Assembly: GCF_900106645.1 (NCBI RefSeq)
Contig: NZ_FNMV01000002.1
Span: forward strand, 62,001 to 126,000
DNA from: Flavobacterium degerlachei
Lineage (GTDB): Bacteria > Bacteroidota > Bacteroidia > Flavobacteriales > Flavobacteriaceae
Direction of reading: 5' to 3'
DNA: 64,000 nucleotides
Both the position numbers and the translations under genes were made by a program. Of the stretch, positions 1 to 64,000 are shown one piece after another (the stretch's first letter is position 1; every line of letters starts with the position of its first letter). The notes beneath the pieces are model-generated. The model did no database searches. It worked only from the letters and a program-made list of their open reading frames with translations, and was not told where the DNA came from.

Positions 1-533
1 ATTGTAAAAAACTTCTTCTTACTGGCTTTCAACAACCGTTCTGGTGTAGCGCCAATCCATAAACCAATTTTAGGATGGTACCAACAGTAACAAAAAGCAT
101 CAGGATAACTGTATATTAATTTTTTAAAGACTGAAACCAAATCAAAATTAGGCAGGTCAATAATTTCCTTTCTTGATAAAACTACTTTCTTAAAAACACC
201 GCTTGCTGTAGCATCAACTCCTTTTTGGACCAGTGATTCAAAATGTTCTTGGTCTTTATTATTTTCAGGATATTCAATATTTGCATCGCAATTCCCTTTA
301 AAAGCAGTTAACTCAGCTTCCCATAATACGGACTCTTTTTTGGGAATAAGAATATTCTGATTGCCGTTAAAAGGCGCAAATACAAATCCCGTTTCCTTAA
401 AATCTTCCGCAAAATACAAATGGTCATTTTTCTGAAAAAGACCAATTAACTTTGTTTTGCTGGGTTTCCTGTAAATCACAAAAGGTAAGTTTTGCGATTC
501 CTGCTGTTTTACTTTTATAAAAAAATCAATCAT
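1..533 (-). CDS. menF: Isochorismate synthase (chorismate-binding family), C-terminus cut by window edge
   Basis: Open frame read on the minus strand from ATG at 533 to the window edge with no stop, so only about the first 177 residues are present. The translation has the chorismate-binding family pattern, with KVVLSRKEIIDL followed by a segment ending in WIGATPERLL, the conserved ATPE motif of isochorismate/anthranilate/aminodeoxychorismate synthases. The family converts chorismate to isochorismate, the first step toward menaquinone or siderophores. The gene lies 46 bp behind a hotdog thioesterase on the same strand, and that pairing favours menaquinone synthesis (inference). The catalytic C-terminal half is outside the window, so MenF versus EntC-type cannot be separated further. 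Confidence 0.85.
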   Translation of the reverse strand, partial: MIDFFIKVKQQESQNLPFVIYRKPSKTKLIGLFQKNDHLYFAEDFKETGFVFAPFNGNQNILIPKKESVLWEAELTAFKGNCDANIEYPENNKDQEHFESLVQKGVDATASGVFKKVVLSRKEIIDLPNFDLVSVFKKLIYSYPDAFCYCWYHPKIGLWIGATPERLLKASKKKFFT

Positions 534-579
534 AATTAATTTGTTTAAAATTAAATTTCACCAAATTCACGACTCTTTT

Positions 580-1011
580 TTATTGTTTTTTTTCTTTGGT
601 CAAAACCATATTCGTCAATTTACAGAGCGATATTAAGTTACCAGCCTCGTCAGTAACCTTAATTTCCCAAAGATGCAGCGTTCTTCCTTTGTGGATAATT
701 CTAGCCGTTCCGTAAACTACACCTTCTCGAATACTTTTTAAATGATTGGCTGAAATTTCGATTCCGCGTACCTCCTGCTCGGTATCATTAATAAAAAAAT
801 GGGAAGCTGCACTTCCCACACTTTCGGCCAAAGCCACTGAAGCTCCACCGTGCAATAATCCCATTGGTTGGTGAACAGATGGATTAACAGGCATTTTAGC
901 AACAAGAAAGCCTTCTCCAGCGTCTATGAACTCAATATTTAAGGTTTGCATCAGCGTGTTTTTTGAAAAATCATTGCAATACTGAAGCATTTTATCTTTG
1001 TCTAATGTCAT
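580..1011 (-). CDS. PaaI-like hotdog thioesterase, probable DHNA-CoA thioesterase
   Basis: A 143-residue single hotdog domain. QPMGLLHGGASVALAESVGS near residues 50-70 is the PaaI/YdiI-type HGG motif with the catalytic acidic residue following in ALAES. Hydrolyses acyl-CoA thioesters in the cytoplasm. The gene directly downstream is a menF-like isochorismate synthase, so hydrolysis of 1,4-dihydroxy-2-naphthoyl-CoA in menaquinone synthesis is the most likely role (inference from context). The frame is open further up to 1056, but that extension is hydrophobic and unlike the family; the ATG at 1011 (MTLDKDKML) gives the usual length. ATG at 1020 is a second candidate. Function class is sure, substrate is not. 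Confidence 0.85.
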   Translation of the reverse strand: MTLDKDKMLQYCNDFSKNTLMQTLNIEFIDAGEGFLVAKMPVNPSVHQPMGLLHGGASVALAESVGSAASHFFINDTEQEVRGIEISANHLKSIREGVVYGTARIIHKGRTLHLWEIKVTDEAGNLISLCKLTNMVLTKEKKQ

Positions 1012-1127
1012 TTGTCTCATTTTATAGAATGTAAAAATAAATAAAAGATGATACACATAACAGTAATTACAATTGTTATTCTGATTTCAAAATAGATTTT
1101 TCCTATTTTTACAAAAAATGAAACTAA

Positions 1128-2642
1128 ATGCGTTCCATCTCCTTTTTACTTTTTATTGGCTTATTTCTAGCTCTTGGCTCTTGCCGTTCTGATTTTGAAA
1201 CGGTAGCCAGCTCGGGCGATTTGACCTTTTCAAAAGACACCATATACTTGGATACCGTTTTTACAAATATTGGTTCCAGCACTTACAGACTAAAAGTGTA
1301 TAATAACAGTAAAAACGATATCAGCATTCCTACTATAAAACTAGCAAAGGGATTAAACTCTAAATATCGCATGACTGTTGATGGTATGCAAGGTACCCAA
1401 GGAAAGCTTTTCGATAACATTACTCTTTTAGCTAAAGACAGTCTTTATATTTTCATAGAAACTACCGCCGATATTACTGACGCAAACCCAACTGATTTTC
1501 TTTATACAGACCAGATTGAGTTTGATGCCGGAACTAATCTCCAAAAAGTAGAACTGGTGACACTCATACAAGATGCAGTTTTCTTATATCCAAAACGTTT
1601 TGCTGATGGAACTAAAGAAACGCTTCCTATTGGTGATCAAAAAATTGAAGGTTTTTACCTCGATGAAAATGATCCTGTAAATGGTAACGAACTCCTATTT
1701 ACCAATAAAAAACCGTACGTAATCTATGGTTACGCAGCTGTTCCTTCAGGAAAAAAAGCTGTTTTTGAAGCGGGAAGCCGCGTTCATTTTCACGCCAATT
1801 CAGGACTCATTGTAAGCAACAATGCTACTATAAACGTAAACGGAACCCAATCAATAACTGAAGCCTTGGAAAAAGAAGTGATTTTTGAAGGCGACCGCCT
1901 GGAGCCAGAATATTCTAATGTTCCTGGACAATGGGGAACAATCTGGCTTACTGACGGAAGCACAAACAATGCTATAAATCATTTAACGATTAAAAACGCC
2001 ACTATTGGACTGTTAATTCAAAACAATAACGGAACGAAAGTTTCGATTAAAAACACCCAAATTTACGATTCATCCAACTATGGTATTTTGGCGCAGACCG
2101 CAAAAATAGAAGGCGAAAACATTGTAATCAATTCTGCTGGTTTGGCTGGATTAAGCTGTTCTTACGGTGGAGATTATAAATTTACCCATTCTACCTTCAA
2201 TAATAACTGGAACAGCTCCTCGCAAGTTGCCGTTTCCATAAATAACTACAGTATTGGTGCTATTCCTGAGGCTAAAGATTTGACACAAGCCACTTTTAAC
2301 AACTGCATTATTTACGGTTCTTATGCTAACGAATTGGCTTTAAGCAAAAAAACGACCGCTGCTTTTAACTACCAATTCAACAATTGTTTGATTAAATATG
2401 ATTCGGCTACAACGAATCCCGACTATCAATTTCAAACAGACGCTGTTCATTACAACGCCATCGTTTTAAATGAAAGTCCGAAGTTTTATAACCTAGCTCA
2501 GAACAAACTCAATATTGAAGCTGCTTCTGCCGCTTTCGCAAAAGGGAATTCGGCTTTCCTGATTCCAATTGACATTATAGGAAACAGCAGAACTTTGCCT
2601 CCAGATTTGGGAGCCTATCAAAGTAAACCATTTCCGAAATAA
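1128..2642 (+). CDS. Right-handed beta-helix-like lipoprotein of unknown function
   Basis: 504 residues beginning with a lipoprotein signal (residues 1-20; lipobox LGSC with Cys20), so it is exported and lipid-anchored. The middle (about residues 205-420) is rich in short hydrophobic/Asn/Thr/Ser strands such as ATINVNGT, HLTIKNATIGLLIQNNN and NTQIYDSSNYGILAQ, the pattern of parallel beta-helix (PbH1) coils. The C-terminus has PPDLGAYQSKP, a motif common at the end of Bacteroidota parallel beta-helix proteins. Enzymatic activity cannot be claimed because no catalytic set is visible. The ATG at 1118 lies in another frame that soon stops, so 1128 is the start. It stands alone between the minus-strand men genes and purL. 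Confidence 0.8.
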   Translation: MRSISFLLFIGLFLALGSCRSDFETVASSGDLTFSKDTIYLDTVFTNIGSSTYRLKVYNNSKNDISIPTIKLAKGLNSKYRMTVDGMQGTQGKLFDNITLLAKDSLYIFIETTADITDANPTDFLYTDQIEFDAGTNLQKVELVTLIQDAVFLYPKRFADGTKETLPIGDQKIEGFYLDENDPVNGNELLFTNKKPYVIYGYAAVPSGKKAVFEAGSRVHFHANSGLIVSNNATINVNGTQSITEALEKEVIFEGDRLEPEYSNVPGQWGTIWLTDGSTNNAINHLTIKNATIGLLIQNNNGTKVSIKNTQIYDSSNYGILAQTAKIEGENIVINSAGLAGLSCSYGGDYKFTHSTFNNNWNSSSQVAVSINNYSIGAIPEAKDLTQATFNNCIIYGSYANELALSKKTTAAFNYQFNNCLIKYDSATTNPDYQFQTDAVHYNAIVLNESPKFYNLAQNKLNIEAASAAFAKGNSAFLIPIDIIGNSRTLPPDLGAYQSKPFPK

Positions 2643-2777
2643 AGTGATTTTCACAAACGAAAAATAAAAAAAAGACCGCAAATTCGAAAATTAAAAAGCT
2701 AAAAACTCAAAGATAAATAAAGCGATTTTCAGTATTTATTTAATTGTTCGATTTTGTTAAATACTTTGTATTTCACA

Positions 2778-2809
2778 TTTGCTCTTACTACTTTTTTAAA
2801 CTAAATTTG
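2778..2809 (+). promoter_or_regulatory. purL promoter (Bacteroidota type)
   Basis: TTTG at 2778-2781 and TAAATTTG at 2802-2809 match the Bacteroidota -33 TTTG and -7 TAnnTTTG boxes with a 20-bp spacer. Transcription should start near 2814, about 22 nt before the purL ATG at 2837. The start upstream at 2744 would lie before this promoter, which supports 2837. Confidence 0.75.
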
Positions 2810-2836
2810 CACCGTAATACAACAAACTACACAACA

Positions 2837-5800
2837 ATGATCCATTTCTTTGAAAACCAAAGCAAAACTGTTTTTGCAGTACAATCGCAAAACGAAATTT
2901 CGGCTCAAGACATTTCAAAACTCAATTGGCTTTTTGCCGACTCCCATAAAATAGAAAAATCCGTATTGACGGATTTTTTTGTTGGTCCTCGTGCCACAAT
3001 GATTACGCCTTGGAGTACCAATGCTGTTGAGATTACTCAAAATATGGGGATTTCAGGTATCATTCGAATCGAAGAATTTCACAAAGCAACGGCTGATTTC
3101 ACTGATTTTGACCCGATGCTTTCTCAAAAATATTCCGAATTAAATCAAGATATTTTCACCATCGATATCAAACCAGAACCTATTTTGGACATTGATGATA
3201 TCGCAGCTTATAATAAAGCCGAAGGCTTAGCTTTGAGCCCGGAAGAAGTGGAATACTTGGATAATTTAGCAACTAAATTAGGTCGTAAATTAACGGATTC
3301 TGAAGTTTTTGGTTTTTCACAAGCCAATTCAGAGCATTGTCGTCACAAGATTTTCAACGGGAAATTTATAATTGATGGTGTTGAAAAAGAATCTTCTTTA
3401 TTCAAACTAATCAAGAAAACTTCTGCTGAAAATCCACACGATATTGTTTCAGCATATAAAGATAACGTGGCATTCGTAAAAGGACCACGCGTACAACAAT
3501 TCGCTCCAAAAAGCGCTGACAAACCTGATTTTTATGAAGTAAAGGATTTTGATTCTGTTATTTCATTAAAAGCTGAAACGCATAATTTCCCAACAACTGT
3601 AGAACCTTTCAATGGAGCGGCAACAGGTTCAGGAGGAGAAATTCGTGACCGTTTAGCAGGTGGACAAGGTTCTTTGCCATTAGCAGGAACAGCGGTTTAT
3701 ATGACTTCTTACTCAAGATTAGAAGAAAACAGACCCTGGGAAAACGGAATGACCGAAAGAAAATGGTTGTACCAAACCCCAATGGATATATTGATTAAAG
3801 CTTCTAACGGAGCTTCTGATTTTGGAAACAAATTCGGACAACCGTTAATTACAGGTTCTGTCCTGACTTTCGAACATGAAGAAGATGCTCGTAAATTAGG
3901 TTTCGATAAAGTGATTATGCAAGCTGGTGGAATTGGATACGGAAAATTAGACCAAGCCATCAAGAAAAAACCACAAACAGGGGACAAAATTGTCATCTTG
4001 GGTGGAGAAAATTATAGAATCGGAATGGGTGGTGCTGCAGTTTCTTCTGCTGACACTGGTGCTTTTAGTTCAGGTATTGAATTAAATGCAATCCAACGTT
4101 CGAATCCAGAAATGCAAAAACGTGCTGCTAATGCCATTCGTGGATTGGTAGAAAGCGACAACAACCCAATTGTATCGATTCATGATCACGGAGCTGGAGG
4201 ACACTTAAACTGTCTTTCGGAATTAGTTGAAGATACAGGTGGATTAATTGATTTAGACAAATTGCCAGTGGGTGACCCTACTCTATCAGCAAAAGAAATA
4301 ATCGGTAACGAGTCTCAAGAAAGAATGGGATTAGTTATTGGTCAAAAAGACATTGACACTTTACAAAGAATCGCTGACAGAGAGCGTTCTCCAATGTATC
4401 AAGTAGGTGACGTGACGGGCGACCATCGTTTTACTTTCGAATCAAAAACAACTGGTGCTAAACCGATGGATTTTGCATTGGAAGACTTTTTTGGAAGTTC
4501 TCCTAAAGTGGTAATGACTGATAAAACAATCGATCGAAATTACGCTGATTTAGAATACAGCATTAAAAAAATATCAACCTACTTAGAACAAGTATTGCAG
4601 TTAGAAGCAGTGGCTTGTAAAGACTGGTTAACAAACAAAGTAGACCGTTGTGTAGGTGGAAAAGTAGCCAAACAACAAACTACCGGACCTTTGCAATTAC
4701 CATTAAATAACTGTGGTGTAATGGCCTTGGATTATTTAGGTAAAGAAGGTGTTGCGACTTCAATAGGGCATTCGCCCGTTGCGGCATTGATTGATCCTGT
4801 TGCAGGAAGCAGAACTGCCATTGCCGAAGCATTATCAAATATTGTTTGGGCACCCATCAAAAATGGTTTGGAAGGAATTTCACTTTCGGCTAACTGGATG
4901 TGGGCTTGTAAAAATGAAGGTGAAGACGCTCGTTTATACGCAGCGGTAGAAAGCTGTTCTAATTTTGCAATTGAATTAGGAATCAATATCCCAACAGGAA
5001 AAGATTCACTTTCGATGAAACAAAAATATCCAAACGAAGAAGTGATTGCACCAGGAACGGTTATCATTTCAGCAGGTGGAAATTGTACTGATATCAACAA
5101 AGTAGTAGAGCCTGTTTTACAAAGAGACGGTGGTTCTATTTATTATATCAATCTTTCTCAGGATGATTTCAAATTAGGTGGTTCGTCTTTTGCACAAACG
5201 TTGAATACTATTGGGAAAGATGCACCAACAATTAAGGACGCCGCTTTTTTCAAAAAAGCCTTCAATACGATGCAAGAATTAATTCTTGACGATCAAATTC
5301 TTGCTGGACATGATATAGGAAGTGGTGGACTGATCACAACTTTATTAGAAATGTGTTTTGCTGATTTGAATTTGGGAGCTAAAATTGACTTCTCTGTTTT
5401 TGAAGAAAAAGACATCATCAAATATTTATTTGCTGAAAACATAGGAATTGTTTTCCAAGCGAAAGACGATGCTACTTTAGAAAATAAATTAAAACAAAGC
5501 GATGTTGCTTTCTATAAATTAGGAACGGTAACCTCTGATGAAAGATTAGACTTTGGTCCTTGTGGATTAAGCATCCCACAATACAGAGACATTTGGTTTA
5601 AAACTTCATTTTTGTTAGACCAAAAGCAATCTAAAAACGGAACAGCGCAAGCGCGTTTTGACAATTATAAAAACCAAGCTTTACAGTTTACTTTCCCAGC
5701 ACATTTTACAGGAAAGAAACCCGTAATCGACTTCTCAAAACCACGTCCAAAAGCGGCAATTATCCGTGAAAAAGGAAGTAACTCTGAGCGTGAGGTTGCT

Positions 5801-6490
5801 AATGCGATGTACCTTGCTGGTTTTGACGTTAAGGACGTTCACATGACTGACTTGATTTCAGGACGTGAGACTCTAGAAGACATTCAATTTATAGGAGCTG
5901 TAGGTGGATTCTCTAACTCAGATGTTTTAGGTTCAGCCAAAGGTTGGGCAGGAGCATTTTTATACAACGAAAAAGCCAATACAGCATTGAAAAACTTCTT
6001 TAAAAGAGAGGACACTTTATCTGTTGGAATTTGTAACGGTTGCCAGTTGTTTATGGAATTAGAAGTGATTAATCCAGAGCATGAAGTACACGGAAAAATG
6101 CTTCATAATGACAGCAATAAACACGAAAGCATCTTTACCTCAGTTACGGTGCAAGAAAACAATTCAGTGATGTTGTCTACGCTTTCTGGAGCGACATTAG
6201 GAGTTTGGGTATCACATGGTGAAGGAAAATTCAACTTGCCATTAGCCGAAGACCAATACCAAATTGTTGGTAAATACGGTTATGATAGCTATCCAGCAAA
6301 TCCAAACGGATCTGATTACAATACAGCAATGCTTTGCGACACTACAGGTCGTCACCTAGTTATGATGCCACATATTGAGCGTTCTAATTTCCAATGGAAC
6401 TGGGCGAATTACCCGGCAGGTAGAAACGATGAAGTTTCTCCTTGGCACGAAGCTTTTGTAAATGCAAGATTGTGGATAGATAAAAAATAA
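2837..6490 (+). CDS. purL: Phosphoribosylformylglycinamidine synthase, large single-chain form
   Basis: 1217 residues, the length of the single-chain proteobacterial-type PurL. Converts FGAR, glutamine and ATP to FGAM in purine synthesis (step 4). Order: N-terminal PurS-like region, linker with FSQANSEHCRHKIFNG, FGAM synthase domain with KAETHNFPTTVEPFNGAATG, a second synthase half (HDIGSGGLITTLLEM), then a class I glutamine amidotransferase domain. In the last, GICNGCQLF places the nucleophile at Cys1066 and MPHIERS supplies the histidine. ATG at 2837 is chosen because a clean promoter lies at 2778-2809, and the preceding 31 codons are hydrophobic and overlap that promoter. No separate purS or purQ gene is needed. 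A terminator follows. Confidence 0.97.
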   Translation: MIHFFENQSKTVFAVQSQNEISAQDISKLNWLFADSHKIEKSVLTDFFVGPRATMITPWSTNAVEITQNMGISGIIRIEEFHKATADFTDFDPMLSQKYSELNQDIFTIDIKPEPILDIDDIAAYNKAEGLALSPEEVEYLDNLATKLGRKLTDSEVFGFSQANSEHCRHKIFNGKFIIDGVEKESSLFKLIKKTSAENPHDIVSAYKDNVAFVKGPRVQQFAPKSADKPDFYEVKDFDSVISLKAETHNFPTTVEPFNGAATGSGGEIRDRLAGGQGSLPLAGTAVYMTSYSRLEENRPWENGMTERKWLYQTPMDILIKASNGASDFGNKFGQPLITGSVLTFEHEEDARKLGFDKVIMQAGGIGYGKLDQAIKKKPQTGDKIVILGGENYRIGMGGAAVSSADTGAFSSGIELNAIQRSNPEMQKRAANAIRGLVESDNNPIVSIHDHGAGGHLNCLSELVEDTGGLIDLDKLPVGDPTLSAKEIIGNESQERMGLVIGQKDIDTLQRIADRERSPMYQVGDVTGDHRFTFESKTTGAKPMDFALEDFFGSSPKVVMTDKTIDRNYADLEYSIKKISTYLEQVLQLEAVACKDWLTNKVDRCVGGKVAKQQTTGPLQLPLNNCGVMALDYLGKEGVATSIGHSPVAALIDPVAGSRTAIAEALSNIVWAPIKNGLEGISLSANWMWACKNEGEDARLYAAVESCSNFAIELGINIPTGKDSLSMKQKYPNEEVIAPGTVIISAGGNCTDINKVVEPVLQRDGGSIYYINLSQDDFKLGGSSFAQTLNTIGKDAPTIKDAAFFKKAFNTMQELILDDQILAGHDIGSGGLITTLLEMCFADLNLGAKIDFSVFEEKDIIKYLFAENIGIVFQAKDDATLENKLKQSDVAFYKLGTVTSDERLDFGPCGLSIPQYRDIWFKTSFLLDQKQSKNGTAQARFDNYKNQALQFTFPAHFTGKKPVIDFSKPRPKAAIIREKGSNSEREVANAMYLAGFDVKDVHMTDLISGRETLEDIQFIGAVGGFSNSDVLGSAKGWAGAFLYNEKANTALKNFFKREDTLSVGICNGCQLFMELEVINPEHEVHGKMLHNDSNKHESIFTSVTVQENNSVMLSTLSGATLGVWVSHGEGKFNLPLAEDQYQIVGKYGYDSYPANPNGSDYNTAMLCDTTGRHLVMMPHIERSNFQWNWANYPAGRNDEVSPWHEAFVNARLWIDKK

Positions 6491-6511
6491 TTTCGTTGAT
6501 TTACTATATAG

Positions 6512-6542
6512 AAAGCGTTCCTGAAAAGGAGCGCTTTTTTTA
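6512..6542 (+). terminator. purL terminator
   Basis: AAAGCGTTCCT and AGGAGCGCTTT pair around a GAAA loop (one G-T pair) and run into a T tract, 21 bp after the purL stop. Confidence 0.85.
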
Positions 6543-6617
6543 TGGGTGAATTAAAGGCTATTACAATATTTGTCAGAAAATAATTATTATATTTGAACAT
6601 AACTAAAGTCTGCCGTT

Positions 6618-6659
6618 TATCAGACCTATCTACCCAATTTAAGGATGATAGGTCTGATA
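6618..6659. repeat. 13-bp perfect inverted repeat with 16-nt loop
   Basis: TATCAGACCTATC at 6618-6630 and GATAGGTCTGATA at 6647-6659 are exact reverse complements. No T tract follows, and it comes after an already complete purL terminator, so it is probably not the purL terminator. It marks the left edge of the accessory region. Function unknown. Confidence 0.6.
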
Positions 6660-6678
6660 GAGCCAGTCCTGTATACTA

Positions 6679-6707
6679 GTTATAGGGCAGTTGTGCCGAA
6701 ATTACGC
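6679..6707 (+). repeat. Left inverted repeat of a cassette-like unit around a small membrane gene
   Basis: GTTATAGGGC, then GTTGT, then CGAAATT. The same blocks in the same order occur in reverse complement at 7171-7201, so the 74-residue gene at 6901 is bracketed by imperfect inverted repeats. Between this repeat and the gene lie about 190 bp with several near-copies of AAAGTTGGAA and no gene. Confidence 0.55.
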
Positions 6708-6900
6708 AGGTATATCCAATTTGAAAATAAGCATTTGTTTCCGCCGAAAGTTTACAAAGCAGAAGCGTGAAAATTGGAATCGACAACAGAAGTCGGAAAG
6801 TTGGAATCTGAACATAAACATACGAAAAACTAAAGCGTGAAAGTTGGAACTTGAAAAGGAAGCAATAAATTGTTCGACGAAACTTTAATTAATAGCAAGA

Positions 6901-7125
6901 ATGAAATATATTCAAGATGAAAATTCATCAACGTTAATTGTTACTTTCATTGTTTTTGTGATTATCTGTTTTTTTATTGTTAAGTGGGATATGTATGAAA
7001 CAAAAAAGTGTGAAATTGAAGGAGAATATAGAGAATTATTATCAAAAGTTAGGTTGCGTGGTGCTGTAATAATGATTCTAATTGGTGTTTTTTCTATATT
7101 AAAAGAGTTATATAAACGATTTTGA
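6901..7125 (+). CDS. Small membrane protein of unknown function
   Basis: 74 residues, not recognised. The sequence predicts two membrane helices (about residues 12-28 TLIVTFIVFVIICFFIV and 53-66 GAVIMILIGVFSILK) with a charged loop between (WDMYETKKCEIEGEYREL). It begins with ATG and lacks a clear upstream promoter box. It lies within an inverted-repeat-bounded unit (6679-7201), one gene per unit, like the next gene. Size and AT-rich codon use are compatible with a real but lineage-restricted gene; a chance ORF cannot be excluded. Confidence 0.5.
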   Translation: MKYIQDENSSTLIVTFIVFVIICFFIVKWDMYETKKCEIEGEYRELLSKVRLRGAVIMILIGVFSILKELYKRF

Positions 7126-7170
7126 AGTATTGTAACTCTACAAACAAACGTATAAAATTTGCGATTTAAT

Positions 7171-7201
7171 TGCAATTTCGACAAAACAACCGCCCTATAA
7201 C
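7171..7201 (-). repeat. Right inverted repeat of the cassette-like unit
   Basis: Reverse complement reads GTTATAGGGC, GTTGT, CGAAATT, matching 6679-6707 block for block. The first block is a 10-bp exact match. It continues on the other side as ACACGCTACC, a sequence type also seen at other accessory-gene junctions in this window (24251-24262). Confidence 0.55.
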
Positions 7202-7244
7202 ACACGCTACCATAAAGTTTAGAAAACCGAAAAAAAACAGAAAT

Positions 7245-7577
7245 ATGTTAGAAACGATTATATCAGGATTAATATTAATGATTGTAAGCGGACTTGCTTT
7301 TATAGCATATAATCATCCTGATTTTTACGCAAGAAAAATAGATTCTGTTTTATTTTTAATATTTTCAAGTTTTGTATGTTTAAATGTTTATAATTCAACT
7401 CTTGAAAAGTCTTTTTCGATACTTGAAAAAACTATTCCAAAAGAAAAGAGAATGATTGCATATAATCTTTTGACAGAAAGCAAAATATCAGACAAATATG
7501 TTTTTGGTGGTTATTTAGCAATAACCTTATATCTATGTCTTTTAGGTTTACTAAAAGTAATGAGAAATAAGACTTAG
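7245..7577 (+). CDS. Small membrane protein of unknown function
   Basis: 110 residues from ATG at 7245. The frame is open upstream to 7170, but that stretch overlaps the inverted repeat at 7171-7201 and reads as non-coding. Three predicted membrane segments: residues 4-22 (ending GLAFIAY), about 34-50 (SVLFLIFSSFVCLNVY) and 88-104 (GYLAITLYLCLLGLLK), with a basic loop KTIPKEKRM between. No known family recognised. It is the second single gene of the accessory patch behind purL and lies directly after the junction repeat. Confidence rests on length, hydrophobic pattern and frame openness. Confidence 0.55.
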   Translation: MLETIISGLILMIVSGLAFIAYNHPDFYARKIDSVLFLIFSSFVCLNVYNSTLEKSFSILEKTIPKEKRMIAYNLLTESKISDKYVFGGYLAITLYLCLLGLLKVMRNKT

Positions 7578-7743
7578 AAAAAAAACCAAAACAGAAAACT
7601 AACAACGCAGAATTTAATTAATTGTGTTAAATCTTTTTTATTCATTATTATTGTTTTTTAAAAGTGACAAAATCAAACCGAAAAGAGAAACCGTATGTAT
7701 GGTAACACACGTTTGTACTTACTGCGGGTTTAGTGGAATCTTC
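7578..7743. other. Intergenic stretch without a supported gene
   Basis: AT-rich spacer. The sequence GGTAACACACGTTTGT near 7699-7714 resembles the junction motif ACACGCTACC at 7201-7210 read on the other strand. A 66-codon frame at 7624-7824 runs through here into the hairpin repeat that follows and is not believed to be a gene. Confidence 0.4.
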
Positions 7744-7744
7744 G

Positions 7745-7990
7745 TCCCCTCTGGCGCTCGTTTGTCCGTAACTCTGGTGCTTGCTTGCAGCGAGTACCTA
7801 CTTAAATTAAAAGGTAAATCGTAGCGTTTGCAACGCGGCTCATTCCAAAATAGAGAATCTTGACCAAAGATATTGCTTCACATTTACTCGTTACGCTACT
7901 TTATTCGACTAAAAGCACATACAGTTGTTCTTGTAGATTGAAATTTAGTAGAATCACCATTTTTAATTCGTATTTTCGTTTAGCCGAAAA
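7745..7990 (+). repeat. Structured intergenic repeat, copy 1
   Basis: First of four diverged copies. Shared parts in order: CCCCTCTGG-like start; hairpin 1 at 7780-7794 (CTTGCT, loop TGC, AGCGAG); the block TACCTACTTAAATTAAAA; hairpin 2 at 7824-7836 (GCGTT, loop TGC, AACGC); GGCTCATT; GAATCTTGACC near 7855; and a distal block with GAATCACC and TATTTTCG at 7951-7978. The start is partly duplicated in this copy (CTCTGG occurs twice, 7750 and 7773). The gene encoding the SOUL-like protein follows. Confidence 0.65.
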
Positions 7991-8080
7991 TACTCGGTTA
8001 CATAAGCTGCAAACTGATTGAGAAGCAAGAATGTAGGTAGTCATTAAAAACAAAAATAGTTTTATACTTAAATTTAAGCA

Positions 8081-8683
8081 ATGAAAACAATATTAATCAT
8101 ACTCGCAGTAGTCGTTTTGGCCTTTATTATTGTACAGCTCTATGCCATAAATGGACAAAGAAATATTGAAAGCTATCCTTATGTAGTCAATAAAAAATAT
8201 GATGCTTTTGAAATACGCAGCTATGAAGCAACTTTGTTTACTTCTGTGCAACTATCCGGTAATAAATATAAAGATGCTTCTAGTAAAGGGTTTTCCATTT
8301 TAGCAGGATACATTTTTGGCGGAAATAAAAAGAATGAAAAAATAGCGATGACTTCGCCTGTAGCTATGTCTTTGGACGACTCCATGACGATGATGTTTAT
8401 GGTTCCAAAGAAATTTAAAAAAGAAACGCTTCCACAGCCTAACCAATCACAGATTAAATTTCGGGAAGAACCTGCAAAAACTGTCGCTGCAATCAGCTTT
8501 GGTGGTTGGGCTAATGATGAAAAAATAGAAAAGTACAAACAGCGATTAAAATCAGCTTTAGATGCCGAAGGAATAGCCTATACAAATCGATTTTACTTTT
8601 TAGGATACAATCCTCCATTTGAATTTTTTAATCGTAAAAACGAGATTATTGTTGAGTTGGAAAGTGATGCCCTAGCGCAATAA
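8081..8683 (+). CDS. SOUL/HBP family haem-binding-like protein, membrane-anchored
   Basis: 200 residues. An N-terminal hydrophobic helix (residues 3-23, IILAVVVLAFIIVQLYA) is likely an uncleaved anchor, leaving the domain in the periplasm. The rest matches the SOUL pattern: YEIRSY-like YDAFEIRSYEAT, then FSILAGYIFGGNKKNEKIAMTSPV (the conserved IAMTSPV motif), FMVPKKF, and C-terminal FYFLGYNPPFEFFNRKNEIIVEL. Family members bind haem or other tetrapyrroles, and the physiological role in bacteria is not settled. It is a lone gene between structured repeat copies 1 and 2; the stop codon is only 7 bp before copy 2. Confidence 0.88.
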   Translation: MKTILIILAVVVLAFIIVQLYAINGQRNIESYPYVVNKKYDAFEIRSYEATLFTSVQLSGNKYKDASSKGFSILAGYIFGGNKKNEKIAMTSPVAMSLDDSMTMMFMVPKKFKKETLPQPNQSQIKFREEPAKTVAAISFGGWANDEKIEKYKQRLKSALDAEGIAYTNRFYFLGYNPPFEFFNRKNEIIVELESDALAQ

Positions 8684-8690
8684 AATGATT

Positions 8691-8985
8691 ATGCCCCTCT
8701 GGTTCTCATTTACAATGAGGACCTACTTTTTTTTGAAAACAAAGTATAGCGTTTGCAACGCGGCTCATTAAAAAAATGAATCTTGGCCGATGATATTACT
8801 TTGCCAGTTAGTAGCCATTCGTAGCTTCCTCATTCAGCTTGGTAAAGTTGCATTGAAATCTCCCCTATTTACCCATTGCGCCACATTACTCAACTAAAAA
8901 CTGCCAAACTACCACCAGAACAGTTCTTTATCCATTTCCATGTTTAGTTTAATTCCAGTTTTTTATCGTATTTTTACATACCCTA
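8691..8985 (+). repeat. Structured intergenic repeat, copy 2
   Basis: Starts CCCCTCTGG 7 bp after the SOUL stop. Hairpin 1 at 8705-8719 is CTCATT, loop TAC, AATGAG; hairpin 2 at 8749-8761 is GCGTT, loop TGC, AACGC; the spacer between them is 29 nt, as in copy 1. GCGGCTCATT and GAATCTTGGCC follow, as in copy 1. The distal part has CTCAACTAAAAA, ACCACCAGAACAGTT and TCGTATTTTTAC. The remaining 100 bp to the next ATG show no gene. Confidence 0.65.
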
Positions 8986-9088
8986 AAACATTAGCTTTCA
9001 TAAACTTACAAATCTACTACAGCCAGCTGGCAATTATTGAGTTCTTAAATAATAATTAGAAAAATATAATTAAACTAAAAACAAAATC

Positions 9089-9496
9089 ATGACAGCAAAT
9101 CAAAACCTTCAAGTAATTGACAATTTATACAAAGCTTTTTCAACTAGTGATATGCCCACTGTTTTGGGATCAATGGATTCTAAAATCGAATGGAATGAAG
9201 CCGAAAGTAATTCGCTTGCAGACGGCAATCCCTACATTGGTCCAGATGCAATTTTAGAAGGCGTATTTGCACGTCTTGGAGCGAACCACGAATACTTTGC
9301 GTTAAAAGATGTTGAAACTCACAGCATGAGTGATAATAAAGTCTTAGCTACCCTACGATATGATGGTAAAGTAAAGGCAACAGGAAAAACCTATAATGCA
9401 CAAGCCGCACATCTATGGACGCTTAATGACGAAGGTGCAATTACTGCCTTTCAGCAATATGTAGATACGAAGAAGTTAGCAGACTCTGAAAAGTAA
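9089..9496 (+). CDS. NTF2/SnoaL-like protein (ketosteroid-isomerase fold)
   Basis: 135 residues. Pattern typical of SnoaL-like polyketide cyclase/limonene hydrolase relatives: N-terminal helix NLQVIDNLYKAFSTSDMPTVLGSMDSKIEWNEAES, then GPDAILEGVF, strands KVLATLRYDGKVKATGKTY and AHLWTLNDEGAITAFQQYVDT. The cone-shaped fold binds small hydrophobic ligands; no substrate can be assigned. Cytosolic, no signal peptide. It is a single gene between repeat copies 2 and 3, and its stop lies about 10 bp before copy 3. Confidence 0.85.
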   Translation: MTANQNLQVIDNLYKAFSTSDMPTVLGSMDSKIEWNEAESNSLADGNPYIGPDAILEGVFARLGANHEYFALKDVETHSMSDNKVLATLRYDGKVKATGKTYNAQAAHLWTLNDEGAITAFQQYVDTKKLADSEK

Positions 9497-9506
9497 TTAC
9501 AATACT

Positions 9507-9850
9507 CCTCCCTTCTGATGCTCGATTGTATCGAGTATCTATTTCAATTAGAATGAAAACCTAGCGTTTACATGGCTGATAATTAAGGTAACCACACAGA
9601 TTGGTTTCTTTTAGCCTGAAATAGTAAGTCGATAAAAAAATTCTATAAACTAAAAAGTTCCAAAAAACACTCCTGATAACATATTGTTATAGATCATTGG
9701 AATGTTTAAATTAGCGCAAAGTCAGGAAACTTTATGCAGCTAGAATTGATAGTAATCCCCAATACTCGCTATCCACCTACAGCTAAAACATCTATTTATC
9801 CCTTTGTAAATTGAATAGAATTACGGTTTTAATTTGTATTTTCGTAAAAC
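9507..9850 (+). repeat. Structured intergenic repeat, copy 3
   Basis: CTCCCTTCTGATG begins the copy. Hairpin 1 at 9521-9535 is CTCGAT, loop TGT, ATCGAG (perfect 6-bp stem, sequence different from the other copies). The hairpin 2 site starts at 9564, 28 nt further (AGCGTTTAC, only a short stem remains). The distal block has GAATTACGG and TATTTTCG at 9837-9844, as in copy 1. ACCACCAGAACATC just before the next ATG matches a block of copy 2. Confidence 0.6.
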
Positions 9851-9902
9851 TTAAAAGGCTCGTTTTAATAACTTGAAAAACGGCTAGAACCACCAGAACA
9901 TC

Positions 9903-10415
9903 ATGGAAAAATATTTGCGCCAATTAATTTCAATAGTATTTGAAGATCAAAAAGAAGTCTTTACTGGTTTTCTAATTGACTGGACCGAAGATTGGATACT
10001 ACTAAAGAATAATCCCGTTGATTTTATAATTGATGGTTACACCATTTTGAAAAATAAAAATGTGAAGTCCATTATTCAAGATGAAGATTATGAATTCACA
10101 GAAAGAGTAATCAAACTTAAAGGTTTAAAAACAAGTGCTGAAGAAATAATTCCACTTAATGATTTACCTACAATTATTAATTTTCTCGCAAACAAGTACG
10201 AGATTTTCCAAATTGCAAAAAAATCTGACAAAGCGGTTTATCTTGGTAAACTTATTGAACTCAATGATGAAGAACTGATTATCGATTTCTTGGGAGCTGA
10301 AGGGAAATTTGACGGTGAAATGGATTTTAAGCTAAACAAAATAAGAGTAATCGAATTTGACACTGATTATATTAACTCATTGAAATTAATTATCGCAGAA
10401 GATAACAAGAACTAA
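9903..10415 (+). CDS. Protein of unknown function with two similar halves (Sm-like appearance)
   Basis: 170 residues, not recognised. The sequence falls into two similar parts: GFLIDWTEDWILLKNNPVDF then DGYTILKNKNVKSIIQDEDY (about residues 22-66), and GKLIELNDEELIIDFLGAEG then FKLNKIRVIEFDTDY (about 118-160). Each has the beta-strand, Gly-x-hydrophobic, 'hydrophobic-x-D' rhythm of small barrel (Sm-like) folds. The match is weak and by eye only. No signal peptide or membrane segment. It lies between repeat copies 3 and 4 as a single gene. Real coding status is supported by length and by the ATG directly behind a repeat block. Confidence 0.65.
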   Translation: MEKYLRQLISIVFEDQKEVFTGFLIDWTEDWILLKNNPVDFIIDGYTILKNKNVKSIIQDEDYEFTERVIKLKGLKTSAEEIIPLNDLPTIINFLANKYEIFQIAKKSDKAVYLGKLIELNDEELIIDFLGAEGKFDGEMDFKLNKIRVIEFDTDYINSLKLIIAEDNKN

Positions 10416-10421
10416 GCAGGT

Positions 10422-10757
10422 CTCCCACTGGCGAATGAATCTTTTCGTGTGTTATGTGTTTAATAAAAGCTTTATTTTCTATACTTAATGTACATTCTGT
10501 TGCTTGCTTGCAGTGAGTTCCTACTTAAATTAAAAAGCAATACGCAGCACTTGTAACTGGCTTATAAAAAAAGGGATCTCTTTTTTATGAGATTCCTTTA
10601 CTAATTCTCTTTACCTCTACTGTCTTCCTTCAACAGCAGGACAAGATTATACTTAATTTACTCCTAGCATTTCATTATTCGAATAACAGCAAGCAAACCA
10701 CCAACAGTAGTTTACGTAGCTCTGGATTTTAGTGCAATCACCGTTTTCATAACTCTC
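10422..10757 (+). repeat. Structured intergenic repeat, copy 4
   Basis: CTCCCACTGGCG follows the stop directly; about 65 bp of extra sequence then separates it from hairpin 1 at 10503-10517 (CTTGCT, loop TGC, AGTGAG). CCTACTTAAATTAAAAAG follows as in copy 1, and the hairpin 2 site starts at 10547 after 29 nt, with only weak pairing. A further hairpin GGGATCTC/GAGATTCC lies near 10573-10595. The distal block keeps ACCACCAACAG and CAATCACCGTTTTCAT. Confidence 0.6.
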
Positions 10758-11034
10758 AATAATTAATGGCTTGAGAACGTTGACACTAATTTAACGTAAC
10801 ATTGTCGTAGCATTAAAGTATAAAAAACTATCTTCGAAAAAATCAATCTATTCAGTTAGATAAGAGCTTTTTTTTTGCTTTGGCCCGAAATTTATAGCAG
10901 AAACAGCAAAACACCATACTATTTACAAAATAGGATATTCAGCCAGATAGCCCTCACTAGTTTCGTATTTCGAATCCTTAAAAAAATGAGCAAGCTCAAC
11001 AAGACCCCAAATAACTCCATTATAATATTACTAC
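10758..11034. other. Leader region of the hydroxylase gene
   Basis: No supported gene. A 100-codon frame at 10875-11177 overlaps the hydroxylase start and has no protein-like character. ATTCAGTTAGATAAGAG and a T-rich stretch precede it; no clear TAnnTTTG box was found. Confidence 0.35.
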
Positions 11035-12033
11035 ATGAAAGAAAATCCATTAACTATGGAAATGCTGTTAGATCAACTAATAGGATTGAACATTATCGAA
11101 CTTGCAGCCATTCCAATGATTTTACTTGTCGTCTTAGAGTGGATTCTAACAATTGTTCAAAAAAAAGATTATTATAATAGCTTAGATACTGTATCGGCTA
11201 CATTTATTGGTCTTGTGAATGTGGGTATCTCCGCTTTATTAAAAATAGGGATTTTTGCAACTATGCTATTTTTTTATAATGTCGTTCCCTGGAGTATCCC
11301 ACGTGAATGGTGGGCATATATTCTTTGCATTATTACTATAGATTTTTTTAGATACTGGTCACATAGATTAACCCATGTTAATCGTTTTTGGTGGGCAACT
11401 CATGTTACACATCACAATTCAGAAAAATACAATTTGTCTGTGGCTTTTAGGCTGGGTTGGACACAACACATCAAATTCATATTCTTTATTCCAATAGTTT
11501 TAATGGGATTTGACCCTGTGCTTTTCTTTATATGTCATCAAATCGAAGTACTCTATCAATTCTGGATTCATACGGAATATATTAGAAAATTACCGGCTCC
11601 CCTAGAATACATCTTTGTTACACCTTCTCATCACAGAGTGCATCATTCAACAAATGATAAATACCTAGATAAGAACTTTGGGTCAACACTTATTATTTGG
11701 GACAGAATCTTTGGAACTTTTGAAGCAGAGGAAGAACAAACCCTTTATGGAATTACGGTACCAATTAACTCTTATAACCCGATTACTTTAAATTTTCACG
11801 AATGGAAGGACATTTCCTCTGATGTAATTAAAAGTAGGTCATTAAAAGAAGCATATGCAATGCTATTTACAAGCCCCTCTAAATTAGAAGCTGTAAAGAC
11901 TGAATTCAATTCGATTAATTTCAAAGTAAATCAAAAAGAAGAATCACAAAGTAAGAAGCCTGATTTTATAAAAGTAAATAAAATTGTTAAAACAAAAGAT
12001 AAAGCAGAACTGGTCGAGGAACAAGTTTTATAA
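11035..12033 (+). CDS. Sterol desaturase/fatty acid hydroxylase family di-iron membrane enzyme
   Basis: 332 residues. At least four hydrophobic spans (about 21-40, 54-81, 91-105, 145-168) and the three histidine boxes of the family: H110RLTH114, H123VTHHN and H199HRVHH204, with extra His168 and His179. These bind two irons and carry out O2-dependent hydroxylation or desaturation of a lipid in the membrane. The C-terminal 75 residues are hydrophilic and rich in Lys/Glu/Ser (NQKEESQSKKPD). Substrate unknown: a fatty acid, sterol-like lipid or carotenoid is possible. ATG at 11056 is an alternative start. Last gene of the repeat-separated accessory region. Confidence 0.9.
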   Translation: MKENPLTMEMLLDQLIGLNIIELAAIPMILLVVLEWILTIVQKKDYYNSLDTVSATFIGLVNVGISALLKIGIFATMLFFYNVVPWSIPREWWAYILCIITIDFFRYWSHRLTHVNRFWWATHVTHHNSEKYNLSVAFRLGWTQHIKFIFFIPIVLMGFDPVLFFICHQIEVLYQFWIHTEYIRKLPAPLEYIFVTPSHHRVHHSTNDKYLDKNFGSTLIIWDRIFGTFEAEEEQTLYGITVPINSYNPITLNFHEWKDISSDVIKSRSLKEAYAMLFTSPSKLEAVKTEFNSINFKVNQKEESQSKKPDFIKVNKIVKTKDKAELVEEQVL

Positions 12034-12046
12034 AAATTAATCTTAT

Positions 12047-12070
12047 AGCACGGATCTGTTTATCCGTGCT
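12047..12070 (+). terminator. Hairpin after the hydroxylase gene
   Basis: AGCACGGAT and ATCCGTGCT are exact complements around a 6-nt loop, 14 bp after the stop. No strong T tract, so termination is probable rather than certain. Confidence 0.55.
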
Positions 12071-12110
12071 TACTAAGTATATAAACCAAGGGAATCTGCT
12101 TAGCGAAAAA

Positions 12111-12157
12111 GTTCAAGAAAACTGATAATCAATACATCTTGGTATTGATTATTGAAC
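12111..12157. terminator. Nested hairpin between convergent genes
   Basis: Inner stem AATCAATAC/GTATTGATT (12127-12135, 12142-12150) inside an outer GTTCAA/TTGAAC pair. It lies between the hydroxylase and the minus-strand DUF4920 gene and could serve either strand. Confidence 0.45.
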
Positions 12158-12201
12158 TGCTCACTGATTGCAAATCCGTATTATCCGATACTTTTTTTCA
12201 A

Positions 12202-12693
12202 TTATTTTTTTATTAAAACACCATCAGCCATAAGTGAATACTTTGTTTTTGGCGCAACGATACTGTCGATAGCAGCTTGAGATTTACCGCCGTCTTTGGC
12301 ATAATGTTTCAAATCTTCGATACTTTCAACACTTACATACGCTTTTCCGCTAATTACAACTTCTTCATCGGTAGCATTTTTAGGAACGAAAAAAGCATAG
12401 TCCTTAAACTTAACAAACACTTCTTTATCATTGGATAGATCCAAACTCATCCAGCATCCTTTCTCCTTACAAACTTCTTTTATTTTAGACTTGAATTTTA
12501 CATCAATTGTATCTCCCTGAGCAAGTTGACCAAATTTGGCTAACATCTCTTCTTTTGACAAAGCATTTTCATCTGAAATACTATCACCAAAAGTAGCGTA
12601 TGCCACTTCCTTTTTCATTTCCTGAACTTTATCTTCTTTTTTACAACTCATTAATGCCAGAACCGAGCAAGCTATTACAATTGACTTTTTCAT
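12202..12693 (-). CDS. DUF4920 lipoprotein
   Basis: 163 residues with a lipoprotein signal (MKKSIVIACSVLALMSC, lipobox Cys17). The body fits DUF4920: FGDSISDENALS, then KFKSKIKEVCKEKGCWMSLDL (conserved CxxKGCWM) and a stretch ending ATDEEVVISGKAYV. Found mostly in Bacteroidota as a periplasmic lipoprotein. The two cysteines with the KGCW motif suggest metal or redox contact, but no activity is established. A single gene with the same orientation as the large protease upstream, separated from it by a terminator. Confidence 0.85.
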   Translation of the reverse strand: MKKSIVIACSVLALMSCKKEDKVQEMKKEVAYATFGDSISDENALSKEEMLAKFGQLAQGDTIDVKFKSKIKEVCKEKGCWMSLDLSNDKEVFVKFKDYAFFVPKNATDEEVVISGKAYVSVESIEDLKHYAKDGGKSQAAIDSIVAPKTKYSLMADGVLIKK

Positions 12694-12792
12694 TATTATC
12701 TTTTTTTGTTGCGAATTTATTTTTATAACTCACAAAAATAGTAGAAAAACTGAAACATAAAGCTTATACGCTATCTATTTTAAACTATAAAG

Positions 12793-12820
12793 CAAAAAAA
12801 CACTTCTTTGCAGAAGTGCT
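12793..12820 (-). terminator. Terminator of the zinc protease gene
   Basis: On the minus strand CACTTCT, loop GCAA, AGAAGTG is followed by seven T. It lies about 75 bp past the protease stop. Confidence 0.8.
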
Positions 12821-12892
12821 TTATATATATATTTATCAAATAAATGAATCTTAAATAACAATTCACTTGTACAAATTGATGTACAATTTATA

Positions 12893-15367
12893 CTACTTAG
12901 GGTCTAAAATAAGTTCAATTCGTTTGATAATGTCTTCATAATGGTATTTAGTTTCAGTATTTAGGATGCCACTTTTTGCTTTAACTAATATCGTTTTTAA
13001 TACATTCAGTTCTCCTCTCACTAATGCTTGAAGGTCTGATTGCGATACATTATAATATCCTTCTGATTTATCTGATTTTATTTCTTCGGTCATTAAATAG
13101 TTCATCCTTTCAATGTAAGCACGTTGCAGGTTTCTACGGTATATAACCGTATTTGTTCCCGTAATTGCTTCTTTCCAGATCCCCTTTCTCATATCACGAA
13201 GCAAATCAAGTGCCTTATAATTACTGGCCCCCATTACTTCTGCATCCATTAATCTGCCTATACGGCCAAAACTCAAAACATTATTTAAATGGCGTGCCTG
13301 CAGATTTCTGAACATTTCAGTATAGCCCGAATAATCTATGTTTTTTAAAGTCGAAACATTGACTAACCAAGTTGGAGCGTTAAATGCATTGTCCTGCAAC
13401 CACTGCATCGCTTGTTGTTGCTGCAATTTGGGAACAATTTCATATACATTGCCTTTTTGGTTCGGCTTTTGAAGGTTTTCATGTACTCCACCCACATTAG
13501 TCACAACATGCCCCACATACCTACTCCATACATCTAACATTTCTTTATACAACTCGTCTAAATCTTCGTAGTTATTGGTTACATCACTAGTCCATTGAGA
13601 CAAATGAGATGCAACAAACTGCAAGTTTTTCATACCGTAGGTACTGGCTTTCATAGAATTGTCACCTATATCTTCTGTTTGTGAAGTGGGATCAAAACTA
13701 CTGCTCTGTTTTCCGAATTTATACATTGGATTAGCCGTTTTTTCCAAAATCCATTTATCCAATGTCGCTCTCTCCGATTCAGGCGATTTTGAATTTGGAA
13801 TTACACGGTATCCCCAGTTAACGGCATAATGATCATAAGCTCCCATTTGACGTATAAAACGAATGTTTTTGTCACCTGGTTGTGCAATGTAATTGAATCT
13901 CGCATAATCCATTATACTGGCTGCAATTCCGTTTTTTTGCGTAAACGCTCCGTCTCTGTAGCTTTCCGTTTCATAAGCGCAGCTGGCTCCCATATTATGA
14001 GGAAAACCAAGTGCGTGCCCTACCTCATGTGCTATCACCATGCGCATCATATCTCCCATTTCTTCGTCACTGGTATGTAAGGTACGTGCAGAAGGATTGG
14101 CTGCTCCTGTTTCTAATAAATATCTATTTCTGTACGAACGCAAATGATTGTGATACCAAATCACATCACTCTCGATTATCTCTCCCGTTCTTGGATCTGT
14201 TACACTTGGACCTACCGCATTACGAGTTGTGCTCGCAACATATCGAATCACTGAATAACGAATGTCTTCTGGACTAAAATCAGGATCTTCCTCTTTTGTT
14301 GGTGCGTCTTTGGCAATGATGGCATTTTTAAATCCAGCTCCTTCAAAAGGCTTTTGCCATTCTTCGATTCCCAGTTTGATGTATTTACGCAATTTTTCAG
14401 GAGTAGCAGGATCTAAATAATATACGATTGGCTTTATAGGTTCCACTAATTCTCCTCGAGCATACGCTTCAGGATCTTTAGGTTCCAGTCTCCAACGACG
14501 GATATAGGTTTTACTGTCTGATTTTAATTCATCGCTTCCATAATCGAATTGGCTCATGGTAAACCATCCTACTCTTGGGTCAGCTAATCGAGGTTGCATT
14601 TGCTTCTCAGGAAGCAAAATCATCGATTGATTCATCTGAATACTTATCGTTTCAGAATCTTCTAAAACTGGTGGTTTTGAAGCATTATAAGTAAAATCTT
14701 GAACAACTTCGATGTTCATTGGAAAACTGCGCATCGTATTGATAAAGCTTCTCGAATCATCAAGTCCTTTCACTTTATAGGCCTCCCTCATAGCTCCTGA
14801 CAACCCACTGATCGATTTCATATCAGTACTGTAAAATTTAGTTACATCAATTACGGTGTTAGCTGAATCTTTGCTAAAAGCGGCAATATCAAAGGCAAAC
14901 AAGGTAGGTTCGTAATTATTTGATTTGACTGAAATACTGATGGGCAAACTATCATTAGCAACTGATTTATAAGACTTCAGTTTGATAAGTATTTTATCCT
15001 GAAAACGTTGCCAAACAATTAGTTGTTCATTAGTCTCTGAACCTGCATTTACATAACCACCACCTAAATTAGAAGGGAGTTTAGACAAACGACTTACTAA
15101 AAGCATATCCTTATCTAATAGAACATTAGGGATTTCAAAATAATATTTCTTGTCTACTTTGTGAACTGTAAACAGTCCCGGATCAGAAATTGCGTCTTTA
15201 GTAATTACCTTACTGTACTCTTTGATGGTAACTTCAGACTTTTTTTCGGGAGGAGCTGGTGCAGCCACTTCCGTTTTCTTATTTTTCTTGCGCTTTGACT
15301 GTGCAAATTGCGATGTTGGCGCGAGCATAATTGCTGCGACTGCGGTTAAAACGAGAAATTTATTCAC
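12893..15367 (-). CDS. Secreted zinc-dependent metalloprotease (DUF5117/DUF5118 type)
   Basis: 824 residues. Signal peptide MNKFLVLTAVAAIMLAPTSQFA, then a basic linker (QSKRKKNKKTE). Domain order as in the Bacteroidota zinc-dependent metalloprotease family: DUF5118-like strand region (residues about 45-95), DUF5117-like region (about 100-290), then the gluzincin/metzincin-like core with H447EVGHALGFPH457N (HExxHxxGxxH) and a Met-turn candidate SIMDYARFNY, then a helical C-terminal region. It should be exported to the periplasm or cell surface and cleave unknown proteins. Standalone gene with its own terminator. Homologues are common in gliding flavobacteria; target unknown. Confidence 0.92.
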   Translation of the reverse strand: MNKFLVLTAVAAIMLAPTSQFAQSKRKKNKKTEVAAPAPPEKKSEVTIKEYSKVITKDAISDPGLFTVHKVDKKYYFEIPNVLLDKDMLLVSRLSKLPSNLGGGYVNAGSETNEQLIVWQRFQDKILIKLKSYKSVANDSLPISISVKSNNYEPTLFAFDIAAFSKDSANTVIDVTKFYSTDMKSISGLSGAMREAYKVKGLDDSRSFINTMRSFPMNIEVVQDFTYNASKPPVLEDSETISIQMNQSMILLPEKQMQPRLADPRVGWFTMSQFDYGSDELKSDSKTYIRRWRLEPKDPEAYARGELVEPIKPIVYYLDPATPEKLRKYIKLGIEEWQKPFEGAGFKNAIIAKDAPTKEEDPDFSPEDIRYSVIRYVASTTRNAVGPSVTDPRTGEIIESDVIWYHNHLRSYRNRYLLETGAANPSARTLHTSDEEMGDMMRMVIAHEVGHALGFPHNMGASCAYETESYRDGAFTQKNGIAASIMDYARFNYIAQPGDKNIRFIRQMGAYDHYAVNWGYRVIPNSKSPESERATLDKWILEKTANPMYKFGKQSSSFDPTSQTEDIGDNSMKASTYGMKNLQFVASHLSQWTSDVTNNYEDLDELYKEMLDVWSRYVGHVVTNVGGVHENLQKPNQKGNVYEIVPKLQQQQAMQWLQDNAFNAPTWLVNVSTLKNIDYSGYTEMFRNLQARHLNNVLSFGRIGRLMDAEVMGASNYKALDLLRDMRKGIWKEAITGTNTVIYRRNLQRAYIERMNYLMTEEIKSDKSEGYYNVSQSDLQALVRGELNVLKTILVKAKSGILNTETKYHYEDIIKRIELILDPK

Positions 15368-15708
15368 TTACTGGTTATTTATAGTTTTCGGAATCAAAAA
15401 TATCTTTTAACGGCAATATATTGATTGAAGAAGATTTCTTTAACTTATTATTAACAATTGTTCCAATTACGACTACTATTCACAGTGAATGACCGTACTT
15501 TCCATTTTATATCTAAAAACCACTTCCATATACAGCAGAATTCCCTATCACGCATCATTCATTCAGCGAGCCTACTAATTAATTCTCCGTTGATTCTATT
15601 TAAGTTATTCAAACAAAACCACGATCGATTATATCTGATTTGCTATCGTATCAACTAATAAAAAAAGGATTACGGCTTTAATCCTTAAACAAAGAGTATT
15701 TTTGCAGG
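15368..15708. other. Divergent intergenic region between protease and flavoprotein genes
   Basis: About 340 bp without a supported gene; it must hold the protease promoter (minus) and the flavoprotein promoter (plus). A 66-codon frame at 15458-15658 looks like chance. Confidence 0.5.
15697..15704 (+). promoter_or_regulatory. -7 box of the flavoprotein gene
   Basis: TATTTTTG fits TAnnTTTG exactly and ends only 4 bp before the GTG start at 15709, so the transcript would begin at or just beside the start codon. No clear TTTG -33 box is seen. Confidence 0.5.
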
Positions 15709-16899
15709 GTGAAGAAATCAGTCTCAATTATTGGAGGAGGACCTGCAGCATTTTTACTCGCCGCATTTCTCGATCCGCAGAAGTTCAATGTTAGCATTTT
15801 TGAAAAAAATAAAACCCTTGGAAGAAAATTCCTTGTGGCCGGAAAAGGCGGATTTAATCTTACCCATTCTGAACCCATAGCGCAACTGATAGAACGCTAT
15901 ACTCCATCTGATTTTATTCAGGAAGCCCTACTCGATTTTGATAATGACGATTTTCAAAAATGGATTGACCTCATGGGAATCCCTACTTACATAGGTAGCA
16001 GCAAACGTGTATATCCTGAAAGCGGAATCAAGCCAATTGCCGTGTTAAACGCAATTCTTGATGTCCTCAATAAACGAGGTGTTGCTATTCAATACCAACA
16101 TAGTTGGAAGGGCTGGAATGCAAACCATGATCTTGTTTTTAATGATTCCACAGCAATTAAGGCTGACCACACTATTTTTGCCCTTGGCGGCGGCAGCTGG
16201 AAAATAACTGGCTCTGACGGAACTTGGCTTAATTTATTCCATAATAAAGGGGTTGATGTTGTTCCTTTTAAAGCCTCAAATTGCGCTTACGCTGTCAACT
16301 GGGAAAGTAATTTCATCGATACATTTGAGGGAACTGCGCTTAAAAATATAGCCATAAGCTGCGGTGATAAAAGTCAAAAGGGAGAAATGGTGATTACGCG
16401 TTTTGGTTTAGAGGGAAATGCTATTTATGCCATCAGCCCGCAAATACGGGAAGAGCTTAACAACAAGCAAAAAGCAACGGTCTATCTGGATTTGAAACCA
16501 ACATTGAGTTATGATGATTTGCTTCAAAAGATAAAAAAGTCAAACATAAAAAAGACGAGCGAGAAATTACAAAAAGAGCTCAAATTGACCCCTGCGCAAG
16601 TTGGACTTTTGAAAATATTTCTTTCGAAAGAAACCTACCTCAACTCGGAACTTTTAGCACAAAACATCAAAAAACTCCCTATAGAAATCTCGGCTTCTGC
16701 ACTATTGGATGAAGCCATATCAACGACTGGCGGCATTAAACTAAATGCCTTAGATGACAATTTTCAATTGAAAATGATGGAGAACCACTATTGTATTGGA
16801 GAAATGATAGACTTAGATGCTCCCACGGGAGGCTATTTACTTCAATCTTGCTTTAGCATGGGTGTATATCTTGCACGACACCTGAATTCCATTTCCTAA
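15709..16899 (+). CDS. HI0933/YhiN-type FAD-dependent oxidoreductase (TIGR03862-like flavoprotein)
   Basis: 396 residues with GTG start. N-terminal dinucleotide-binding motif SIIGGGPAAFLLAAFL, followed by the family signature GRKFLVAGKGGFNLTHSEP and the later motif ALGGGSWKITGSDG. C-terminal TTGGIKLNALDDNF then GEMIDLDAPTGGYLLQSCFSMG is the usual end. Members bind FAD; their physiological reaction is not established. GTG is chosen because GKKSVSII-type N-termini are usual and a -7 box sits directly before it. Single gene, convergent with the cyclase gene. Confidence 0.9.
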   Translation: MKKSVSIIGGGPAAFLLAAFLDPQKFNVSIFEKNKTLGRKFLVAGKGGFNLTHSEPIAQLIERYTPSDFIQEALLDFDNDDFQKWIDLMGIPTYIGSSKRVYPESGIKPIAVLNAILDVLNKRGVAIQYQHSWKGWNANHDLVFNDSTAIKADHTIFALGGGSWKITGSDGTWLNLFHNKGVDVVPFKASNCAYAVNWESNFIDTFEGTALKNIAISCGDKSQKGEMVITRFGLEGNAIYAISPQIREELNNKQKATVYLDLKPTLSYDDLLQKIKKSNIKKTSEKLQKELKLTPAQVGLLKIFLSKETYLNSELLAQNIKKLPIEISASALLDEAISTTGGIKLNALDDNFQLKMMENHYCIGEMIDLDAPTGGYLLQSCFSMGVYLARHLNSIS

Positions 16900-16963
16900 T
16901 TTTCGTCAGACAAAACAAATGTTTAGTAGAAGCATTCTTGCTAGCAATCAAATTTCTACTTCA

Positions 16964-18802
16964 TTAAACAATAGTTAATTGATTGGCTTTTGGATTATTT
17001 ACGAAGTACATTTTCATCATTCCCCTATTTTTAACTTCAACCTCACCTCTATAAACACAATCAAAACTATCTTTTATCAACTCATAGGTGTTTTCAGAAA
17101 TATTGATTTTTCCGGACTCAGAGTTTGATTCCATGCGGGAAGCGATGTTGACAGAATCACCCCAAATGTCATAAGCAAATTTCTTCGTTCCCACCACTCC
17201 AGCAACAACTGGACCTGAATTAATTCCGATACGGATTTCAAAACGGGTGTGATTTAATGGATTATTATTTCTTGAATCTCTAACAAATTCAATCATTTCA
17301 AAAGCAGCAAAAACCATTTTAAAAGCATGGTCTTTCGTTGGAAAAGGCAATCCGCCTGCACACATATAACAGTCACCTACCGTTTTAATTTTTTCCAAAT
17401 TATACTTTTCAATAATTGTATCAAATTTCGAAAAATAATAATCCACAATTTCTACTAATTTCTCTGGAGGAAGCTTTTCAGCATAATGAGTAAACTCTGC
17501 AAAGTCAGTAAACAAAACAGTCACTGATTCAAATTTTTTGGCTAATACTTTTCCGTTTTTCTTTAACTCATAAGCTGTTTCCAGCGGTAGAATATTAAGC
17601 AATAAACTATCTGATCGATTTTTTTCTTCTTCAATAATGACATTGGTTTTCTCTACAAACTTATACCGCCTGTACATTCCTAGTGCAAGTAAAAAAACAA
17701 GAAATAGCGAAATAAGTGATGAAGTCATTAAAATCTGTCGGTTTTTTTTTCCCTGATTTAGTAAGTCGACTTCAGACTGCTTTTTTGAAACTTCAAAATC
17801 AGTTCTTAAATCAGCCATTTGCTGCACTGACTTTATATTGGTAACACTATCTCTATAAGCGATATGATCTTTATAATATTGGAAAGATTTCGTGTCATCT
17901 CCTTTTTTTTGATACAGTTCTGAAAGTTTAAGATTAGAGTTGCTTATTTGTTCCTTCAAGCCATATCTTTGGGCTAGTATCAGGCTCCTCTGCGCATAAT
18001 TGACTGCAATAACCCATTCGTTTTTCTTCAAATAAATATCTGACATATAAGTTAGATAATCTGAAATCGCGTAATAATCCTTTAGCTCTTCCAGAATTTT
18101 TATGGCTTCAGTTATGTAGGTTTCTGCTAGATCATTTTTCCCCTGCTCAGCATATACCATCCCAATGTTTCCAAGGTTATAAGCAGAACCAATTAAGTAG
18201 TCAGCCTTTTTAAAAAGACCTCCTGACTCTTCAAAATAGGCTAAGGCCAAATCATATTTCTTATCTTTTAAATATTCATCACCAGCGTTTAATAATACCG
18301 AAGCTAAGCCAATAGGATTATTCGTTTTTCGCAATAAGCTGATTGCTTTGTCGTAGTATTCCATCGCATTTTTAGAATTCCCCATCACGGAATACACATC
18401 AGCAATTGAGGAAAATGCAGTTCCTTGTCCTGCAATATATTTTGCTTTGGTGGCAGCCTCTTCACTTTTAAAAAAAGCATCTAAGGACTTATTCAAATTC
18501 CCTGTAATTCTAAGTTTAGTTCCTTTTTGAAAATACCCTCGATGCAGGTATAAATAGTTGTTTTCTAATTTTGATAGTCTAATCAGCTCTTCAGCATATC
18601 GTAGCGATAAGTCGAGATCGTTTACTTCATTAAAAGATAAATTTCGTAGTAATTCGAGTTTTTCAATATTTCCAAGGTTCCCTTCCCTGTAAATTTTAAC
18701 AAGGCTATCAGCCACTTTTTGTTCCTGCGCGAACATAGACGAATGAAAAGAAAACAAAAAAAGGATGACTTTAAAGTAATATTTTAAAACACGCGGTTTC
18801 AT
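16964..18802 (-). CDS. TPR-containing membrane class III adenylate cyclase
   Basis: 612 residues. Signal sequence (residues 8-25), periplasmic TPR helices (about 65-330; NLGNIGMVYAEQGKNDLAETY), membrane helix 357-376 and short coiled linker, then a cytoplasmic class III cyclase domain (425-600). Metal aspartates D433 (LFTDF) and D477 (TVGDCYM), purine-specifying K473 and D545 (FAYDIWGDS), transition-state N552 and R556 (VNIASRM) are all present, so it should make cAMP from ATP and appears active. The Lys/Asp pair argues against guanylate cyclase. Its start codon shares one base with the stop of the upstream gene, implying translational coupling. Confidence 0.92.
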   Translation of the reverse strand: MKPRVLKYYFKVILFLFSFHSSMFAQEQKVADSLVKIYREGNLGNIEKLELLRNLSFNEVNDLDLSLRYAEELIRLSKLENNYLYLHRGYFQKGTKLRITGNLNKSLDAFFKSEEAATKAKYIAGQGTAFSSIADVYSVMGNSKNAMEYYDKAISLLRKTNNPIGLASVLLNAGDEYLKDKKYDLALAYFEESGGLFKKADYLIGSAYNLGNIGMVYAEQGKNDLAETYITEAIKILEELKDYYAISDYLTYMSDIYLKKNEWVIAVNYAQRSLILAQRYGLKEQISNSNLKLSELYQKKGDDTKSFQYYKDHIAYRDSVTNIKSVQQMADLRTDFEVSKKQSEVDLLNQGKKNRQILMTSSLISLFLVFLLALGMYRRYKFVEKTNVIIEEEKNRSDSLLLNILPLETAYELKKNGKVLAKKFESVTVLFTDFAEFTHYAEKLPPEKLVEIVDYYFSKFDTIIEKYNLEKIKTVGDCYMCAGGLPFPTKDHAFKMVFAAFEMIEFVRDSRNNNPLNHTRFEIRIGINSGPVVAGVVGTKKFAYDIWGDSVNIASRMESNSESGKINISENTYELIKDSFDCVYRGEVEVKNRGMMKMYFVNNPKANQLTIV

Positions 18803-19200
18803 TATGGATTTATCGCTAGTTTGGGGTCTATATGGTACTGACCTCCACGCTTTTTTTCGCCATTATAAACTGTAAAAAACAAAGTATACGTTTCATGATT
18901 ACCATTGGTATCTTTCTTCACAGCTGCAGAAACTTTTTCAGGATGGCCATGCCCTTTCATGTTATCTTCTTTAAAAACATTATTACCACTGTGGTGATGC
19001 ACTTTGGTAATATTGACTATATCCGTTTCTGGGGTGCTACTGGATACTCCTTTCCAGATAATAGTATCCCCTACTTTTGCCAAAGTTGAAAAGTCTTCGT
19101 TACTAATTCCCGGTTCTTGCCCAAAATTGCTGCAAGAATCTACATTTTTTTCTGAAATTTTACTGGTGTCAACATGTAGTGTGACGATTACATCTGCCAT
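18802..19200 (-). CDS. Unknown 132-aa protein translationally coupled to the adenylate cyclase
   Basis: Not recognised. 132 residues, no signal peptide, no membrane segment. Features seen: beta-rich start DVIVTLHVDTSKI, KVGDTIIWKG (a strand typical of cupredoxin-like sandwiches, weak), a His-rich stretch HHHSGNN with GHGHPEK, and an end TVYNGEKKRGGQYHIDPKL. Stop TAA and the cyclase ATG overlap as TAATG, so the two are one operon and probably one process. A ligand or metal-binding partner of the cyclase is possible but is pure inference from coupling. Confidence 0.7.
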   Translation of the reverse strand: MADVIVTLHVDTSKISEKNVDSCSNFGQEPGISNEDFSTLAKVGDTIIWKGVSSSTPETDIVNITKVHHHSGNNVFKEDNMKGHGHPEKVSAAVKKDTNGNHETYTLFFTVYNGEKKRGGQYHIDPKLAINP

Positions 19201-19371
19201 GATTACTCTATTTAAAGGTTAATATATTCTGCTGTAGAAACTATTAATTTAAAAATGGCTGGGGTACCAAGGAGTAAAAAATTACTCAACTGTCTAATTA
19301 CGAGGTAAATATAATATTTATTTTTAAAATAAAGTGGTATATTTATTGGATTTTAATCCAAATTAATCCTC

Positions 19372-20259
19372 ATGAATATTGCCCATCAATCAATAGACTG
19401 GAAAGAAATACTTCATCCTAAAAATATTCTATTAAATTTAGTGGGTGTGGCGTTTATTACCTTGGCATTAAAAGGCTTTATGATTCCTAATAAATTTCTT
19501 GATGGCGGTATAATAGGTATTTCAATTCTTGTACATGAAATCACACATTTACCTTTTGGAATTCTGGTACTCGGTTTAAATTCACCGTTTTTATATTTAG
19601 GTAAAATGTTGCTGGGCAAAACATTTGCTATACAAAGTTTGATGACGTTTTTACTAATAGCAGCAAGTATGACTTTTGTTCATATTGATGCCGTAACCAC
19701 TGACCGTCTTTTGATTGCACTTTTTGGTGGTTGTCTTATTGGGATTGGAATGGGTTTATGCATCCGCAGCGGATCAACTGCTGATGGTGTAGAAATTCTG
19801 GCCTTGTTAACTACACGAAAAATTGGTCTAAACGTATCTGAAGTTATCTTTGCCATGAATACCTTGTTGTTTTTGACAGCAGCCTGGTCCTTTGGGATTG
19901 CCACTGCCTTATATTCAATAGTTACTTATTTTTCGGCCATTAAATCGCTTGATTATATCGCCCATGGTTTAGAACAATACACTTCCTTAAACATTATTTC
20001 ATCTAAAAGCGACGAAATTAAAGCGATTATTGTGCAAAAATTTGGTAAAGGAATCACAGTTATCAAAGGCGAGCGCGGCTATTTGCCAGATACTTTTGAC
20101 AAAAAAGTAGATTGTGACATCATCGTTACTGTAGTCACCCGACTTGAACTCCTTCGAATCAAAGATGAAATACGAAAATTAGATCCCAGAGCATTTATGT
20201 TTATTCAATACATCAAAGAAGCAAGTGGCGGCATTCTGAGGAACAGGCAAAAACATTAG
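19372..20259 (+). CDS. YitT family membrane protein (DUF161 plus DUF2179)
   Basis: 295 residues. About five membrane helices (between residues 18 and 185; for example NLVGVAFITLALKGFMIP, LLIALFGGCLIGIGMGLCI) with the family signature GSTADGVEIL after RSG, and a cytoplasmic C-terminal DUF2179 domain (about 200-290; DEIKAIIVQKFGKGITVIKG, RLELLRIKDEIRKLDPRAF). YitT proteins are conserved inner-membrane proteins of unproven function, suspected carriers. It uses ATG at 19372. Standalone, divergent from the cyclase operon. Confidence 0.9.
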   Translation: MNIAHQSIDWKEILHPKNILLNLVGVAFITLALKGFMIPNKFLDGGIIGISILVHEITHLPFGILVLGLNSPFLYLGKMLLGKTFAIQSLMTFLLIAASMTFVHIDAVTTDRLLIALFGGCLIGIGMGLCIRSGSTADGVEILALLTTRKIGLNVSEVIFAMNTLLFLTAAWSFGIATALYSIVTYFSAIKSLDYIAHGLEQYTSLNIISSKSDEIKAIIVQKFGKGITVIKGERGYLPDTFDKKVDCDIIVTVVTRLELLRIKDEIRKLDPRAFMFIQYIKEASGGILRNRQKH

Positions 20260-20347
20260 TTCTTTAAATAATATCGAGAAGCCAGAAAACACAATAAAAT
20301 CAGCCGTTTACGTATCAATTTTTAGCCCCTTGTAATACTATCAAATT

Positions 20348-20974
20348 ATGAAAAACTGGAATGCCTTGTACGCAAACGTCCTAGAAAGTCTGAAAATGCA
20401 ATTGTCTCCATTTCTAATGTATCACCGCTGGAAACACACACAACATGTGATAGAATTAGCAGAACAGATTGCAAAGCATGAGCATATTACTGAAGATGAA
20501 CTTCTATTGCTAAAAACGGCTGCACTATTCCATGATGCTGGATTTATCAGTGGCATTTACGTGGGACACGAGGAAGAAGGCGTACGAATGGCTGAAAATA
20601 TATTACCCGATTACGGATACAACATAAAAGAAATTGAAATCATTGCTGATATGATACGAGCCACTATTATCCCTCAACAACCGAAAACCAAATTAGAATG
20701 TATCCTTGCTGATGCAGATCTTGAATACTTGGGAACCACTAATTTTGAGCACCTAGGAAATATTCTATATTTAGAACTGAGACATTTTCATCCTAATCTT
20801 AGCTTAGATGAATGGAACGAAATGCAAATTAATTTCCTGCAATCACACGTTTACCATACGGACTATTGCATTCAGAATCGAGCGCCATTGAAAGAAAAAA
20901 ATCTTAATCGCCTTATTAAAAAGAGGGTAAAACAAGAAAAACTGCAAACACAATCCCGGAAACGATCGAATTAG
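20348..20974 (+). CDS. HD-domain phosphohydrolase
   Basis: 208 residues. Helical HD fold: HRWKHTQHVIELAEQIA (His30, His33), the diagnostic TAALFHDAGF (His62-Asp63), GHEEEGVRMAENIL (His74) and ADADLEYLG giving the last metal aspartate. Such proteins hydrolyse phosphoesters or phosphates of nucleotides or (p)ppGpp/cyclic dinucleotides; this short form without further domains gives no substrate. The C-terminus is basic (KKRVKQEKLQTQSRKRS). It lies between yitT and a secreted protein gene, same strand; a weak hairpin (20985-21011) follows. Confidence 0.85.
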   Translation: MKNWNALYANVLESLKMQLSPFLMYHRWKHTQHVIELAEQIAKHEHITEDELLLLKTAALFHDAGFISGIYVGHEEEGVRMAENILPDYGYNIKEIEIIADMIRATIIPQQPKTKLECILADADLEYLGTTNFEHLGNILYLELRHFHPNLSLDEWNEMQINFLQSHVYHTDYCIQNRAPLKEKNLNRLIKKRVKQEKLQTQSRKRSN

Positions 20975-21118
20975 TCCTCATGATGGAATCTCTCAGCAAA
21001 GAATAGATTCCGAAATTCAATGAACAAAACTTTCTTGTCGCCTTTTTTTATGCGATACTATTTGCTCAAAAAAATAGCTTTACCTAGATTTGATTCCTTC
21101 TTTAAAATCAAATCTAGT

Positions 21119-21562
21119 ATGAAAAACCTTAATTTCCTGATTGTAGCCTTAGTACTTTTAGCTACTGCTAGTTATGCACAAAAAGCAGAAAAAATCACTG
21201 CCAAAGGCGGAATCCATTACATCACCACATCAATTGATTATCCCATAACGGGAACTTATTTATTTTCAGGAGAAGCAGAACCTATCGTGCAACTCAATCC
21301 AGATGGAACAGGGATTTTTCAGTTGCATGATTTGTCAAAAACCAACATCGACTGGGGAATGGAATGTTTTGAAAACGGCACACCCAAATACCAAAAAGGT
21401 TTTAATTATGCTGTGTACTCACTTTGGTACAAAAACAGAGAGGAAAATGATGCCGAATGGACTTACGCCCACTTCTCTATTCACTTCCAAAAGAAGAAAA
21501 TGTTCATTTCAGGCGAAAGAAGTAAAGACTACTCAGATCCGGCAACAGAAATAGCTAACTAG
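21119..21562 (+). CDS. Secreted protein of unknown function
   Basis: 147 residues from ATG at 21119, which gives a clean signal peptide (MKNLNFLIVALVLLATASYA, cleavage before QKAEK). The frame is open up to 21020, but that extension precedes the signal. The mature part is beta-rich (GIHYITTSIDYPITGTYLF, PDGTGIFQLHDL, YAVYSLWYKN, YAHFSIHFQKKKMFISG) and has no family I recognise. Likely periplasmic. Lone gene before the acyl-CoA synthetase. Confidence 0.7.
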   Translation: MKNLNFLIVALVLLATASYAQKAEKITAKGGIHYITTSIDYPITGTYLFSGEAEPIVQLNPDGTGIFQLHDLSKTNIDWGMECFENGTPKYQKGFNYAVYSLWYKNREENDAEWTYAHFSIHFQKKKMFISGERSKDYSDPATEIAN

Positions 21563-21728
21563 TCCATAAACAGCCATAATAACGATAATCAACTACTTAA
21601 ACAGTGGTAAAAGAAATCGATTTCGTTAAAATATGATAATGTGGTTAATTTTTTACATTTATTTTTTCAAAAACAAAAAATTTCACTATTTTTTATTTAA
21701 TTTGCGAGTCAATTCAACATTTTGATTA

Positions 21729-23504
21729 ATGACTTCTATAACCAGACTCTTTGATTTTCCTTATTATCAGCAAGATAAATTCACTTCAATTCCTGACGCT
21801 TTAGTAACAAAGCACGATGGGGTTTGGGTAAAGACTTCAACACAAGAATATATCGCAAAAGCAAATGCCGTTTCGAGGGCACTTTTGAGAATGGGTATTC
21901 AAAAAAATGATAAAGTCGCCCTTATTTCATCCAGTAACAGGACGGAATGGAACATCATGGATATTGGTGTTTTACAAACTGGAGCACAAACTATTCCCAT
22001 CTACCCTACTATTACTGAGGATGATTACGAGTACATCCTGAATCATTCTGAAGCCATGTATTGTTTTGTGTCTGATGTTGAAGTATTAGCAAAAGTAAAT
22101 GCAATAAAACATAAAGTTCCTTATCTAAAAGAAGTGTATTCCTTTGACAACATTGAAGGCTGTAAAAACTGGAACGAATTACTAATTCTTGGTCTTGACA
22201 CAAGCAACCAAGACGAGGTTGAAGCTCGAAAAAACAACGTTAAAACAGACGAATTAGCGACTATCATTTATACTTCAGGGACAACAGGAAAACCTAAAGG
22301 AGTAATGCTTTCGCACAAAAATATCGTTTCTGATGTACTAAATAGTGCTCCTAGAATTCCATTTGAGGCAGGAAGCAGCAGAGCTTTGAGTTTCCTACCC
22401 GTTTGCCATATATTCGAAAGAATGATTTTGTATTTATACCAATATTATGGTGTATCAATCTATTTTGGAGAAGCCATTGATAAAATCAGTGACAATTTAA
22501 AAGAAGTAAAACCTACCGTTATCACAGCTGTTCCTAGACTTTTAGAGAAAGTGTATGACAAGATTTATGCAAAAGGTACTGAATTAACTGGCATCAAAAA
22601 GAACCTTTTCTTTTGGGCTATTGATTTAGGATTGCGTTATGAGCCTTATGGTGCAAATGGTATGTGGTATGAAATGCAACTTAAAATTGCACGTAAATTA
22701 ATTTTCAGTAAATGGAAAGAAGGTTTAGGTGGTAATTTAGATTTGATGGTTTCAGGGAGTGCGGCATTACAACCTAGACTAGCGCGTATTTTTGCTGCAG
22801 CTGAAATTCCAGTAATGGAAGGTTACGGATTAACAGAAACTTCGCCAGTAATCTCTGTAAATGACATGAGAAATCACGGTTTTAGAGTAGGAACTGTAGG
22901 TAAAGTGATTGACAACGTGGAAGTACTAATTGCCGAAGACGGAGAAATCCTTTGCAAAGGACCTAACGTGATGATGGGCTATTATAAAGACGAAAAATTA
23001 ACTAATGAGGTAATCGTCGACGGTTACTTCCATACAGGTGACATAGGGATTTTTGACAAAGATGGTTTCTTAAAAATCACTGACCGTAAAAAGGAAATGT
23101 TTAAAACCTCAGGGGGAAAATATATTGCACCACAAATCATTGAAAACACGATGAAACAATCTCGTTTCATTGATCAAATCATGGTTATAGGTGACGGACA
23201 AAAAATGCCAGCTGCCTTCATTCAGCCTAATTTTGATTTTGTAAAAGAATGGGCAACCATTCACGGAATCGATGTGGGAGTGAGCAATGAAGCAATCATT
23301 TCTAATGAAAAAGTAATCGCAAGAATCCAAGAAGAAATTGACCACTTAAATTTGAAATTTGGAAACTGGGAAAAAATAAAACGATTCGAACTCACACCAG
23401 AGATTTGGTCTATTGAAGGAGGGCAATTGACTCCAACCTTGAAACTGAAACGAAAAATAGTGATGGAAAAATACATCGATCTATTCCATAAAATATATAA
23501 TTAA
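21729..23504 (+). CDS. fadD: Long-chain acyl-CoA synthetase (AMP-forming)
   Basis: 591 residues of the ANL superfamily. ATP-binding loop YTSGTTGKPKGVMLSHKN, A5 motif GYGLTETSPV, TGDIG with DRKKEMFKTSGGKYIAP (hinge and A8 region), and the LSFLPVCHIFERM stretch typical of the eukaryote-like/Bacteroidota FadD group. Activates fatty acids with ATP and CoA. The final catalytic lysine region reads GGQLTPTLKLKRKIV. Its product feeds the beta-oxidation operon at 26.5-33 kb. Monocistronic with its own terminator. The gene symbol is used in the broad sense. Confidence 0.93.
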   Translation: MTSITRLFDFPYYQQDKFTSIPDALVTKHDGVWVKTSTQEYIAKANAVSRALLRMGIQKNDKVALISSSNRTEWNIMDIGVLQTGAQTIPIYPTITEDDYEYILNHSEAMYCFVSDVEVLAKVNAIKHKVPYLKEVYSFDNIEGCKNWNELLILGLDTSNQDEVEARKNNVKTDELATIIYTSGTTGKPKGVMLSHKNIVSDVLNSAPRIPFEAGSSRALSFLPVCHIFERMILYLYQYYGVSIYFGEAIDKISDNLKEVKPTVITAVPRLLEKVYDKIYAKGTELTGIKKNLFFWAIDLGLRYEPYGANGMWYEMQLKIARKLIFSKWKEGLGGNLDLMVSGSAALQPRLARIFAAAEIPVMEGYGLTETSPVISVNDMRNHGFRVGTVGKVIDNVEVLIAEDGEILCKGPNVMMGYYKDEKLTNEVIVDGYFHTGDIGIFDKDGFLKITDRKKEMFKTSGGKYIAPQIIENTMKQSRFIDQIMVIGDGQKMPAAFIQPNFDFVKEWATIHGIDVGVSNEAIISNEKVIARIQEEIDHLNLKFGNWEKIKRFELTPEIWSIEGGQLTPTLKLKRKIVMEKYIDLFHKIYN

Positions 23505-23516
23505 ACAAAATGAAAA

Positions 23517-23544
23517 ACTACGAATTGCAATTCGTGGTTTTTTT
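23517..23544 (+). terminator. Acyl-CoA synthetase terminator
   Basis: ACTACGAATT and AATTCGTGGT pair across GC (one G-T) and are followed by seven T. Confidence 0.85.
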
Positions 23545-23839
23545 ATGTTTTTTTTTGAAAGTTGGTTTGCTAGGCTTTTGGGGATTTCAAAGTAGAAAAA
23601 AAAATTTTGATATAGCTTACTAAAAACTCACCAAAAATTTATCCTCAATGTTGTCATGCTGACGAAGGATTCACCTCAGTCCTTGTGTATTTTAGTTTTT
23701 TTGAAATCCAAGGTAGAGATAAAACCTCCGCTAATGTTTCGCCTTTAAGCCAGTTGATAATGAAATACTGTTGCCATATTTTTGTCAGTAAATTATCGAC
23801 CTGTTAAAAGTCCTATAAGTAGTCTCTTTCTATTATTGG
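23545..23839. other. Intergenic region left of the minus-strand cassette patch
   Basis: 295 bp, no gene seen. TGTCATGCTGACGAAGGATT at about 23652-23671 looks like half of an interspersed repeat type common in Bacteroidota intergenic DNA; only this half is present here. Confidence 0.4.
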
Positions 23840-24094
23840 TCATTTCAAATTTCGTTCCTTTAAAAGTTCTTCTAAGTCTTTACTTCTTTTATTTTTAGGG
23901 TCATTAATCATTTTGTAGATAAGATACAAAGGGATTAATGTAAGCATTCCCCAACTGTTTTTAACAATACTATAAAATATTACCCCTACTAAAATCCCAA
24001 TAATCAAAGCATTCGTAATTGAAAATGATCTCGTTTTTTTTGCTTCGTCTAATAATTCTTGGTCAGTTAATTCTGAAAGCTCTTTGTTTGTCAT
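23840..24094 (-). CDS. Small two-helix membrane protein of unknown function
   Basis: 84 residues. Hydrophilic acidic start (MTNKELSELTDQELLDEAKKTRS), two membrane helices (about 26-44 SITNALIIGILVGVIFYSI and 48-64 WGMLTLIPLYLIYKMI), basic C-terminus (DPKNKRSKDLEELLKERNLK). The TxxELLxEAKK start plus paired helices occurs in several small flavobacterial proteins of no known function. First of three single-gene units on this strand. Confidence 0.65.
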   Translation of the reverse strand: MTNKELSELTDQELLDEAKKTRSFSITNALIIGILVGVIFYSIVKNSWGMLTLIPLYLIYKMINDPKNKRSKDLEELLKERNLK

Positions 24095-24134
24095 TGTTTA
24101 TTTTGTTTAATGCTATTTATTGAGTAGTGGTTAG

Positions 24135-24275
24135 TATAACGTTCCAGCGCTACAAGCAGTTTGGGACTAAATTAAGCCCTATTTTCGGATTTGCCAAATC
24201 ATCCCAAATACAAAACCAATTTCAAATTAAGCCTAATACTCAAATTACTTGTAGCGTGTGTTGGCAGATAGTTTA
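24135..24275. repeat. attC-like junction palindrome between single-gene units
   Basis: CGCTACAAG at 24148-24156 and CTTGTAGCG at 24248-24256 are exact complements 91 bp apart, with flanking CCA/TGG also matching. The right end continues as GTTGGCAGATAGTTTA (24260-24275), which ends 1 bp before the stop of the DUF2971 gene and has an inverted counterpart at 25145-25159. Length and fold (distant short inverted arms around a variable centre) resemble integron attC sites, though the standard core was not matched. Confidence 0.55.
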
Positions 24276-24276
24276 C

Positions 24277-25113
24277 TTAGTTAGTTATCTCTTCAAAATC
24301 TAATTTTACTACTAAAGGATGTGGTTTTACTTCATATATTTTAATATGTGGGTATTCTTTTTTTAGGATATGCATAAGTAAATTATAATAATGAGGATCT
24401 TTACTTTTCATAAGTTGTCCAATATAAATTTCTTTAACATCCTTTTTATCAAACTTTATTTTTCGGTCAAATGAATTAGAATTTATAGAGACTGCTCTAA
24501 ATTCTTTTTCATATTTCCAATCATAATATTTCCAACAATATTCAAATACCATAGTTAATGATTTTTGGATAATTTCCTTAACATCAGTTTTTATTGCCAC
24601 ATTTTTTAATTCTGAAATAACTTTCGAAATATTGTCGTTTGAAGGTTTGTAATCTTTTAGATACGCAACATGACTTTTAATTGCAATATTTGTATTTTGA
24701 AGTAATGATTTGTTTTCAAATTTTAAACAAAATCCAGAATAACTATTTGTATAATGTCCCCACATTAATGGATTATTATTTACAAGACTAAAACAACAAA
24801 CACCTATGTTTTCGCGATGTTTTTTTATGCCTTCACCTCCTTTAATTATGTATTCTTCTCTATTGTTCAAACAATCAAAAGGATCATTAAAATGTTTTGG
24901 ACTTGAGAAATATAAATAGCCATCTAAAAGTGAATTTAAACTTAATTCATTTTTCCCATAAAATTTATATAAATGTTCTGGGTTTATGAATTGTTCACCT
25001 TGTTTTGTTATTGAAGAAATATAACCGCCAACTCTTTCTAAACTAAAATTATGCGAATAAATATAGTCTTCATATTTCCACTCTATATTTAAGGTAAGTT
25101 CTTTTTCGTTCAT
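24277..25113 (-). CDS. DUF2971 domain protein
   Basis: 278 residues. After about 40 residues the DUF2971 pattern starts: LYKFYGKNELSLNSLLDGYLYF, then SSPKHFNDPFDCLNN, CCFSLVNNNPLMWGHYTNSYSG (conserved CFS...MWGHYA/T), FCLKFE and YEKEFRAVS. The family has no proven biochemical role; it is frequent in islands, cassettes and near defence genes. Here it is a single gene between two junction repeats (24135-24275 and 25145-25281), which supports acquisition by transfer. Codon use is very AT-rich compared with fad and purL neighbours. Confidence 0.85.
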   Translation of the reverse strand: MNEKELTLNIEWKYEDYIYSHNFSLERVGGYISSITKQGEQFINPEHLYKFYGKNELSLNSLLDGYLYFSSPKHFNDPFDCLNNREEYIIKGGEGIKKHRENIGVCCFSLVNNNPLMWGHYTNSYSGFCLKFENKSLLQNTNIAIKSHVAYLKDYKPSNDNISKVISELKNVAIKTDVKEIIQKSLTMVFEYCWKYYDWKYEKEFRAVSINSNSFDRKIKFDKKDVKEIYIGQLMKSKDPHYYNLLMHILKKEYPHIKIYEVKPHPLVVKLDFEEITN

Positions 25114-25144
25114 GAAAGTATTGTTATTTCTAATTCCGTTTTTT

Positions 25145-25281
25145 TAAATGACCGCCAACGTTATGCCACTTTGAGATGGCTGAAAGTTCGTAACCGCTCA
25201 ATTTTCGGCTTAACGAAAACTTGGTGCGAAACGATAATTCCACTAAATTCCAGCTATATCAAAACAGCGGTTGTGCGACGT
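25145..25281. repeat. Second cassette junction between DUF2971 and YD-like genes
   Basis: Right part of the DUF2971 unit: TAAATGACCGCCAAC (25145-25159) is an imperfect inverted copy of 24260-24275. AACGTTATGCCAC (25158-25170) and the closing GTTGTGCGACGTTT (25268-25281) form imperfect inverted arms about 100 bp apart. The second arm abuts the stop of the next gene. Confidence 0.5.
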
Positions 25282-26127
25282 TTATTTGTAGTAATCGTAT
25301 TCATATCTATATTCATTTAAGCCAGATAATGAATATATATTTTCAACGTACTTTTTGATTAAATCATTTTCTAAATATTCATAAACTTCATAATTTCCAT
25401 TTATTTCTTTCCCATTTTCTATGTCAAATAATTCTCTTTTGATTAGCCTGTTTTTTGAATCATAATAGAAATTGTTTCCATTTTGACCATTAGTTTCATT
25501 ATAAATAATTTTCGTTATTCGATTTTTTGTGTAAGTTGAATTTGAAGAAAATCTTAATTTTTCATTGTTATAAGATTCTGTTTTAAATTCATTTTTGTTC
25601 TCATCAAAAAACGAAATATTTTTTCTGTTTTTTAGAAAATCTCCATTTATTAACGAAATTATTTCATTTCCATTATTTCGCTTTTCAAATATCGTAGTTT
25701 GAGATATTTTGTTTTCAGAATACATTATTTCTTTATTCTTAAAATTTGAATCATCATAAAAAAACTGAAATATTAAATTACCTTTTTCATCTTTAATGTT
25801 CAAAAGGTTTTGATTTTTATCATATTCCTTTATCCATATTGTTGGTTCTTTAAATGAGGAATGCGTGGATGTTTTTTTAATTAATTTTCCATTGTCATTG
25901 TATTCGTTAGATTCAGATGTTTTTAAAAATACAGCAGAAGTAAAATTGTCCATTGATTTAAATAAAACATTACCTTTTAAATCATATTTAGATAAAGAAA
26001 CTAGATTGTTTTTGTTATCAAAAATTCTCACTTCTTTTACCTTATTTTTCACAATAACACTATCAGTATTCGTTTGGCAAAATGAGTTAAAAGTGATCAA
26101 AAATAAAAGTAATATGTTGATTTTCAT
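25282..26127 (-). CDS. Secreted YD-repeat-like protein
   Basis: 281 residues from ATG at 26127, giving a signal peptide (MKINILLLFLITFNSFC, then QTNTDS). An upstream GTG at 26151 lies inside the junction repeat and is rejected. The mature part is built of short repeated units of YD/RHS type: KYDLKGNVLFK, YNDNGKLIKKT, KEYDKNQNLLNIKDEKGNLI, YDSKNRLIKRELFD, ending YEYDYYK. It should be periplasmic or surface-exposed; function unknown. It is bounded by inverted GTTGTGCGAC repeats at 25268 and 26145. Confidence 0.75.
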   Translation of the reverse strand: MKINILLLFLITFNSFCQTNTDSVIVKNKVKEVRIFDNKNNLVSLSKYDLKGNVLFKSMDNFTSAVFLKTSESNEYNDNGKLIKKTSTHSSFKEPTIWIKEYDKNQNLLNIKDEKGNLIFQFFYDDSNFKNKEIMYSENKISQTTIFEKRNNGNEIISLINGDFLKNRKNISFFDENKNEFKTESYNNEKLRFSSNSTYTKNRITKIIYNETNGQNGNNFYYDSKNRLIKRELFDIENGKEINGNYEVYEYLENDLIKKYVENIYSLSGLNEYRYEYDYYK

Positions 26128-26140
26128 TGGTTTTTTGGTT

Positions 26141-26164
26141 AAATGTCGCACAACTAGTATATAA
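26141..26164 (-). repeat. Inverted repeat closing the cassette patch
   Basis: The reverse complement contains GTTGTGCGACATTT, matching GTTGTGCGACGTTT at 25268-25281 in 13 of 14 bases in inverted orientation around the YD-like gene. It continues outward as TATACTAGTT, also present at 6671-6680 near the other cassette patch. Confidence 0.55.
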
Positions 26165-26250
26165 CATCAAATGTATACAACTTTTCTTGCCATTCAAATA
26201 AGCGCTGTAATTTCTTTCAGCTGTTTAGCACTCTTTTTCCCTTGAACCCA

Positions 26251-26352
26251 GAGCTGCATGAGGGATGGAAGTGGCATCCTTTTATAGCGCGATAGCGATA
26301 TAAAAGATACAACGGACAGCCCGACCTGTAGTTTTAACGAAAGGACATGCCC
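26251..26352 (+). ncRNA. Candidate structured RNA / interspersed intergenic element
   Basis: AGGGATGGAAGTGGCATCC, then a hairpin CTTTTATA (26279-26286)/TATAAAAG (26299-26306) whose loop carries GCGCGATAGC, then GATACAACGGACAGCCCGAC. I have a memory of very similar text (GATGGAAG-GGCATCC, hairpin, GGACAGCCCG) in many flavobacterial intergenic regions, possibly the Flavo-1 RNA motif; the name is unverified. It lies between the cassette patch and the MarR operon. Confidence 0.45.
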
Positions 26353-26440
26353 AAAAAACAAGTTAATAAACCACCTAATTTTCTCTTATTCAGTGGTATT
26401 TTTCTATATTTAATACTTTTTATAAAAAAATAATTGAATT

Positions 26441-26476
26441 TATTATGCGTGCATAGTATTTTATTTCTTATATTTG
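26441..26476 (+). promoter_or_regulatory. MarR operon promoter with palindromic operator candidate
   Basis: TATATTTG at 26469-26476 fits the -7 box exactly, 18 bp before the MarR ATG. Directly upstream, 26441-26458 is an 18-bp palindrome, TATTATGCGTGCATAGTA (core TATGC-GT-GCATA, one mismatch in the outer arms). It lies where the -33 region should be, the usual site for MarR autorepression. Confidence 0.6.
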
Positions 26477-26494
26477 AAATCGATATAGTTACCT

Positions 26495-26971
26495 ATGAAA
26501 GACAAAACAATAGATTACATCCTCCGCGCTACTTGGCAAGCGGTTGCAAGAATGTATAACGAAGAAGCTTCAAAATACGATGCCAGTATGGCCACAGGTT
26601 TTGCATTGCTGAGCATTGATAAAGAGGGAGGAACTCCTTCGACAGCTTTGGGACCTAAAATGGGTATGGAAGCCACTAGTTTGACCAGAACCTTAAAATC
26701 TATGGAAGATAAGGGATTGATCATTAGAAAGAAAAATCCAGAGGATGGTCGCGGTGTTTTGATTTACCTAACTGATTTTGGTAAAGAGAAAAGGGAATTG
26801 TCAAAGAATACCGTTTTGAAATTTAATGAAACTGTGAAACAACATATCTCTGACGAAAAACTCCAACACTTCATTGAAGTAGCCGAGACGATCAACGAAT
26901 TGATTCAAGAGAAAAACATATTTACTCAAACTGAAAATTCAGAAAGCGATAGTACTATCAGTCTGAAATAA
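26495..26971 (+). CDS. MarR family regulator of the beta-oxidation operon
   Basis: 158 residues. Winged-helix MarR pattern: helix pair with ALLSIDKEGGTPSTALGPKMGMEATSLTRTLKSMEDKGLIIRKKNPEDGRGVLIYLTDFGKE, the DxR (EDGRGV) wing and dimer helices at both ends. First gene of the operon MarR, HAD/ECH fusion, thiolase, (S23), acyl-CoA dehydrogenase, so an acyl-CoA- or fatty-acid-sensing repressor is the likely role (inference). The operator candidate is at 26441-26458. A short perfect hairpin CCCAATA/TATTGGG (26991-27006) separates it from the next gene. Confidence 0.9.
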   Translation: MKDKTIDYILRATWQAVARMYNEEASKYDASMATGFALLSIDKEGGTPSTALGPKMGMEATSLTRTLKSMEDKGLIIRKKNPEDGRGVLIYLTDFGKEKRELSKNTVLKFNETVKQHISDEKLQHFIEVAETINELIQEKNIFTQTENSESDSTISLK

Positions 26972-26990
26972 AATTAAGAATGTCAATACT

Positions 26991-27006
26991 CCCAATACCT
27001 ATTGGG
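26991..27006 (+). promoter_or_regulatory. Intercistronic hairpin between MarR and the HAD/ECH gene
   Basis: CCCAATA, CC, TATTGGG: a 7-bp perfect stem. No T tract, so attenuation or RNA processing rather than termination. Confidence 0.4.
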
Positions 27007-27035
27007 ATCTAATATAAAATAAATATAAACCACGT

Positions 27036-29426
27036 ATGAAACGCACAATTAAAAAAGTTGCAGTGATAGGATCCGGAATTATGGGTTCAGGAATTGCTTG
27101 CCATTTTGCCAACATTGGAGTTGAAGTTTTACTTTTGGACATTGTTCCAAGAGAACTTACTGATGCCGAAACTAAAAAAGGTCTGACTTTAGAAAGTAAA
27201 ATCGTTAGAAACAGATTGGTAAACGAGCATTTAGCTAATTCCCTGAAATCAAAGCCCTCTCCTATTTACAGTCAGAAATTCGCTAACCGAATCACGACTG
27301 GAAATACTACGGATGATATGGCTAAAATTACCAATGTAGACTGGATTATTGAGGTGGTAGTAGAGCGTTTGGACATCAAAAAAATGGTTTTCGAACAAAT
27401 CGAAAAATTCAGAAAGCCAGGAACTTTGGTTACTTCAAACACATCTGGAATTCCAATTCACTTTATGAGTGAAGGAAGAAGCGAAGATTTTCAAAAACAC
27501 TTCTGCGGAACTCACTTTTTCAACCCTGCGCGTTACTTAAAATTATTTGAAATTATTCCTGGACCACAAACTTCATCTGAGGTTTTGGACTTCCTTACTA
27601 TATACGGAGAGAAATTCTTAGGTAAAACTTCGGTTGTTGCTAAGGATACTCCTGCATTTATTGGGAACCGTGTTGGTATTTACGGAATTCAAAGCTTGTT
27701 CCATTTGGTTAAAGAAATGGGCTTGACTATTGAAGAAGTAGATAAATTGACCGGACCAGTTATTGGCCGACCAAAATCAGCAACTTTCAGAACGGTAGAT
27801 GTTGTAGGATTAGATACTTTAGTACATGTTGCTAACGGAATCTACGAAAACTGCCCTGATGACGAGCAACACGAATTGTTTAAACTACCTGATTTCGTCA
27901 ATAAAATGATGGAGAACAAATGGTTTGGTAGCAAAACTGGACAGGGTTTTTATAAAAAAGAAGGAAAAGAAATCCTGACTTTGGATTTAAACACTTTAGA
28001 ATACAGAGCGTCTAAAAAAGCATCGTTTGCTACTTTAGAACTTACCAAAACAATTGACAAACCTATTGACCGCTTTAAAGTTCTTGTAAAAGGAAAAGAC
28101 AAAGCAGGTGAATTTTACCGCAAAAGTTTTGCTGGTATGTTTGCTTATGTATCAAACAGAATTCCAGAAATCTCAGATGAACTTTACAAAATCGATGATG
28201 CTATGAAAGCAGGATTCGGTTGGGAAAATGGTCCATTCGAAATTTGGGATGCTATAGGTGTCGAAAAAGGAATCGAAATCATGAAAGCGGAAGGCCTTGC
28301 TCCTGCTGCTTGGGTAAATGACATGCTAGCTGCCGGAAGTAAAAGTTTCTATACTATTAAAGAAGGTGCTACTTATTTCTACAATATCCCTACAAAAGCA
28401 CAGACTAAAGTTCCTGGTCAAGATTCATTTATCATCTTGAACAACATACGCGAAAGCAAAAAAGTATGGAGCAATAGCGGTGCAATTATACAAGACTTAG
28501 GAGACGGAATCTTGAACTTAGAGTTCCAGTCTAAAATGAATACTATTGGTGGTGATGTTTTACAAGCGATCAATAAAGGAATCGACTTAGCCGAAAAAGA
28601 ATATCAAGGTCTAGTTATAGGTAACCAAGCAGCGAATTTCTCTGTTGGTGCTAATATCGGAATGATATTTATGATGGCTGTTGAGCAAGAATATGACGAA
28701 TTGAACATGGCTATCAAAATGTTCCAAGACACGATGATGCGCGTGCGTTACTCTGGAATTCCAGTAGTGGTTGCACCTCACGGAATGACTTTTGGTGGTG
28801 GTTGCGAAATGAGCTTACATGCTGATAAAGTAGTCGCTGCTGCAGAAACTTATATGGGATTAGTTGAGTTTGGTGTTGGAGTAATTCCTGGTGGTGGAGG
28901 TTCAAAAGAACTAGCCTTGCGTGCTTCTGATTTGTTCCACAAAAATGATGTGGAGCTGAATGTATTGCAAGAGTATTTCTTGACTATCGCTATGGCTAAA
29001 GTATCTACTTCTGGATACGAAGCTTTTGATACTGGACTTTTACAAAAAGGAAAAGATATCATTGTAGTAAACAAAGACCGTCAGATTGCGGAAGCTAAGA
29101 AACATGCGTTGATTATGGCTGAAGCAGGTTATACACAACCTATTCACAGAACGGATGTTAAGGTATTAGGAAAACAAGCATTGGGAATGTTCTTAGTAGG
29201 AACAGACCAAATGGAAGCTGGAAAATACATATCAGAACACGACAAGAAAATCGCAAACAAACTGGCTTATGTAATGGCTGGTGGTGATTTATCTGAGCCT
29301 ACAATGGTAAGTGAACAATATTTATTAGATCTAGAACGTGAAGCTTTCTTGTCACTTTGTACAGAAAGAAAAACACTAGAAAGAATCCAGTTTATGTTAA
29401 CCAAGGGGAAACCACTTAGAAATTAG
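27036..29426 (+). CDS. fadJ: 3-hydroxyacyl-CoA dehydrogenase / enoyl-CoA hydratase fusion (HAD-first)
   Basis: 796 residues. N-terminal NAD-binding 3-hydroxyacyl-CoA dehydrogenase: GSGIMGSGIACHFANIG (GxGxxG), catalytic HFFNPARYLKLFEIIPG (His and Glu). A second HAD C-domain runs to about residue 440, and a crotonase domain occupies about 490-770 with oxyanion FSVGANIGMIF, GGGCEMSLHAD and VEFGVGVIPGGGGSKELALR. It performs hydration and NAD-dependent oxidation of enoyl-CoA. The order is reversed compared with E. coli FadB/FadJ, where the crotonase domain comes first; this arrangement is usual in Bacteroidota. Operon partner of the thiolase 94 bp downstream. Confidence 0.93.
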   Translation: MKRTIKKVAVIGSGIMGSGIACHFANIGVEVLLLDIVPRELTDAETKKGLTLESKIVRNRLVNEHLANSLKSKPSPIYSQKFANRITTGNTTDDMAKITNVDWIIEVVVERLDIKKMVFEQIEKFRKPGTLVTSNTSGIPIHFMSEGRSEDFQKHFCGTHFFNPARYLKLFEIIPGPQTSSEVLDFLTIYGEKFLGKTSVVAKDTPAFIGNRVGIYGIQSLFHLVKEMGLTIEEVDKLTGPVIGRPKSATFRTVDVVGLDTLVHVANGIYENCPDDEQHELFKLPDFVNKMMENKWFGSKTGQGFYKKEGKEILTLDLNTLEYRASKKASFATLELTKTIDKPIDRFKVLVKGKDKAGEFYRKSFAGMFAYVSNRIPEISDELYKIDDAMKAGFGWENGPFEIWDAIGVEKGIEIMKAEGLAPAAWVNDMLAAGSKSFYTIKEGATYFYNIPTKAQTKVPGQDSFIILNNIRESKKVWSNSGAIIQDLGDGILNLEFQSKMNTIGGDVLQAINKGIDLAEKEYQGLVIGNQAANFSVGANIGMIFMMAVEQEYDELNMAIKMFQDTMMRVRYSGIPVVVAPHGMTFGGGCEMSLHADKVVAAAETYMGLVEFGVGVIPGGGGSKELALRASDLFHKNDVELNVLQEYFLTIAMAKVSTSGYEAFDTGLLQKGKDIIVVNKDRQIAEAKKHALIMAEAGYTQPIHRTDVKVLGKQALGMFLVGTDQMEAGKYISEHDKKIANKLAYVMAGGDLSEPTMVSEQYLLDLEREAFLSLCTERKTLERIQFMLTKGKPLRN

Positions 29427-29429
29427 AAA

Positions 29430-29516
29430 ATAGAAAAAAGAGAATAGAATATAGATCAAAGACGACACGGAAAGTCTATTTTCTATTCTCTATATTCTCT
29501 ACTCTTAAAAAGAAAA
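29430..29516. repeat. Purine/pyrimidine-asymmetric inverted arms without a gene
   Basis: Left arm AGAGAATAGAATATAGA, right arm TCTATTTTCTATTCTCTATA and on to CTCTACTCTT; the two are near reverse complements. The same letters bracket the S23 gene at 30703-31240. Here only about 20 bp separate the arms, so this looks like an empty or collapsed version. Confidence 0.6.
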
Positions 29517-29520
29517 CATT

Positions 29521-30702
29521 ATGAAAACAGCCTATATAGTAAAAGCATACAGAACAGCCGTGGGGAAAGCCCCAAAAGGAGTGTTCAGATTTAAAAGACC
29601 TGATGAATTGGCAGCAGAAACCATCGAATTTATGATGAATGAACTGCCTGATTTTGACAAGACTCGTATCGATGACGTTATGGTAGGAAATGCCATGCCG
29701 GAAGCGGAACAAGGATTGAACATCGCGCGTTTGATTTCCCTAATGGGATTGAAAATCGAAGATGTTCCTGGTGTAACGGTTAACCGTTACTGTGCGTCTG
29801 GATTGGAAACAATTGGGATGGCTACAGCCAAAATTCAATCAGGAATGGCACATTGTATTATTGCAGGTGGTGCTGAAAGTATGAGTTTCATTCCGATGGG
29901 AGGTTACAAGCCAACTCCGGATTATGCTGTTGCAAAAGCAGGAAACGAAGACTACTACTGGGGAATGGGTTTAACAGCCGAAGCAGTAGCGCAACAATTT
30001 AAAGTATCTAGAGAAGACCAAGATGAGTTTGCTTACAACTCTCATATGAAAGCCTTGAAAGCGCAAGCTGATGGTAAATTTGACAAACAAATTGTTCCTA
30101 TCACGGTAGAACAAACGTTTATCAATGAAAACGGTAAAAAAGAAACAAAGTCATACGTAGTAAACAAAGATGAAGGACCAAGATTTGGAACTTCAAAAGA
30201 AGCATTAGCAGGTTTAAGACCCGTTTTTGAAGCTGGTGGAAGCGTAACAGCTGGTAACTCTTCACAAATGAGTGATGGTGCCGCTTTTGTACTTGTAATG
30301 AGCGAAGAAATGGTAAAAGAATTGAATCTAGAACCTATCGCTAGATTAGTAAACTTTGCCTCTGCAGGTGTTGAACCTAGAATCATGGGAATTGGACCTG
30401 TAAAAGCAATACCAAAAGTATTGAAGCAAGCAGGACTTTCTATAAATGATATTGACTTAATAGAATTAAACGAAGCTTTTGCCTCACAATCGCTAGCAGT
30501 AATAAGAGAACTTGATTTAAACCCTGATATCATCAACGTAAACGGTGGTGCAATCGCAATGGGACACCCACTAGGTTGTACAGGTGCTAAACTATCCGTT
30601 CAATTATTTGACGAAATGAAACGTCGTGGTAACAAATACGGAATCGTTACTATGTGCGTAGGTACAGGTCAAGGAAGTGCCGGGGTTTATGAACTGTTGT
30701 AA
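29521..30702 (+). CDS. fadA: Acetyl-CoA acyltransferase (3-ketoacyl-CoA thiolase)
   Basis: 393 residues, normal length for the family. Catalytic residues: Cys91 (VNRYCASGLET), His349 (GGAIAMGHPLGCTGAK) and Cys379 (TMCVGTGQGSAGVYEL). It carries out thiolytic cleavage of 3-ketoacyl-CoA, the last step of the cycle begun by the HAD/ECH fusion next to it. ATG at 29521 follows AAAAAGAAAACATT. Between this gene and the acyl-CoA dehydrogenase an S23 gene with simple-sequence flanks has been inserted. Degradative (FadA) rather than PhaA-type is inferred from operon context. Confidence 0.94.
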   Translation: MKTAYIVKAYRTAVGKAPKGVFRFKRPDELAAETIEFMMNELPDFDKTRIDDVMVGNAMPEAEQGLNIARLISLMGLKIEDVPGVTVNRYCASGLETIGMATAKIQSGMAHCIIAGGAESMSFIPMGGYKPTPDYAVAKAGNEDYYWGMGLTAEAVAQQFKVSREDQDEFAYNSHMKALKAQADGKFDKQIVPITVEQTFINENGKKETKSYVVNKDEGPRFGTSKEALAGLRPVFEAGGSVTAGNSSQMSDGAAFVLVMSEEMVKELNLEPIARLVNFASAGVEPRIMGIGPVKAIPKVLKQAGLSINDIDLIELNEAFASQSLAVIRELDLNPDIINVNGGAIAMGHPLGCTGAKLSVQLFDEMKRRGNKYGIVTMCVGTGQGSAGVYELL

Positions 30703-30829
30703 AGAAGAGTATAGAATAAAGAGCAAAGAGTAGAGAGTAAAGAATATAGATCATAGAACAGAGAATAAAGAATAGAGAGAACAGAGCAAAGAGTATAGAG
30801 AAAAGGATATTGTTTAAAAAAGACAGTGT
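30703..30829 (+). repeat. Degenerate AGAGTAAAGAATA repeat, left flank of the S23 gene
   Basis: About 115 bp of almost pure A/G/T with repeating units such as AGAATAAAGAG and AGAGTAGAGAG. AGAGTAAAGAATATAGA at 30734-30750 has an exact inverted copy at 31210-31226. Confidence 0.7.
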
Positions 30830-31180
30830 ATGCGCCATAATTATAAGAATTTAAAAATTTGGCAAATAGGGATCGAAATCGCAAATGATGTATCGGATAT
30901 TCTTTTAGAGTTCCCAAAACATGAACGATTTGATTTGAGTTCTCAATTAAGCAGATGTTCAGTTTCAATTCCTAGCAATATTGCTGAAGGTTCGTCAAGA
31001 ACTGATAAATCTTTTAGTCACTTTATAGATATCTCTTTAGGCTCTTCATTTGAACTCATTACCCAACTAATAGTTGCAAAGCATAGAAAATACATTAACG
31101 ACAAAAAATTTAATAAAATAGAAACAAAAATAGAAGAATTTCAAAGAATGACTATGGGTTTTCAAAATGGATTGAAATAA
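30830..31180 (+). CDS. Four-helix-bundle protein (S23 / 23S rRNA intervening-sequence family)
   Basis: 116 residues. Typical family start NYKNLKIWQIGIEIANDVSDILLEFPKHERFDLSSQLSRCSVSIPSNIAEGSSR (the signature W..G..., LSSQ..R..VSIPSNIAEG), then SFSHFIDISLGSSFELITQLIVA. The protein forms a pentamer of four-helix bundles in solved relatives; its biological role is unknown. It interrupts an otherwise continuous beta-oxidation operon and sits inside a 17-bp perfect inverted repeat of simple sequence, so it looks like an inserted unit rather than a functional fad gene. Same strand as the operon. Confidence 0.92.
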   Translation: MRHNYKNLKIWQIGIEIANDVSDILLEFPKHERFDLSSQLSRCSVSIPSNIAEGSSRTDKSFSHFIDISLGSSFELITQLIVAKHRKYINDKKFNKIETKIEEFQRMTMGFQNGLK

Positions 31181-31195
31181 TGCTGTCGGCACTAC

Positions 31196-31240
31196 TCACT
31201 AATCTATTTTCTATATTCTTTACTCTAAAATCTTTTATCT
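31196..31240 (-). repeat. Right flank inverted repeat of the S23 gene
   Basis: TCTATATTCTTTACTCT at 31210-31226 is the exact reverse complement of 30734-30750; neighbouring CTATTTTC and ATCTTTTATCT extend the simple-sequence similarity. Confidence 0.7.
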
Positions 31241-31256
31241 AAAAAAAACAAAAAAA

Positions 31257-33047
31257 ATGAGCGACGTAACTAGAGGAGGTCAATTCCTTGTAAAAGAAAC
31301 CAAGTGTGAAGACATCTTTACACCAGAAGATTTCAATGAAGAACAATTAATGATGCGTGACTCTGTAAAAGAGTTTGTAGACAAAGAATTATGGCCTAAT
31401 AAAGACCGTTTTGAAAAGAAAGATTACGCCTTAACTGAAGAAACAATGCGTAAAGCGGGAGACTTAGGTTTCTTAAGCGTTGCAGTTCCTGAAGCTTACG
31501 GTGGAATGGGAATGGGATTTGTAAACACGGTTTTGGTTTGTGATTATATTTCAGGTGCAACGGGATCATTCTCGACTGCTTTTGGAGCACATACAGGAAT
31601 TGGTACTATGCCAATCACTTTATACGGTACCGAAGAACAAAAACAAAAATACGTACCTAAATTAGCTTCTGGCGAATGGTTTGGTGCTTACTGCCTTACT
31701 GAGCCAGGTGCAGGATCAGATGCGAATTCAGGAAAAACAAAAGCTGTTTTATCTGAGGACGGAAAATCATATTCTATCACAGGTCAAAAAATGTGGATTT
31801 CGAATGCAGGTTTCTGTAGCGTATTCATCGTTTTTGCACGTATTGGAGATGATAAAAACATCACTGGTTTTATCGTTGAAAATTCTGATGACAATGGAAT
31901 CTCAATGGGTGAAGAAGAACACAAATTAGGAATTCGTGCTTCTTCAACTCGTCAAGTTTTCTTTAACGAAACTAAAGTTCCTGTTGAGAACATGCTTTCT
32001 GAAAGAGGGAATGGTTTTAAAATTGCAATGAACGCGTTGAATGTTGGTCGTATCAAATTGGCTGCAGCCTGTCTTGACGCACAACGTAGAGTAATTACTA
32101 ATGCAACTGTATATGCAAACGAAAGAATCCAGTTTAACACTGCAATTTCACAATTTGGAGCGATTCGTGCCAAATTAGCTGAAATGGCAACTTCTTGTTA
32201 TGCTGGTGAAAGTGCTACTTATAGAGCAGCAAAAAATATTGAAGACAGAATCTCTGCTCGTGAAGCTGAAGGTGCTACGCATCAAGATGCCGAATTAAAA
32301 GGGGTTGAAGAATATGCTATCGAATGTTCTGTACTTAAAGTAGCGGTTTCTGAAGATGTACAAAACTGTGCTGATGAAGGAATTCAAATCTTTGGTGGAA
32401 TGGGATTCTCTGAAGACACACCTATGGAAAGTGCTTGGAGAGATGCTCGTATCGCTCGTATCTACGAAGGTACTAACGAAATCAACAGAATGCTTTCAGT
32501 AGGAATGTTGATTAAAAAAGCAATGAAAGGTCATGTTGACTTACTTGGACCAGCTTCAAAAGTACAAGAAGAGTTAATGGGAATACCATCATTTGAAACT
32601 CCTGACTACTCTCAATTATTCGCCGAAGAAAAAGAAATGATTGCTAAATTGAAAAAAGCATTCTTAATGGTTGCAGGTGGTGCCGTTCAAAAATACGGAC
32701 CAGACTTAGATGCACACCAACAGTTATTGATGGCGGCTTCTGATATTTTGATCGAGATCTATATGGCAGAAAGTACCATTTTAAGAACTGAAAAAATGGC
32801 CAAAAAAGAAGGTGAAGACAAAATACAAGAGCAAATTGCAATGGCAAAATTATACTTGTACCAAGCAGTGGATGTTGTGACTCTAAAAGGAAAAGAAAGC
32901 ATTATCTCTTTTGCTGAAGGTGACGAACAACGTATGATGCTTATGGGCTTGAGACGTTTCACAAAATATACTAATATGCCAAATGTTGTTGGATTAAGAG
33001 AGACTATTACATCAAAATTAGTGGCAGAAAATGAATATTGCTTTTAA
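31257..33047 (+). CDS. Acyl-CoA dehydrogenase (FAD), long form
   Basis: 596 residues, about 200 longer than short/medium-chain enzymes. Core motifs: YCLTEPGAGSDANSG (FAD/substrate), GQKMWISNAGF, GIRASSTRQVFF, and GGMGFSEDTPMESAWRDARIARIYEGTNEINRM with the catalytic Glu in YEGT. The extra C-terminal region (about 420-596, helical, EKMAKKEGEDKIQEQIAMAK) is typical of the FadE/ACAD9-like long group. First oxidation step of beta-oxidation, electrons passed to ETF. Last gene of the operon; a strong terminator follows 34 bp after the stop. Confidence 0.93.
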   Translation: MSDVTRGGQFLVKETKCEDIFTPEDFNEEQLMMRDSVKEFVDKELWPNKDRFEKKDYALTEETMRKAGDLGFLSVAVPEAYGGMGMGFVNTVLVCDYISGATGSFSTAFGAHTGIGTMPITLYGTEEQKQKYVPKLASGEWFGAYCLTEPGAGSDANSGKTKAVLSEDGKSYSITGQKMWISNAGFCSVFIVFARIGDDKNITGFIVENSDDNGISMGEEEHKLGIRASSTRQVFFNETKVPVENMLSERGNGFKIAMNALNVGRIKLAAACLDAQRRVITNATVYANERIQFNTAISQFGAIRAKLAEMATSCYAGESATYRAAKNIEDRISAREAEGATHQDAELKGVEEYAIECSVLKVAVSEDVQNCADEGIQIFGGMGFSEDTPMESAWRDARIARIYEGTNEINRMLSVGMLIKKAMKGHVDLLGPASKVQEELMGIPSFETPDYSQLFAEEKEMIAKLKKAFLMVAGGAVQKYGPDLDAHQQLLMAASDILIEIYMAESTILRTEKMAKKEGEDKIQEQIAMAKLYLYQAVDVVTLKGKESIISFAEGDEQRMMLMGLRRFTKYTNMPNVVGLRETITSKLVAENEYCF

Positions 33048-33080
33048 GCAAAAAGATAGTTTTTAGTTAAATTTGTTTAG

Positions 33081-33114
33081 AAAGCCGCAATCGACCCGAT
33101 GATTGCGGCTTTTT
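33081..33114 (+). terminator. fad operon terminator
   Basis: AAAGCCGCAATC and GATTGCGGCTTT pair perfectly around GACCCGAT and end in T. The second copy of the repeat (34262 onward) has lost the right half of this stem. Confidence 0.9.
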
Positions 33115-33167
33115 AATTTCTAAACTCCACGGTTTTTATTTCAATTGAATTGGAACTGCTTTCTTGT

Positions 33168-33204
33168 AAAAAAATAAGCCCACGATCAAAATCATGGGCT
33201 CATT
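33168..33204 (-). terminator. Terminator of the two-lipoprotein operon
   Basis: On the minus strand AGCCCATGAT, TTTG, ATCGTGGGCT (one G-T pair) is followed by TTATTTTTTT. Confidence 0.85.
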
Positions 33205-33218
33205 TTTTTTATTTAATT

Positions 33219-33671
33219 TTACTTCTTTAGAATATACATATCTGCTAATAAACCAGCAATTACTTTTCCATCCAAATCCAATTGCGTCAACGTATTTTCT
33301 CCTACTTTATATTGATAAGGTATTCCTTTTAAAGAAATAAAGGAGCCAGATTCATTCCAAGTAAAATCCCCTTTTTCCTCAAAAACATTTTCTTTCTCTT
33401 TACCCAAATATTTTGTTTTGAGAACAAAAGTCAGGTCTTTACTCAAGATTAGTTCTGTTTCAATTCCCTCACAATCTGCACAAGGAGTCATTCCTTTGTA
33501 GGTTCCTGACCAATCTAAAGCATTTTGAGAATTATGCATATCTGCTGTAATTTCATCAACAACATTTGTAATTGTATCTGTATCTATTTTTACTTCTTCC
33601 GTTTTTATTTCTTTCTTACAGCTAAAAAAGAACAATGAGACACTTAGCAAGGCAACTATACTTTTTTTCAT
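33219..33671 (-). CDS. NlpE-like copper-resistance-type lipoprotein
   Basis: 150 residues from ATG at 33671 with lipobox LFFFSC. The mature part contains WSGTYKGMTPCADCEGIETELIL, the NlpE N-terminal-domain signature (PCADCxGI, CxxC), followed by LKTKYLGKE and a final beta-barrel-like part. In E. coli NlpE senses envelope stress or surface contact and relates to copper; here only the first domain is present. The start at 33689 would overlap the upstream gene and precede the signal, so it was rejected. It is 4 bp behind the META gene: one operon inserted between two direct repeats. Confidence 0.88.
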   Translation of the reverse strand: MKKSIVALLSVSLFFFSCKKEIKTEEVKIDTDTITNVVDEITADMHNSQNALDWSGTYKGMTPCADCEGIETELILSKDLTFVLKTKYLGKEKENVFEEKGDFTWNESGSFISLKGIPYQYKVGENTLTQLDLDGKVIAGLLADMYILKK

Positions 33672-33675
33672 AACT

Positions 33676-34104
33676 TTACTTTTTCTCAAAACGCATCATT
33701 GCGATGTCGTCCATCATTAAAGTTAATACTTTTCCATCTTTTGAAACAGAATAAGAATCTATTCTCTCAAGTGTTGTCATATAAACATTTTCACCTTCGC
33801 CTGGGCAAAACATTTTTGTAGCTCCCATTGGTCCTTTGAAATTAATTTTGTTGCCGTCAACAGCCAACGGTCCGAAGTAACTGTTACAACTGTTTTTCCC
33901 AAAGACTCTGCTCTCTTTCAAATCAAAAGCAATAGTTGGCTTATCATTAGGATACAACCCTTCAAAAGCTATACGTGGCCCTGATATGTAATTTAATTCC
34001 CAAAAGCCTTCAAGTGAAGTCATTTTACTGCTAGATGTTTTTACAGAATTACAAGAAATTAGTACCGAACAGAAAATGGTCAGTGACAAAATTAGTTTTT
34101 TCAT
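33676..34104 (-). CDS. META-domain (HslJ-like) lipoprotein
   Basis: 142 residues. Lipoprotein signal MKKLILSLTIFCSVLISC (Cys18). META-type pattern: LEGFWELNYISGP, then PTIAFDLKESRVFGKNSCNSYFGPLAVDGNKINF (the G.NSCN.Y.G core) and MGATKMFCPG, ending with VLTLMMDDIAMMRFEKK. META proteins are periplasmic or surface-linked and stress-associated in E. coli (HslJ); activity unknown. Co-transcribed with the NlpE-like gene downstream. The pair is enclosed by the 165-bp direct repeat. Confidence 0.88.
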   Translation of the reverse strand: MKKLILSLTIFCSVLISCNSVKTSSSKMTSLEGFWELNYISGPRIAFEGLYPNDKPTIAFDLKESRVFGKNSCNSYFGPLAVDGNKINFKGPMGATKMFCPGEGENVYMTTLERIDSYSVSKDGKVLTLMMDDIAMMRFEKK

Positions 34105-34231
34105 GAGATTTATTTTTAGTATTTAAAGCAATAACATTGCCAAAATCATAACTGTTGTACATTATTATAAAAAAAAGACGTTTTAAAATTTAATTGCAAT
34201 ACCATCAAAATTAGTAGCTAAAAATTCGTTC

Positions 34232-34397
34232 TGCTTTTAAGCAAAAAGATAGTTTTTAATTGAATTTATTTGAAAAAGCCGCAATCGACCCGATGATTAC
34301 TGATTTTTAATTTCTATAGTAGACGGTTTTTTTCAACGGAATTGAAACATGTTTATTCAAAAAAAAATGAGCCCACGATCAAAATCATGGGCTCATT
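34232..34397. repeat. 165-bp direct repeat, copy 2
   Basis: Same order as 33039-33204: TGCTTTTAAGCAAAAAGATA, GCCGCAATCGACCCGATGAT, TTTTTAATTTCTA, and GCCCACGATC/ATCATGGGC. It includes what was the 3' end of the acyl-CoA dehydrogenase gene (TGCTTTTAA), although no such gene is upstream here. The rest of 34105-34495 holds no gene. Confidence 0.8.
34359..34397 (-). terminator. Terminator of the USP/BCCT operon
   Basis: On the minus strand GAGCCCATGAT, TTTG, ATCGTGGGCTC then a run of nine T. It sits in copy 2 of the direct repeat. Confidence 0.85.
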
Positions 34398-34495
34398 ATA
34401 TTTATTAGGACATGAATGTTATTATTGAATTCAGCTTGTTTTATAAAACGTAAACTTACTAATATCAATGTCAAACTCTCCCTTATTTTAATCTA

Positions 34496-35353
34496 TTACT
34501 TTACAATCCATAAAGGCACTTCCAGATCTTGATTAAAAAGTTCCTCAGTAACACTTCCTACAAGTAAAGAAGAGAAAGTATTTCTACCTTTATCTCCTAC
34601 AATGATAAGGTCAACCTTAGCAGCTGCAGCTTTAGCACGCAGTTTCTCGGCAACCCCACTATCTCTTCCAGGAATAATTTCAGTAGTTAGTTCCCCTTTG
34701 TACCCCACCTTTTTTATAAATTTCTCATATTTTTCCTTTAGGTGATTCTCAATCTTCGTATCAAGGTGTTCCTTTGGAATATAAGGAGAGAATTGCAACG
34801 GCACATTGTAAACGTGTACTGCTTTTACTTTAGCTGCTGTACTTTTCTGCAAGCTTTCAGCCACTTCAAAAACTTTATTTGAAGCACTTGAAAAATCTGT
34901 TCCAGCCCAAATATTGCTAATAACTGGTTTCGCATTTTTAGGAATAGACAGAATATTACATTTTAACAAACGCAATAATTTTCCACTAACTACTCCAGTA
35001 CCTTTTACCTTATTTTTATTTCCAATCAAAGCCAACTGAACCTCATATTTGTTGACGATATAATTGATCAAAGATTCTGAATAAGGGTCTTCAGAAATAA
35101 GCACTTCCCATTCTACTGAAGACTTAAATTTTTCTTCTACCTTTTCATTTAACTCGTCCCCTATTATTTCGTCAAGGTTAATATCCTTTAACTGCTCTTC
35201 AAATAATTCTGAGATCTCATATTTTTTGATATTATGTACAAAGTACACTTTTTTAACCTTAAGCGTATCTGCAATAAATGATGCATACTCAATTAGGGCG
35301 TTATCAATATCCGAAAGGTCTAAGGCGACCAAGATGTTTTTAATTTCAGTCAT
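34496..35353 (-). CDS. Tandem-domain universal stress protein
   Basis: 285 residues, two UspA-like domains. The first (1-145) starts EIKNILVALDLSDIDNALIEYA; the second (about 150-285) has IWAGTDFSSASNKVFEVAESL and the ATP-binding loop IIVGDKGRNTFSSLLVGSVTEELF (G-x2-G-x9-GS form). The first domain has a less complete loop (ALIGNKNKVKGTGVVSGKLLRLL). The start overlaps the end of the BCCT gene by 8 bp, so the two are co-translated; a stress sensor or regulator of the transporter is plausible, as in other USP-transporter pairs (inference). Confidence 0.9.
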   Translation of the reverse strand: MTEIKNILVALDLSDIDNALIEYASFIADTLKVKKVYFVHNIKKYEISELFEEQLKDINLDEIIGDELNEKVEEKFKSSVEWEVLISEDPYSESLINYIVNKYEVQLALIGNKNKVKGTGVVSGKLLRLLKCNILSIPKNAKPVISNIWAGTDFSSASNKVFEVAESLQKSTAAKVKAVHVYNVPLQFSPYIPKEHLDTKIENHLKEKYEKFIKKVGYKGELTTEIIPGRDSGVAEKLRAKAAAAKVDLIIVGDKGRNTFSSLLVGSVTEELFNQDLEVPLWIVK

Positions 35354-36986
35354 TATTGGGATTGTTTAATTTTGTTTTGCTAATACTATTTTGTTTTTTA
35401 ACGATATCCGAAACTATTTCCTCGTAATTCTCAAGGTCTTTTTGCGATTCTCGTTTTTGTAATTTCTTCAGGTCTTCACTTAAACCTTTGTAAAGTGAAA
35501 AACACATGACTATTAAAATCACGGCAAAAGGCAATCCGGTAACTATGGTTGCGGTTTGAAGTGCCTGTAATCCACCACCTATTAATAGAACAGCAGCTAC
35601 ACCACCTTCAGCAAGTGCCCAAAAGATTCTTTGTCCTACTGGTGCATCAATTTTACCTCCAGAAGTTAAATTATCAACTACTAAAGATCCTGAATCTGAA
35701 GAGGTAATAAAGAATCCTGCAATTAAAATTATAGCGATAATGTTAAGGTAAAATGCGAAAGGATAATCTTCTAAAAACACAAACAGTGCAGTAGCAACGT
35801 TATCATTCACAGCATTTGCAATAGTATCATCACCCAGAAGTGTCATATGTAAGGCTGTGCTTCCAAAAGCTGTAATCCAGAAAAAAGTTACAAGAGAAGG
35901 CACTAATAAAACTCCCAAAATAAACTCACGTACTGTACGTCCTTTTGAAATACGAGCGATAAACATCCCTACGAAAGGCGACCATGCAATCCACCATCCC
36001 CAGTAAAAAACGGTCCAGGCATTTTGCCAGTTAGCACCCGTATAACTTTCTGTCCAAGTTGAAAGTTCTAGAATACTAGATAAGTAATTTCCTGTATTTT
36101 GTACGAATGATTTAAAAATAAAGATTGTAGGTCCTAATATCACAACTATTAGAAGAAAAGTCAATGCTATTCTCATATTCCATTCACTCAGGATTCGCAC
36201 CCCTTTATCCACTCCTAAAACAACTGAAACGGTTGCAATTGCAGTTATTCCTGCAATTAAAAGAATTTGAGTTTGAACACCACTATCTATTCCCCAAAGG
36301 TGATTTAATCCTGCTGCAATTTGTTGAACTCCCATTCCTAAAGAAGTAGCAAGACCAAATAAAGTAGCAATTACAGCGAAGATGTCAATGGCATCTCCAA
36401 TTCTTCCGTAAATTCTATCTCCTAAATAAGGATAAAAAATAGATCTGATCGTAAGTGGAAGCCCACGTGAATATGTAAAATAAGCTAAGGATAATCCTAC
36501 CAGTGCATAAACTGCCCAGGCGTGAAAGCCCCAGTGCAAAAAGGTAAATCTCATTGCTTCCTTGGCTGCTTCAGCACTTCCGCCTTCTGCCATTGGTGGG
36601 CTTAGAAAATGATAAACGGGTTCTGAAATACTCCAAAACAACAATCCAATTCCCATTCCCGCACTAAAAAGCATCGCGAACCAAGACAGCGTTTTAAACT
36701 CAGGTTTAGCATTTTGCCCTCCAATTCTTAAGTGACCAAATTTACTGAAGGCCAGGTAAACCATAAATATCAAGAAAATATTGACACTTAAGATAAAAAA
36801 CCAACCTGCTTTGTTAGCGACAAAATTCTGAATTGCAGTAAAAACGTGTTCTGCACCGTCTTTAAACATCAGTGTTAATGCTATTATGATGATGATGATA
36901 ATCGCCGATGTAAAAAACACAGGCCCATTAACATCCAATCCAAATATGGATTTCCTCTCATCACTTCTTATAATCTTCTTAGCCAT
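35346..36986 (-). CDS. BCCT family betaine/choline/carnitine transporter
   Basis: 546 residues with about 12 membrane helices. Signature region WGWWIAWSPFVGMFIARISKGRTVREFILG (the BCCT aromatic box with the RxSxGRTxREF loop), also GMGIGLLFWSISEPVYHF. Imports compatible solutes such as glycine betaine with Na+ or H+. The C-terminus is a charged cytoplasmic tail (residues 500-546, KKLQKRESQKDLENYEEI) that could sense osmotic state. First gene of an operon with the USP gene; long leader upstream (36987-37709 side). Substrate within the family not determined. Confidence 0.93.
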   Translation of the reverse strand: MAKKIIRSDERKSIFGLDVNGPVFFTSAIIIIIIIALTLMFKDGAEHVFTAIQNFVANKAGWFFILSVNIFLIFMVYLAFSKFGHLRIGGQNAKPEFKTLSWFAMLFSAGMGIGLLFWSISEPVYHFLSPPMAEGGSAEAAKEAMRFTFLHWGFHAWAVYALVGLSLAYFTYSRGLPLTIRSIFYPYLGDRIYGRIGDAIDIFAVIATLFGLATSLGMGVQQIAAGLNHLWGIDSGVQTQILLIAGITAIATVSVVLGVDKGVRILSEWNMRIALTFLLIVVILGPTIFIFKSFVQNTGNYLSSILELSTWTESYTGANWQNAWTVFYWGWWIAWSPFVGMFIARISKGRTVREFILGVLLVPSLVTFFWITAFGSTALHMTLLGDDTIANAVNDNVATALFVFLEDYPFAFYLNIIAIILIAGFFITSSDSGSLVVDNLTSGGKIDAPVGQRIFWALAEGGVAAVLLIGGGLQALQTATIVTGLPFAVILIVMCFSLYKGLSEDLKKLQKRESQKDLENYEEIVSDIVKKQNSISKTKLNNPNND

Positions 36987-37709
36987 AAATCATTTTGTTA
37001 TTTAATGTAATTTAATCTCTCTGAGGGGTTAAAACCCTCCATTTATATATAAAACCTAATAATAGTAACCAACCAATATTAATCTAAAAGCAGAAAAAAC
37101 TGCCTCCCATAGTATTCAAAAAAAGGATGTACACTTCCTGCAGAGACTAAATCTCTGCTTACATTCTTATAAAAAACAGTAAATCAGGAACCTTTTTTGC
37201 GAAAAAAGCAAAATAACAGCATAACTAAAGACCAAAAGCCCTAGCGTGTATATAGAAAAAACTTAAATGAGTAAATGATTAAAGATCTTTAATCAATGTC
37301 AACCTGTTTAATTAAAAACAGTCTTAAAAAAGCAAAATATTGGACTGCAAATTTAGTCAAAAAAGAAGCCTAAACCGCCATAATTCCGTAATAGCAGTTA
37401 TTTCAGAGAATATGACACTAAAAAAAACCTAATTTTATGTAATTTACATTTATTTTATTAAAAAAAGACATTATAACAGATCAAAAACTTCAAATTGAGC
37501 TAATTACCTTAACTATTGTCAAAACAAACCCTATTTCACTTTGACTTAAACGGCCTATATCGTTCTAAAACTACAACTAATTCCCTTTCGGCTTATAAAA
37601 TTAAAAAAGGTTGTTTTTCTACATTCTTAATTCATATTTAACCCAACATTTTAATTTATGATGCTATTTTATATGTAATTTTATATAAAAATTGCAAAAC
37701 ACAAAAATC
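36987..37709. other. 723-bp divergent intergenic region (BCCT / sodC)
   Basis: No gene seen in any frame. On the minus strand upstream of the BCCT gene are hairpins GAGGG/CCCTC (about 37022-37038) and GCAGAGA/TCTCTGC (37140-37158), which may act in its mRNA leader. The rest is very AT-rich; promoters for both genes must lie here. Confidence 0.55.
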
Positions 37710-38237
37710 ATGAAAAAAATCATACTCTCGACAGCAGTTATCATTGCAGTCCTTATTGGTTGTAAAACAAATAGCAACTCTACTGATTCTAAAAAATTAG
37801 AAATCACTTTTGAACCTAAAAGCGATAGTAATGTTTCTGGTACTGCCACTTTTGTAGAAAAAAACGGTAAAGTTACTTTTGTTGCGAAATTAGCAGGCTT
37901 ACAGCCAGGAATTCATGCGATCCATATTCATGAAAAATCAGATTGCTCAGCAGCAGACGGAAGCTCTGCTGGAGGACATTGGAATCCTACATTCAAAAAG
38001 CACGGCAAATGGGGTATTGGAGAATACCACAAAGGAGATATTGGTAATTTTACCGCTGATGCAAACGGAAACGGAACTATTAGCTTAACAACGGACGAAT
38101 GGAATATAGGTTCTGGCGATCCTACAAAAGACATTCTAGGAAAAGGATTGATCGTACATAAAGGAGCAGATGATTTTGTTTCGCAACCCTCAGGAGATGC
38201 AGGTGCAAGAGTCGCTTGTTCAGCAATTATTAAATAA
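37710..38237 (+). CDS. sodC: Cu/Zn superoxide dismutase, lipoprotein
   Basis: 175 residues from ATG at 37710. Lipoprotein signal with lipobox VLIGC (Cys18), so the enzyme is membrane-tethered outside the cytoplasm. Copper ligands His72, His74, His90, His150; zinc ligands His90, His98, His107, Asp110; disulfide Cys79-Cys170; active-site Arg167 (GDAGARVAC). All catalytic positions are present, so it should dismute superoxide. The TTG at 37692 would add residues before the signal and is rejected. The next gene starts 13 bp after the stop. Confidence 0.95.
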   Translation: MKKIILSTAVIIAVLIGCKTNSNSTDSKKLEITFEPKSDSNVSGTATFVEKNGKVTFVAKLAGLQPGIHAIHIHEKSDCSAADGSSAGGHWNPTFKKHGKWGIGEYHKGDIGNFTADANGNGTISLTTDEWNIGSGDPTKDILGKGLIVHKGADDFVSQPSGDAGARVACSAIIK

Positions 38238-38250
38238 AGAGAAAAACGAT

Positions 38251-38820
38251 TTGGAAGAAAAGGAACTGCATTATTTCAAAAACGCAATAGAATGGCGGAA
38301 TTGGCTTCATGAAAATCATATGAACTCCACAGGTATATATCTAATTTTTTATAAAGTAGACAGCCCATTTGAGAGTATGCGTTGGGAAGAAGCCGTTCAG
38401 GTCGCTATTTGTTACGGTTGGATTGATTCTACAGTAAAAAGATTAGATTCCGAAAAGAGAAAGCAAGTATTCACACCAAGAAAAGATAAAAGTGTTTGGA
38501 GTAAACTCAATAAATCATACGTCGAAAAACTACTTCTTGAAAATCTGATGCATGAAAGTGGATTAAGCAAAATTGAAACTGCCAAAATAAATGGTTCTTG
38601 GACTTCGCTAGATGAAGTAGAAGATTTAATTGTACCATCCGATTTAAAAATCGCATTCGACGACAACAAAATTGCCTTTGAAAACTATCAGGCTTTTAGT
38701 CCATCGTACCGGAAAAGCTACTTATACTGGCTCAATCAGGCTAAACGAGAAGCAACCAGAAACAATAGAATTATAGAAATAATCAATTGCTGCAAAAACA
38801 ATATAAAAGCAAGAAATTAA
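38251..38820 (+). CDS. YdeI/OmpD-associated (DUF1801-neighbour type) cytoplasmic protein
   Basis: 190 residues, probably from TTG at 38251, which is preceded by AAAGAGAAAAACGAT and yields the usual family start (LEEKELHYFKNAIEWRNWLHENHMNSTGIYLIFYK). The longer frame from 38170 lies inside sodC. Motifs EAVQVAICYGWIDSTVKRLD, FTPRKDKSVWSKLNKSYVEKLL and SPSYRKSYLYWLNQAKREATR are diagnostic of the YdeI family, linked to peptide/bacteriocin resistance in enterobacteria but without known biochemistry. Operon-like spacing to sodC. Confidence 0.88.
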   Translation: MEEKELHYFKNAIEWRNWLHENHMNSTGIYLIFYKVDSPFESMRWEEAVQVAICYGWIDSTVKRLDSEKRKQVFTPRKDKSVWSKLNKSYVEKLLLENLMHESGLSKIETAKINGSWTSLDEVEDLIVPSDLKIAFDDNKIAFENYQAFSPSYRKSYLYWLNQAKREATRNNRIIEIINCCKNNIKARN

Positions 38821-38902
38821 CAGCAATTTAAACATTAATTGAAGCTTCCTTTTTTAAATAAATTCAAAAATAGACTTAGCTTTACATTTTTAAAATAAAA
38901 CA

Positions 38903-40102
38903 ATGATTAACCCTTCGGCAACAGGTTGGATAGACAAATATTTTCTTAAACAAAAACTAACGGAACAAACTGTATACCAGAGTCCCGAACTGTTTTATCA
39001 CAATATCAGAAAAACAGGTTTTATATATGGTCATATTGTTTCATTCGAGACAAACGTCCCAATTGAAACTAAAGGTTGGGTGCAAAATGAGATCCCTAAA
39101 GTCGCATTACTAAATACCTTAAATGCCATTTATAGCTTAACAACCCAGGAAACTAATCCCGCCGCCTTCATAGCAAAAGTTTTGGGTTTTTATGACGAAA
39201 TGAATCCACAAGGATTTAGCTTGTTCAAAAAAGTACTACCTAATGGTTCACCTTCTTTAAATTTGGAAAAAATAATTGATGAAAGAGTTCAAACCAATAT
39301 CGATATTATTAGTAAGAACTTTTCGCATATTGTAACTAATGCGTTACTCTTTATTGATGTTTTGGCTTTTCGCCAATATTTAATTCATGGATCTATTCCT
39401 GAAAAATACCTTAAAAAAATTGAGGAAGCTGTTATCAGTATTGTTTCACTTGCATTGAAAACCAAAACCAATAAATCAAATTACGATGATTTATTAATTA
39501 AACTTTTTGAAGCCTCAGTTCGCTACAGTAAATTTTCAAAAATAAACACTCAAAATCTGGAAGAACTTGATTTAAGCTATTTCAATTCCGAACTGGAAAA
39601 GTTTTACCTGATTGACATGGCCGGAATGGCGTTATGGAGTGATGGGAAAATTGAAAATGAGGAAGTGTACTTTTTACATAAATTGGCTGAACAAATTTCA
39701 GTACCCGATGACTTTGTAACCGAGAGCATAAAAAACACTGATGAATTTATTACAAATCATAAAAAAGAGATTGCCTACTTTAATTATTCTAACCCCGTTA
39801 AGCATTTCTATGACCAGGCTACACAAAGTGTAATTACACCAATAAGCCGCAATAAAAACAGACTGGTTAAAGAAATAATCCAAAGTAAAGAGTTAATGAT
39901 TTTATTAGCTATTTCTACACGCCGAGATTTGGACGAAAAAGAAAAGAAAAAAGTAAAAAAGCAGTTATTAGATATTTGTAAATCTGTTCCCTCATTAACT
40001 ATATTTCTATTGCCTGGAGGAAGTCTTTTACTCCCAATATTAATTAAGTTTATACCCAAACTATTGCCTTCGGCTTTTAACGAAAATTTAGATATAGAAT
40101 AA
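38903..40102 (+). CDS. LETM1-related, TerB-like flavobacterial protein
   Basis: 399 residues. Middle region ending LIDMAGMALWSDGKIENEEVYFLHKLAEQI (about 233-265) resembles a TerB-like helical module with acidic DGKIENEE; the C-terminus KKKVKKQLLDICKSVPSLTIFLLPGGSLLLPILIKFIPKLLPSAF (about 345-393) is LETM1-like with a likely membrane-inserting hairpin. Homologues in flavobacteria are labelled LETM1-related biofilm-associated protein; the biofilm link is a database label I recall, not shown here. Monocistronic; a bidirectional terminator follows directly. Confidence 0.8.
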   Translation: MINPSATGWIDKYFLKQKLTEQTVYQSPELFYHNIRKTGFIYGHIVSFETNVPIETKGWVQNEIPKVALLNTLNAIYSLTTQETNPAAFIAKVLGFYDEMNPQGFSLFKKVLPNGSPSLNLEKIIDERVQTNIDIISKNFSHIVTNALLFIDVLAFRQYLIHGSIPEKYLKKIEEAVISIVSLALKTKTNKSNYDDLLIKLFEASVRYSKFSKINTQNLEELDLSYFNSELEKFYLIDMAGMALWSDGKIENEEVYFLHKLAEQISVPDDFVTESIKNTDEFITNHKKEIAYFNYSNPVKHFYDQATQSVITPISRNKNRLVKEIIQSKELMILLAISTRRDLDEKEKKKVKKQLLDICKSVPSLTIFLLPGGSLLLPILIKFIPKLLPSAFNENLDIE

Positions 40103-40133
40103 AAAAAATCCGCTTTTCAGCGGATTTTTTTTT
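40103..40133. terminator. Bidirectional terminator
   Basis: AAAAATCCGCT, TTTC, AGCGGATTTTT: strong stem with A and T tracts on the two sides, shared by the LETM1-like gene (plus) and carbonic anhydrase (minus). Confidence 0.9.
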
Positions 40134-40135
40134 AT

Positions 40136-40771
40136 TTAAAACTGTAATTGAAAGACTTCATCTAAATCTTTATTGGAACTTATGTTAACACCCAAGTCAG
40201 TTACAAAACCAGAATTCAATCCGTAAACCCAACCGTGGATACTTAGTTCTTGACCGTTTTTCCATGCCGACTGTACAATCGATGTTTTTGATAAATCAAA
40301 AACTTGTTCTTTAGCGTTAATTTCAACAAAAGTATTAAAACGTTCTGTTTCATCTTCAATTGAATCTAAATACGCATTATGCAAGCGATACACATCTTTA
40401 ATATGACGAATCCAGTTGTCAATAATTCCTATCGACTGGTTTCCCATTGCAGCTTTTATACCACCACAACCATAATGACCACATACAATAACATGTTTTA
40501 CCTTCAGAATATTAACAGCATAATCTAATACACTCAACATATTCATATCAGAATGTACCACCATGTTAGCAATGTTCCTGTGTACAAAAACTTCACCTGG
40601 TTTAGCACCTATGATTTCATTTGCAGGAACACGACTGTCAGAACATCCTATCCATAATAATGGTGGTGTTTGCCCTTTGGCTAAGTCTGCGAAAAAATTA
40701 GGGTCTTTTTCTAAAGCCTTTTCAACCCACTCCTTATTATTATCTAATATTTTTTTATAAAAATCACTCAT
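40136..40771 (-). CDS. can: Beta-class carbonic anhydrase
   Basis: 211 residues. Zinc ligands Cys43, His99, Cys102 with the Asp45-Arg47 dyad (IGCSDSRVPANEI; VCGHYGCGGIKAAM). Interconverts CO2 and bicarbonate in the cytoplasm. Downstream of a SulP transporter on the same strand (101 bp apart), a pairing that usually means bicarbonate supply or pH control. The ligand spacing is normal; no truncation. Confidence 0.95.
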   Translation of the reverse strand: MSDFYKKILDNNKEWVEKALEKDPNFFADLAKGQTPPLLWIGCSDSRVPANEIIGAKPGEVFVHRNIANMVVHSDMNMLSVLDYAVNILKVKHVIVCGHYGCGGIKAAMGNQSIGIIDNWIRHIKDVYRLHNAYLDSIEDETERFNTFVEINAKEQVFDLSKTSIVQSAWKNGQELSIHGWVYGLNSGFVTDLGVNISSNKDLDEVFQLQF

Positions 40772-40872
40772 TAGCTTATTTTTTAAATATCCAAGTCAGT
40801 ATTTAACCTTAAAAACAGTGTAAAGAAAATCCTTTTTCAGGTTTAAATTACATGACCTCTTCTTTTTTTATA

Positions 40873-42528
40873 TTATTCTTGGAAAACTTCTTTTACAACT
40901 TCTTTCTTAACCATAACTCTTTTAGCAACATCATAATAATGCTCAAAAGAAACATGGTTTGCAACATCAGGACTATTGTCAAGATCGTAGGCATTTTTAA
41001 AGCCTTTAAGCTTCACTTTGATGTTTTCATCAATTGCCCTTGTTTCTTTAAATTCTCTAATGAGATCTAAGATATCATGCGCTATATAAACAGTATCATG
41101 CGCGTTTATAATCACTTTAGAATTTTCTGGAATGTCATTTAAAGTACTTTTTATTGCAGCTTTATTTAAGAACGACACTTCTTGAGCTAAATCAATATGA
41201 ATGATATCTCCATCTATATACTCTTCCTTTTTGAAACTGTAAGCTCTTTTTAAATTTCCTTTTAGAATAAAAATAATACTAATCACAATTCCCAATAGTA
41301 CCCCTTTTAACAAATCTGTTGTTACAACAGCTACTAAGGTAGCAATAAAAGGTATAAACTGGTATTTCCCTTTTTCCCAAAAGTGCTTAAATGTTGCTGG
41401 TTTTGCTAATTTATAACCTACTAAAATTAGTATCGTAGCTAAGGTTGCTAATGGAATTTTGTTTAACATAACCGGTATAGCTAGTACACTGATTAACAAT
41501 AATACACCATGAATTATAGTAGACATTTTAGATTTTGCTCCAGCATTATTATTTGCTGACGAGCGCACAACAACAGAAGTCATTGGTAATCCACCAATAA
41601 GCGAACTTAACATATTACCAATACCTTGAGCTTTAAGCTCAACATTTGTATCAGTATATCTTTTTTGAACGTCCATTCTATCGGCAGCTTCGATACACAA
41701 TAATGTCTCTATAGAAGCTACTATAGCTATTGTTAAACCTACTATCCAAACTTGTGGGTTAAGAAAACCTGAAAAATTAGGCGTTACAATGATTGACTTC
41801 AATTCATCCAAAGATGTAGGTACAGGTAAACTAACAAGGTGCTCATTAGATATTGCCAAAGAACTTCCTGTACTAATAAAAATTTCATTTAAAACTATTC
41901 CAGAAATTACTGCTATCAAAGCACCTGGAATTAATTTTAATTTCTTTAAAAAAGGAACTTTATCCCAAGAAATTAGAATAATTAAAGATATCACAGTGAT
42001 CACAATTGCTCCCATTTGAATGTGATTAAAAACTTCGAATAAGGAAGAAAAAGAATTATCTCCATTACTTTGAATAAAGGACTGATCCCCTTCAAAATCG
42101 GCATCATAACCAAAAGCATGTGGCAGTTGTTTTAAAATAATGATAATTCCAATACCCGCAAGCATCCCTTCAATAACATTAGTAGGAAAATAATTTGAAA
42201 TACTTCCTGCTTTAATAAACCCTAGAGCAAGCTGAATAAGCCCCGAAATAAAAACGGCTGTTAAAAAAATATCAAAAGCACCAAAATCAGTAATTGCGGT
42301 CAATATAATTGCCGTTAAACCTGCTGCTGGTCCTGAAACACTGATGTGAGATTTACTTAAGAAACCAACTACGATCCCCCCAATAACTCCTGAAATAATT
42401 CCTGAAAATAACGGTGCACCAGAAGCCATTGCAATTCCTAAACACAAAGGTAGCGCCACCAAAAAAACCACTAGACCAGATGCGAAATCAGACTTAAGGT
42501 TGGCAAAAAGATTAATTTTTTTTGTCAT
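40873..42528 (-). CDS. SulP family anion (probable bicarbonate) transporter with STAS-like end
   Basis: 551 residues. SulP start LKSDFASGLVVFLVALPLCLGIAMASGAPLFSGIISG followed by SVSGPAAGLTAI (conserved TM3 region), about 11-12 helices in all, then a short cytoplasmic STAS-like domain (about 440-545; HIDLAQEVSFLNKAAIKSTL, VIINAHDTVYIAHDILDLIREF). Carries sulfate, bicarbonate or related anions; association with a carbonic anhydrase downstream favours bicarbonate (BicA-like), an inference. A perfect 11-bp inverted repeat lies 26 bp upstream of the start. Confidence 0.92.
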   Translation of the reverse strand: MTKKINLFANLKSDFASGLVVFLVALPLCLGIAMASGAPLFSGIISGVIGGIVVGFLSKSHISVSGPAAGLTAIILTAITDFGAFDIFLTAVFISGLIQLALGFIKAGSISNYFPTNVIEGMLAGIGIIIILKQLPHAFGYDADFEGDQSFIQSNGDNSFSSLFEVFNHIQMGAIVITVISLIILISWDKVPFLKKLKLIPGALIAVISGIVLNEIFISTGSSLAISNEHLVSLPVPTSLDELKSIIVTPNFSGFLNPQVWIVGLTIAIVASIETLLCIEAADRMDVQKRYTDTNVELKAQGIGNMLSSLIGGLPMTSVVVRSSANNNAGAKSKMSTIIHGVLLLISVLAIPVMLNKIPLATLATILILVGYKLAKPATFKHFWEKGKYQFIPFIATLVAVVTTDLLKGVLLGIVISIIFILKGNLKRAYSFKKEEYIDGDIIHIDLAQEVSFLNKAAIKSTLNDIPENSKVIINAHDTVYIAHDILDLIREFKETRAIDENIKVKLKGFKNAYDLDNSPDVANHVSFEHYYDVAKRVMVKKEVVKEVFQE

Positions 42529-42553
42529 AATACTATAATAAATTATATGTAAA

Positions 42554-42579
42554 CTTGTTACATTGAAAAATGTAACAAG
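42554..42579. promoter_or_regulatory. Palindrome upstream of the SulP gene
   Basis: CTTGTTACATT, GAAA, AATGTAACAAG: 11-bp perfect arms. It can be a leader hairpin, an operator for SulP, or a terminator for the small gene upstream; the minus-strand T tract is weak (TTTACATATAATT), so termination is not assured. Confidence 0.5.
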
Positions 42580-42609
42580 TTAATTTTTTTTGAAATATAA
42601 TCGGAAGTA

Positions 42610-42894
42610 TTATGCCAAATCTGGCGGGGGACAGAATATACTAGCAGTAACATTATCGTGTTTAGATAAATTTTCTGAAAGTATAAGGCTTGATTTATTG
42701 TTTTTACCAATTAAGAATCCAACTTGAATTTCGTCGTAGCGAGTAAAAACTTTGATTTCTTTTTGAGTGTGCTCTTCTTCTGAGAGACTAAAAAATCTTG
42801 AGGTATCGCATGATTTTTTTACCATAGTCACAACCGTAGGCGTTGCCAAAAAGACTATAAATAAGAATAAAAATATGCGAGCTATTAATTTCAT
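42610..42894 (-). CDS. Small exported protein of unknown function
   Basis: 94 residues from ATG at 42894. N-terminal hydrophobic helix (IARIFLFLFIVFLATPTVVTMV) acts as signal or anchor; the mature part holds KSCDTSRFF, charged EEEHTQKEIKVF and a C-terminus SIFCPPPDL, with two cysteines. No known family. A GTG at 42900 precedes it but lies inside the -7 box. Very near to its own promoter, so the mRNA would be nearly leaderless. Located between dps and the SulP gene. Confidence 0.7.
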   Translation of the reverse strand: MKLIARIFLFLFIVFLATPTVVTMVKKSCDTSRFFSLSEEEHTQKEIKVFTRYDEIQVGFLIGKNNKSSLILSENLSKHDNVTASIFCPPPDLA

Positions 42895-42899
42895 TAGCA

Positions 42900-42928
42900 C
42901 AAAAGTAAATTTTAACTTAGAGAACCAA
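42900..42928 (-). promoter_or_regulatory. Promoter of the small exported protein gene
   Basis: On the minus strand TTG (42926-42928) and TACTTTTG (42900-42907, exact TAnnTTTG) with an 18-bp spacer. Transcription should begin at or within a few nt of the ATG at 42894. Confidence 0.65.
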
Positions 42929-42965
42929 TAGGAACTCTACGAAAATTCATAAAAATTTAACATTT

Positions 42966-43007
42966 AAAAAAACAGCAGCATTCTAATTTACTAGTATACT
43001 GCTGTTT
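42966..43007 (-). terminator. dps terminator
   Basis: ACAGCAG and CTGCTGT arms (extended by further imperfect pairs) followed on the minus strand by TTTTTTT, about 20 bp past the dps stop. Confidence 0.75.
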
Positions 43008-43028
43008 AATCTTAACAAAGAAAATCCT

Positions 43029-43502
43029 TTATTCTTCAAGCCATGCTTGCATCATCCATAAGGTTTTTTCTTGTTCTACTATAAAGTCACTCATCATAGA
43101 GTTTGTTCCTTCATCATTTATTGCGCCTGCTTTATTAAGAATTTCTCTTTCCATTCTCAATAAATCTGACAATGAACTTACTATCAAATGAATTGCTTTT
43201 TCATCATTGGATACATTCTTACCTACTTCTAATTTATTATTTTTGATATAATCTTCAAAAGTATGAAGCGGTGTACCTCCTAGTGTAAGAACACGTTCAG
43301 CGATCATATCCACTTTTAATTGCGAATCGTTATAAAGCTCTTCAAATTTAACATGCAAATCAAAAAAACGTTTTCCTCTAATATTCCAATGAATTCCTCT
43401 CAAATTTTGGTAGTACACTTGGTAATTTGATAATAAAGTATTTAATTCCGTTACTATTAATTCTGATTCTTTAACTGGTAAACCTAAAATATTTGTTTTC
43501 AT
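43029..43502 (-). CDS. dps: Dps-type ferritin-like DNA-binding protein
   Basis: 157 residues from ATG at 43502 (frame open to 43520 but MIKIKN is an unlikely start). Ferroxidase region NLRGIHWNIRGKRFFDLHVKFEELYND supplies the intersubunit His, Asp and Glu ligands; RMEREILNKAG and a C-terminal WMMQAWLEE follow. It stores iron and quenches H2O2 in the cytoplasm as a 12-mer. Divergent from oxyR with 94 bp between starts, the classic OxyR-Dps arrangement, so peroxide induction is likely (inference). Lacks a lysine-rich N-tail, so DNA binding may be weak. Confidence 0.93.
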   Translation of the reverse strand: MKTNILGLPVKESELIVTELNTLLSNYQVYYQNLRGIHWNIRGKRFFDLHVKFEELYNDSQLKVDMIAERVLTLGGTPLHTFEDYIKNNKLEVGKNVSNDEKAIHLIVSSLSDLLRMEREILNKAGAINDEGTNSMMSDFIVEQEKTLWMMQAWLEE

Positions 43503-43570
43503 GTTTTTTATTTTTATCAAATTTAAGCAAGAAAACAGGATTTTACACTATAAAGTAAATTGATTGTTTT

Positions 43571-43578
43571 TATATTTG
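43571..43578 (+). promoter_or_regulatory. -7 box of oxyR
   Basis: TATATTTG fits TAnnTTTG, 18 bp before the oxyR ATG at 43597; within the divergent oxyR/dps region. No clear -33 box. Confidence 0.55.
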
Positions 43579-43596
43579 CATCATAAAATACTATAC

Positions 43597-44538
43597 ATGA
43601 CTATTACTCAATTAAAATATGTGCTTGCAGTTGCGGAACATAAAAACTTCACTTTGGCAGCAGAAAAATGTTTTGTGACTCAACCCACATTGAGCATGCA
43701 GATACAAAAAATTGAAGAGGAATTAAATATTCTGATTTTTGACCGATCAAAAAAGCCGATCCAACTAACTGATATTGGCCAAAAAATCGTAAATCAAGCC
43801 AAGAACATTGTTAATGAAGCTGGTAGGATACAAGATATTGTCGAACAGCAAAAAGGATTTATTGGTGGGGAATTTAGATTAGGGATAATCCCAACTATCA
43901 TGCCTACTTTACTACCAATGTTTTTAAATAATTTTATCAAAAAATATCCAAAAGTAAAACTCATCATTGAGGAATTAAATACTGAGGAAATTATCACAAA
44001 ACTAAACAACGGTCATCTTGATGCAGCAATAGCAGCTACCCCGCTGATGGAGGAGAAAATTAAGGAAGTAGTTTTGTACTTTGAACCATTTGTTGCTTAC
44101 ATCCCAGAAAGTCACCGTGATTTTGAAAAAGAAGAGATTGAAGTATCCGACTTAAATTTAGACGAAATCCTGCTCTTGCAAGATGGACACTGTTTTCGTG
44201 ATGGAATATTGAATTTGTGTAAAAACAATCCGAAAAATGAATTTAGTCATTTTCAAATAGAAAGCGGAAGCTTTGAAACTTTAATAAAACTAGCTGATGA
44301 AGGATTAGGTACAACATTACTGCCTTACCTACACACATTAGACTTAAAAGAAGCAGATAAGTTGAAGTTAAGACACTTTAAAGAGCCAAAACCTGCTCGA
44401 GAGGTGAGCTTAATATTTCCTAAAAGCGAATTAAAAATCCAAATTATTGATGCCCTTAGAAGCACAATAGCAGGAGTTATAAAAGGAGCAATCGTTTTTC
44501 AAAATGTGCAAATAGTTAGTCCAATTCAGAAGAAATAG
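43597..44538 (+). CDS. oxyR: LysR-type peroxide sensor
   Basis: 313 residues from ATG at 43597. N-terminal LysR winged helix (TITQLKYVLAVAEHKNFTLAAEKCFVTQPTLSMQIQKIEEEL), then effector domain with GHCFRDGILNLC, giving Cys199 and Cys208 at exactly the E. coli OxyR positions for the disulfide switch. Activates peroxide defence genes; dps next to it and sodC 6 kb away are natural targets (inference). The frame extends upstream to 43564 but the -7 box at 43571 lies there, so the shorter start is chosen. Confidence 0.94.
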   Translation: MTITQLKYVLAVAEHKNFTLAAEKCFVTQPTLSMQIQKIEEELNILIFDRSKKPIQLTDIGQKIVNQAKNIVNEAGRIQDIVEQQKGFIGGEFRLGIIPTIMPTLLPMFLNNFIKKYPKVKLIIEELNTEEIITKLNNGHLDAAIAATPLMEEKIKEVVLYFEPFVAYIPESHRDFEKEEIEVSDLNLDEILLLQDGHCFRDGILNLCKNNPKNEFSHFQIESGSFETLIKLADEGLGTTLLPYLHTLDLKEADKLKLRHFKEPKPAREVSLIFPKSELKIQIIDALRSTIAGVIKGAIVFQNVQIVSPIQKK

Positions 44539-44556
44539 ACTTTTACAATGTTCTAT

Positions 44557-44754
44557 TTATTCACAGATTAAAGAAATACATTTTTTTAATTCTGGTTTGC
44601 TGTCAGTATAAAACATGAGCCAATTTTTTAAATGTTCCATTTCATAAGGCAATAAGTTTCTTATTGCTTTTTTTAATTCTTTACTGAATAATTCAGGATT
44701 AAAGCTGACTTTCTCAAGAGAATCCTTGGTGTAAAAATAAATTAATCTTGACAT
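44557..44754 (-). CDS. 65-aa paralogue 1, unknown small protein family
   Basis: 65 residues starting MSRLIYFYTKDSLEKVSF. Shares with the next two genes MS, YTK, LE-VSF, P-LF, EL-KA, LLPYE, L-WL, KPEL and a late Cys (about half of all positions). Two predicted amphipathic helices around LLPYE; no signal peptide or membrane segment, so cytoplasmic. Not a family I can name. Conservation of all three reading frames with diverged DNA shows they are translated. Directly follows the oxyR gene convergently; the most distal of the three on this strand. Confidence 0.85.
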   Translation of the reverse strand: MSRLIYFYTKDSLEKVSFNPELFSKELKKAIRNLLPYEMEHLKNWLMFYTDSKPELKKCISLICE

Positions 44755-44945
44755 AGCATATTATTTAAAGAGTTATTGATCTAATTATAGCATGAATATA
44801 ATTATCACTTATTTTCTCTATTGCAAAAGCGAGGCCAAAGTGTAATAAACAGTAACTGGATATATTAAAAGAACATTAGTCTTTCATTAATGTATTTCAT
44901 TCATCCTTAAAAGTTTTTCACATTTTCAGATCATTCATATAAATT

Positions 44946-44977
44946 AAAAAAGGAACCCACAAAGGTTCCTTTTTTTT
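44946..44977 (-). terminator. Terminator of paralogue 2
   Basis: AAAAAAGGAACC and GGTTCCTTTTTT around CACAAA. The stem is the same as in the terminator at 45376-45406, so gene plus terminator were copied together. Confidence 0.85.
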
Positions 44978-45173
44978 ATTCATTGATAATAAACAAACAT
45001 TTTTTTAATTCTGGTTTTTCATTGGTATAAAATAAAAGCCATTTCCTTAAATGGTCAATTTCATAGGGTAACAAAGTTTTAACCGCCTTTTTTAGTTCCC
45101 TAATAAAAAGCTGTGGATCAAAACTAACTCTTTCGAGTATCTCTTTTGTGTAATCATAAATCATTCTAGACAT
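44976..45173 (-). CDS. 65-aa paralogue 2, unknown small protein family
   Basis: MSRMIYDYTKEILERVSF start; RELKKAVKTLLPYEIDHLRKWLLFY, then TNEKPELKKCLFIINE. Nearest to paralogue 1 in the C-terminal half and to paralogue 3 in the N-terminal half. Its leader (TTTAAACCGTATAATT before ATG on the minus strand) resembles those of the other copies. Separate terminator, so each copy appears to be its own transcription unit with possibly different control. Function unknown. Confidence 0.85.
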   Translation of the reverse strand: MSRMIYDYTKEILERVSFDPQLFIRELKKAVKTLLPYEIDHLRKWLLFYTNEKPELKKCLFIINE

Positions 45174-45375
45174 AATTATACGGTTTAAAAAGTTTTCTTA
45201 ATAAAGCACAGTATAAATATAAAGGTTTATGCTCTTAATTCTATGACAATATCCGATTAAATGCATAAAACAACGTTAACACACTCTTTTATAGATTTAT
45301 TTTATAAAAAATCTTACAAATAATTAAATAGAAAAATCACTTTTAAAATTTTTAAAAAACACCATATAAGAACAT

Positions 45376-45406
45376 AAAAAAGGAACCTTTTTAGGGGTTC
45401 CTTTTT
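45376..45406 (-). terminator. Terminator of paralogue 3
   Basis: AAAAAAGGAACC and GGTTCCTTTTT around TTTTTAGG; same stem as at 44946-44977. Confidence 0.85.
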
Positions 45407-45410
45407 CTAT

Positions 45411-45608
45411 CTATTGATTTACAATTAGTAAACATTGTTGTAATTCTGGTTTTTCAATTATAAAATTTGACAACCATTCTCTTAATTGCTCCATTTCATA
45501 GGGTAATAATGATTTGATGGCTTTTTCTAACTCCTTGCAAAAAAGTATCGGATCGAAACTTACTCTTTCTAGTATTGATTTTGTGTAATCAAACATGATT
45601 TTCGACAT
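45411..45608 (-). CDS. 65-aa paralogue 3, unknown small protein family
   Basis: MSKIMFDYTKSILERVSFDP start; CKELEKAIKSLLPYEMEQL, then REWLSNFIIEKPELQQCLLIVNQ. Conserved LLPYE and KPEL-x2-C as in its neighbours. Most diverged member in the segment after WL (SNFII instead of xFYT). First copy in transcription direction; about 235 bp of AT-rich spacer precede the next copy. Function unknown; a small cytoplasmic adaptor or regulator is only a guess. Confidence 0.85.
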   Translation of the reverse strand: MSKIMFDYTKSILERVSFDPILFCKELEKAIKSLLPYEMEQLREWLSNFIIEKPELQQCLLIVNQ

Positions 45609-45763
45609 AATAAATTATGGTTTTTAGGTTAAATTATGATTCTTATTCTTTAGTAAAAATACATTTATTATAATTAGAATCTATTAATTTAACGTATAAT
45701 TTTGAATATTATTTTATCACTCGCAATTATTTTTGATGAATTATTTAAGCCAATAAAAAGCAT

Positions 45764-46489
45764 TTATTGGGCTTTTCGCGCACGAAACATTTCTCTTTTC
45801 CCTGGAGGTCCTGCTAGTTTTTCTACGGTAAATCCAACTTCAATCATACTCCTTTTTACTACACCACGGGCAGCATAAGTCACTAATACTCCATTGTCTT
45901 TAAGGGCGTCATACATTTTTTTAAATATGGCAGTACTCCATAATTCAGGTTGAACTCTATATCCAAAAGCATCAAAATAAATTAAATCATATTGATTCAA
46001 ATCATCAATTTCTTCAAATAATTGTTTTCGTTTCGTTAATGTAAAGTCCGCACTCAGCACCATTTTTTCCTCCCAATTGCACTGATGCATTTTTTCGAAA
46101 GTCGCCTTGTCATCGATAGCGTTTAATTCATCCACGTAGTTCATCGAAATTAACTCCTCAGGCGAAATGGGGTACGCTTCTACTCCAACATATTCAATAG
46201 ACTGATTCATTTTTCTTCCTTCTAAAAAAGTAATGAACGCATTCAAGCCTGTTCCAAATCCAATTTCCAAAATTGAAACTTCCTTGTTTTGAAAAAGGGA
46301 AAGTCCATTCTTTATAAAAACATGCTGCGCTTCTTGAATGGCGCCGTGTTTAGAATGGTAACACTCATCCCATTCCTTTATTTGTATAGTGGTCGAGCCA
46401 TCTAGTGTTTGTATTATTTCTCTTTCCAAAATATTATTTTTAATTCTTATTTTTATTTTATCCTTCCTCTGCACGTCAAAACTAATCAA
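45764..46489 (-). CDS. mnmD: tRNA 5-methylaminomethyl-2-thiouridine methyltransferase (MnmD-type)
   Basis: 241 residues. DGSTTIQIKEWDECYHSKHGAIQEAQHVFI is the MnmC methyltransferase-domain signature (YHSxxGAxxEA), followed by the SAM-binding VSILEIGFGTGLNAFIT and YDLIYFDAFGYRVQPELW. It forms the mnm5 group of U34 in some tRNAs. Only the methyltransferase half is present; the FAD oxidase half of E. coli MnmC is absent, as in other bacteria with stand-alone MnmD. The start at 46489 is kept; a slightly shorter version is possible. Divergent from ilvE. Confidence 0.9.
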   Translation of the reverse strand: MISFDVQRKDKIKIRIKNNILEREIIQTLDGSTTIQIKEWDECYHSKHGAIQEAQHVFIKNGLSLFQNKEVSILEIGFGTGLNAFITFLEGRKMNQSIEYVGVEAYPISPEELISMNYVDELNAIDDKATFEKMHQCNWEEKMVLSADFTLTKRKQLFEEIDDLNQYDLIYFDAFGYRVQPELWSTAIFKKMYDALKDNGVLVTYAARGVVKRSMIEVGFTVEKLAGPPGKREMFRARKAQ

Positions 46490-46626
46490 AAACTAATATA
46501 GAAAGTTCAAAATATCCCAAATTATACAGATTTCACATAAATCAGTCTCGTTTTTTTAATATAATTAAATCACAATTAAACGCTATATTTAATGATATTT
46601 TCACAAGGAATTCATTGATTTTTATT

Positions 46627-46634
46627 TAATTTTG
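46627..46634 (+). promoter_or_regulatory. -7 box of ilvE
   Basis: TAATTTTG fits TAnnTTTG exactly, 92 bp before the ilvE ATG. An AT-rich leader follows. No operator seen. Confidence 0.5.
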
Positions 46635-46725
46635 CATGAATTAAAGTTCAATTTGCAATAAAATGAACTTTTTAGGCTTTTGCTTAATTTTCATACAATA
46701 ATAAAAATAAAACCTATATAGTATT

Positions 46726-47793
46726 ATGAGCACAACTCACACCAACAAAATTGACATAATAAAAGCCCCAACTTCAAAAATAAACGAAGTTGATTTTGAA
46801 AACTTAAGCTTTGGCTCCGTATTTACAGACCATTTAATGGAATGTGATTATACAAATGGCGAATGGCAAAAACCGGTCATCAAACCTTATGCGCCATTCT
46901 TATTAGATCCTTCTGCTAGAGTTTTCCATTATGGTCAAGCTATTTTTGAAGGAATGAAGGCTTACAAAGATGATGAAGATGCGATTTGGCTTTTTAGACC
47001 TGATGAAAACTACAAACGTTTCAACAGTTCTGCAGTAAGAATGGCAATGCCAGAAGTTCCAGAAGATGTTTTTATGAATGGTCTTAATCAATTATTACAA
47101 TTAGATGAAGCCTGGATTAAAAAAGGAAAAGGAAACACCTTATATATACGTCCATTTATGATTGCTACCGGTAAAGGTGTAATTGCAAACCCATCAGATG
47201 ACTATAAATTTATGATTATCCTTTCACCGGCTAAATCTTATTATTCAGGTGAGGTAAAAGTATTGATTGCTGAGCATTTCAGTAGAGCAGCAAATGGTGG
47301 AATTGGAGCTGCAAAGGCTGCAGGTAATTACGCTGCGCAATTTTACCCAACAAGCTTAGCTAATAAAGAAGGTTTCCAACAAGTGATTTGGACTGATGAT
47401 GCTACTCACACTAAACTAGAAGAAGCAGGAACAATGAATGTGTTTTTTAGAATAAATGACACCTTATATACTGCACCTACAAGCGAAAGAATTCTTGATG
47501 GAATCACTAGAAAGAGTCTTATCGAAATGGCCAAAAAAGATGGTATTACTGTTGAAGTTCGTCCGGTTCTAGTTTCAGAATTGGTTGAAGCTTCTAAAAA
47601 CGGAACCCTAAAAGAAATTTTTGGTGCAGGTACTGCTGCTGTAGTTAATCCTATCATTGGATTTTCTTACCAGGATGTATATTATGAATTGCCAAAAATT
47701 GAAAACTCATATGCTTCTCAATTAAAAGAAGAATTAACGAACATACAACACAAACTAGCTGAAGATACTTTTGGCTGGACTGTAAAAGTTTAG
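46726..47793 (+). CDS. ilvE: Branched-chain amino acid aminotransferase
   Basis: 355 residues, fold-type IV PLP enzyme. FHYGQAIFEGMKAYKD near residue 65, RPFMIATG, the PLP lysine Lys197 in GGIGAAKAAGNYAAQF, and KLEEAGTMNVFF with RILDGITRKSLIEMA. Length matches the BCAT2-like branch (about 350) rather than E. coli IlvE (309). Transfers amino groups between glutamate and 2-oxo acids of Leu, Ile and Val. Monocistronic with a perfect terminator. Confidence 0.95.
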   Translation: MSTTHTNKIDIIKAPTSKINEVDFENLSFGSVFTDHLMECDYTNGEWQKPVIKPYAPFLLDPSARVFHYGQAIFEGMKAYKDDEDAIWLFRPDENYKRFNSSAVRMAMPEVPEDVFMNGLNQLLQLDEAWIKKGKGNTLYIRPFMIATGKGVIANPSDDYKFMIILSPAKSYYSGEVKVLIAEHFSRAANGGIGAAKAAGNYAAQFYPTSLANKEGFQQVIWTDDATHTKLEEAGTMNVFFRINDTLYTAPTSERILDGITRKSLIEMAKKDGITVEVRPVLVSELVEASKNGTLKEIFGAGTAAVVNPIIGFSYQDVYYELPKIENSYASQLKEELTNIQHKLAEDTFGWTVKV

Positions 47794-47810
47794 TTCTAAA
47801 TATTCCATAA

Positions 47811-47849
47811 AAAAAGGTGATTTTCAATTTGAAAATCACCTTTTTTTTA
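47811..47849. terminator. Bidirectional terminator after ilvE
   Basis: AAAAAGGTGATTTTC, AATTT, GAAAATCACCTTTTT: 15-bp perfect stem with T tract. Confidence 0.92.
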
Positions 47850-47951
47850 TTCTGCTTATTTTAACTTCCAAAAAGAAAATTGTTGCAGCAAGATCTATAT
47901 TTGCCTTCAAGGACTTTAAGAAATTATAATCAAACAAACGTTTTCAGAATA

Positions 47952-48335
47952 CTATTTGAGTATTTTAGAGAAGTCTGGCTTAAAATAATTAGGCCCTTTC
48001 ATTACCTTTCCATCCTCACGATAAATCGGATTTCCGTCTTCGTCTAACTTGCTCATATTGCTTCGTTGAATCTCATCAAAAACAGCTTCTATTTTGTGTT
48101 GTAAACCATGTTCTATAATGGTACCGCACAAAATGTACATCATATCACCCAAGGCATCTGCAATTTCGACTAAATCATTATTTTGAACTGCTTCTAAATA
48201 TTCCTCGTTCTCTTCCTTCATCAAACTGTAACGAAGAGTGTTTTTGCTTTCGCCCAAACATGCGACTGGGGTCTCACTATGTCCAATTTTAAATGCCGTA
48301 TGAAATTCCTTGACTGAATTTATTTGCTTTTGCAT
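47952..48335 (-). CDS. MazG-like nucleoside triphosphate pyrophosphohydrolase
   Basis: 127 residues. All-alpha NTP-PPase superfamily: metal motif KEENEEYLEA (EExxE) and EIADALGDMMYIL (ExxD), with a C-terminal FDEIQRSNMSKLDEDGNP that is typical of the HisE/MazG-like bacteriophage-like subgroup. Likely hydrolyses a (d)NTP to its monophosphate, house-cleaning or regulatory. Substrate not predictable. Single gene. Confidence 0.88.
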   Translation of the reverse strand: MQKQINSVKEFHTAFKIGHSETPVACLGESKNTLRYSLMKEENEEYLEAVQNNDLVEIADALGDMMYILCGTIIEHGLQHKIEAVFDEIQRSNMSKLDEDGNPIYREDGKVMKGPNYFKPDFSKILK

Positions 48336-48389
48336 AACTAATTATATTAAATGAAAAGGCAAATTAGCAACTATTTCTAAACTATTAGC

Positions 48390-48397
48390 TAAATTTG
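48390..48397 (+). promoter_or_regulatory. -7 box of the small membrane protein gene at 48416
   Basis: TAAATTTG, exact TAnnTTTG. The TTG at 48395 that would start a longer frame is inside this box, so ATG 48416 (18 bp later) is the start. Confidence 0.6.
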
Positions 48398-48415
48398 TCC
48401 AAAATAATTCAAACT

Positions 48416-48604
48416 ATGTTTAGTCAAGGACAATTAATATTTGCAGCTTGTTTTTTTGTTGCGTTTGCTATCGCAATGATTTACGCCTACCGAAAAGATG
48501 TAAAATTACACAAGCTATTTTATAAAGGAAGTTACAAGATTCTGATCGCCTTCATCGTTTTTATTGGGATTCTATTTGTGATAAAAGTGTATTTTAAGAG
48601 ATAA
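48416..48604 (+). CDS. Small two-helix membrane protein
   Basis: 62 residues, MFSQGQLIFAACFFVAFAIAMIYAYRKD then KLHKLFYKGSYKILIAFIVFIGILFVIKVYFKR. Two membrane helices with a basic loop (YRKDVKLHKLFYKG). Related small proteins occur across flavobacteria next to various genes; function unknown. Own promoter box and terminator. Between MazG-like and the M49 peptidase genes. Confidence 0.8.
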   Translation: MFSQGQLIFAACFFVAFAIAMIYAYRKDVKLHKLFYKGSYKILIAFIVFIGILFVIKVYFKR

Positions 48605-48624
48605 TCTTTCTTTTTTAAACAAAC

Positions 48625-48649
48625 AAAAGGCCACGTGATGTGGCCTTTT
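48625..48649. terminator. Bidirectional terminator
   Basis: AAAAGGCCAC, GTGAT, GTGGCCTTTT. Serves the small membrane gene (plus) and probably the M49 gene (minus). Confidence 0.85.
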
Positions 48650-48673
48650 GTAATATAATCAATTTAATTCTCC

Positions 48674-50710
48674 TTAATTTGTAAGAGGTAAAAAACCGAA
48701 GTTTTTAGAGTAGTACAGCATTTGTTCAGCGAATGAACTTGGCTGTTTCACATCTATCGAAATAATTGCTCCTTTTGCATCTAATTTTGGAACTAACATA
48801 GGGTTTACAAAACCACTATATGCCGCCGAAGAGAATTGCTTGTTACGCTCTAAAACTTCTCCATGTAATTTTTGATCCACTTTTACACCATAATTTTCTA
48901 CTAATGCTTTACCCGCTTCATAATCTCCTTCAGACTTGATTCGTTGTACTTCACGCAACAACTGTCCAAATAAATCATGTAATTTTTCATAGTTCGTAAT
49001 ATTGAAATACGTTTTACCATCACGGTTTAACTTTTCAATTACATTGTCTTTTAATCCTTTTTCGAATGCCCAAGCACTTACCCATTGACGATTTCTCATA
49101 TGAGCTTCTTCGATGTTAGCACCTAACTCTAAACGGAATAATTGAGTCATCAATCCATTACGGATGTAACTATCATAAGACTCCATTCCTGTTTTCTTCC
49201 AATCATCTACAAGACCTAATTCTTGAATTTTAGGGTTGTATAAGTAGTACAAACCTACTAAATCAGCTCTTCCCTCTTCAAGAGTAGACGCATAACTTTT
49301 CAAAGTTTCTTTAGGCGTTCCTACACCTGGATTAATTTGTCCTGAAGCATGACCTACAACTTCATGAAGTGCAGTGTGCAACTTATCACCTATCTCTCCG
49401 TATTTTTCAGCTAAAGCAACTTCTTCTTCATCATTTGCAAATTCTTGCAACTTCCCTTTTCCACCTGCTTTAGAATACGAATCGATAATATTTCCTAATG
49501 AAACTGATTTTGAACCATGACCGGCACGAATCCAATCTGCATTTGGAAGGTTAACCCCAATTGGTGTACTTGGGGAAGCATCGCCAGATTCACCTGCAAC
49601 AATTACCGTTTTATAAGAAACACCCACTACATTCTTCTTTTTATGTTGTGGCATTAATGGAGAATTATCTTCAAACCATTGTGCATTTCCTGACACTACT
49701 TCCATCTTTTTAGACATGTCAAAATCTTTAATCTGAACAACTCCTTCATAAGATCCTCTGTATCCTAATGGATCATTGTAGACTTCGATAAAACTATTGA
49801 TATAATCGATATTTCCTTCAGTAGCTGCTAACCACGCTATGTTGTATTCATCCCAAGTTTTTAAACTACCCGTTTTATAATAAGAAATCAACAACCCTAA
49901 AGCATCTCCTTGGTTTTTATTTTCTGCAACACTTTGGGCTTTCTCTAACCAATAAATGATTTTATCGATTGCTGTTCCATACATTCCATTGCTTTTCCAA
50001 ACTTTTTCTTCTAATTGTCCTTCTGAGTTGCGAACTAATTTAGAGTTCAATCCATAAGAATACGGTTTCTTAGCATCTGGACTTGTTTTTTTAGCGTAAA
50101 AATCTTCCGCTTCTTTCAAGCTAATACCTTTTTCATAAAAATTGATAGCAGATCCAGCTAACAATCCTTTAGATTCATCCAAATTAACTTTTTTGGTATC
50201 GATGTCATTAAATAATACCGCAGCAATACTCGGTTCTAATTTCGTATTGGTTGCTTTCATCAAAACAGCAAAATAGGCTTCTGAAAAATCAGGCTGAATT
50301 TTCTCGTTTGAATAATGATGGTGGATTCCGTTTGAAAACCAAACTCTTTTAAGATAAATTTCAAAGTTTTTCCAATCTTCAGTGCTTTTATCCCCGTTGT
50401 AATTTTGATAAATATTCTCTAGCGCTTTTCTTATTGTTAGATTGTATCTATAGTTTTGATCCCACATGATATCACGCCCAGATGTTCCGGCTTGTGTAAG
50501 GTAATAGACCAGTTTTTGTTCTTTAAGCGTTAAATCTTCCCAACCTGGAATTTGGTAGCGTAATACTTTTATGTCGGAAAATTGCTCGACAACGTATTCA
50601 AAGGCTGCATTTTCTTTTTTATCTACGTCTGCTGTTTTAACTACTTGTACCGAACAACTAGTAGAAACCGCAAGAGCTATAAAAATGCCTGTGATTCTTA
50701 GTAATTTCAT
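48674..50710 (-). CDS. M49 (dipeptidyl-peptidase III family) lipoprotein
   Basis: 678 residues. Lipoprotein signal (ALAVSTSC, Cys19). M49 motif H449EVVGH454 (HExxxGH) in LHEVVGHASGQ, and the second motif LEEGRADLVGLYYL with Glu478/Glu479; all zinc ligands present. DPP III enzymes remove dipeptides from short peptides; the bacterial lipoprotein form would act on periplasmic peptides. Lineage annotations often mislabel it as dihydrofolate reductase; nothing here supports that. Single gene. Confidence 0.9.
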   Translation of the reverse strand: MKLLRITGIFIALAVSTSCSVQVVKTADVDKKENAAFEYVVEQFSDIKVLRYQIPGWEDLTLKEQKLVYYLTQAGTSGRDIMWDQNYRYNLTIRKALENIYQNYNGDKSTEDWKNFEIYLKRVWFSNGIHHHYSNEKIQPDFSEAYFAVLMKATNTKLEPSIAAVLFNDIDTKKVNLDESKGLLAGSAINFYEKGISLKEAEDFYAKKTSPDAKKPYSYGLNSKLVRNSEGQLEEKVWKSNGMYGTAIDKIIYWLEKAQSVAENKNQGDALGLLISYYKTGSLKTWDEYNIAWLAATEGNIDYINSFIEVYNDPLGYRGSYEGVVQIKDFDMSKKMEVVSGNAQWFEDNSPLMPQHKKKNVVGVSYKTVIVAGESGDASPSTPIGVNLPNADWIRAGHGSKSVSLGNIIDSYSKAGGKGKLQEFANDEEEVALAEKYGEIGDKLHTALHEVVGHASGQINPGVGTPKETLKSYASTLEEGRADLVGLYYLYNPKIQELGLVDDWKKTGMESYDSYIRNGLMTQLFRLELGANIEEAHMRNRQWVSAWAFEKGLKDNVIEKLNRDGKTYFNITNYEKLHDLFGQLLREVQRIKSEGDYEAGKALVENYGVKVDQKLHGEVLERNKQFSSAAYSGFVNPMLVPKLDAKGAIISIDVKQPSSFAEQMLYYSKNFGFLPLTN

Positions 50711-51017
50711 TATTATATTTTTTAAAGATTAATTAAACTATTATTCAACAAATATACACATTCTATAAATAAACCATAAAAAACATATCAATCAGCACGC
50801 CAATAATAAGGAAAGTGCAAAATTTATTTTCCATTAAAATCGTTACACATTCATTTAATGCCTTTTAAACTCACTATATTGAATGCAGCTAATTAAGTTA
50901 AAACCACTTTCTAAAAAAATAATTGTCCATAAAAACAGCTTCCCTATAATTTTTTTATGATTCGTCCTACATATTGATAAAAATTTTAACTTTACATCTG
51001 AAAACAACCAATTTATT
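50711..51017. other. Divergent intergenic region
   Basis: About 307 bp, AT-rich, no gene or exact TAnnTTTG box recognised. Contains the start regions for the M49 gene (minus) and the SRPBCC gene (plus). Confidence 0.5.
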
Positions 51018-52211
51018 ATGAGAATTTTAAAATACATATTTCTTTTATTATTACTAAGTTTAGTGGCCTTGTCTATTTTTATGGCTACACAAAAAGGTGA
51101 TTTTAATGTTGAGAGAAGTAAGTTTATCAATTCAGCAAAACCCGTAGTTTATAATTATGTAAATGATTATAAAAACTGGGAGGATTTTGGAAGTTGGACT
51201 ACTGAAGATCCTGAAATAAAAATATCATACCCTCAAAAAACAATTGGTCCCGGGGCTTCTTATTCTTGGGAAGGAAAAGAAGGCGAAGGTCAGATGCGTA
51301 CCCTTTTTGTAAAAGAGAACGACAGTATTTCTCAAAAAATGAATTTTAACGGTACCGAAGCTAAGGTTTCTTGGAGATTTAAGGATACTATTGGAGGAAC
51401 AAAAGTGACTTGGAGATCAGCTGGAAAAATGAGTTTTATGTTTAAGATCTATGCTGCTCTGAATGGTGGCGTAGACAAAGTTATAGGCACAATGTATGAA
51501 AAAAGTCTAGCTAATTTAGATAAGGCTCTTGATTATGAAATAAACACCTTTTCAATAGAAGTGGACGGTTTAGTAAAAAAACCACAACTCTTTTATTTGA
51601 GTCAGACTTTTACCTCTGAAATTGCAAAGATCAATAAAAACTTCAAAGTTGTAATCCCAAAAATCGAAGCTTTTTGTCAAGAAAACAATGTCCAAATTAA
51701 TGGAAAGCCGTTCGTGATTTACCACACTTATGACTTAACAAGCGGGTTAGCAAAAATATCCATTTGCCTTCCTATAAAAAGTGAGATATTCACAAGTGCG
51801 GGTAGCGATATTCTATCTGGAAAGTTGGAAGCATTTGAAGCTGTAAAAACTACTATGGTTGGCGACATATCACATAACAAAAAAGGCTATGACAAGACGA
51901 TAGAATACATGAGTAAAAATCAACTTACAATAAACCCTGTTTTTTCACATATCGAAATTTATTCTACGTCAAAAGTTGATATAAAAAGCCCTTCAAAATG
52001 GGTTACCGAAATTTACGTACCACTGATTCCTAAAATTATTCCTGTAAAAGCATATGTTCCAGTAGCAACAAAAACTGCAGAACCTTCTGCGGAGCAAGTA
52101 GTGCCGAGCGTGGCAGAACCTGCAAAAGTTATTAAAACACCCATAAAAACCAGCGAGCCTAAAAAACCAGTTGCACCTAAAGTTAAAGAGGAAGAACCAT
52201 CCGAATTTTAA
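51018..52211 (+). CDS. Membrane-anchored SRPBCC plus GyrI-like effector-domain protein
   Basis: 397 residues. N-terminal membrane helix (residues 3-22, LKYIFLLLLLSLVALSIFM), then an SRPBCC/polyketide-cyclase-like domain (about 30-165; RSKFINSAKPVVYNYVNDYKNWEDFGSW, GPGASYSWEGKEGEGQM, VTWRSAGKM), a GyrI/SOUL-like effector domain (about 195-345; GKPFVIYHTYDL, KLEAFEAVKTTMVGDISHN, IYVPLI), and a Pro/Ala/Lys/Glu-rich tail. Both folds bind small molecules. Function unknown. First of four genes pointing the same way, but 64 bp before a sigma gene it is probably independent. Confidence 0.85.
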   Translation: MRILKYIFLLLLLSLVALSIFMATQKGDFNVERSKFINSAKPVVYNYVNDYKNWEDFGSWTTEDPEIKISYPQKTIGPGASYSWEGKEGEGQMRTLFVKENDSISQKMNFNGTEAKVSWRFKDTIGGTKVTWRSAGKMSFMFKIYAALNGGVDKVIGTMYEKSLANLDKALDYEINTFSIEVDGLVKKPQLFYLSQTFTSEIAKINKNFKVVIPKIEAFCQENNVQINGKPFVIYHTYDLTSGLAKISICLPIKSEIFTSAGSDILSGKLEAFEAVKTTMVGDISHNKKGYDKTIEYMSKNQLTINPVFSHIEIYSTSKVDIKSPSKWVTEIYVPLIPKIIPVKAYVPVATKTAEPSAEQVVPSVAEPAKVIKTPIKTSEPKKPVAPKVKEEEPSEF

Positions 52212-52275
52212 TTATTATTTTTTATTTGATTAAACCAATTTGAAAAATTCCATTCTAACTACATAAATAAAAGCT

Positions 52276-52818
52276 TTGTCAGAAGAAGAGGAATTTATTC
52301 AACAGCTATTGAATCCGAAAACGCAAAATGAAGCGTTTCAAAAACTCTTGTTAGCTTATCAAAAACCTTTGTACAATCACATACGTAACATCGTGTTGAA
52401 TCATGACGATACTGATGATGTCTTGCAAAATACCTTTATAAAAGTATTCCAACATTTAAAGAAATTCAAAGGAGAAAGCAAGCTTTTTTCATGGATCTAT
52501 CGCATCGCCACAAATGAAGCGCTTAGCTTTTTAAGTCAAAAAGCTAAAAAAAATGGGATTTCATCTGAATCGTTGCAGAATAAAACAATAGACAACCTTA
52601 AATCTGATCCTTATTTTGATGGAGATGATGTTCAAATTAAATTACATAAAGCGATTGCGGCACTTCCTGAAAAGCAACAATTAGTTTTCAAAATGAAATA
52701 TTTTGAAGAACTGAAATACGAAGAAATATCAGAAATTTTAGGAACTTCGGTAGGTGCGCTAAAAGCCTCCTATCATCATGCAGTAAAAAAAATTGAAGTC
52801 TTTATCATAGCCGATTAA
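52276..52818 (+). CDS. ECF-type RNA polymerase sigma factor
   Basis: 180 residues with TTG start (no ATG near). Region 2: YNHIRNIVLNHDDTDDVLQNTFIKVFQHLKKFKGESKLFSWIYRIATNEALSFL; region 4: LPEKQQLVFKMKYFEELKYEEISEILGTSVGALKASYHHAVKKIE. TTG is preceded by AATAAAAGC and gives the standard N-terminus SEEEEFIQQL. Directs RNA polymerase to an envelope-stress-like regulon (inference from the neighbours). 33 bp before its partner gene. Confidence 0.93.
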   Translation: MSEEEEFIQQLLNPKTQNEAFQKLLLAYQKPLYNHIRNIVLNHDDTDDVLQNTFIKVFQHLKKFKGESKLFSWIYRIATNEALSFLSQKAKKNGISSESLQNKTIDNLKSDPYFDGDDVQIKLHKAIAALPEKQQLVFKMKYFEELKYEEISEILGTSVGALKASYHHAVKKIEVFIIAD

Positions 52819-52851
52819 ACCTTTTGTCAATAATTAAGTCTAACCATTGTT

Positions 52852-53262
52852 ATGAAAGAATTTAAATTAGAAAATAAGCCAAAAATCGAATCTGGGTTCA
52901 AAACCCCAGAGCATTACTTTGAAAATTTTTCAGAAAAGTTAATGCAGAATTTGCCTGCGAATGAACCAAAAATAATATCGATTTTCCAGAGAAGAAAAAA
53001 GTCCTTAATGATTGCAGCAGCCATTTTAATTATGGCATTGATGGTTCCAATCTTATACAACACAACGGCTAATAAAGAATTAGACGAAGCTACCTTGGAA
53101 AATTACCTAAGCTATCAAACTAATATGACTCAATTTGATTTAATAAACGTATTAGAGTCTGAAGATATTGATAATATAAATACAACAATTGCTCTGGAAG
53201 ATAAAACCATTGAAGACATGATGGCTACAAATCCTGATCTAGAGTTGCTCCTAAATGAATAA
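52852..53262 (+). CDS. Single-pass membrane protein, probable anti-sigma factor
   Basis: 136 residues. Cytoplasmic N-terminus about 48 residues (KIESGFKTPEHYFENFSEKLMQNLP), one membrane helix about 50-68 (KSLMIAAAILIMALMVPILY), outside part acidic (LDEATLENYLSY, TIEDMMATNPDLELLLNE). The layout, position directly behind the sigma gene and absence of enzyme motifs suggest a membrane anti-sigma factor, though the usual zinc motif HxxxCxxC is absent. Known in flavobacteria only as hypothetical. Confidence 0.75.
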   Translation: MKEFKLENKPKIESGFKTPEHYFENFSEKLMQNLPANEPKIISIFQRRKKSLMIAAAILIMALMVPILYNTTANKELDEATLENYLSYQTNMTQFDLINVLESEDIDNINTTIALEDKTIEDMMATNPDLELLLNE

Positions 53263-53319
53263 GAATAAATAAGAACATTGTTTCTTAACCATTGAAACGA
53301 AAATACAAAACACAAAAAA

Positions 53320-53778
53320 ATGAACATCAAAAAAATCCTTCCGATACTTTTGCTAATCAGCTCTTTTAATTTTTATGCTCAGAGCGAAAGTATAAAAGAC
53401 AAAAAAGAACAAATAAAAGCTTTGAAAGTGGCTTATTTAACCACAGAACTAGACTTAACCACTAAAGAAGCTGAAAAATTCTGGCCTGTTTACAATACCT
53501 TCGATGACAAACAATTTGAATTAAGGCACATGAAAATGAAAGCCTATAAGCAGAGAATGAGTGAAGCTGCTTTAGATAAAATGACTGAAAATCAAGCAGT
53601 CCTATTATTGACGCAAATGGAAAACACAGATGAGGAGTTATTCTTACTACGCAAAAATTACACTAAGAATCTAAGAAAGGTGCTCCCTGCAGTAAAGATC
53701 ATAAAGCTTCGTATTTCTGAAGAAGGTTTCAACAGAAAATTATTGCACCAATATAGAGACAGACATAACAAAAAATAA
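53320..53778 (+). CDS. Periplasmic helical protein of the sigma operon (Spy/CpxP-like, 'sensor of ECF sigma')
   Basis: 152 residues. Signal peptide (KKILPILLLISSFNFYAQ), then all-helical mature part: LKVAYLTTELDLTTKEAEKFWPVYNTFDD, MKAYKQRMSEAALDKMTENQAVLLLTQ, LLRKNYTKNLRKVLPAVKI. The segment LDLTTKEAEKFWPVYN resembles the LTxxQ-type helices of Spy/CpxP. Third gene of the sigma / anti-sigma trio, so a periplasmic sensor or chaperone that feeds the sigma switch is likely. Strong terminator follows. Confidence 0.85.
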   Translation: MNIKKILPILLLISSFNFYAQSESIKDKKEQIKALKVAYLTTELDLTTKEAEKFWPVYNTFDDKQFELRHMKMKAYKQRMSEAALDKMTENQAVLLLTQMENTDEELFLLRKNYTKNLRKVLPAVKIIKLRISEEGFNRKLLHQYRDRHNKK

Positions 53779-53801
53779 CATCTTGTTCTGCAATCAAAAT
53801 T

Positions 53802-53845
53802 AAAAAACCCAATCCAATAATTTTAATTATTGGATTGGGTTTTTA
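53802..53845. terminator. Bidirectional terminator
   Basis: AACCCAATCCAATAAT, TTTA, ATTATTGGATTGGGTT with A and T tracts: a very long perfect stem between convergent genes. Confidence 0.93.
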
Positions 53846-53847
53846 TT

Positions 53848-54915
53848 TTATTTCAAAAATTTAATCCGAATCATTTTATTTTTTCCTGCAGCAATTGCCG
53901 TTTGCTTATCTACAAAACGTATTGTGTAAAGATCTGGATCAGCGGCCAGTTGTTCCCATGAATGTCCGCCATTATAAGAATAATAAAGCCCCGAAGCACC
54001 TACACTAACTAGTGACTTCCCGTTACTATGAGGAACATACTGAACACATGAAGCGTATCCAAAACCTTGGTTCTCTGAAATCAATTCCCACTTTTTCCCG
54101 CCATCATATGTAATTGCCTTATTACCATAATTCTGATTTGGCGCCTCATAATCTCCCCCCGCAATAAATCCTCTTTTGGAATCATAAAAATCAGCTGTAA
54201 AGATACCTGCCATTGCTTTACCTTGCACTATTGGAGTATCGTACACTTTCCAGTTCCTTCCTTTGTCAGATGAGTAGAAAACCCTAGCTTTTTTTCCTCC
54301 CGAAACGATCCAGGTATTATTTCCTTTTATTACAATATTAGTATTACTTGCCGCAAAAGCAGCTTCACCTTCCGCAATTTCAAGTAATTCATTTGCTGGT
54401 ATTTTATTCCATGTATTCCCCCCGTCTCGCGTTATTATTACAGAAAGTGCATTATTGATCGGATCACCCATTGCAATTCCCTCTTTGTTATTCCAAAACT
54501 GCATGCTATCATAAAACACCTTTTCGTGATTTTCCTGATACACTAATTTAGTTGTAAAGTCCTTTTTAGATACTTTATATAGTAAAGCTGGGTTAGCAAC
54601 ATTCAACAAAAAAACAGCGCTTGCCGTTTGTGCATTACTTCTGAATTCTAACTTTAAACTGTCTTTAACTATTTTTCTTTCAAATTTTACATTTGTTTTC
54701 AAATCGTAAAAACCAAATCGTGAATTATTTGCCGAATACCAGATTTTATTTTCGTCTACAACTACGGCCCGAATAGAAATGTTATCCTCAAATAGCGTAT
54801 CGATTACAACCTTTTTATAAGTAGTCATATCCTTACTTATTTTTTCATACACCGTTGTTTTACAAGATACTAAAACAACAGCCACTAACCCTACCAAAAA
54901 TATATTTTTTCTCAT
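53848..54915 (-). CDS. Asp-box (BNR/Ycf48-like) beta-propeller lipoprotein
   Basis: 355 residues with lipoprotein signal (VGLVAVVLVSC, Cys18). At least four Asp-box motifs: TRDGGNTWNKI, SSDKGRNWKVY, TYDGGKKWELI, SYNGGHSWEQL, spaced as blades of a seven-bladed propeller; related in outline to Ycf48/photosystem II stability-type and oxidoreductase-labelled proteins. No sialidase FRIP motif, so enzyme activity is not expected. Surface or periplasmic, function unknown. Confidence 0.87.
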   Translation of the reverse strand: MRKNIFLVGLVAVVLVSCKTTVYEKISKDMTTYKKVVIDTLFEDNISIRAVVVDENKIWYSANNSRFGFYDLKTNVKFERKIVKDSLKLEFRSNAQTASAVFLLNVANPALLYKVSKKDFTTKLVYQENHEKVFYDSMQFWNNKEGIAMGDPINNALSVIITRDGGNTWNKIPANELLEIAEGEAAFAASNTNIVIKGNNTWIVSGGKKARVFYSSDKGRNWKVYDTPIVQGKAMAGIFTADFYDSKRGFIAGGDYEAPNQNYGNKAITYDGGKKWELISENQGFGYASCVQYVPHSNGKSLVSVGASGLYYSYNGGHSWEQLAADPDLYTIRFVDKQTAIAAGKNKMIRIKFLK

Positions 54916-55028
54916 TCTATGTTTATTTAAAGCTAAATTACAACTAATTATAGGAATGGCAAATCAACTTAAAATTAATTGGCACAGTAATTGGATATTC
55001 AAAATTGTTATATTTTAATACACTGATT

Positions 55029-56390
55029 ATGAAAACTAAAATACTATTATTGAGTCTTATGACTTCCTTTTTTGCGCTGCAAATGCAGGGACAAAATAGA
55101 ACTAGGGTAAATGCAATGAACGACGAAATTAGTGATAATTTAGACCTACGAGCTGTTACCGATATTTTTGGAGATTCTAGAAATCTTCAAGACTTTGAAA
55201 AACGTTTAAATGATCCAGAGCTTCAAATATCAAATTTGGATCTGAATTATGACAATGAAGTTGATTACTTGCGAGTTATCGAAACTGTTGATTATAACAC
55301 TCACGTTATCATCATCCAGTCAGTACTTGATCGCGATGTATATCAAGACGTTGCCACAATCGAGGTAGAAAAAGACAGATACAACAGAGTTCATATACAA
55401 GTTGTAGGAAATGAATATATGTATGGTCCCAATTACATTTATGAACCAGATTATTATAGTACTCCTGTAATATATGCCTCATTATGGTCTTATAACTATC
55501 GTCCTTATGTTTCAAACTGGTATTGGAACTTTTACCCATCTTATTATTACGCATGGAATCCTTTTCCGGTTTACAGATACAGGAACAACATTCAACTTAG
55601 CTTAAATATACGTAACAACTACAATTATGTAACTTCTAGAAGGAGTAACCAAGCAGTTGTTTTATATAGCTCAAGACGTTCAAATGGTTTTGAAAGACGC
55701 CATCCTGATTATGCTTTTTCAAGAAGAAACGCTACCGTGTCAAATCGATATGAATTAGACCAGAGAAGAAATTCCAGAAGTATAAGCGCACGCAACGACA
55801 ACGGTAACTCTAGAACTAGAACAAGTCCTTCAAGAGAACAAAGTGGAAGAGTAGGGAATCAAAGGGACTATTCCCAAAATAGAACGAGTCCAGCTAGACA
55901 AAATGCGCCTCAAAGAAACGAAACGCAAAGAGACAATGCTCAAAACAGATCTAGTTCACCAAGACAAAATGCACCTCAAAGAACCGAAACGCAAAGAGAC
56001 AATTCTCAAAACAGATCTAGTTCACCGAGACAAAATGCGCCACAAAGAACTGAAACGCAAAGAGACAATTCTCAAAATAGATCTAGTTCACCGAGACAAA
56101 ATGCGCCTCAAAGAACTGAAACGCAGCGAGACAATTCACAAACTACAGGCAATTCTGCAAGACAAGCTGCACCTCAAAGAACTGAAACGCAACGAGACAA
56201 TTCGCAAAGTAGAGGCAACTCTGCAAGACAAGCTGCACCACAAAGAACTGAAACGCAGCGAGACAATTCGCAAAGTAGAGGCAACTCTGCAAGACAAGCT
56301 GCGCCACAAAGAGCTGAAAGTCAAAGAAGCAACTCTTCTTCAAATAAAGAAGGGAATAACTCATCACGAGGAAACAATAGAAGAACATAA
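55029..56390 (+). CDS. Exported Tyr/Trp-rich protein with long Arg/Gln/Ser-rich tandem repeats
   Basis: 453 residues from ATG at 55029 (signal MKTKILLLSLMTSFFALQMQ, then GQNRTR). Residues about 20-125 form a folded part (LDLRAVTDIFGDSRNLQDFEKRLNDPE; NYDNEVDYLRVIETVD; VIIIQSVLDRDVYQDVATIEVE), followed by an aromatic stretch (YNYRPYVSNWYWNFYPSYYY) and then a low-complexity basic tail with seven tandem units of 22 residues (RQNAPQRTETQRDNSQNRSS type). Likely an envelope or surface protein; the Arg-rich tail could bind nucleic acid or polysaccharide (speculation). The repeat keeps a second frame open (see findings). A terminator follows. Confidence 0.8.
   Translation: MKTKILLLSLMTSFFALQMQGQNRTRVNAMNDEISDNLDLRAVTDIFGDSRNLQDFEKRLNDPELQISNLDLNYDNEVDYLRVIETVDYNTHVIIIQSVLDRDVYQDVATIEVEKDRYNRVHIQVVGNEYMYGPNYIYEPDYYSTPVIYASLWSYNYRPYVSNWYWNFYPSYYYAWNPFPVYRYRNNIQLSLNIRNNYNYVTSRRSNQAVVLYSSRRSNGFERRHPDYAFSRRNATVSNRYELDQRRNSRSISARNDNGNSRTRTSPSREQSGRVGNQRDYSQNRTSPARQNAPQRNETQRDNAQNRSSSPRQNAPQRTETQRDNSQNRSSSPRQNAPQRTETQRDNSQNRSSSPRQNAPQRTETQRDNSQTTGNSARQAAPQRTETQRDNSQSRGNSARQAAPQRTETQRDNSQSRGNSARQAAPQRAESQRSNSSSNKEGNNSSRGNNRRT
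55896..56333 (+). repeat. 66-bp tandem repeat, about 6.6 units
   Basis: Unit starts AGACAAAATGCG at 55896, 55962, 56028, 56094, 56160, 56226 and 56292; the first copies (variant RSSSP) and later copies (variant RGNSA) form two sub-types. Exact 66-bp spacing keeps the reading frame, coding for 22 residues. Confidence 0.9.
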
Positions 56391-56410
56391 TAGTTTTTCA
56401 ACAAAATTTA

Positions 56411-56441
56411 AAAACACGGTTTAATTGAACCGTGTTTTTTT
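56411..56441 (+). terminator. Terminator of the repeat-protein gene
   Basis: AAAACACGGTT, TAATTG, AACCGTGTTTT with a T tract. Confidence 0.85.
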
Positions 56442-56515
56442 ATGTCTTATTTCGAGATAAACAGTTCTAATTTATTTTAAAAGAGTAAATTTGACGAGTT
56501 TTTTAAAGATAATTC

Positions 56516-58483
56516 ATGAGCACAAGCACATCGCATAAAAACCTGCATTCAAAATTAACGTTAGGTGGTTTATTAATTAGTTTAGGAATAATTTACGGTG
56601 ATATTGGGACTTCTCCATTATATGTAATGAAAGCCATCCTTAGTAATAATATTATAAATGCTGATATCGTCTTAGGAGGTATTTCATGCGTTTTTTGGAC
56701 TCTGACCCTTCAAACCACTATCAAATATGTAATTATAACCTTGAGTGCTGACAACCATGGTGAAGGGGGGATTTTCGCCTTATATGCATTGGTCAAAAAA
56801 ACAAAAATTAAATGGCTCATCGTCCCCGCCATTATTGGGGGAAGTGCCTTGCTCGCTGACGGTATCATTACTCCTCCCATCTCCGTTTCATCAGCCGTAG
56901 AAGGAATCAAAACCTATTATCCTCAATTAAATACTGTTCCCATTGTTATCGGAATCCTATTCGTATTGTTTACGATTCAACAATTTGGTACAAAACTAGT
57001 TGGTAAATTTTTCGCTCCAATGATGCTGGTTTGGTTCAGCATGCTTGGAATCCTTGGTTTGATCCAAATCACAAAGCATCCTGAAGTTTTTAAAGCTTTC
57101 AATCCTTATTACGCATACAATTTGCTATCCATTCACCCTGACGGTTTTTTTGTTCTGGGATTTGTATTCCTTTGTACTACAGGGGCTGAAGCATTGTACT
57201 CAGATATGGGACATTGTGGTCGAAAAAACATTAGAATAAGTTGGATTTTTGTAAAAACAACCTTGGTACTAAATTACTTTGGGCAAGCAGCTTATTTAAT
57301 TCATCACGAAGGAGAAACATTGCAAAGCCTAGGCGGTATCAATGGAAATACGTTCTACCTTATAATGGCTGACTGGTTTCAACCTGTCGGAATTGTAATC
57401 GCAACACTTGCTGCTGTGATTGCGTCCCAAGCCCTTATTAGCGGTTCGTTTACTTTAATAAACGAAGCCATGAGATTAAATTTCTGGCCAAAAGTAAAAA
57501 TAAAATATCCTACGGAATTAAAAGGACAATTGTATATCCCGTCCATCAACTGGTTGTTATTCTTTGGATGTGTTGGAATTGTACTTCATTTCGAAGAATC
57601 AAGCAATATGGAACATGCCTATGGATTGGCAATTATACTTTGCATGATAATGACCACCATTTTACTTAATTTTTATTTAATTATGAAAAGAGTAAAATTA
57701 TACCTTATTGTTCCATTGATCACAATATACTTAGCAATAGAACTAAGTTTCCTTGTTGCCAATATTACTAAATTTGCCGATGGTGGTTATGTTACTTTAA
57801 TTATAGCTGTATTACTAATATCAGTAATGACAACTTGGTATCTAGCCAAAAAAATCAGCAAAAACTACACTAAAATTGTAAAAATTGAGCATTATAAAAA
57901 AGTACTTATGGAATTAAGTGCTGATTTATCTATTCCAAAATACGCTACTCATTTAGTTTACATGACGAATGCAAATCGTGCAGATGAAATTGAAGAAAAA
58001 GTAATGTATTCCATTTTACAAAAAAGGCCTAAAAGAGCAGATATTTATTGGTTTGTGCATGTAAACATTTTAAGCGAACCGTATAAAACAGAATATAAAG
58101 TAAGTGAACTAATCAAAGATGATTTGTATCGTATAGATTTCAATTTAGGTTTTAGAGAGCCAACAAAAATAAACCTGATGTTCCGCGAAGTAATCAGAGA
58201 CATGGTTAAAAAAGGAGAAGTAGATATTACCAGCCGATATGAATCATTGAATAAGAACAATATCATTGGTGACTTCAAGTTTGTATTATCTGAAAAATTC
58301 CTATCCAACGATAGTGATATGAGATGGCATGAGAAAATAGTCATGAACTCTTATTTCTTAATTAAAAAATTAAGCTTATCAGAAGAAAGCGCCTTCGGAT
58401 TAGACAGTAGCTCGGTAAAAATTGAGAAATTTCCTATGGTGCTCCATGCTCCTGAAAACATCGGATTAACACGAGTTAAATAA
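56516..58483 (+). CDS. kup: KUP family potassium uptake protein
   Basis: 655 residues. GDIGTSPLYVMKAIL in helix 1 (signature GDIGTSPLY), NHGEGGIFALYALV, GAEALYSDMGHCG and about 12 helices followed by a C-terminal cytosolic domain of about 200 residues (KVLMELSADLSIPKYATHLVYMTNA onward). Imports K+ with protons. Full length for the family. Possibly part of osmotic or cation balance with the BCCT transporter elsewhere. Own terminator. Confidence 0.95.
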   Translation: MSTSTSHKNLHSKLTLGGLLISLGIIYGDIGTSPLYVMKAILSNNIINADIVLGGISCVFWTLTLQTTIKYVIITLSADNHGEGGIFALYALVKKTKIKWLIVPAIIGGSALLADGIITPPISVSSAVEGIKTYYPQLNTVPIVIGILFVLFTIQQFGTKLVGKFFAPMMLVWFSMLGILGLIQITKHPEVFKAFNPYYAYNLLSIHPDGFFVLGFVFLCTTGAEALYSDMGHCGRKNIRISWIFVKTTLVLNYFGQAAYLIHHEGETLQSLGGINGNTFYLIMADWFQPVGIVIATLAAVIASQALISGSFTLINEAMRLNFWPKVKIKYPTELKGQLYIPSINWLLFFGCVGIVLHFEESSNMEHAYGLAIILCMIMTTILLNFYLIMKRVKLYLIVPLITIYLAIELSFLVANITKFADGGYVTLIIAVLLISVMTTWYLAKKISKNYTKIVKIEHYKKVLMELSADLSIPKYATHLVYMTNANRADEIEEKVMYSILQKRPKRADIYWFVHVNILSEPYKTEYKVSELIKDDLYRIDFNLGFREPTKINLMFREVIRDMVKKGEVDITSRYESLNKNNIIGDFKFVLSEKFLSNDSDMRWHEKIVMNSYFLIKKLSLSEESAFGLDSSSVKIEKFPMVLHAPENIGLTRVK

Positions 58484-58505
58484 AGGATTTCATTCCTTAA
58501 AAATC

Positions 58506-58538
58506 AAAAACACTGCCCCTATAGGCAGTGTTTTTTTT
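58506..58538 (+). terminator. kup terminator
   Basis: AAAAACACTGCC, CCTATA, GGCAGTGTTTTT followed by more T. Confidence 0.9.
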
Positions 58539-58598
58539 ATGCTAAAAATTTAAAATCAACATTCATTATTAAAAATTTAACTTTCAACCAATTAATAG

Positions 58599-58606
58599 TA
58601 CCTTTG
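58599..58606 (+). promoter_or_regulatory. -7 box of the RNA methyltransferase gene
   Basis: TACCTTTG, exact TAnnTTTG, 17 bp before the ATG at 58624. Confidence 0.6.
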
Positions 58607-58623
58607 CACCTCAATAATTAAAA

Positions 58624-59898
58624 ATGAGATTACACAGAAATTTAGTTTATACCACCATTGATTCCCTAAATGCAATATTTAACGAAGGGGAATATGCTGA
58701 TAAAGTGGTTGCAAGAGCCTTAAAGAAAGACAAACGTTGGGGAAGCTCTGACAGAAAGTTTGTTGCTGAAACCATCTACGAAGTAGTAAGATGGAAACGA
58801 CTATATGCAGAAATTGCCGAAGTAAAAGAGCCATTTGACAGAGATAATATTTGGAGAATGTTTTCAGTATGGGCTGTATTAAGAGGTTACCCTATTCCAG
58901 ATTGGCGTCAACTGGAAGGAACTCCAGAAAGAAAAATAAAAGGTCGTTTTGACGAACTTTCAAAAGTAAGAGCCTTAAAAGAGTCTATTCCAGATTGGAT
59001 GGATGAAATGGGAGTAAAAGAATTGGGAGAAAAAGTTTGGGCTACTGAAATAGCTGCTCAAAACCAACCTGCAAAAGTGGTTCTAAGAGTCAACACGCTA
59101 AAAACTACCAAAGAAAATCTAAGAGCCATCTTGATGGACTTAAACATTGAAACAGACACTCTAAAAGGCCAACCAGATGCGTTAGTTTTAAAAGAAAGAG
59201 CAAATGTTTTCATGACTGATGTTTTCAAACAAGGATTTTTTGAAGTTCAGGATGCCAATTCTCAACTTGTTGCTGCTTTCCTTGATGTAAAACCAGGAAT
59301 GCGCATTGTTGATACTTGTGCTGGTGCTGGTGGAAAAACATTGCATATTGCCGCTTTGATGGAAAACAAAGGACAATTGATTGCTATGGATTTATACGAA
59401 AGTAAATTAAAGCAATTAAAGATTAGAGCAAAAAGAGACGGTGCTTTTAATATAGAATACCGCATAATCGATACCACAAAGGTTATTAAGAAGCTACATC
59501 AAAAAGCAGATCGTGTTTTGATTGACGCTCCATGTAGCGGTCTTGGAGTTCTTAAAAGAAATCCAGATGCCAAATGGAAATTGAGACCGGAGTTTATTGA
59601 CAATATTCGTAAGATACAATCAGAAGTTTTAGAAAGTTATTCTAAAATTGTAAAACCAGGTGGAAAACTGGTATATGCAACTTGTTCTGTATTACCATCT
59701 GAAAACCAAGAGCAGGTAGAACGTTTCTTGACAACAGACATTGGTAAAGAATTTACTTTTATCAAAGACCAAAAAATTCTGGCTTCAGAATCTGGTTTTG
59801 ATGGTTTTTACATGGCTCTTTTAGAAAGAAAAGAAGAAGTAGCTAAACCACCAAAAGAAGCAAAAGTAAAAGAAATAAAAGAAGCTAAAGCAGAATAA
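58624..59898 (+). CDS. RsmB/NOP2-Sun type RNA (cytosine-5) methyltransferase
   Basis: 424 residues. Domain order: NusB-like N-terminal helical part (about 1-130), then the NOL1/NOP2/Sun core: VLRVNTLKTTKENL, SAM-binding VDTCAGAGGKTLHIAAL, DAPCSGLGVLKRNPDAKW with Cys304, and YATCSVLPSENQEQVERFL with the catalytic Cys354. This matches 16S rRNA m5C967 enzyme RsmB in layout. C-terminal Lys/Glu-rich tail (KEEVAKPPKEAKVKEIKEAKAE) is extra. Target rRNA position is inferred, not shown. Monocistronic. Confidence 0.92.
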   Translation: MRLHRNLVYTTIDSLNAIFNEGEYADKVVARALKKDKRWGSSDRKFVAETIYEVVRWKRLYAEIAEVKEPFDRDNIWRMFSVWAVLRGYPIPDWRQLEGTPERKIKGRFDELSKVRALKESIPDWMDEMGVKELGEKVWATEIAAQNQPAKVVLRVNTLKTTKENLRAILMDLNIETDTLKGQPDALVLKERANVFMTDVFKQGFFEVQDANSQLVAAFLDVKPGMRIVDTCAGAGGKTLHIAALMENKGQLIAMDLYESKLKQLKIRAKRDGAFNIEYRIIDTTKVIKKLHQKADRVLIDAPCSGLGVLKRNPDAKWKLRPEFIDNIRKIQSEVLESYSKIVKPGGKLVYATCSVLPSENQEQVERFLTTDIGKEFTFIKDQKILASESGFDGFYMALLERKEEVAKPPKEAKVKEIKEAKAE

Positions 59899-59918
59899 CA
59901 TCAGCTTATAAATAATAG

Positions 59919-59947
59919 AAAATGCCTTCAATCGAAGGCATTTTTTT
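59919..59947 (+). terminator. Terminator of the RNA methyltransferase gene
   Basis: AAAATGCCTTC, AATC, GAAGGCATTTT with T tract. Confidence 0.9.
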
Positions 59948-59963
59948 AGCTCATATCATAAAT

Positions 59964-60006
59964 AAAAAATCCTCGAAAAGTAAATTACTTTTCGAGGATT
60001 TTTTTT
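59964..60006. terminator. Bidirectional terminator before rho
   Basis: AAAATCCTCGAAAAGTAA and TTACTTTTCGAGGATTTT around AT: very long stem with A/T tracts on both strands. Confidence 0.92.
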
Positions 60007-60013
60007 GATAGAA

Positions 60014-60055
60014 AACAGACTACTCTATTTGCTTTATTCTATTCTCTCTAATTTA
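60014..60055 (-). repeat. Third copy of the AGAGTAAAGAATA-type simple repeat
   Basis: On the minus strand TAGAGAGAATAGAATAAAGC then AAATAGAGTA, the same composition and phrases as the flanks of the S23 gene at 30703-30829. It overlaps the last codons of rho. Confidence 0.45.
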
Positions 60056-61798
60056 ATCGTTCATCGAGATTAAAAACTCTTCATTATTTCTAGTTTGTCT
60101 GAAACGGTCGTTTATAAAACTCATCGCTTCCACTGGGTTCATGTCAGCAAGATACTTTCTCATGATCCACATTCTTTGCAATGTTTTTTCGTCTAATAAC
60201 AAATCATCGCGACGTGTACTTGAAGATGTTAAGTCAATTGCTGGGAAGATACGTTTGTTAGCAATTTTTCTATCCAACTGTAACTCCATATTACCAGTTC
60301 CTTTGAATTCTTCAAAAATAACTTCATCCATTTTAGAACCTGTTTCAGTTAATGCAGTAGCTATTATACTTAATGAACCTCCGTTTTCAACATTACGGGC
60401 CGCTCCAAAGAAACGTTTTGGTTTCTGCAATGCATTCGCATCCACACCACCACTCAATACTTTACCTGAAGCAGGTTGTACTGTATTATAGGCTCTGGCT
60501 AAACGTGTAATCGAATCCAGTAGGATAACAACATCATGTCCGCATTCTACTAATCGTTTTGCCTTTTCCAGAACGATATTAGCAATCTTAACGTGTTCTT
60601 GTGGCTCTCTGTCAAAAGTAGAAGCAATTACTTCTCCACGTACGCTACGTTGCATATCAGTAACTTCCTCAGGACGCTCATCTATCAATAAAACGATAAG
60701 ATAAACTTCAGGGTGGTTAGCTGCAATTGCGTTTGCAATTTCTTTCAACAACATTGTTTTACCCGTTTTTGGCTGGGCTACAATCATACCACGCTGTCCT
60801 TTTCCTATTGGAGAAAACAAATCGATAATACGTGTTGAAATCGTGCTTTCACGTGCAGCCAAATTGAATTTTTCTGACGGGAAAACTGGGGTTAAATGTT
60901 CAAAAGAAACTCTGTCACGAACAACTTGTGGGTCGTGTCCATTAATTTTAAGCACTTTTACAAGAGGGAAAAATTTCTCCCCTTCTTTTGGAGGACGTAC
61001 CACACCTTTAACTGTATCTCCGGTTTTAAGTCCGAATAGTCTAATTTGTGATGTAGATAAATAAATATCATCTGGCGATGCCAAATAGTTATAATCTGAA
61101 GAACGTAAAAAACCATAGCCATCAGCCATCATTTCTAAAACTCCTTCACTTTCTATGATTCCATCAAATTCAAAATCAGAATCCCTAAAATTGCTCTTTT
61201 TAGCTTTAAAAGTAGGGTTTTGGTTTTGTTTATTTAACTGGTTTGGGTTTACTTTTTTAACAGGAGCAATAACTTCTTGAGTTGATTTTGTTTCAGTATC
61301 CGTAGCTTCTTCGTTTTCTTTTGATACTTCTTTTGCTTCTTCCTTATCTTTTTTCAAAGCAATTTTCTTTTCGTAAGCAGATTTATTGAATTTAATCACC
61401 TTTCCTACTTTCTTTTCAACTACTGGAGCTTCATCAGGAGTTTCAGTTTGAGTATTTACAGCTTCAACTTGCGAAGTAACTTCTGCTGGCACCTCAATTT
61501 TAGCTTGTAACTCTGTATCCACAGCATCTTCTTTCTTTGAAAATAAAGGTTTTGTTGTCGCTTTTTGAATGGCTGCCTTTTTTACAGGCACAATCCGTGC
61601 TCTTTTTGGCTTATCATCTTCAGTATTATTTACCGCTTGTTTCTCTGATGTTGAATCAACAGTGCTATTTTGATGATCCAAAATCGCCCCTATTAAGGTG
61701 TCTTTTTTTACACCATTAAATTTTATGGTTTTAGCTGATTTAGCTATTTCTTGAAGCTCAGCAAGCTTCATTTCCTTTAATGCAGAAATATCAAACAT
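60053..61798 (-). CDS. rho: Transcription termination factor Rho with long N-terminal insertion
   Basis: 581 residues against 419 in E. coli. N-terminal Rho_N ([37 protein letters not shown]), then a low-complexity Lys/Glu/Thr/Val-rich insertion of about 170 residues (about 45-215), cold-shock RNA-binding domain ([44 protein letters not shown]) and the ATPase with Walker [15 protein letters not shown], Walker [19 protein letters not shown]-finger and Q/R loops. Such insertions are usual in Bacteroidota and high-GC actinobacteria. Terminates transcription and polarity. Long leader upstream. Confidence 0.97.
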
Positions 61799-61955
61799 GA
61801 ATGTTCTATGAGTTTAATTAAATTGGTAACACTATAAAAAGATAGGTAGTGATTTTTTATTTCGAATTGACCGCAGTATGAAGTGCTTACGGTATTGTCA
61901 TGCAATAATACGAATAAAATTTAATGATACAATAGTATTTTAAAAAAAGAAAATA
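61799..61955. other. Divergent region between rho and the DUF4293 gene
   Basis: Short region with both start sites; no gene. TGCTTACGGTATTGTCATGC near 61892-61905 belongs to the rho leader side; autoregulation of rho is common in bacteria but not demonstrable from sequence. Confidence 0.4.
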
Positions 61956-61963
61956 TATTTTTG
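61956..61963 (+). promoter_or_regulatory. -7 box of the DUF4293 gene
   Basis: TATTTTTG, exact TAnnTTTG, 17 bp before the ATG at 61981. Confidence 0.65.
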
Positions 61964-61980
61964 TAGAACAAAATTAAACA

Positions 61981-62394
61981 ATGATACAGAGAATACAGAC
62001 GATTTATTTAATTCTTGCTTTTGTAGTTACAGGAATATTACCGTTTTTATTTCCATTATGGACAATGAATGACGGAAAGGAATATTACTTTATGCAAAAC
62101 CAATTTTATGTAATCTTATTGGGATTAAGTACAACACTTACCGTTTTTAGTATTGTTTCCTATAAAAAAAGACAGAATCAATTTGTCGTTGGCAGATTGA
62201 ACATGATATTAAATTTAATTTTATTAGGATTGTTTGTATATCGTTCACTAAATGTATCTGGAGAAACAGTTCTTGTTTCTGAGAAAGGTATTGGGATGTT
62301 TCTACCTATAGTTGCTATCGTATTATTAGTCTTGGCTAATAAGGCCATCAAAAAGGATGAAGATCTTGTAAAATCTGTGGACAGATTGAGGTAA
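61981..62394 (+). CDS. DUF4293 four-helix membrane protein
   Basis: 137 residues. Starts with the characteristic MIQRIQTIYLILAF, has four membrane helices (about 8-27, 42-58, 72-88, 104-121) and ends with a short charged tail (NKAIKKDEDLVKSVDRLR). DUF4293 is a Bacteroidota-restricted family that lies beside rho in many genomes; the function is unknown. Own promoter box and terminator. Confidence 0.92.
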   Translation: MIQRIQTIYLILAFVVTGILPFLFPLWTMNDGKEYYFMQNQFYVILLGLSTTLTVFSIVSYKKRQNQFVVGRLNMILNLILLGLFVYRSLNVSGETVLVSEKGIGMFLPIVAIVLLVLANKAIKKDEDLVKSVDRLR

Positions 62395-62424
62395 ACCTAT
62401 AAACTTAGTTTATTAGTGCGAAGG

Positions 62425-62454
62425 AAACCCGAATTTAATTATTCGGGTTTTTTT
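62425..62454 (+). terminator. DUF4293 terminator
   Basis: AAACCCGAAT, TTAATT, ATTCGGGTTT then more T. Confidence 0.9.
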
Positions 62455-62500
62455 ATGACTTTTACTAAGAATAATTTAGTAAATAATAATGCATAAATGA

Positions 62501-62528
62501 TTTGTTAGCATATTTTTTTCTAAATTTG
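62501..62528 (+). promoter_or_regulatory. Promoter of the response regulator gene
   Basis: TTTG (62501-62504) and TAAATTTG (62521-62528) with a 16-bp spacer, slightly short for the consensus. The gene's longer open frame (from 62502) would begin inside this promoter, so ATG 62547 is preferred. Confidence 0.65.
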
Positions 62529-62546
62529 AATGCAGTATTATATAAC

Positions 62547-63209
62547 ATGAACGAAAAAATACGAATACATCTTGCAGACGATCATCAAGTTCTTATAGAT
62601 GGTATGAAAACGCTATTAAACACCGTCTCTAATTTTGAGGTGGTCGGTTTTTCATTGGAAGGAAGCACACTTTACGACGAAGTAAAATCAAACAACACAA
62701 GTATTCTCATTCTTGACATTAGCATGCCTGTAAAAGACGGTATTGAGGTAGTCAAAGAATTTGCAAAAAAAGGCTTCCCTTGCAAGGTAATCATCCTCTC
62801 CAGCTATGATGATTTAAAAATAATACAAGAGGTCATGAAACTTGGTGTTAATGGCTATTTAACAAAACAATGTGCCGGAGAAAATATCGTAGAGGCCATT
62901 AATGCAGTTGCATCTGGTGAAGATTATTTTTGTAATGTAGTTAGGGAGAAAATCTTTAATTCGGCAACCAAAAACATTCCAAAACTAAACAAATACAAGC
63001 CTACAATCAATTTACTGTTGACCTCCAGAGAAATTGAAATCATTACTTTAATTGCGTTAGAATATAGTGGTAAAGAAATTAGCGAACAGTTATTCATCAG
63101 TGCGAATACTGTTGAAACACACCGCAAAAACATCATGAAAAAACTAAAAGCAAAAAACACCATCAGTCTGGTTAAATTTGCCCTTAAAAACAAATTAATT
63201 AAAGCCTAA
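62547..63209 (+). CDS. LuxR/NarL-type response regulator
   Basis: 220 residues. Receiver domain with acidic Asp11-Asp12, phospho-acceptor Asp57 (ILILDISMPVKDG), Ser86 and Lys107 (GYLTKQC), then a LuxR helix-turn-helix LTSREIEIITLIALEYSGKEISEQLFISANTVETHRKNIMKKLKAKNTISLVKFALKNKLI. Phosphorylation by a partner histidine kinase controls DNA binding. The TPR protein 79 bp downstream is the probable partner. Operon of two or more genes. Confidence 0.95.
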   Translation: MNEKIRIHLADDHQVLIDGMKTLLNTVSNFEVVGFSLEGSTLYDEVKSNNTSILILDISMPVKDGIEVVKEFAKKGFPCKVIILSSYDDLKIIQEVMKLGVNGYLTKQCAGENIVEAINAVASGEDYFCNVVREKIFNSATKNIPKLNKYKPTINLLLTSREIEIITLIALEYSGKEISEQLFISANTVETHRKNIMKKLKAKNTISLVKFALKNKLIKA

Positions 63210-63288
63210 ATTGGTTCGCAATCAACTACAGATCCAACAGGAATTTGACCAAAAAAAACAAGAACTGTTTAATTTACATCAATTTTTC

Positions 63289-64000
63289 ATGATTCAAAAC
63301 CGATTCTTATTATTACTCCTGCTCCTATCAGCTTTTTTTAATCATGGGTTATTGTCCCAAAACACACCCCCTACGACAAAAACAATCACTGAGCTAACAG
63401 CAGAGGCTACCAGCCTAATGAAAGATGGAAAATACGAGAAATCGTTAATAAAATCTCGAGTCGCTTTAAAATACGCTATTGCCTTAAAAGACGATGATGC
63501 GATTGCCACTTGCTACAATACTATTGCTGCCAATTTTGACGAACTGACCGAGCCTGACAAAGCTTTTTTCTACTATCAAAAAGGACTTATCTATGCCAGC
63601 AGAACCAATAATAGCCAACTTAAAAACTGGCTTTACAACAATTTGGGTAACATCTACTGTTTTAACAAAAAGGAATATGCTAAAGGCATCTTTTATTACA
63701 AAAAATCACTAGACTACAGCACCAAAATTCATGATTCATCAGCTATTGTTTTTACGAAACTCAATATAACCTGGGCCTATTTTGACATTGGTCATTTTAA
63801 GGACGGCCTACCCTATTTGGAATTCGTCAATAAACACCACGAAAATTTTGGTGACAGCACTACAATTGCAGCCTTAAACATGCTCAACGGCATGTATTTC
63901 AACCATACTAATGAGGATGAAAAAGCGAATTATTTTTTTAATAATTCCATTAAACTTGCAATTAAAGAAGGATTCAAGTCTGACTTAGCATTTGCCTATT
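63289..64000 (+). CDS. TPR sensor protein (probable histidine kinase), C-terminus cut by window edge
   Basis: Open frame from ATG at 63289 to the window end with no stop, 237 residues visible. Signal peptide MIQNRFLLLLLLLSAFFNHGLLSQ, then TPR helices (DDDAIATCYNTIAANFDELTEPDKAFFYYQKGLIYA; NWLYNNLGNIYC, then KKEYAKGIFYYKKSLDY). The frame is also open upstream to TTG at 63211, which would place residues before the signal, so ATG is chosen. Directly behind the response regulator gene, it fits the Bacteroidota arrangement of periplasmic-TPR histidine kinases with NarL-type regulators; the kinase domain itself is outside the window and is inferred. Confidence 0.8.
   Translation, partial: MIQNRFLLLLLLLSAFFNHGLLSQNTPPTTKTITELTAEATSLMKDGKYEKSLIKSRVALKYAIALKDDDAIATCYNTIAANFDELTEPDKAFFYYQKGLIYASRTNNSQLKNWLYNNLGNIYCFNKKEYAKGIFYYKKSLDYSTKIHDSSAIVFTKLNITWAYFDIGHFKDGLPYLEFVNKHHENFGDSTTIAALNMLNGMYFNHTNEDEKANYFFNNSIKLAIKEGFKSDLAFAY

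Follow-up and report, generated by a model that had tools for sequence, protein, structure and literature searches.

The four intergenic repeats described here from Flavobacterium degerlachei are very probably non-autonomous REP doublets, old copies that were moved by a REP-associated tyrosine transposase (RAYT) and that now decay as relics in a genome in which their mover was not found. They lie consecutively in a row of genes within the window, the 64,000-nucleotide stretch of DNA that was analysed, and the genes of this row are parted by what look like worn attC-like sites. A preliminary description had presented the repeats as a possible undescribed structured element. This is not supported, as the unit matches REP elements in its GTAG-type foot, its dispersal and its position beside RAYT genes, and its cognate transposase occurs in relatives. 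It is a dispersed short imperfect palindrome with a GT[AG]G foot, and it flanks a cognate tnpA_REP gene to form a REPtron, in relatives and not in F. degerlachei itself.

Structure and covariation of the hairpin unit

The unit is 71 nt long and consists of two hairpins, with one unit in each of the four intergenic regions, all on the + strand. Copy 1 (7772..7842) follows an ORF of 135 aa (7170..7577) with no Pfam family over cut-off, and contains hairpin 1 (7776-7798), a CTAC foot, a spacer and hairpin 2 (7824-7836). Between copies 1 and 2 is the gene of a SOUL heme-binding protein (8081..8683; PF04832, E 9.4e-50). Copy 2 (8697..8767; hairpins 8701-8723 and 8749-8761) and copy 3 (9513..9582) enclose the gene of a SnoaL-like protein (9089..9496; PF12680, E 8.9e-7); in copy 3 hairpin 1 is intact (9517-9539) and two of the five pairs of hairpin 2 are broken. 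An ORF of 170 aa (9903..10415), uncharacterised in the ORF list and Pfam search, separates it from copy 4 (10495..10565), in which two pairs of hairpin 1 (10499-10521) and three of the five of hairpin 2 are broken. All these genes are on the + strand, and the intergenic position of the unit was seen for these four window copies.

In a direct-repeat search (D1), copies 1, 2 and 4 aligned along 79 nt, with identities of 71-73%. As a non-circular test, we used a covariance model (R2) built from 81 copies from other genomes and none from F. degerlachei. It recovered copy 1 at 7772 (91.2 bits, E 7.1e-18), copy 2 at 8697 (77.2 bits, E 8.1e-15), copy 3 at 9513 (52.6 bits, E 1.8e-9) and copy 4 at 10495 (43.1 bits, E 2.2e-7), and the fifth-ranked match in the window reached only E 0.16. 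The genus-wide and RAYT-locus searches used another model (R1), built from own-genome copies, the four included; copy 4 extends over 10495-10564 with R2 and over 10495-10565 with R1.

Sequence inspection and R2 thus bear out the four hairpins first noticed at 7780, 8705, 9521 and 10503. The stem had been given as 6 bp, and is longer: three more pairs (GGT..ACC; GAT..ATC in copy 3) lie beyond one mismatch or G-T pair. Two of the shared blocks listed with the hairpins, CCTACTTAAATTAAAA and GCGGCTCATT, are part of the unit; the other two, GAATCACC and TATTTTCG, belong to a separate dispersed family of attC-like cassette sites that is found elsewhere without the hairpin unit. A single four-part long repeat was ruled out, its two families occurring apart. 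The unit also remains outside the named RNA families, since the sole Rfam match in the window was Flavo-1 at 26248-26330.

Compensatory change, first proposed from the four copies with a covariance model and wider search as its check, is confirmed on 81 independent copies from other genomes. These were taken from the best 90 of 120 matches, leaving out identical sequences and lengths outside 65-80 (alignment A5; the 30 weaker matches were unused). Over 14 pairs, 97.2% of cells are paired (shuffles 91.8 ± 0.4; 0/500), and 60 cells carry double changes, compared with 16.1 ± 2.8 in shuffles (0/500); five pairs show double change (shuffles 2.9 ± 0.7; 6/500). Slid controls were 30-56% paired. The changes concentrate in the two loop-adjacent pairs (UA58/AU19/CG4 and UA51/CG27 in the 81 copies), and an outer pair, column 7 with 25, is UA in 67, CG in six and GU in one of the 81. 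Folded as single-stranded DNA, copies 2 and 3 are better than shuffles (0-10 of 200 as good) and copy 1 marginally so (28 and 87 of 200 on the two strands); the fold of copy 4 is not better (186 and 200 of 200). Selection on a folded RNA or single-stranded DNA had been suggested. The second option stands, and selection on RNA is not implied, because REP pairing reflects recognition of folded single-stranded DNA by the transposase, as demonstrated with the E. coli enzyme TnpA_REP (PMC8266576). Further paired changes could arise by mutation that repairs palindromes.

The cognate transposase and its probable relics

In other Flavobacteriaceae, the unit flanks a gene for a 184-aa RAYT (TnpA_REP) in inverted orientation. 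A unit lies at most 300 bp from the RAYT gene at 30 of the 31 named loci with at least 75% identity and at seven of eight with 60-75%, and at only 2/11 loci with 52-60% and 2/30 below 52% (4/41 below 60%). At cognate loci, the nearest upstream copy is on the + strand in 27 of 28 cases and the nearest downstream copy on the - strand in 26 of 26; further genomes of the genus gave a unit beside the gene at 9/9 cognate loci. The 21 paralogue loci yielded one weak match only (24.6 bits), more than 1.3 kb from the gene. Among 121 genus genomes (a drawn sample, with strict filters), the unit is present in 26, namely 9/9 with a RAYT of at least 75% identity and 17/112 without (Fisher p 2.8e-7; F. degerlachei belongs to the 17), and unit-bearing genomes have more copies where the RAYT is present (p 0.001). 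RAYT fragments are left in G060 (72%, 46 residues) and G059 (51% and 45%). Tandem and inverted clusters of the unit also occur. Other PF01797 loci in the genus were ruled out as movers, as no unit is near the 30 best of them (open frames of 131-176 aa); over these and two Y1 loci of F. degerlachei, 32 in all, the best two matches had E 0.46 and 0.97.

Among the best 90 of the 120 copies, 70 carry a CTAC foot at hairpin 1 (GTAG on the other strand). At the foot of hairpin 2, 22 of the 52 plus-strand copies have GTAG and 14 have ATAG, whereas 26 of the 38 minus-strand copies have AAAG and five have GTAG. Like the REPINs of Pseudomonas, which are described as two inverted copies of one REP, the unit is a non-autonomous, RAYT-linked pair of inverted hairpins; unlike them, its two stems are unrelated to each other, and 1-14 units were found per unit-bearing genome.

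Sequence and predicted fold place the protein encoded by this gene among the HUH Y1 enzymes, in the RAYT family. One representative lies just above the cut-off of NF047646 (REP_Tyr_transpos; L142, 80.8 bits, cut-off 80), and PF01797 (cut-off 23) is matched by L093 (27 bits) and narrowly missed by L100 (22.7 bits). The predicted fold (pLDDT 92) has as its best PDB match the RAYT-REP complex 4er8 (E 4.2e-7), followed by ISDra2 and IS608 TnpA; a sequence search of the PDB gave no relative (best E 0.62). HxH, W and Y are invariant in an alignment of 34 of the 80 loci (A6).

These features recall the Bacteroidetes REPtrons described as subclass 2.6 (PMC6006769), which likewise comprise a hairpin-flanked gene with hairpin copies elsewhere in the genome. 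The median length published for that subclass, 179 aa, and its HuH-Y distance of about 82 are close to the 184 and 81 aa found here, and its marks are seen in part in our aligned RAYTs: WQ in 23/34, YIHxNP in most (YIHYNP in 18/34, the published mark being YIH[QN]NP) and an invariant SS tail (S163 S164). Its HuH motif is given as NH[LIV]H, whereas ours begins with SH in 25/34 and NH in 9/34, and its repeats are described as 'atypical', without GT[AG]G and with weaker structure, unlike the CTAC/GTAG foot and nine-pair hairpin 1 seen here. The unit further differs from subclass 2.6, as published there, in that it always pairs one hairpin with a second, unlike one, and in having left and right types. 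Tail-tail heterodimers of GTAG REPs have spacers of mostly 20-100 bp (PMC3733652); by analogy, we read the unit as such a heterodimer, with inner GTAG ends, a spacer of about 25 nt and different stems. The main text of that paper contains neither 'Flavobacter' nor 'Cytophaga', and the paper does not appear to treat this family.

The doublet has two outward-pointing hairpins, whose inner feet carry the guide motif of the transposase: CTAC 3' of hairpin 1 (GTAG on the opposite strand) and GTAG, ATAG or AAAG 5' of hairpin 2. We infer that the HUH single-strand transposase of an ancestor or relative would have recognised this DNA in its folded, single-stranded form, made a cut next to the hairpin and placed copies at other sites; in this order of events, the copies in F. 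degerlachei would be relics that decay in place.

The F. degerlachei genome gives 12 matches at E<=0.01 and holds 12-15 copies overall. A search of this draft genome (43 contigs) did not turn up the cognate RAYT, the best relatives reaching only 42% and 44%; the copies in it are therefore orphans, and with no such transposase found we regard them as relics. Its own RAYT genes were ruled out as movers, having other hairpins at their flanks (by eye) and no unit nearby. The close relative G156 carries an orthologous copy 1 (R2, 71.1 bits), and the two copies share common ancestry. At the site of copy 2 it has what appears by eye to be a short remnant, beneath detection by R2, which suggests decay of that copy. 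Four other genomes (G019, G245, G306, G214) have the SOUL gene and no unit (best match E 0.25); a clean empty site was not found among them, their flanks being unalignable past about 40 bp.

Cassette-like sites around the doublets

The outer blocks of the repeats mark the attC-like sites. The 5' half of one such site lies directly before copy 1 (7700..7745; E 0.0012), and a degenerate site with GAATCACC and TATTTTCG follows this copy (7939..8014; E 5.7e-9) and is also conserved in G156, again before the SOUL gene; both were found with nhmmer and a cassette profile (b2) built from own-genome sites. Weaker, possible relics follow copy 3 (9809..9873, with TATTTTCG; nhmmer E 1.3, direct repeat D2) and copy 4 (10701..10747; nhmmer E 0.029). 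All four are on the + strand. By eye, the box TATGGTAAC (7698-7706) is complementary to GCTACCATA (7206-7214) at eight of nine positions; only single boxes can be made out for the window relics between 7.2 and 10.8 kb.

Where arrays are better kept, neighbouring sites match by their boxes: in 42 of 45 pairs, the 3' box of the first is complementary to the 5' box of the second (at least five of seven variable positions). The mean complementarity is 6.27, compared with 2.75 ± 0.20 in permutations, none of which reached it (0/10000). The test drew on 76 sites, which gave 48 pairs of successive sites no more than 2.5 kb apart. Of these, 45 could be scored, 31 of them from other genomes; 16 of the 45 come from one locus (L276) and some of its boxes are repeated, so that the pairs are not all independent. 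The three misses are 13460->14852 in L259 (1/7, with a weak site between), 7065->8289 in L260 (3/7) and 25142->24134 in the window (4/7).

Integron-integrase-like genes have attC-like sites downstream at nine of the 14 loci examined. This set is made up of the ten best TIGR02249 loci minus that of F. degerlachei, plus five lower-scoring, hand-picked ones, with G090 and G095 added after a nearby site was already known and G030 and G066 left out. Same-strand downstream sites occur at seven of the ten best loci, own locus included, and at three of the other five. The F. degerlachei protein (584 aa) scores 217.2 bits with TIGR02249, below the cut-off of 265. Aligned with IntI4 (2a3v), it sets 28 residues against the 70 of IntI4 178-247, where we take the IntI-specific domain to lie. 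From this alignment of one protein, the enzyme seems to be without the IntI-specific stretch. Locus L259 (259-337) had hinted at a tie of Flavo-1 RNA to the integrase-like gene. This was dropped, as the four further loci scanned had no match and the window copy of Flavo-1 precedes a marR-like gene.

The outer blocks thus resemble attC sites and integrons (PMC9024848; PMC9668308) in their one-strand palindromic sites with single genes between, in their complementary cassette-end boxes and in the integrase-like gene before many of the arrays examined, and differ in the low-scoring integrase-like protein that is short opposite IntI4 178-247. The worn sites around the four doublets may belong to a little-known integron-like system. 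Tentatively, and with slightly less than even confidence, we picture the row as a decayed cassette array whose attC-like sites were recombined by a tyrosine recombinase devoid of the IntI-specific domain, and in which a RAYT seeded REP doublets beside the sites. The doublets may have inserted in this row one at a time or arrived together with cassettes.

Alternative readings and significance

The compensatory changes in the larger set and the position of the units between same-strand genes would also be expected of a structured RNA that belongs to the adjacent genes, as a cis-regulator or small RNA, and is selected for its fold. We consider this extremely unlikely, as the genes adjoining the four copies are unrelated, pairs have been lost in some copies, Rfam has no match, and units stand inverted to each other on the two sides of RAYT genes and form tandem and inverted clusters. 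It is slightly less improbable, but still very unlikely, that the hairpins belonged to the attC-like sites from the start and are not mobile elements in their own right. Units do adjoin attC-like relics here, clearly so for copy 1, G156 keeps copy 1 and its site together before the SOUL gene, and 6/42 unit loci have an attC-like match (two of them showing the same window site) compared with 1/51 RAYT control loci; yet 36 of the 42 have none, only 2/27 named cognate-RAYT loci have one, and the array stretches of C26, C15 and C43 (L259-L262) have no unit (best match E 0.31).

Two further explanations are unlikely to a lesser degree. The hairpins may now act as terminators or mRNA 3'-end stabilisers of the preceding gene, possibly as an added use on top of a REP origin. 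The region has eight terminator-like matches (1.6 ± 1.4 in shuffles), including 8701-8723 and 9517-9539 on the + strand and 8761-8749 on the - strand; however, only copies 2 and 3 of the four have + strand matches, the T tract of copy 2 is absent from the family consensus, and the second hairpin and the RAYT link are left unexplained. Template switching is known to perfect quasipalindromes, and the concentration of changes in the two loop-adjacent pairs would suit such a mutational origin of the paired changes, without selection on folding. We doubt this to a similar extent: one outer pair (column 7 with 25) is also altered on both sides, and the RAYT link and conserved foot imply recognition anyway.

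Read as REP doublets, these structured repeats are no longer unexplained: they become a mobile element of a recognisable kind, and its likely mover is identified. They also supply a clear REP unit for a RAYT that resembles a group from Bacteroidetes with repeats described in print as atypical. The greater novelty lies in the attC-like sites, which follow the box rule of integrons in a Bacteroidetes genus; for this phylum, a survey reports only lone integrases from earlier work and one complete integron, that of Salinibacter (PMC9024848). If the proposed array is real, two systems acting on single-stranded hairpin DNA would be joined in it, and integron finders that rely on the IntI-specific domain could miss such a system. 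If the recombinase encoded before these arrays does recombine them, the capture of cassette genes would be wider than current detection shows.

REP doublets and their pairing

The four repeats of the window (starting at 7772, 8697, 9513 and 10495) are orphan REP doublets, so the undescribed element proposed in the preliminary description gives way to one of a known kind. All four hairpins are found in the window sequence where that description had placed them. In the unit, which is 71 nt long, hairpin 1 is followed by CTAC, and a spacer of roughly 25 nt separates this from hairpin 2 (GCGTT-TGC-AACGC); hairpin 1 has a 3-nt loop and a 6-bp stem, with three further pairs outside one mismatch or G-T pair.

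We built a first covariance model (R1) from nine copies of the own genome. Because its covariation signal is partly circular, we derived a second model (R2) from 81 distinct copies, all of them from other genomes. R2 matched all four window copies, with scores that drop from 91 to 43 bits between copies 1 and 4, and the next match in the window came only at E 0.16. In a MAFFT alignment of the 81 foreign copies, made without use of the structure, pairing statistics lay above both controls: 6 of 500 shuffles reached as many pairs with a double change, 5 of 500 as many further pair types, and none matched the remaining three measures. The compensatory change first seen in the window copies is thus upheld on copies from elsewhere.

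R1 matches the own genome at 15 places at E<=1 (12 at E<=0.01), and it detects the unit, frequently clustered, in 26 of the 121 genus genomes. The blocks GAATCACC and TATTTTCG are part of another repeat, which is found elsewhere in the absence of the unit. A third stretch, GAATCTTG.CC..GATATT.CTT, is common to copies 1 and 2, which it follows at 7853-7879 and 8777-8805, and is also retained after copy 1 in the relative G156; we take it to resemble the widespread AAGATTGCTTCG-type repeats. Among the papers listed by literature searches, none treats a Flavobacterium REP, judging by title and beginning of abstract.

The cognate transposase and the age of the copies

The REP-associated tyrosine transposase (RAYT, or TnpA_REP) proposed as the mover of the unit is a protein of 184 aa that bears HxH and YIHYNP motifs and sits inside unit clusters in other Flavobacteriaceae. 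It scores barely above the cut-off of NCBIfam NF047646. The fold predicted for it (pLDDT 92) most resembles 4er8, the E. coli RAYT-REP complex. RAYTs at least 75% identical to it are present in 9 of the 121 genus genomes, all nine of which carry the unit; one is represented by residues 1-123 only, a contig end cutting the rest (G031), and another genome has just two unit copies (G089). Relatives in the remaining genus genomes reach at most 51%, apart from G060, which has a 46-residue fragment at 72%. We did not find the cognate RAYT in the own genome, only relatives of 42% and 44%. The two RAYT genes there (L001 on contig C33, L002 on C39) are each flanked by their own inverted hairpin (GCGCAGG..CCTGTGC and CGAAGTC..GACTTCG, by eye).

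Among the best 80 of 543 RAYT loci in the named collection, the unit lies within 300 bp of the gene in 30 of 31 cases at 75% identity or more, in 7 of 8 at 60-75% and in 4 of 41 below 60%, usually with one copy on the plus strand before the gene and another, inverted, after it. At the sole exception in the highest class (L161, 82%), hairpin 1 with a different loop is seen by eye on both sides (2331-2500 and 3053-3110), with no hairpin 2, and hairpin 1 alone may therefore be sufficient for recognition. At RAYTs of 63-67% (Aequorivita L169 and L173, Altibacter L170) the two-hairpin layout is kept with different stems, including CGCTTT-TGC-AAAGCG and GCATT-TGC-AATGC (by eye), a pattern suggesting that changes in the unit and in its transposase go hand in hand.

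Considering the best 90 copies (alignment A4, loci L142-L213), GTAG or ATAG precedes hairpin 2 in 36 of 52 plus-strand units, and AAAG in 26 of 38 minus-strand units. Judged from the sequence of the hairpin 2 foot and the spacer, the plus and minus units around the RAYT are left and right types, and resemble the two ends of IS608-like elements, which differ from each other. E. coli TnpA_REP is described as binding REP as a folded single strand, requiring GTAG and cutting at a CT beside REP (PMC8266576); an analogous cutting and rejoining of the unit would be expected of the Flavobacterium RAYT.

The SOUL gene region between copies 1 and 2 is 90% identical in G156 over 764 bases. Copy 1 is retained in place there (81% over 106 bases, R2 71.1 bits), as is a remnant of copy 2, seen by eye and too short for R2; this probably dates copies 1 and 2 to before the split from G156. 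In four other relatives that have the SOUL gene, the flanks compared contain no unit.

attC-like arrays and an integrase-like recombinase

With a profile of the outer blocks (the other repeat named above) we found a one-strand array on own contig C26, with ten attC-like sites at 184-197 kb and further ones as far as 208 kb; C15, C43 and the window carry shorter arrays. Profile searches place the sites at 3392-15811 of L259 (G000:C26:181000-200000), 3595-8425 of L260 and 5791-11151 (minus strand) of L261. Sites within an array share one strand, mostly with single genes between them. In integrons, the boxes at the two ends of a cassette are complementary to each other. We compared 45 neighbouring site pairs of L259, L260, L261, the window and 14 other loci (13 from own contigs, 1 from the window and 31 from other genomes); in 42 of them, the 3' box of one site is complementary to the 5' box of its successor. 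Neighbouring boxes match at a mean of 6.27 of 7 variable positions, against 2.75 +- 0.20 for permuted pairs, 2.80 for boxes within one site and 2.63 for the opposite neighbour. No attC-like profile match at E<=0.01 was obtained in 262,116 bases of reversed sequence.

The cassette-like island of the window (24134-25286, minus strand, profile b2) has two attC-like sites, whose single box pair matches at only 4 of 7 positions, together with minus-strand ORFs of 84, 278 and 289 aa; it is flanked by acyl-CoA-ligase-like and marR-like genes (names by eye). A Flavo-1 RNA (RF01705, 55.1 bits; 26248-26330, plus strand) precedes the marR-like gene. In L259, a group II intron with a reverse transcriptase (16832-18815, minus strand) adjoins an attC-like site on the opposite strand, a placement known for attC-seeking group II introns.

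Before the C26 array lies a 584-aa tyrosine recombinase (L259 542-2296, plus strand; PF00589, E 3.5e-38). It reaches 217 bits against a TIGR02249 cut-off of 265, which none of the 121 genus genomes passes. In the PDB it comes closest to IntI4, an integron integrase (2a3v, E 3e-38), with a XerC-like protein next (3.5e-37); in the alignment with IntI4, residues 178-247 of IntI4 stand opposite 28 of its residues. It is integron-integrase-like but apparently lacks the IntI-specific stretch. In other Flavobacterium, 9 of 14 loci examined with integron-integrase-like genes (L276-L289) have attC-like sites downstream on the same strand; L289 has them on the other side of the gene, and the remaining four lack them, two having less than 1.6 kb of contig downstream.

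For Bacteroidetes, the IntegronFinder 2.0 paper reports one complete integron, that of Salinibacter, after earlier finds of lone integrases (PMC9024848). Bacteroidota are named among integron-bearing phyla (PMC8618304; PMC9668308), and intI is reported from the Bacteroidetes/Chlorobi group (PMC2426708). Among the papers listed by our searches, none concerns Flavobacterium cassette arrays, judging by title and beginning of abstract, which is weak evidence of novelty because the searches were confined to open-licence papers.

REP units beside attC-like sites

Copy 1 is directly preceded by a 5' half-site of the attC-like kind (7700-7745), and a degenerate attC-like site (7939-8014) comes after it. 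The boxes GCTACCATA (7206-7214) and TATGGTAAC (7698-7706) are complementary at 8 of 9 positions and, by eye, obey the cassette rule with respect to the gene that they enclose; a box pair for the SOUL gene fits the rule only if an insertion is allowed (by eye). At copies 2 to 4, attC-like relics are weak or undetected in profile searches. An attC-like match lies within 1.5 kb of 6 of 42 unit loci (two of the six being the same window site) versus 1 of 51 controls, yet the unit is absent from the array stretches L259-L262 themselves, so the association is a hint rather than proof. The cassette-like system around the REP units is a greater surprise than the doublets themselves.
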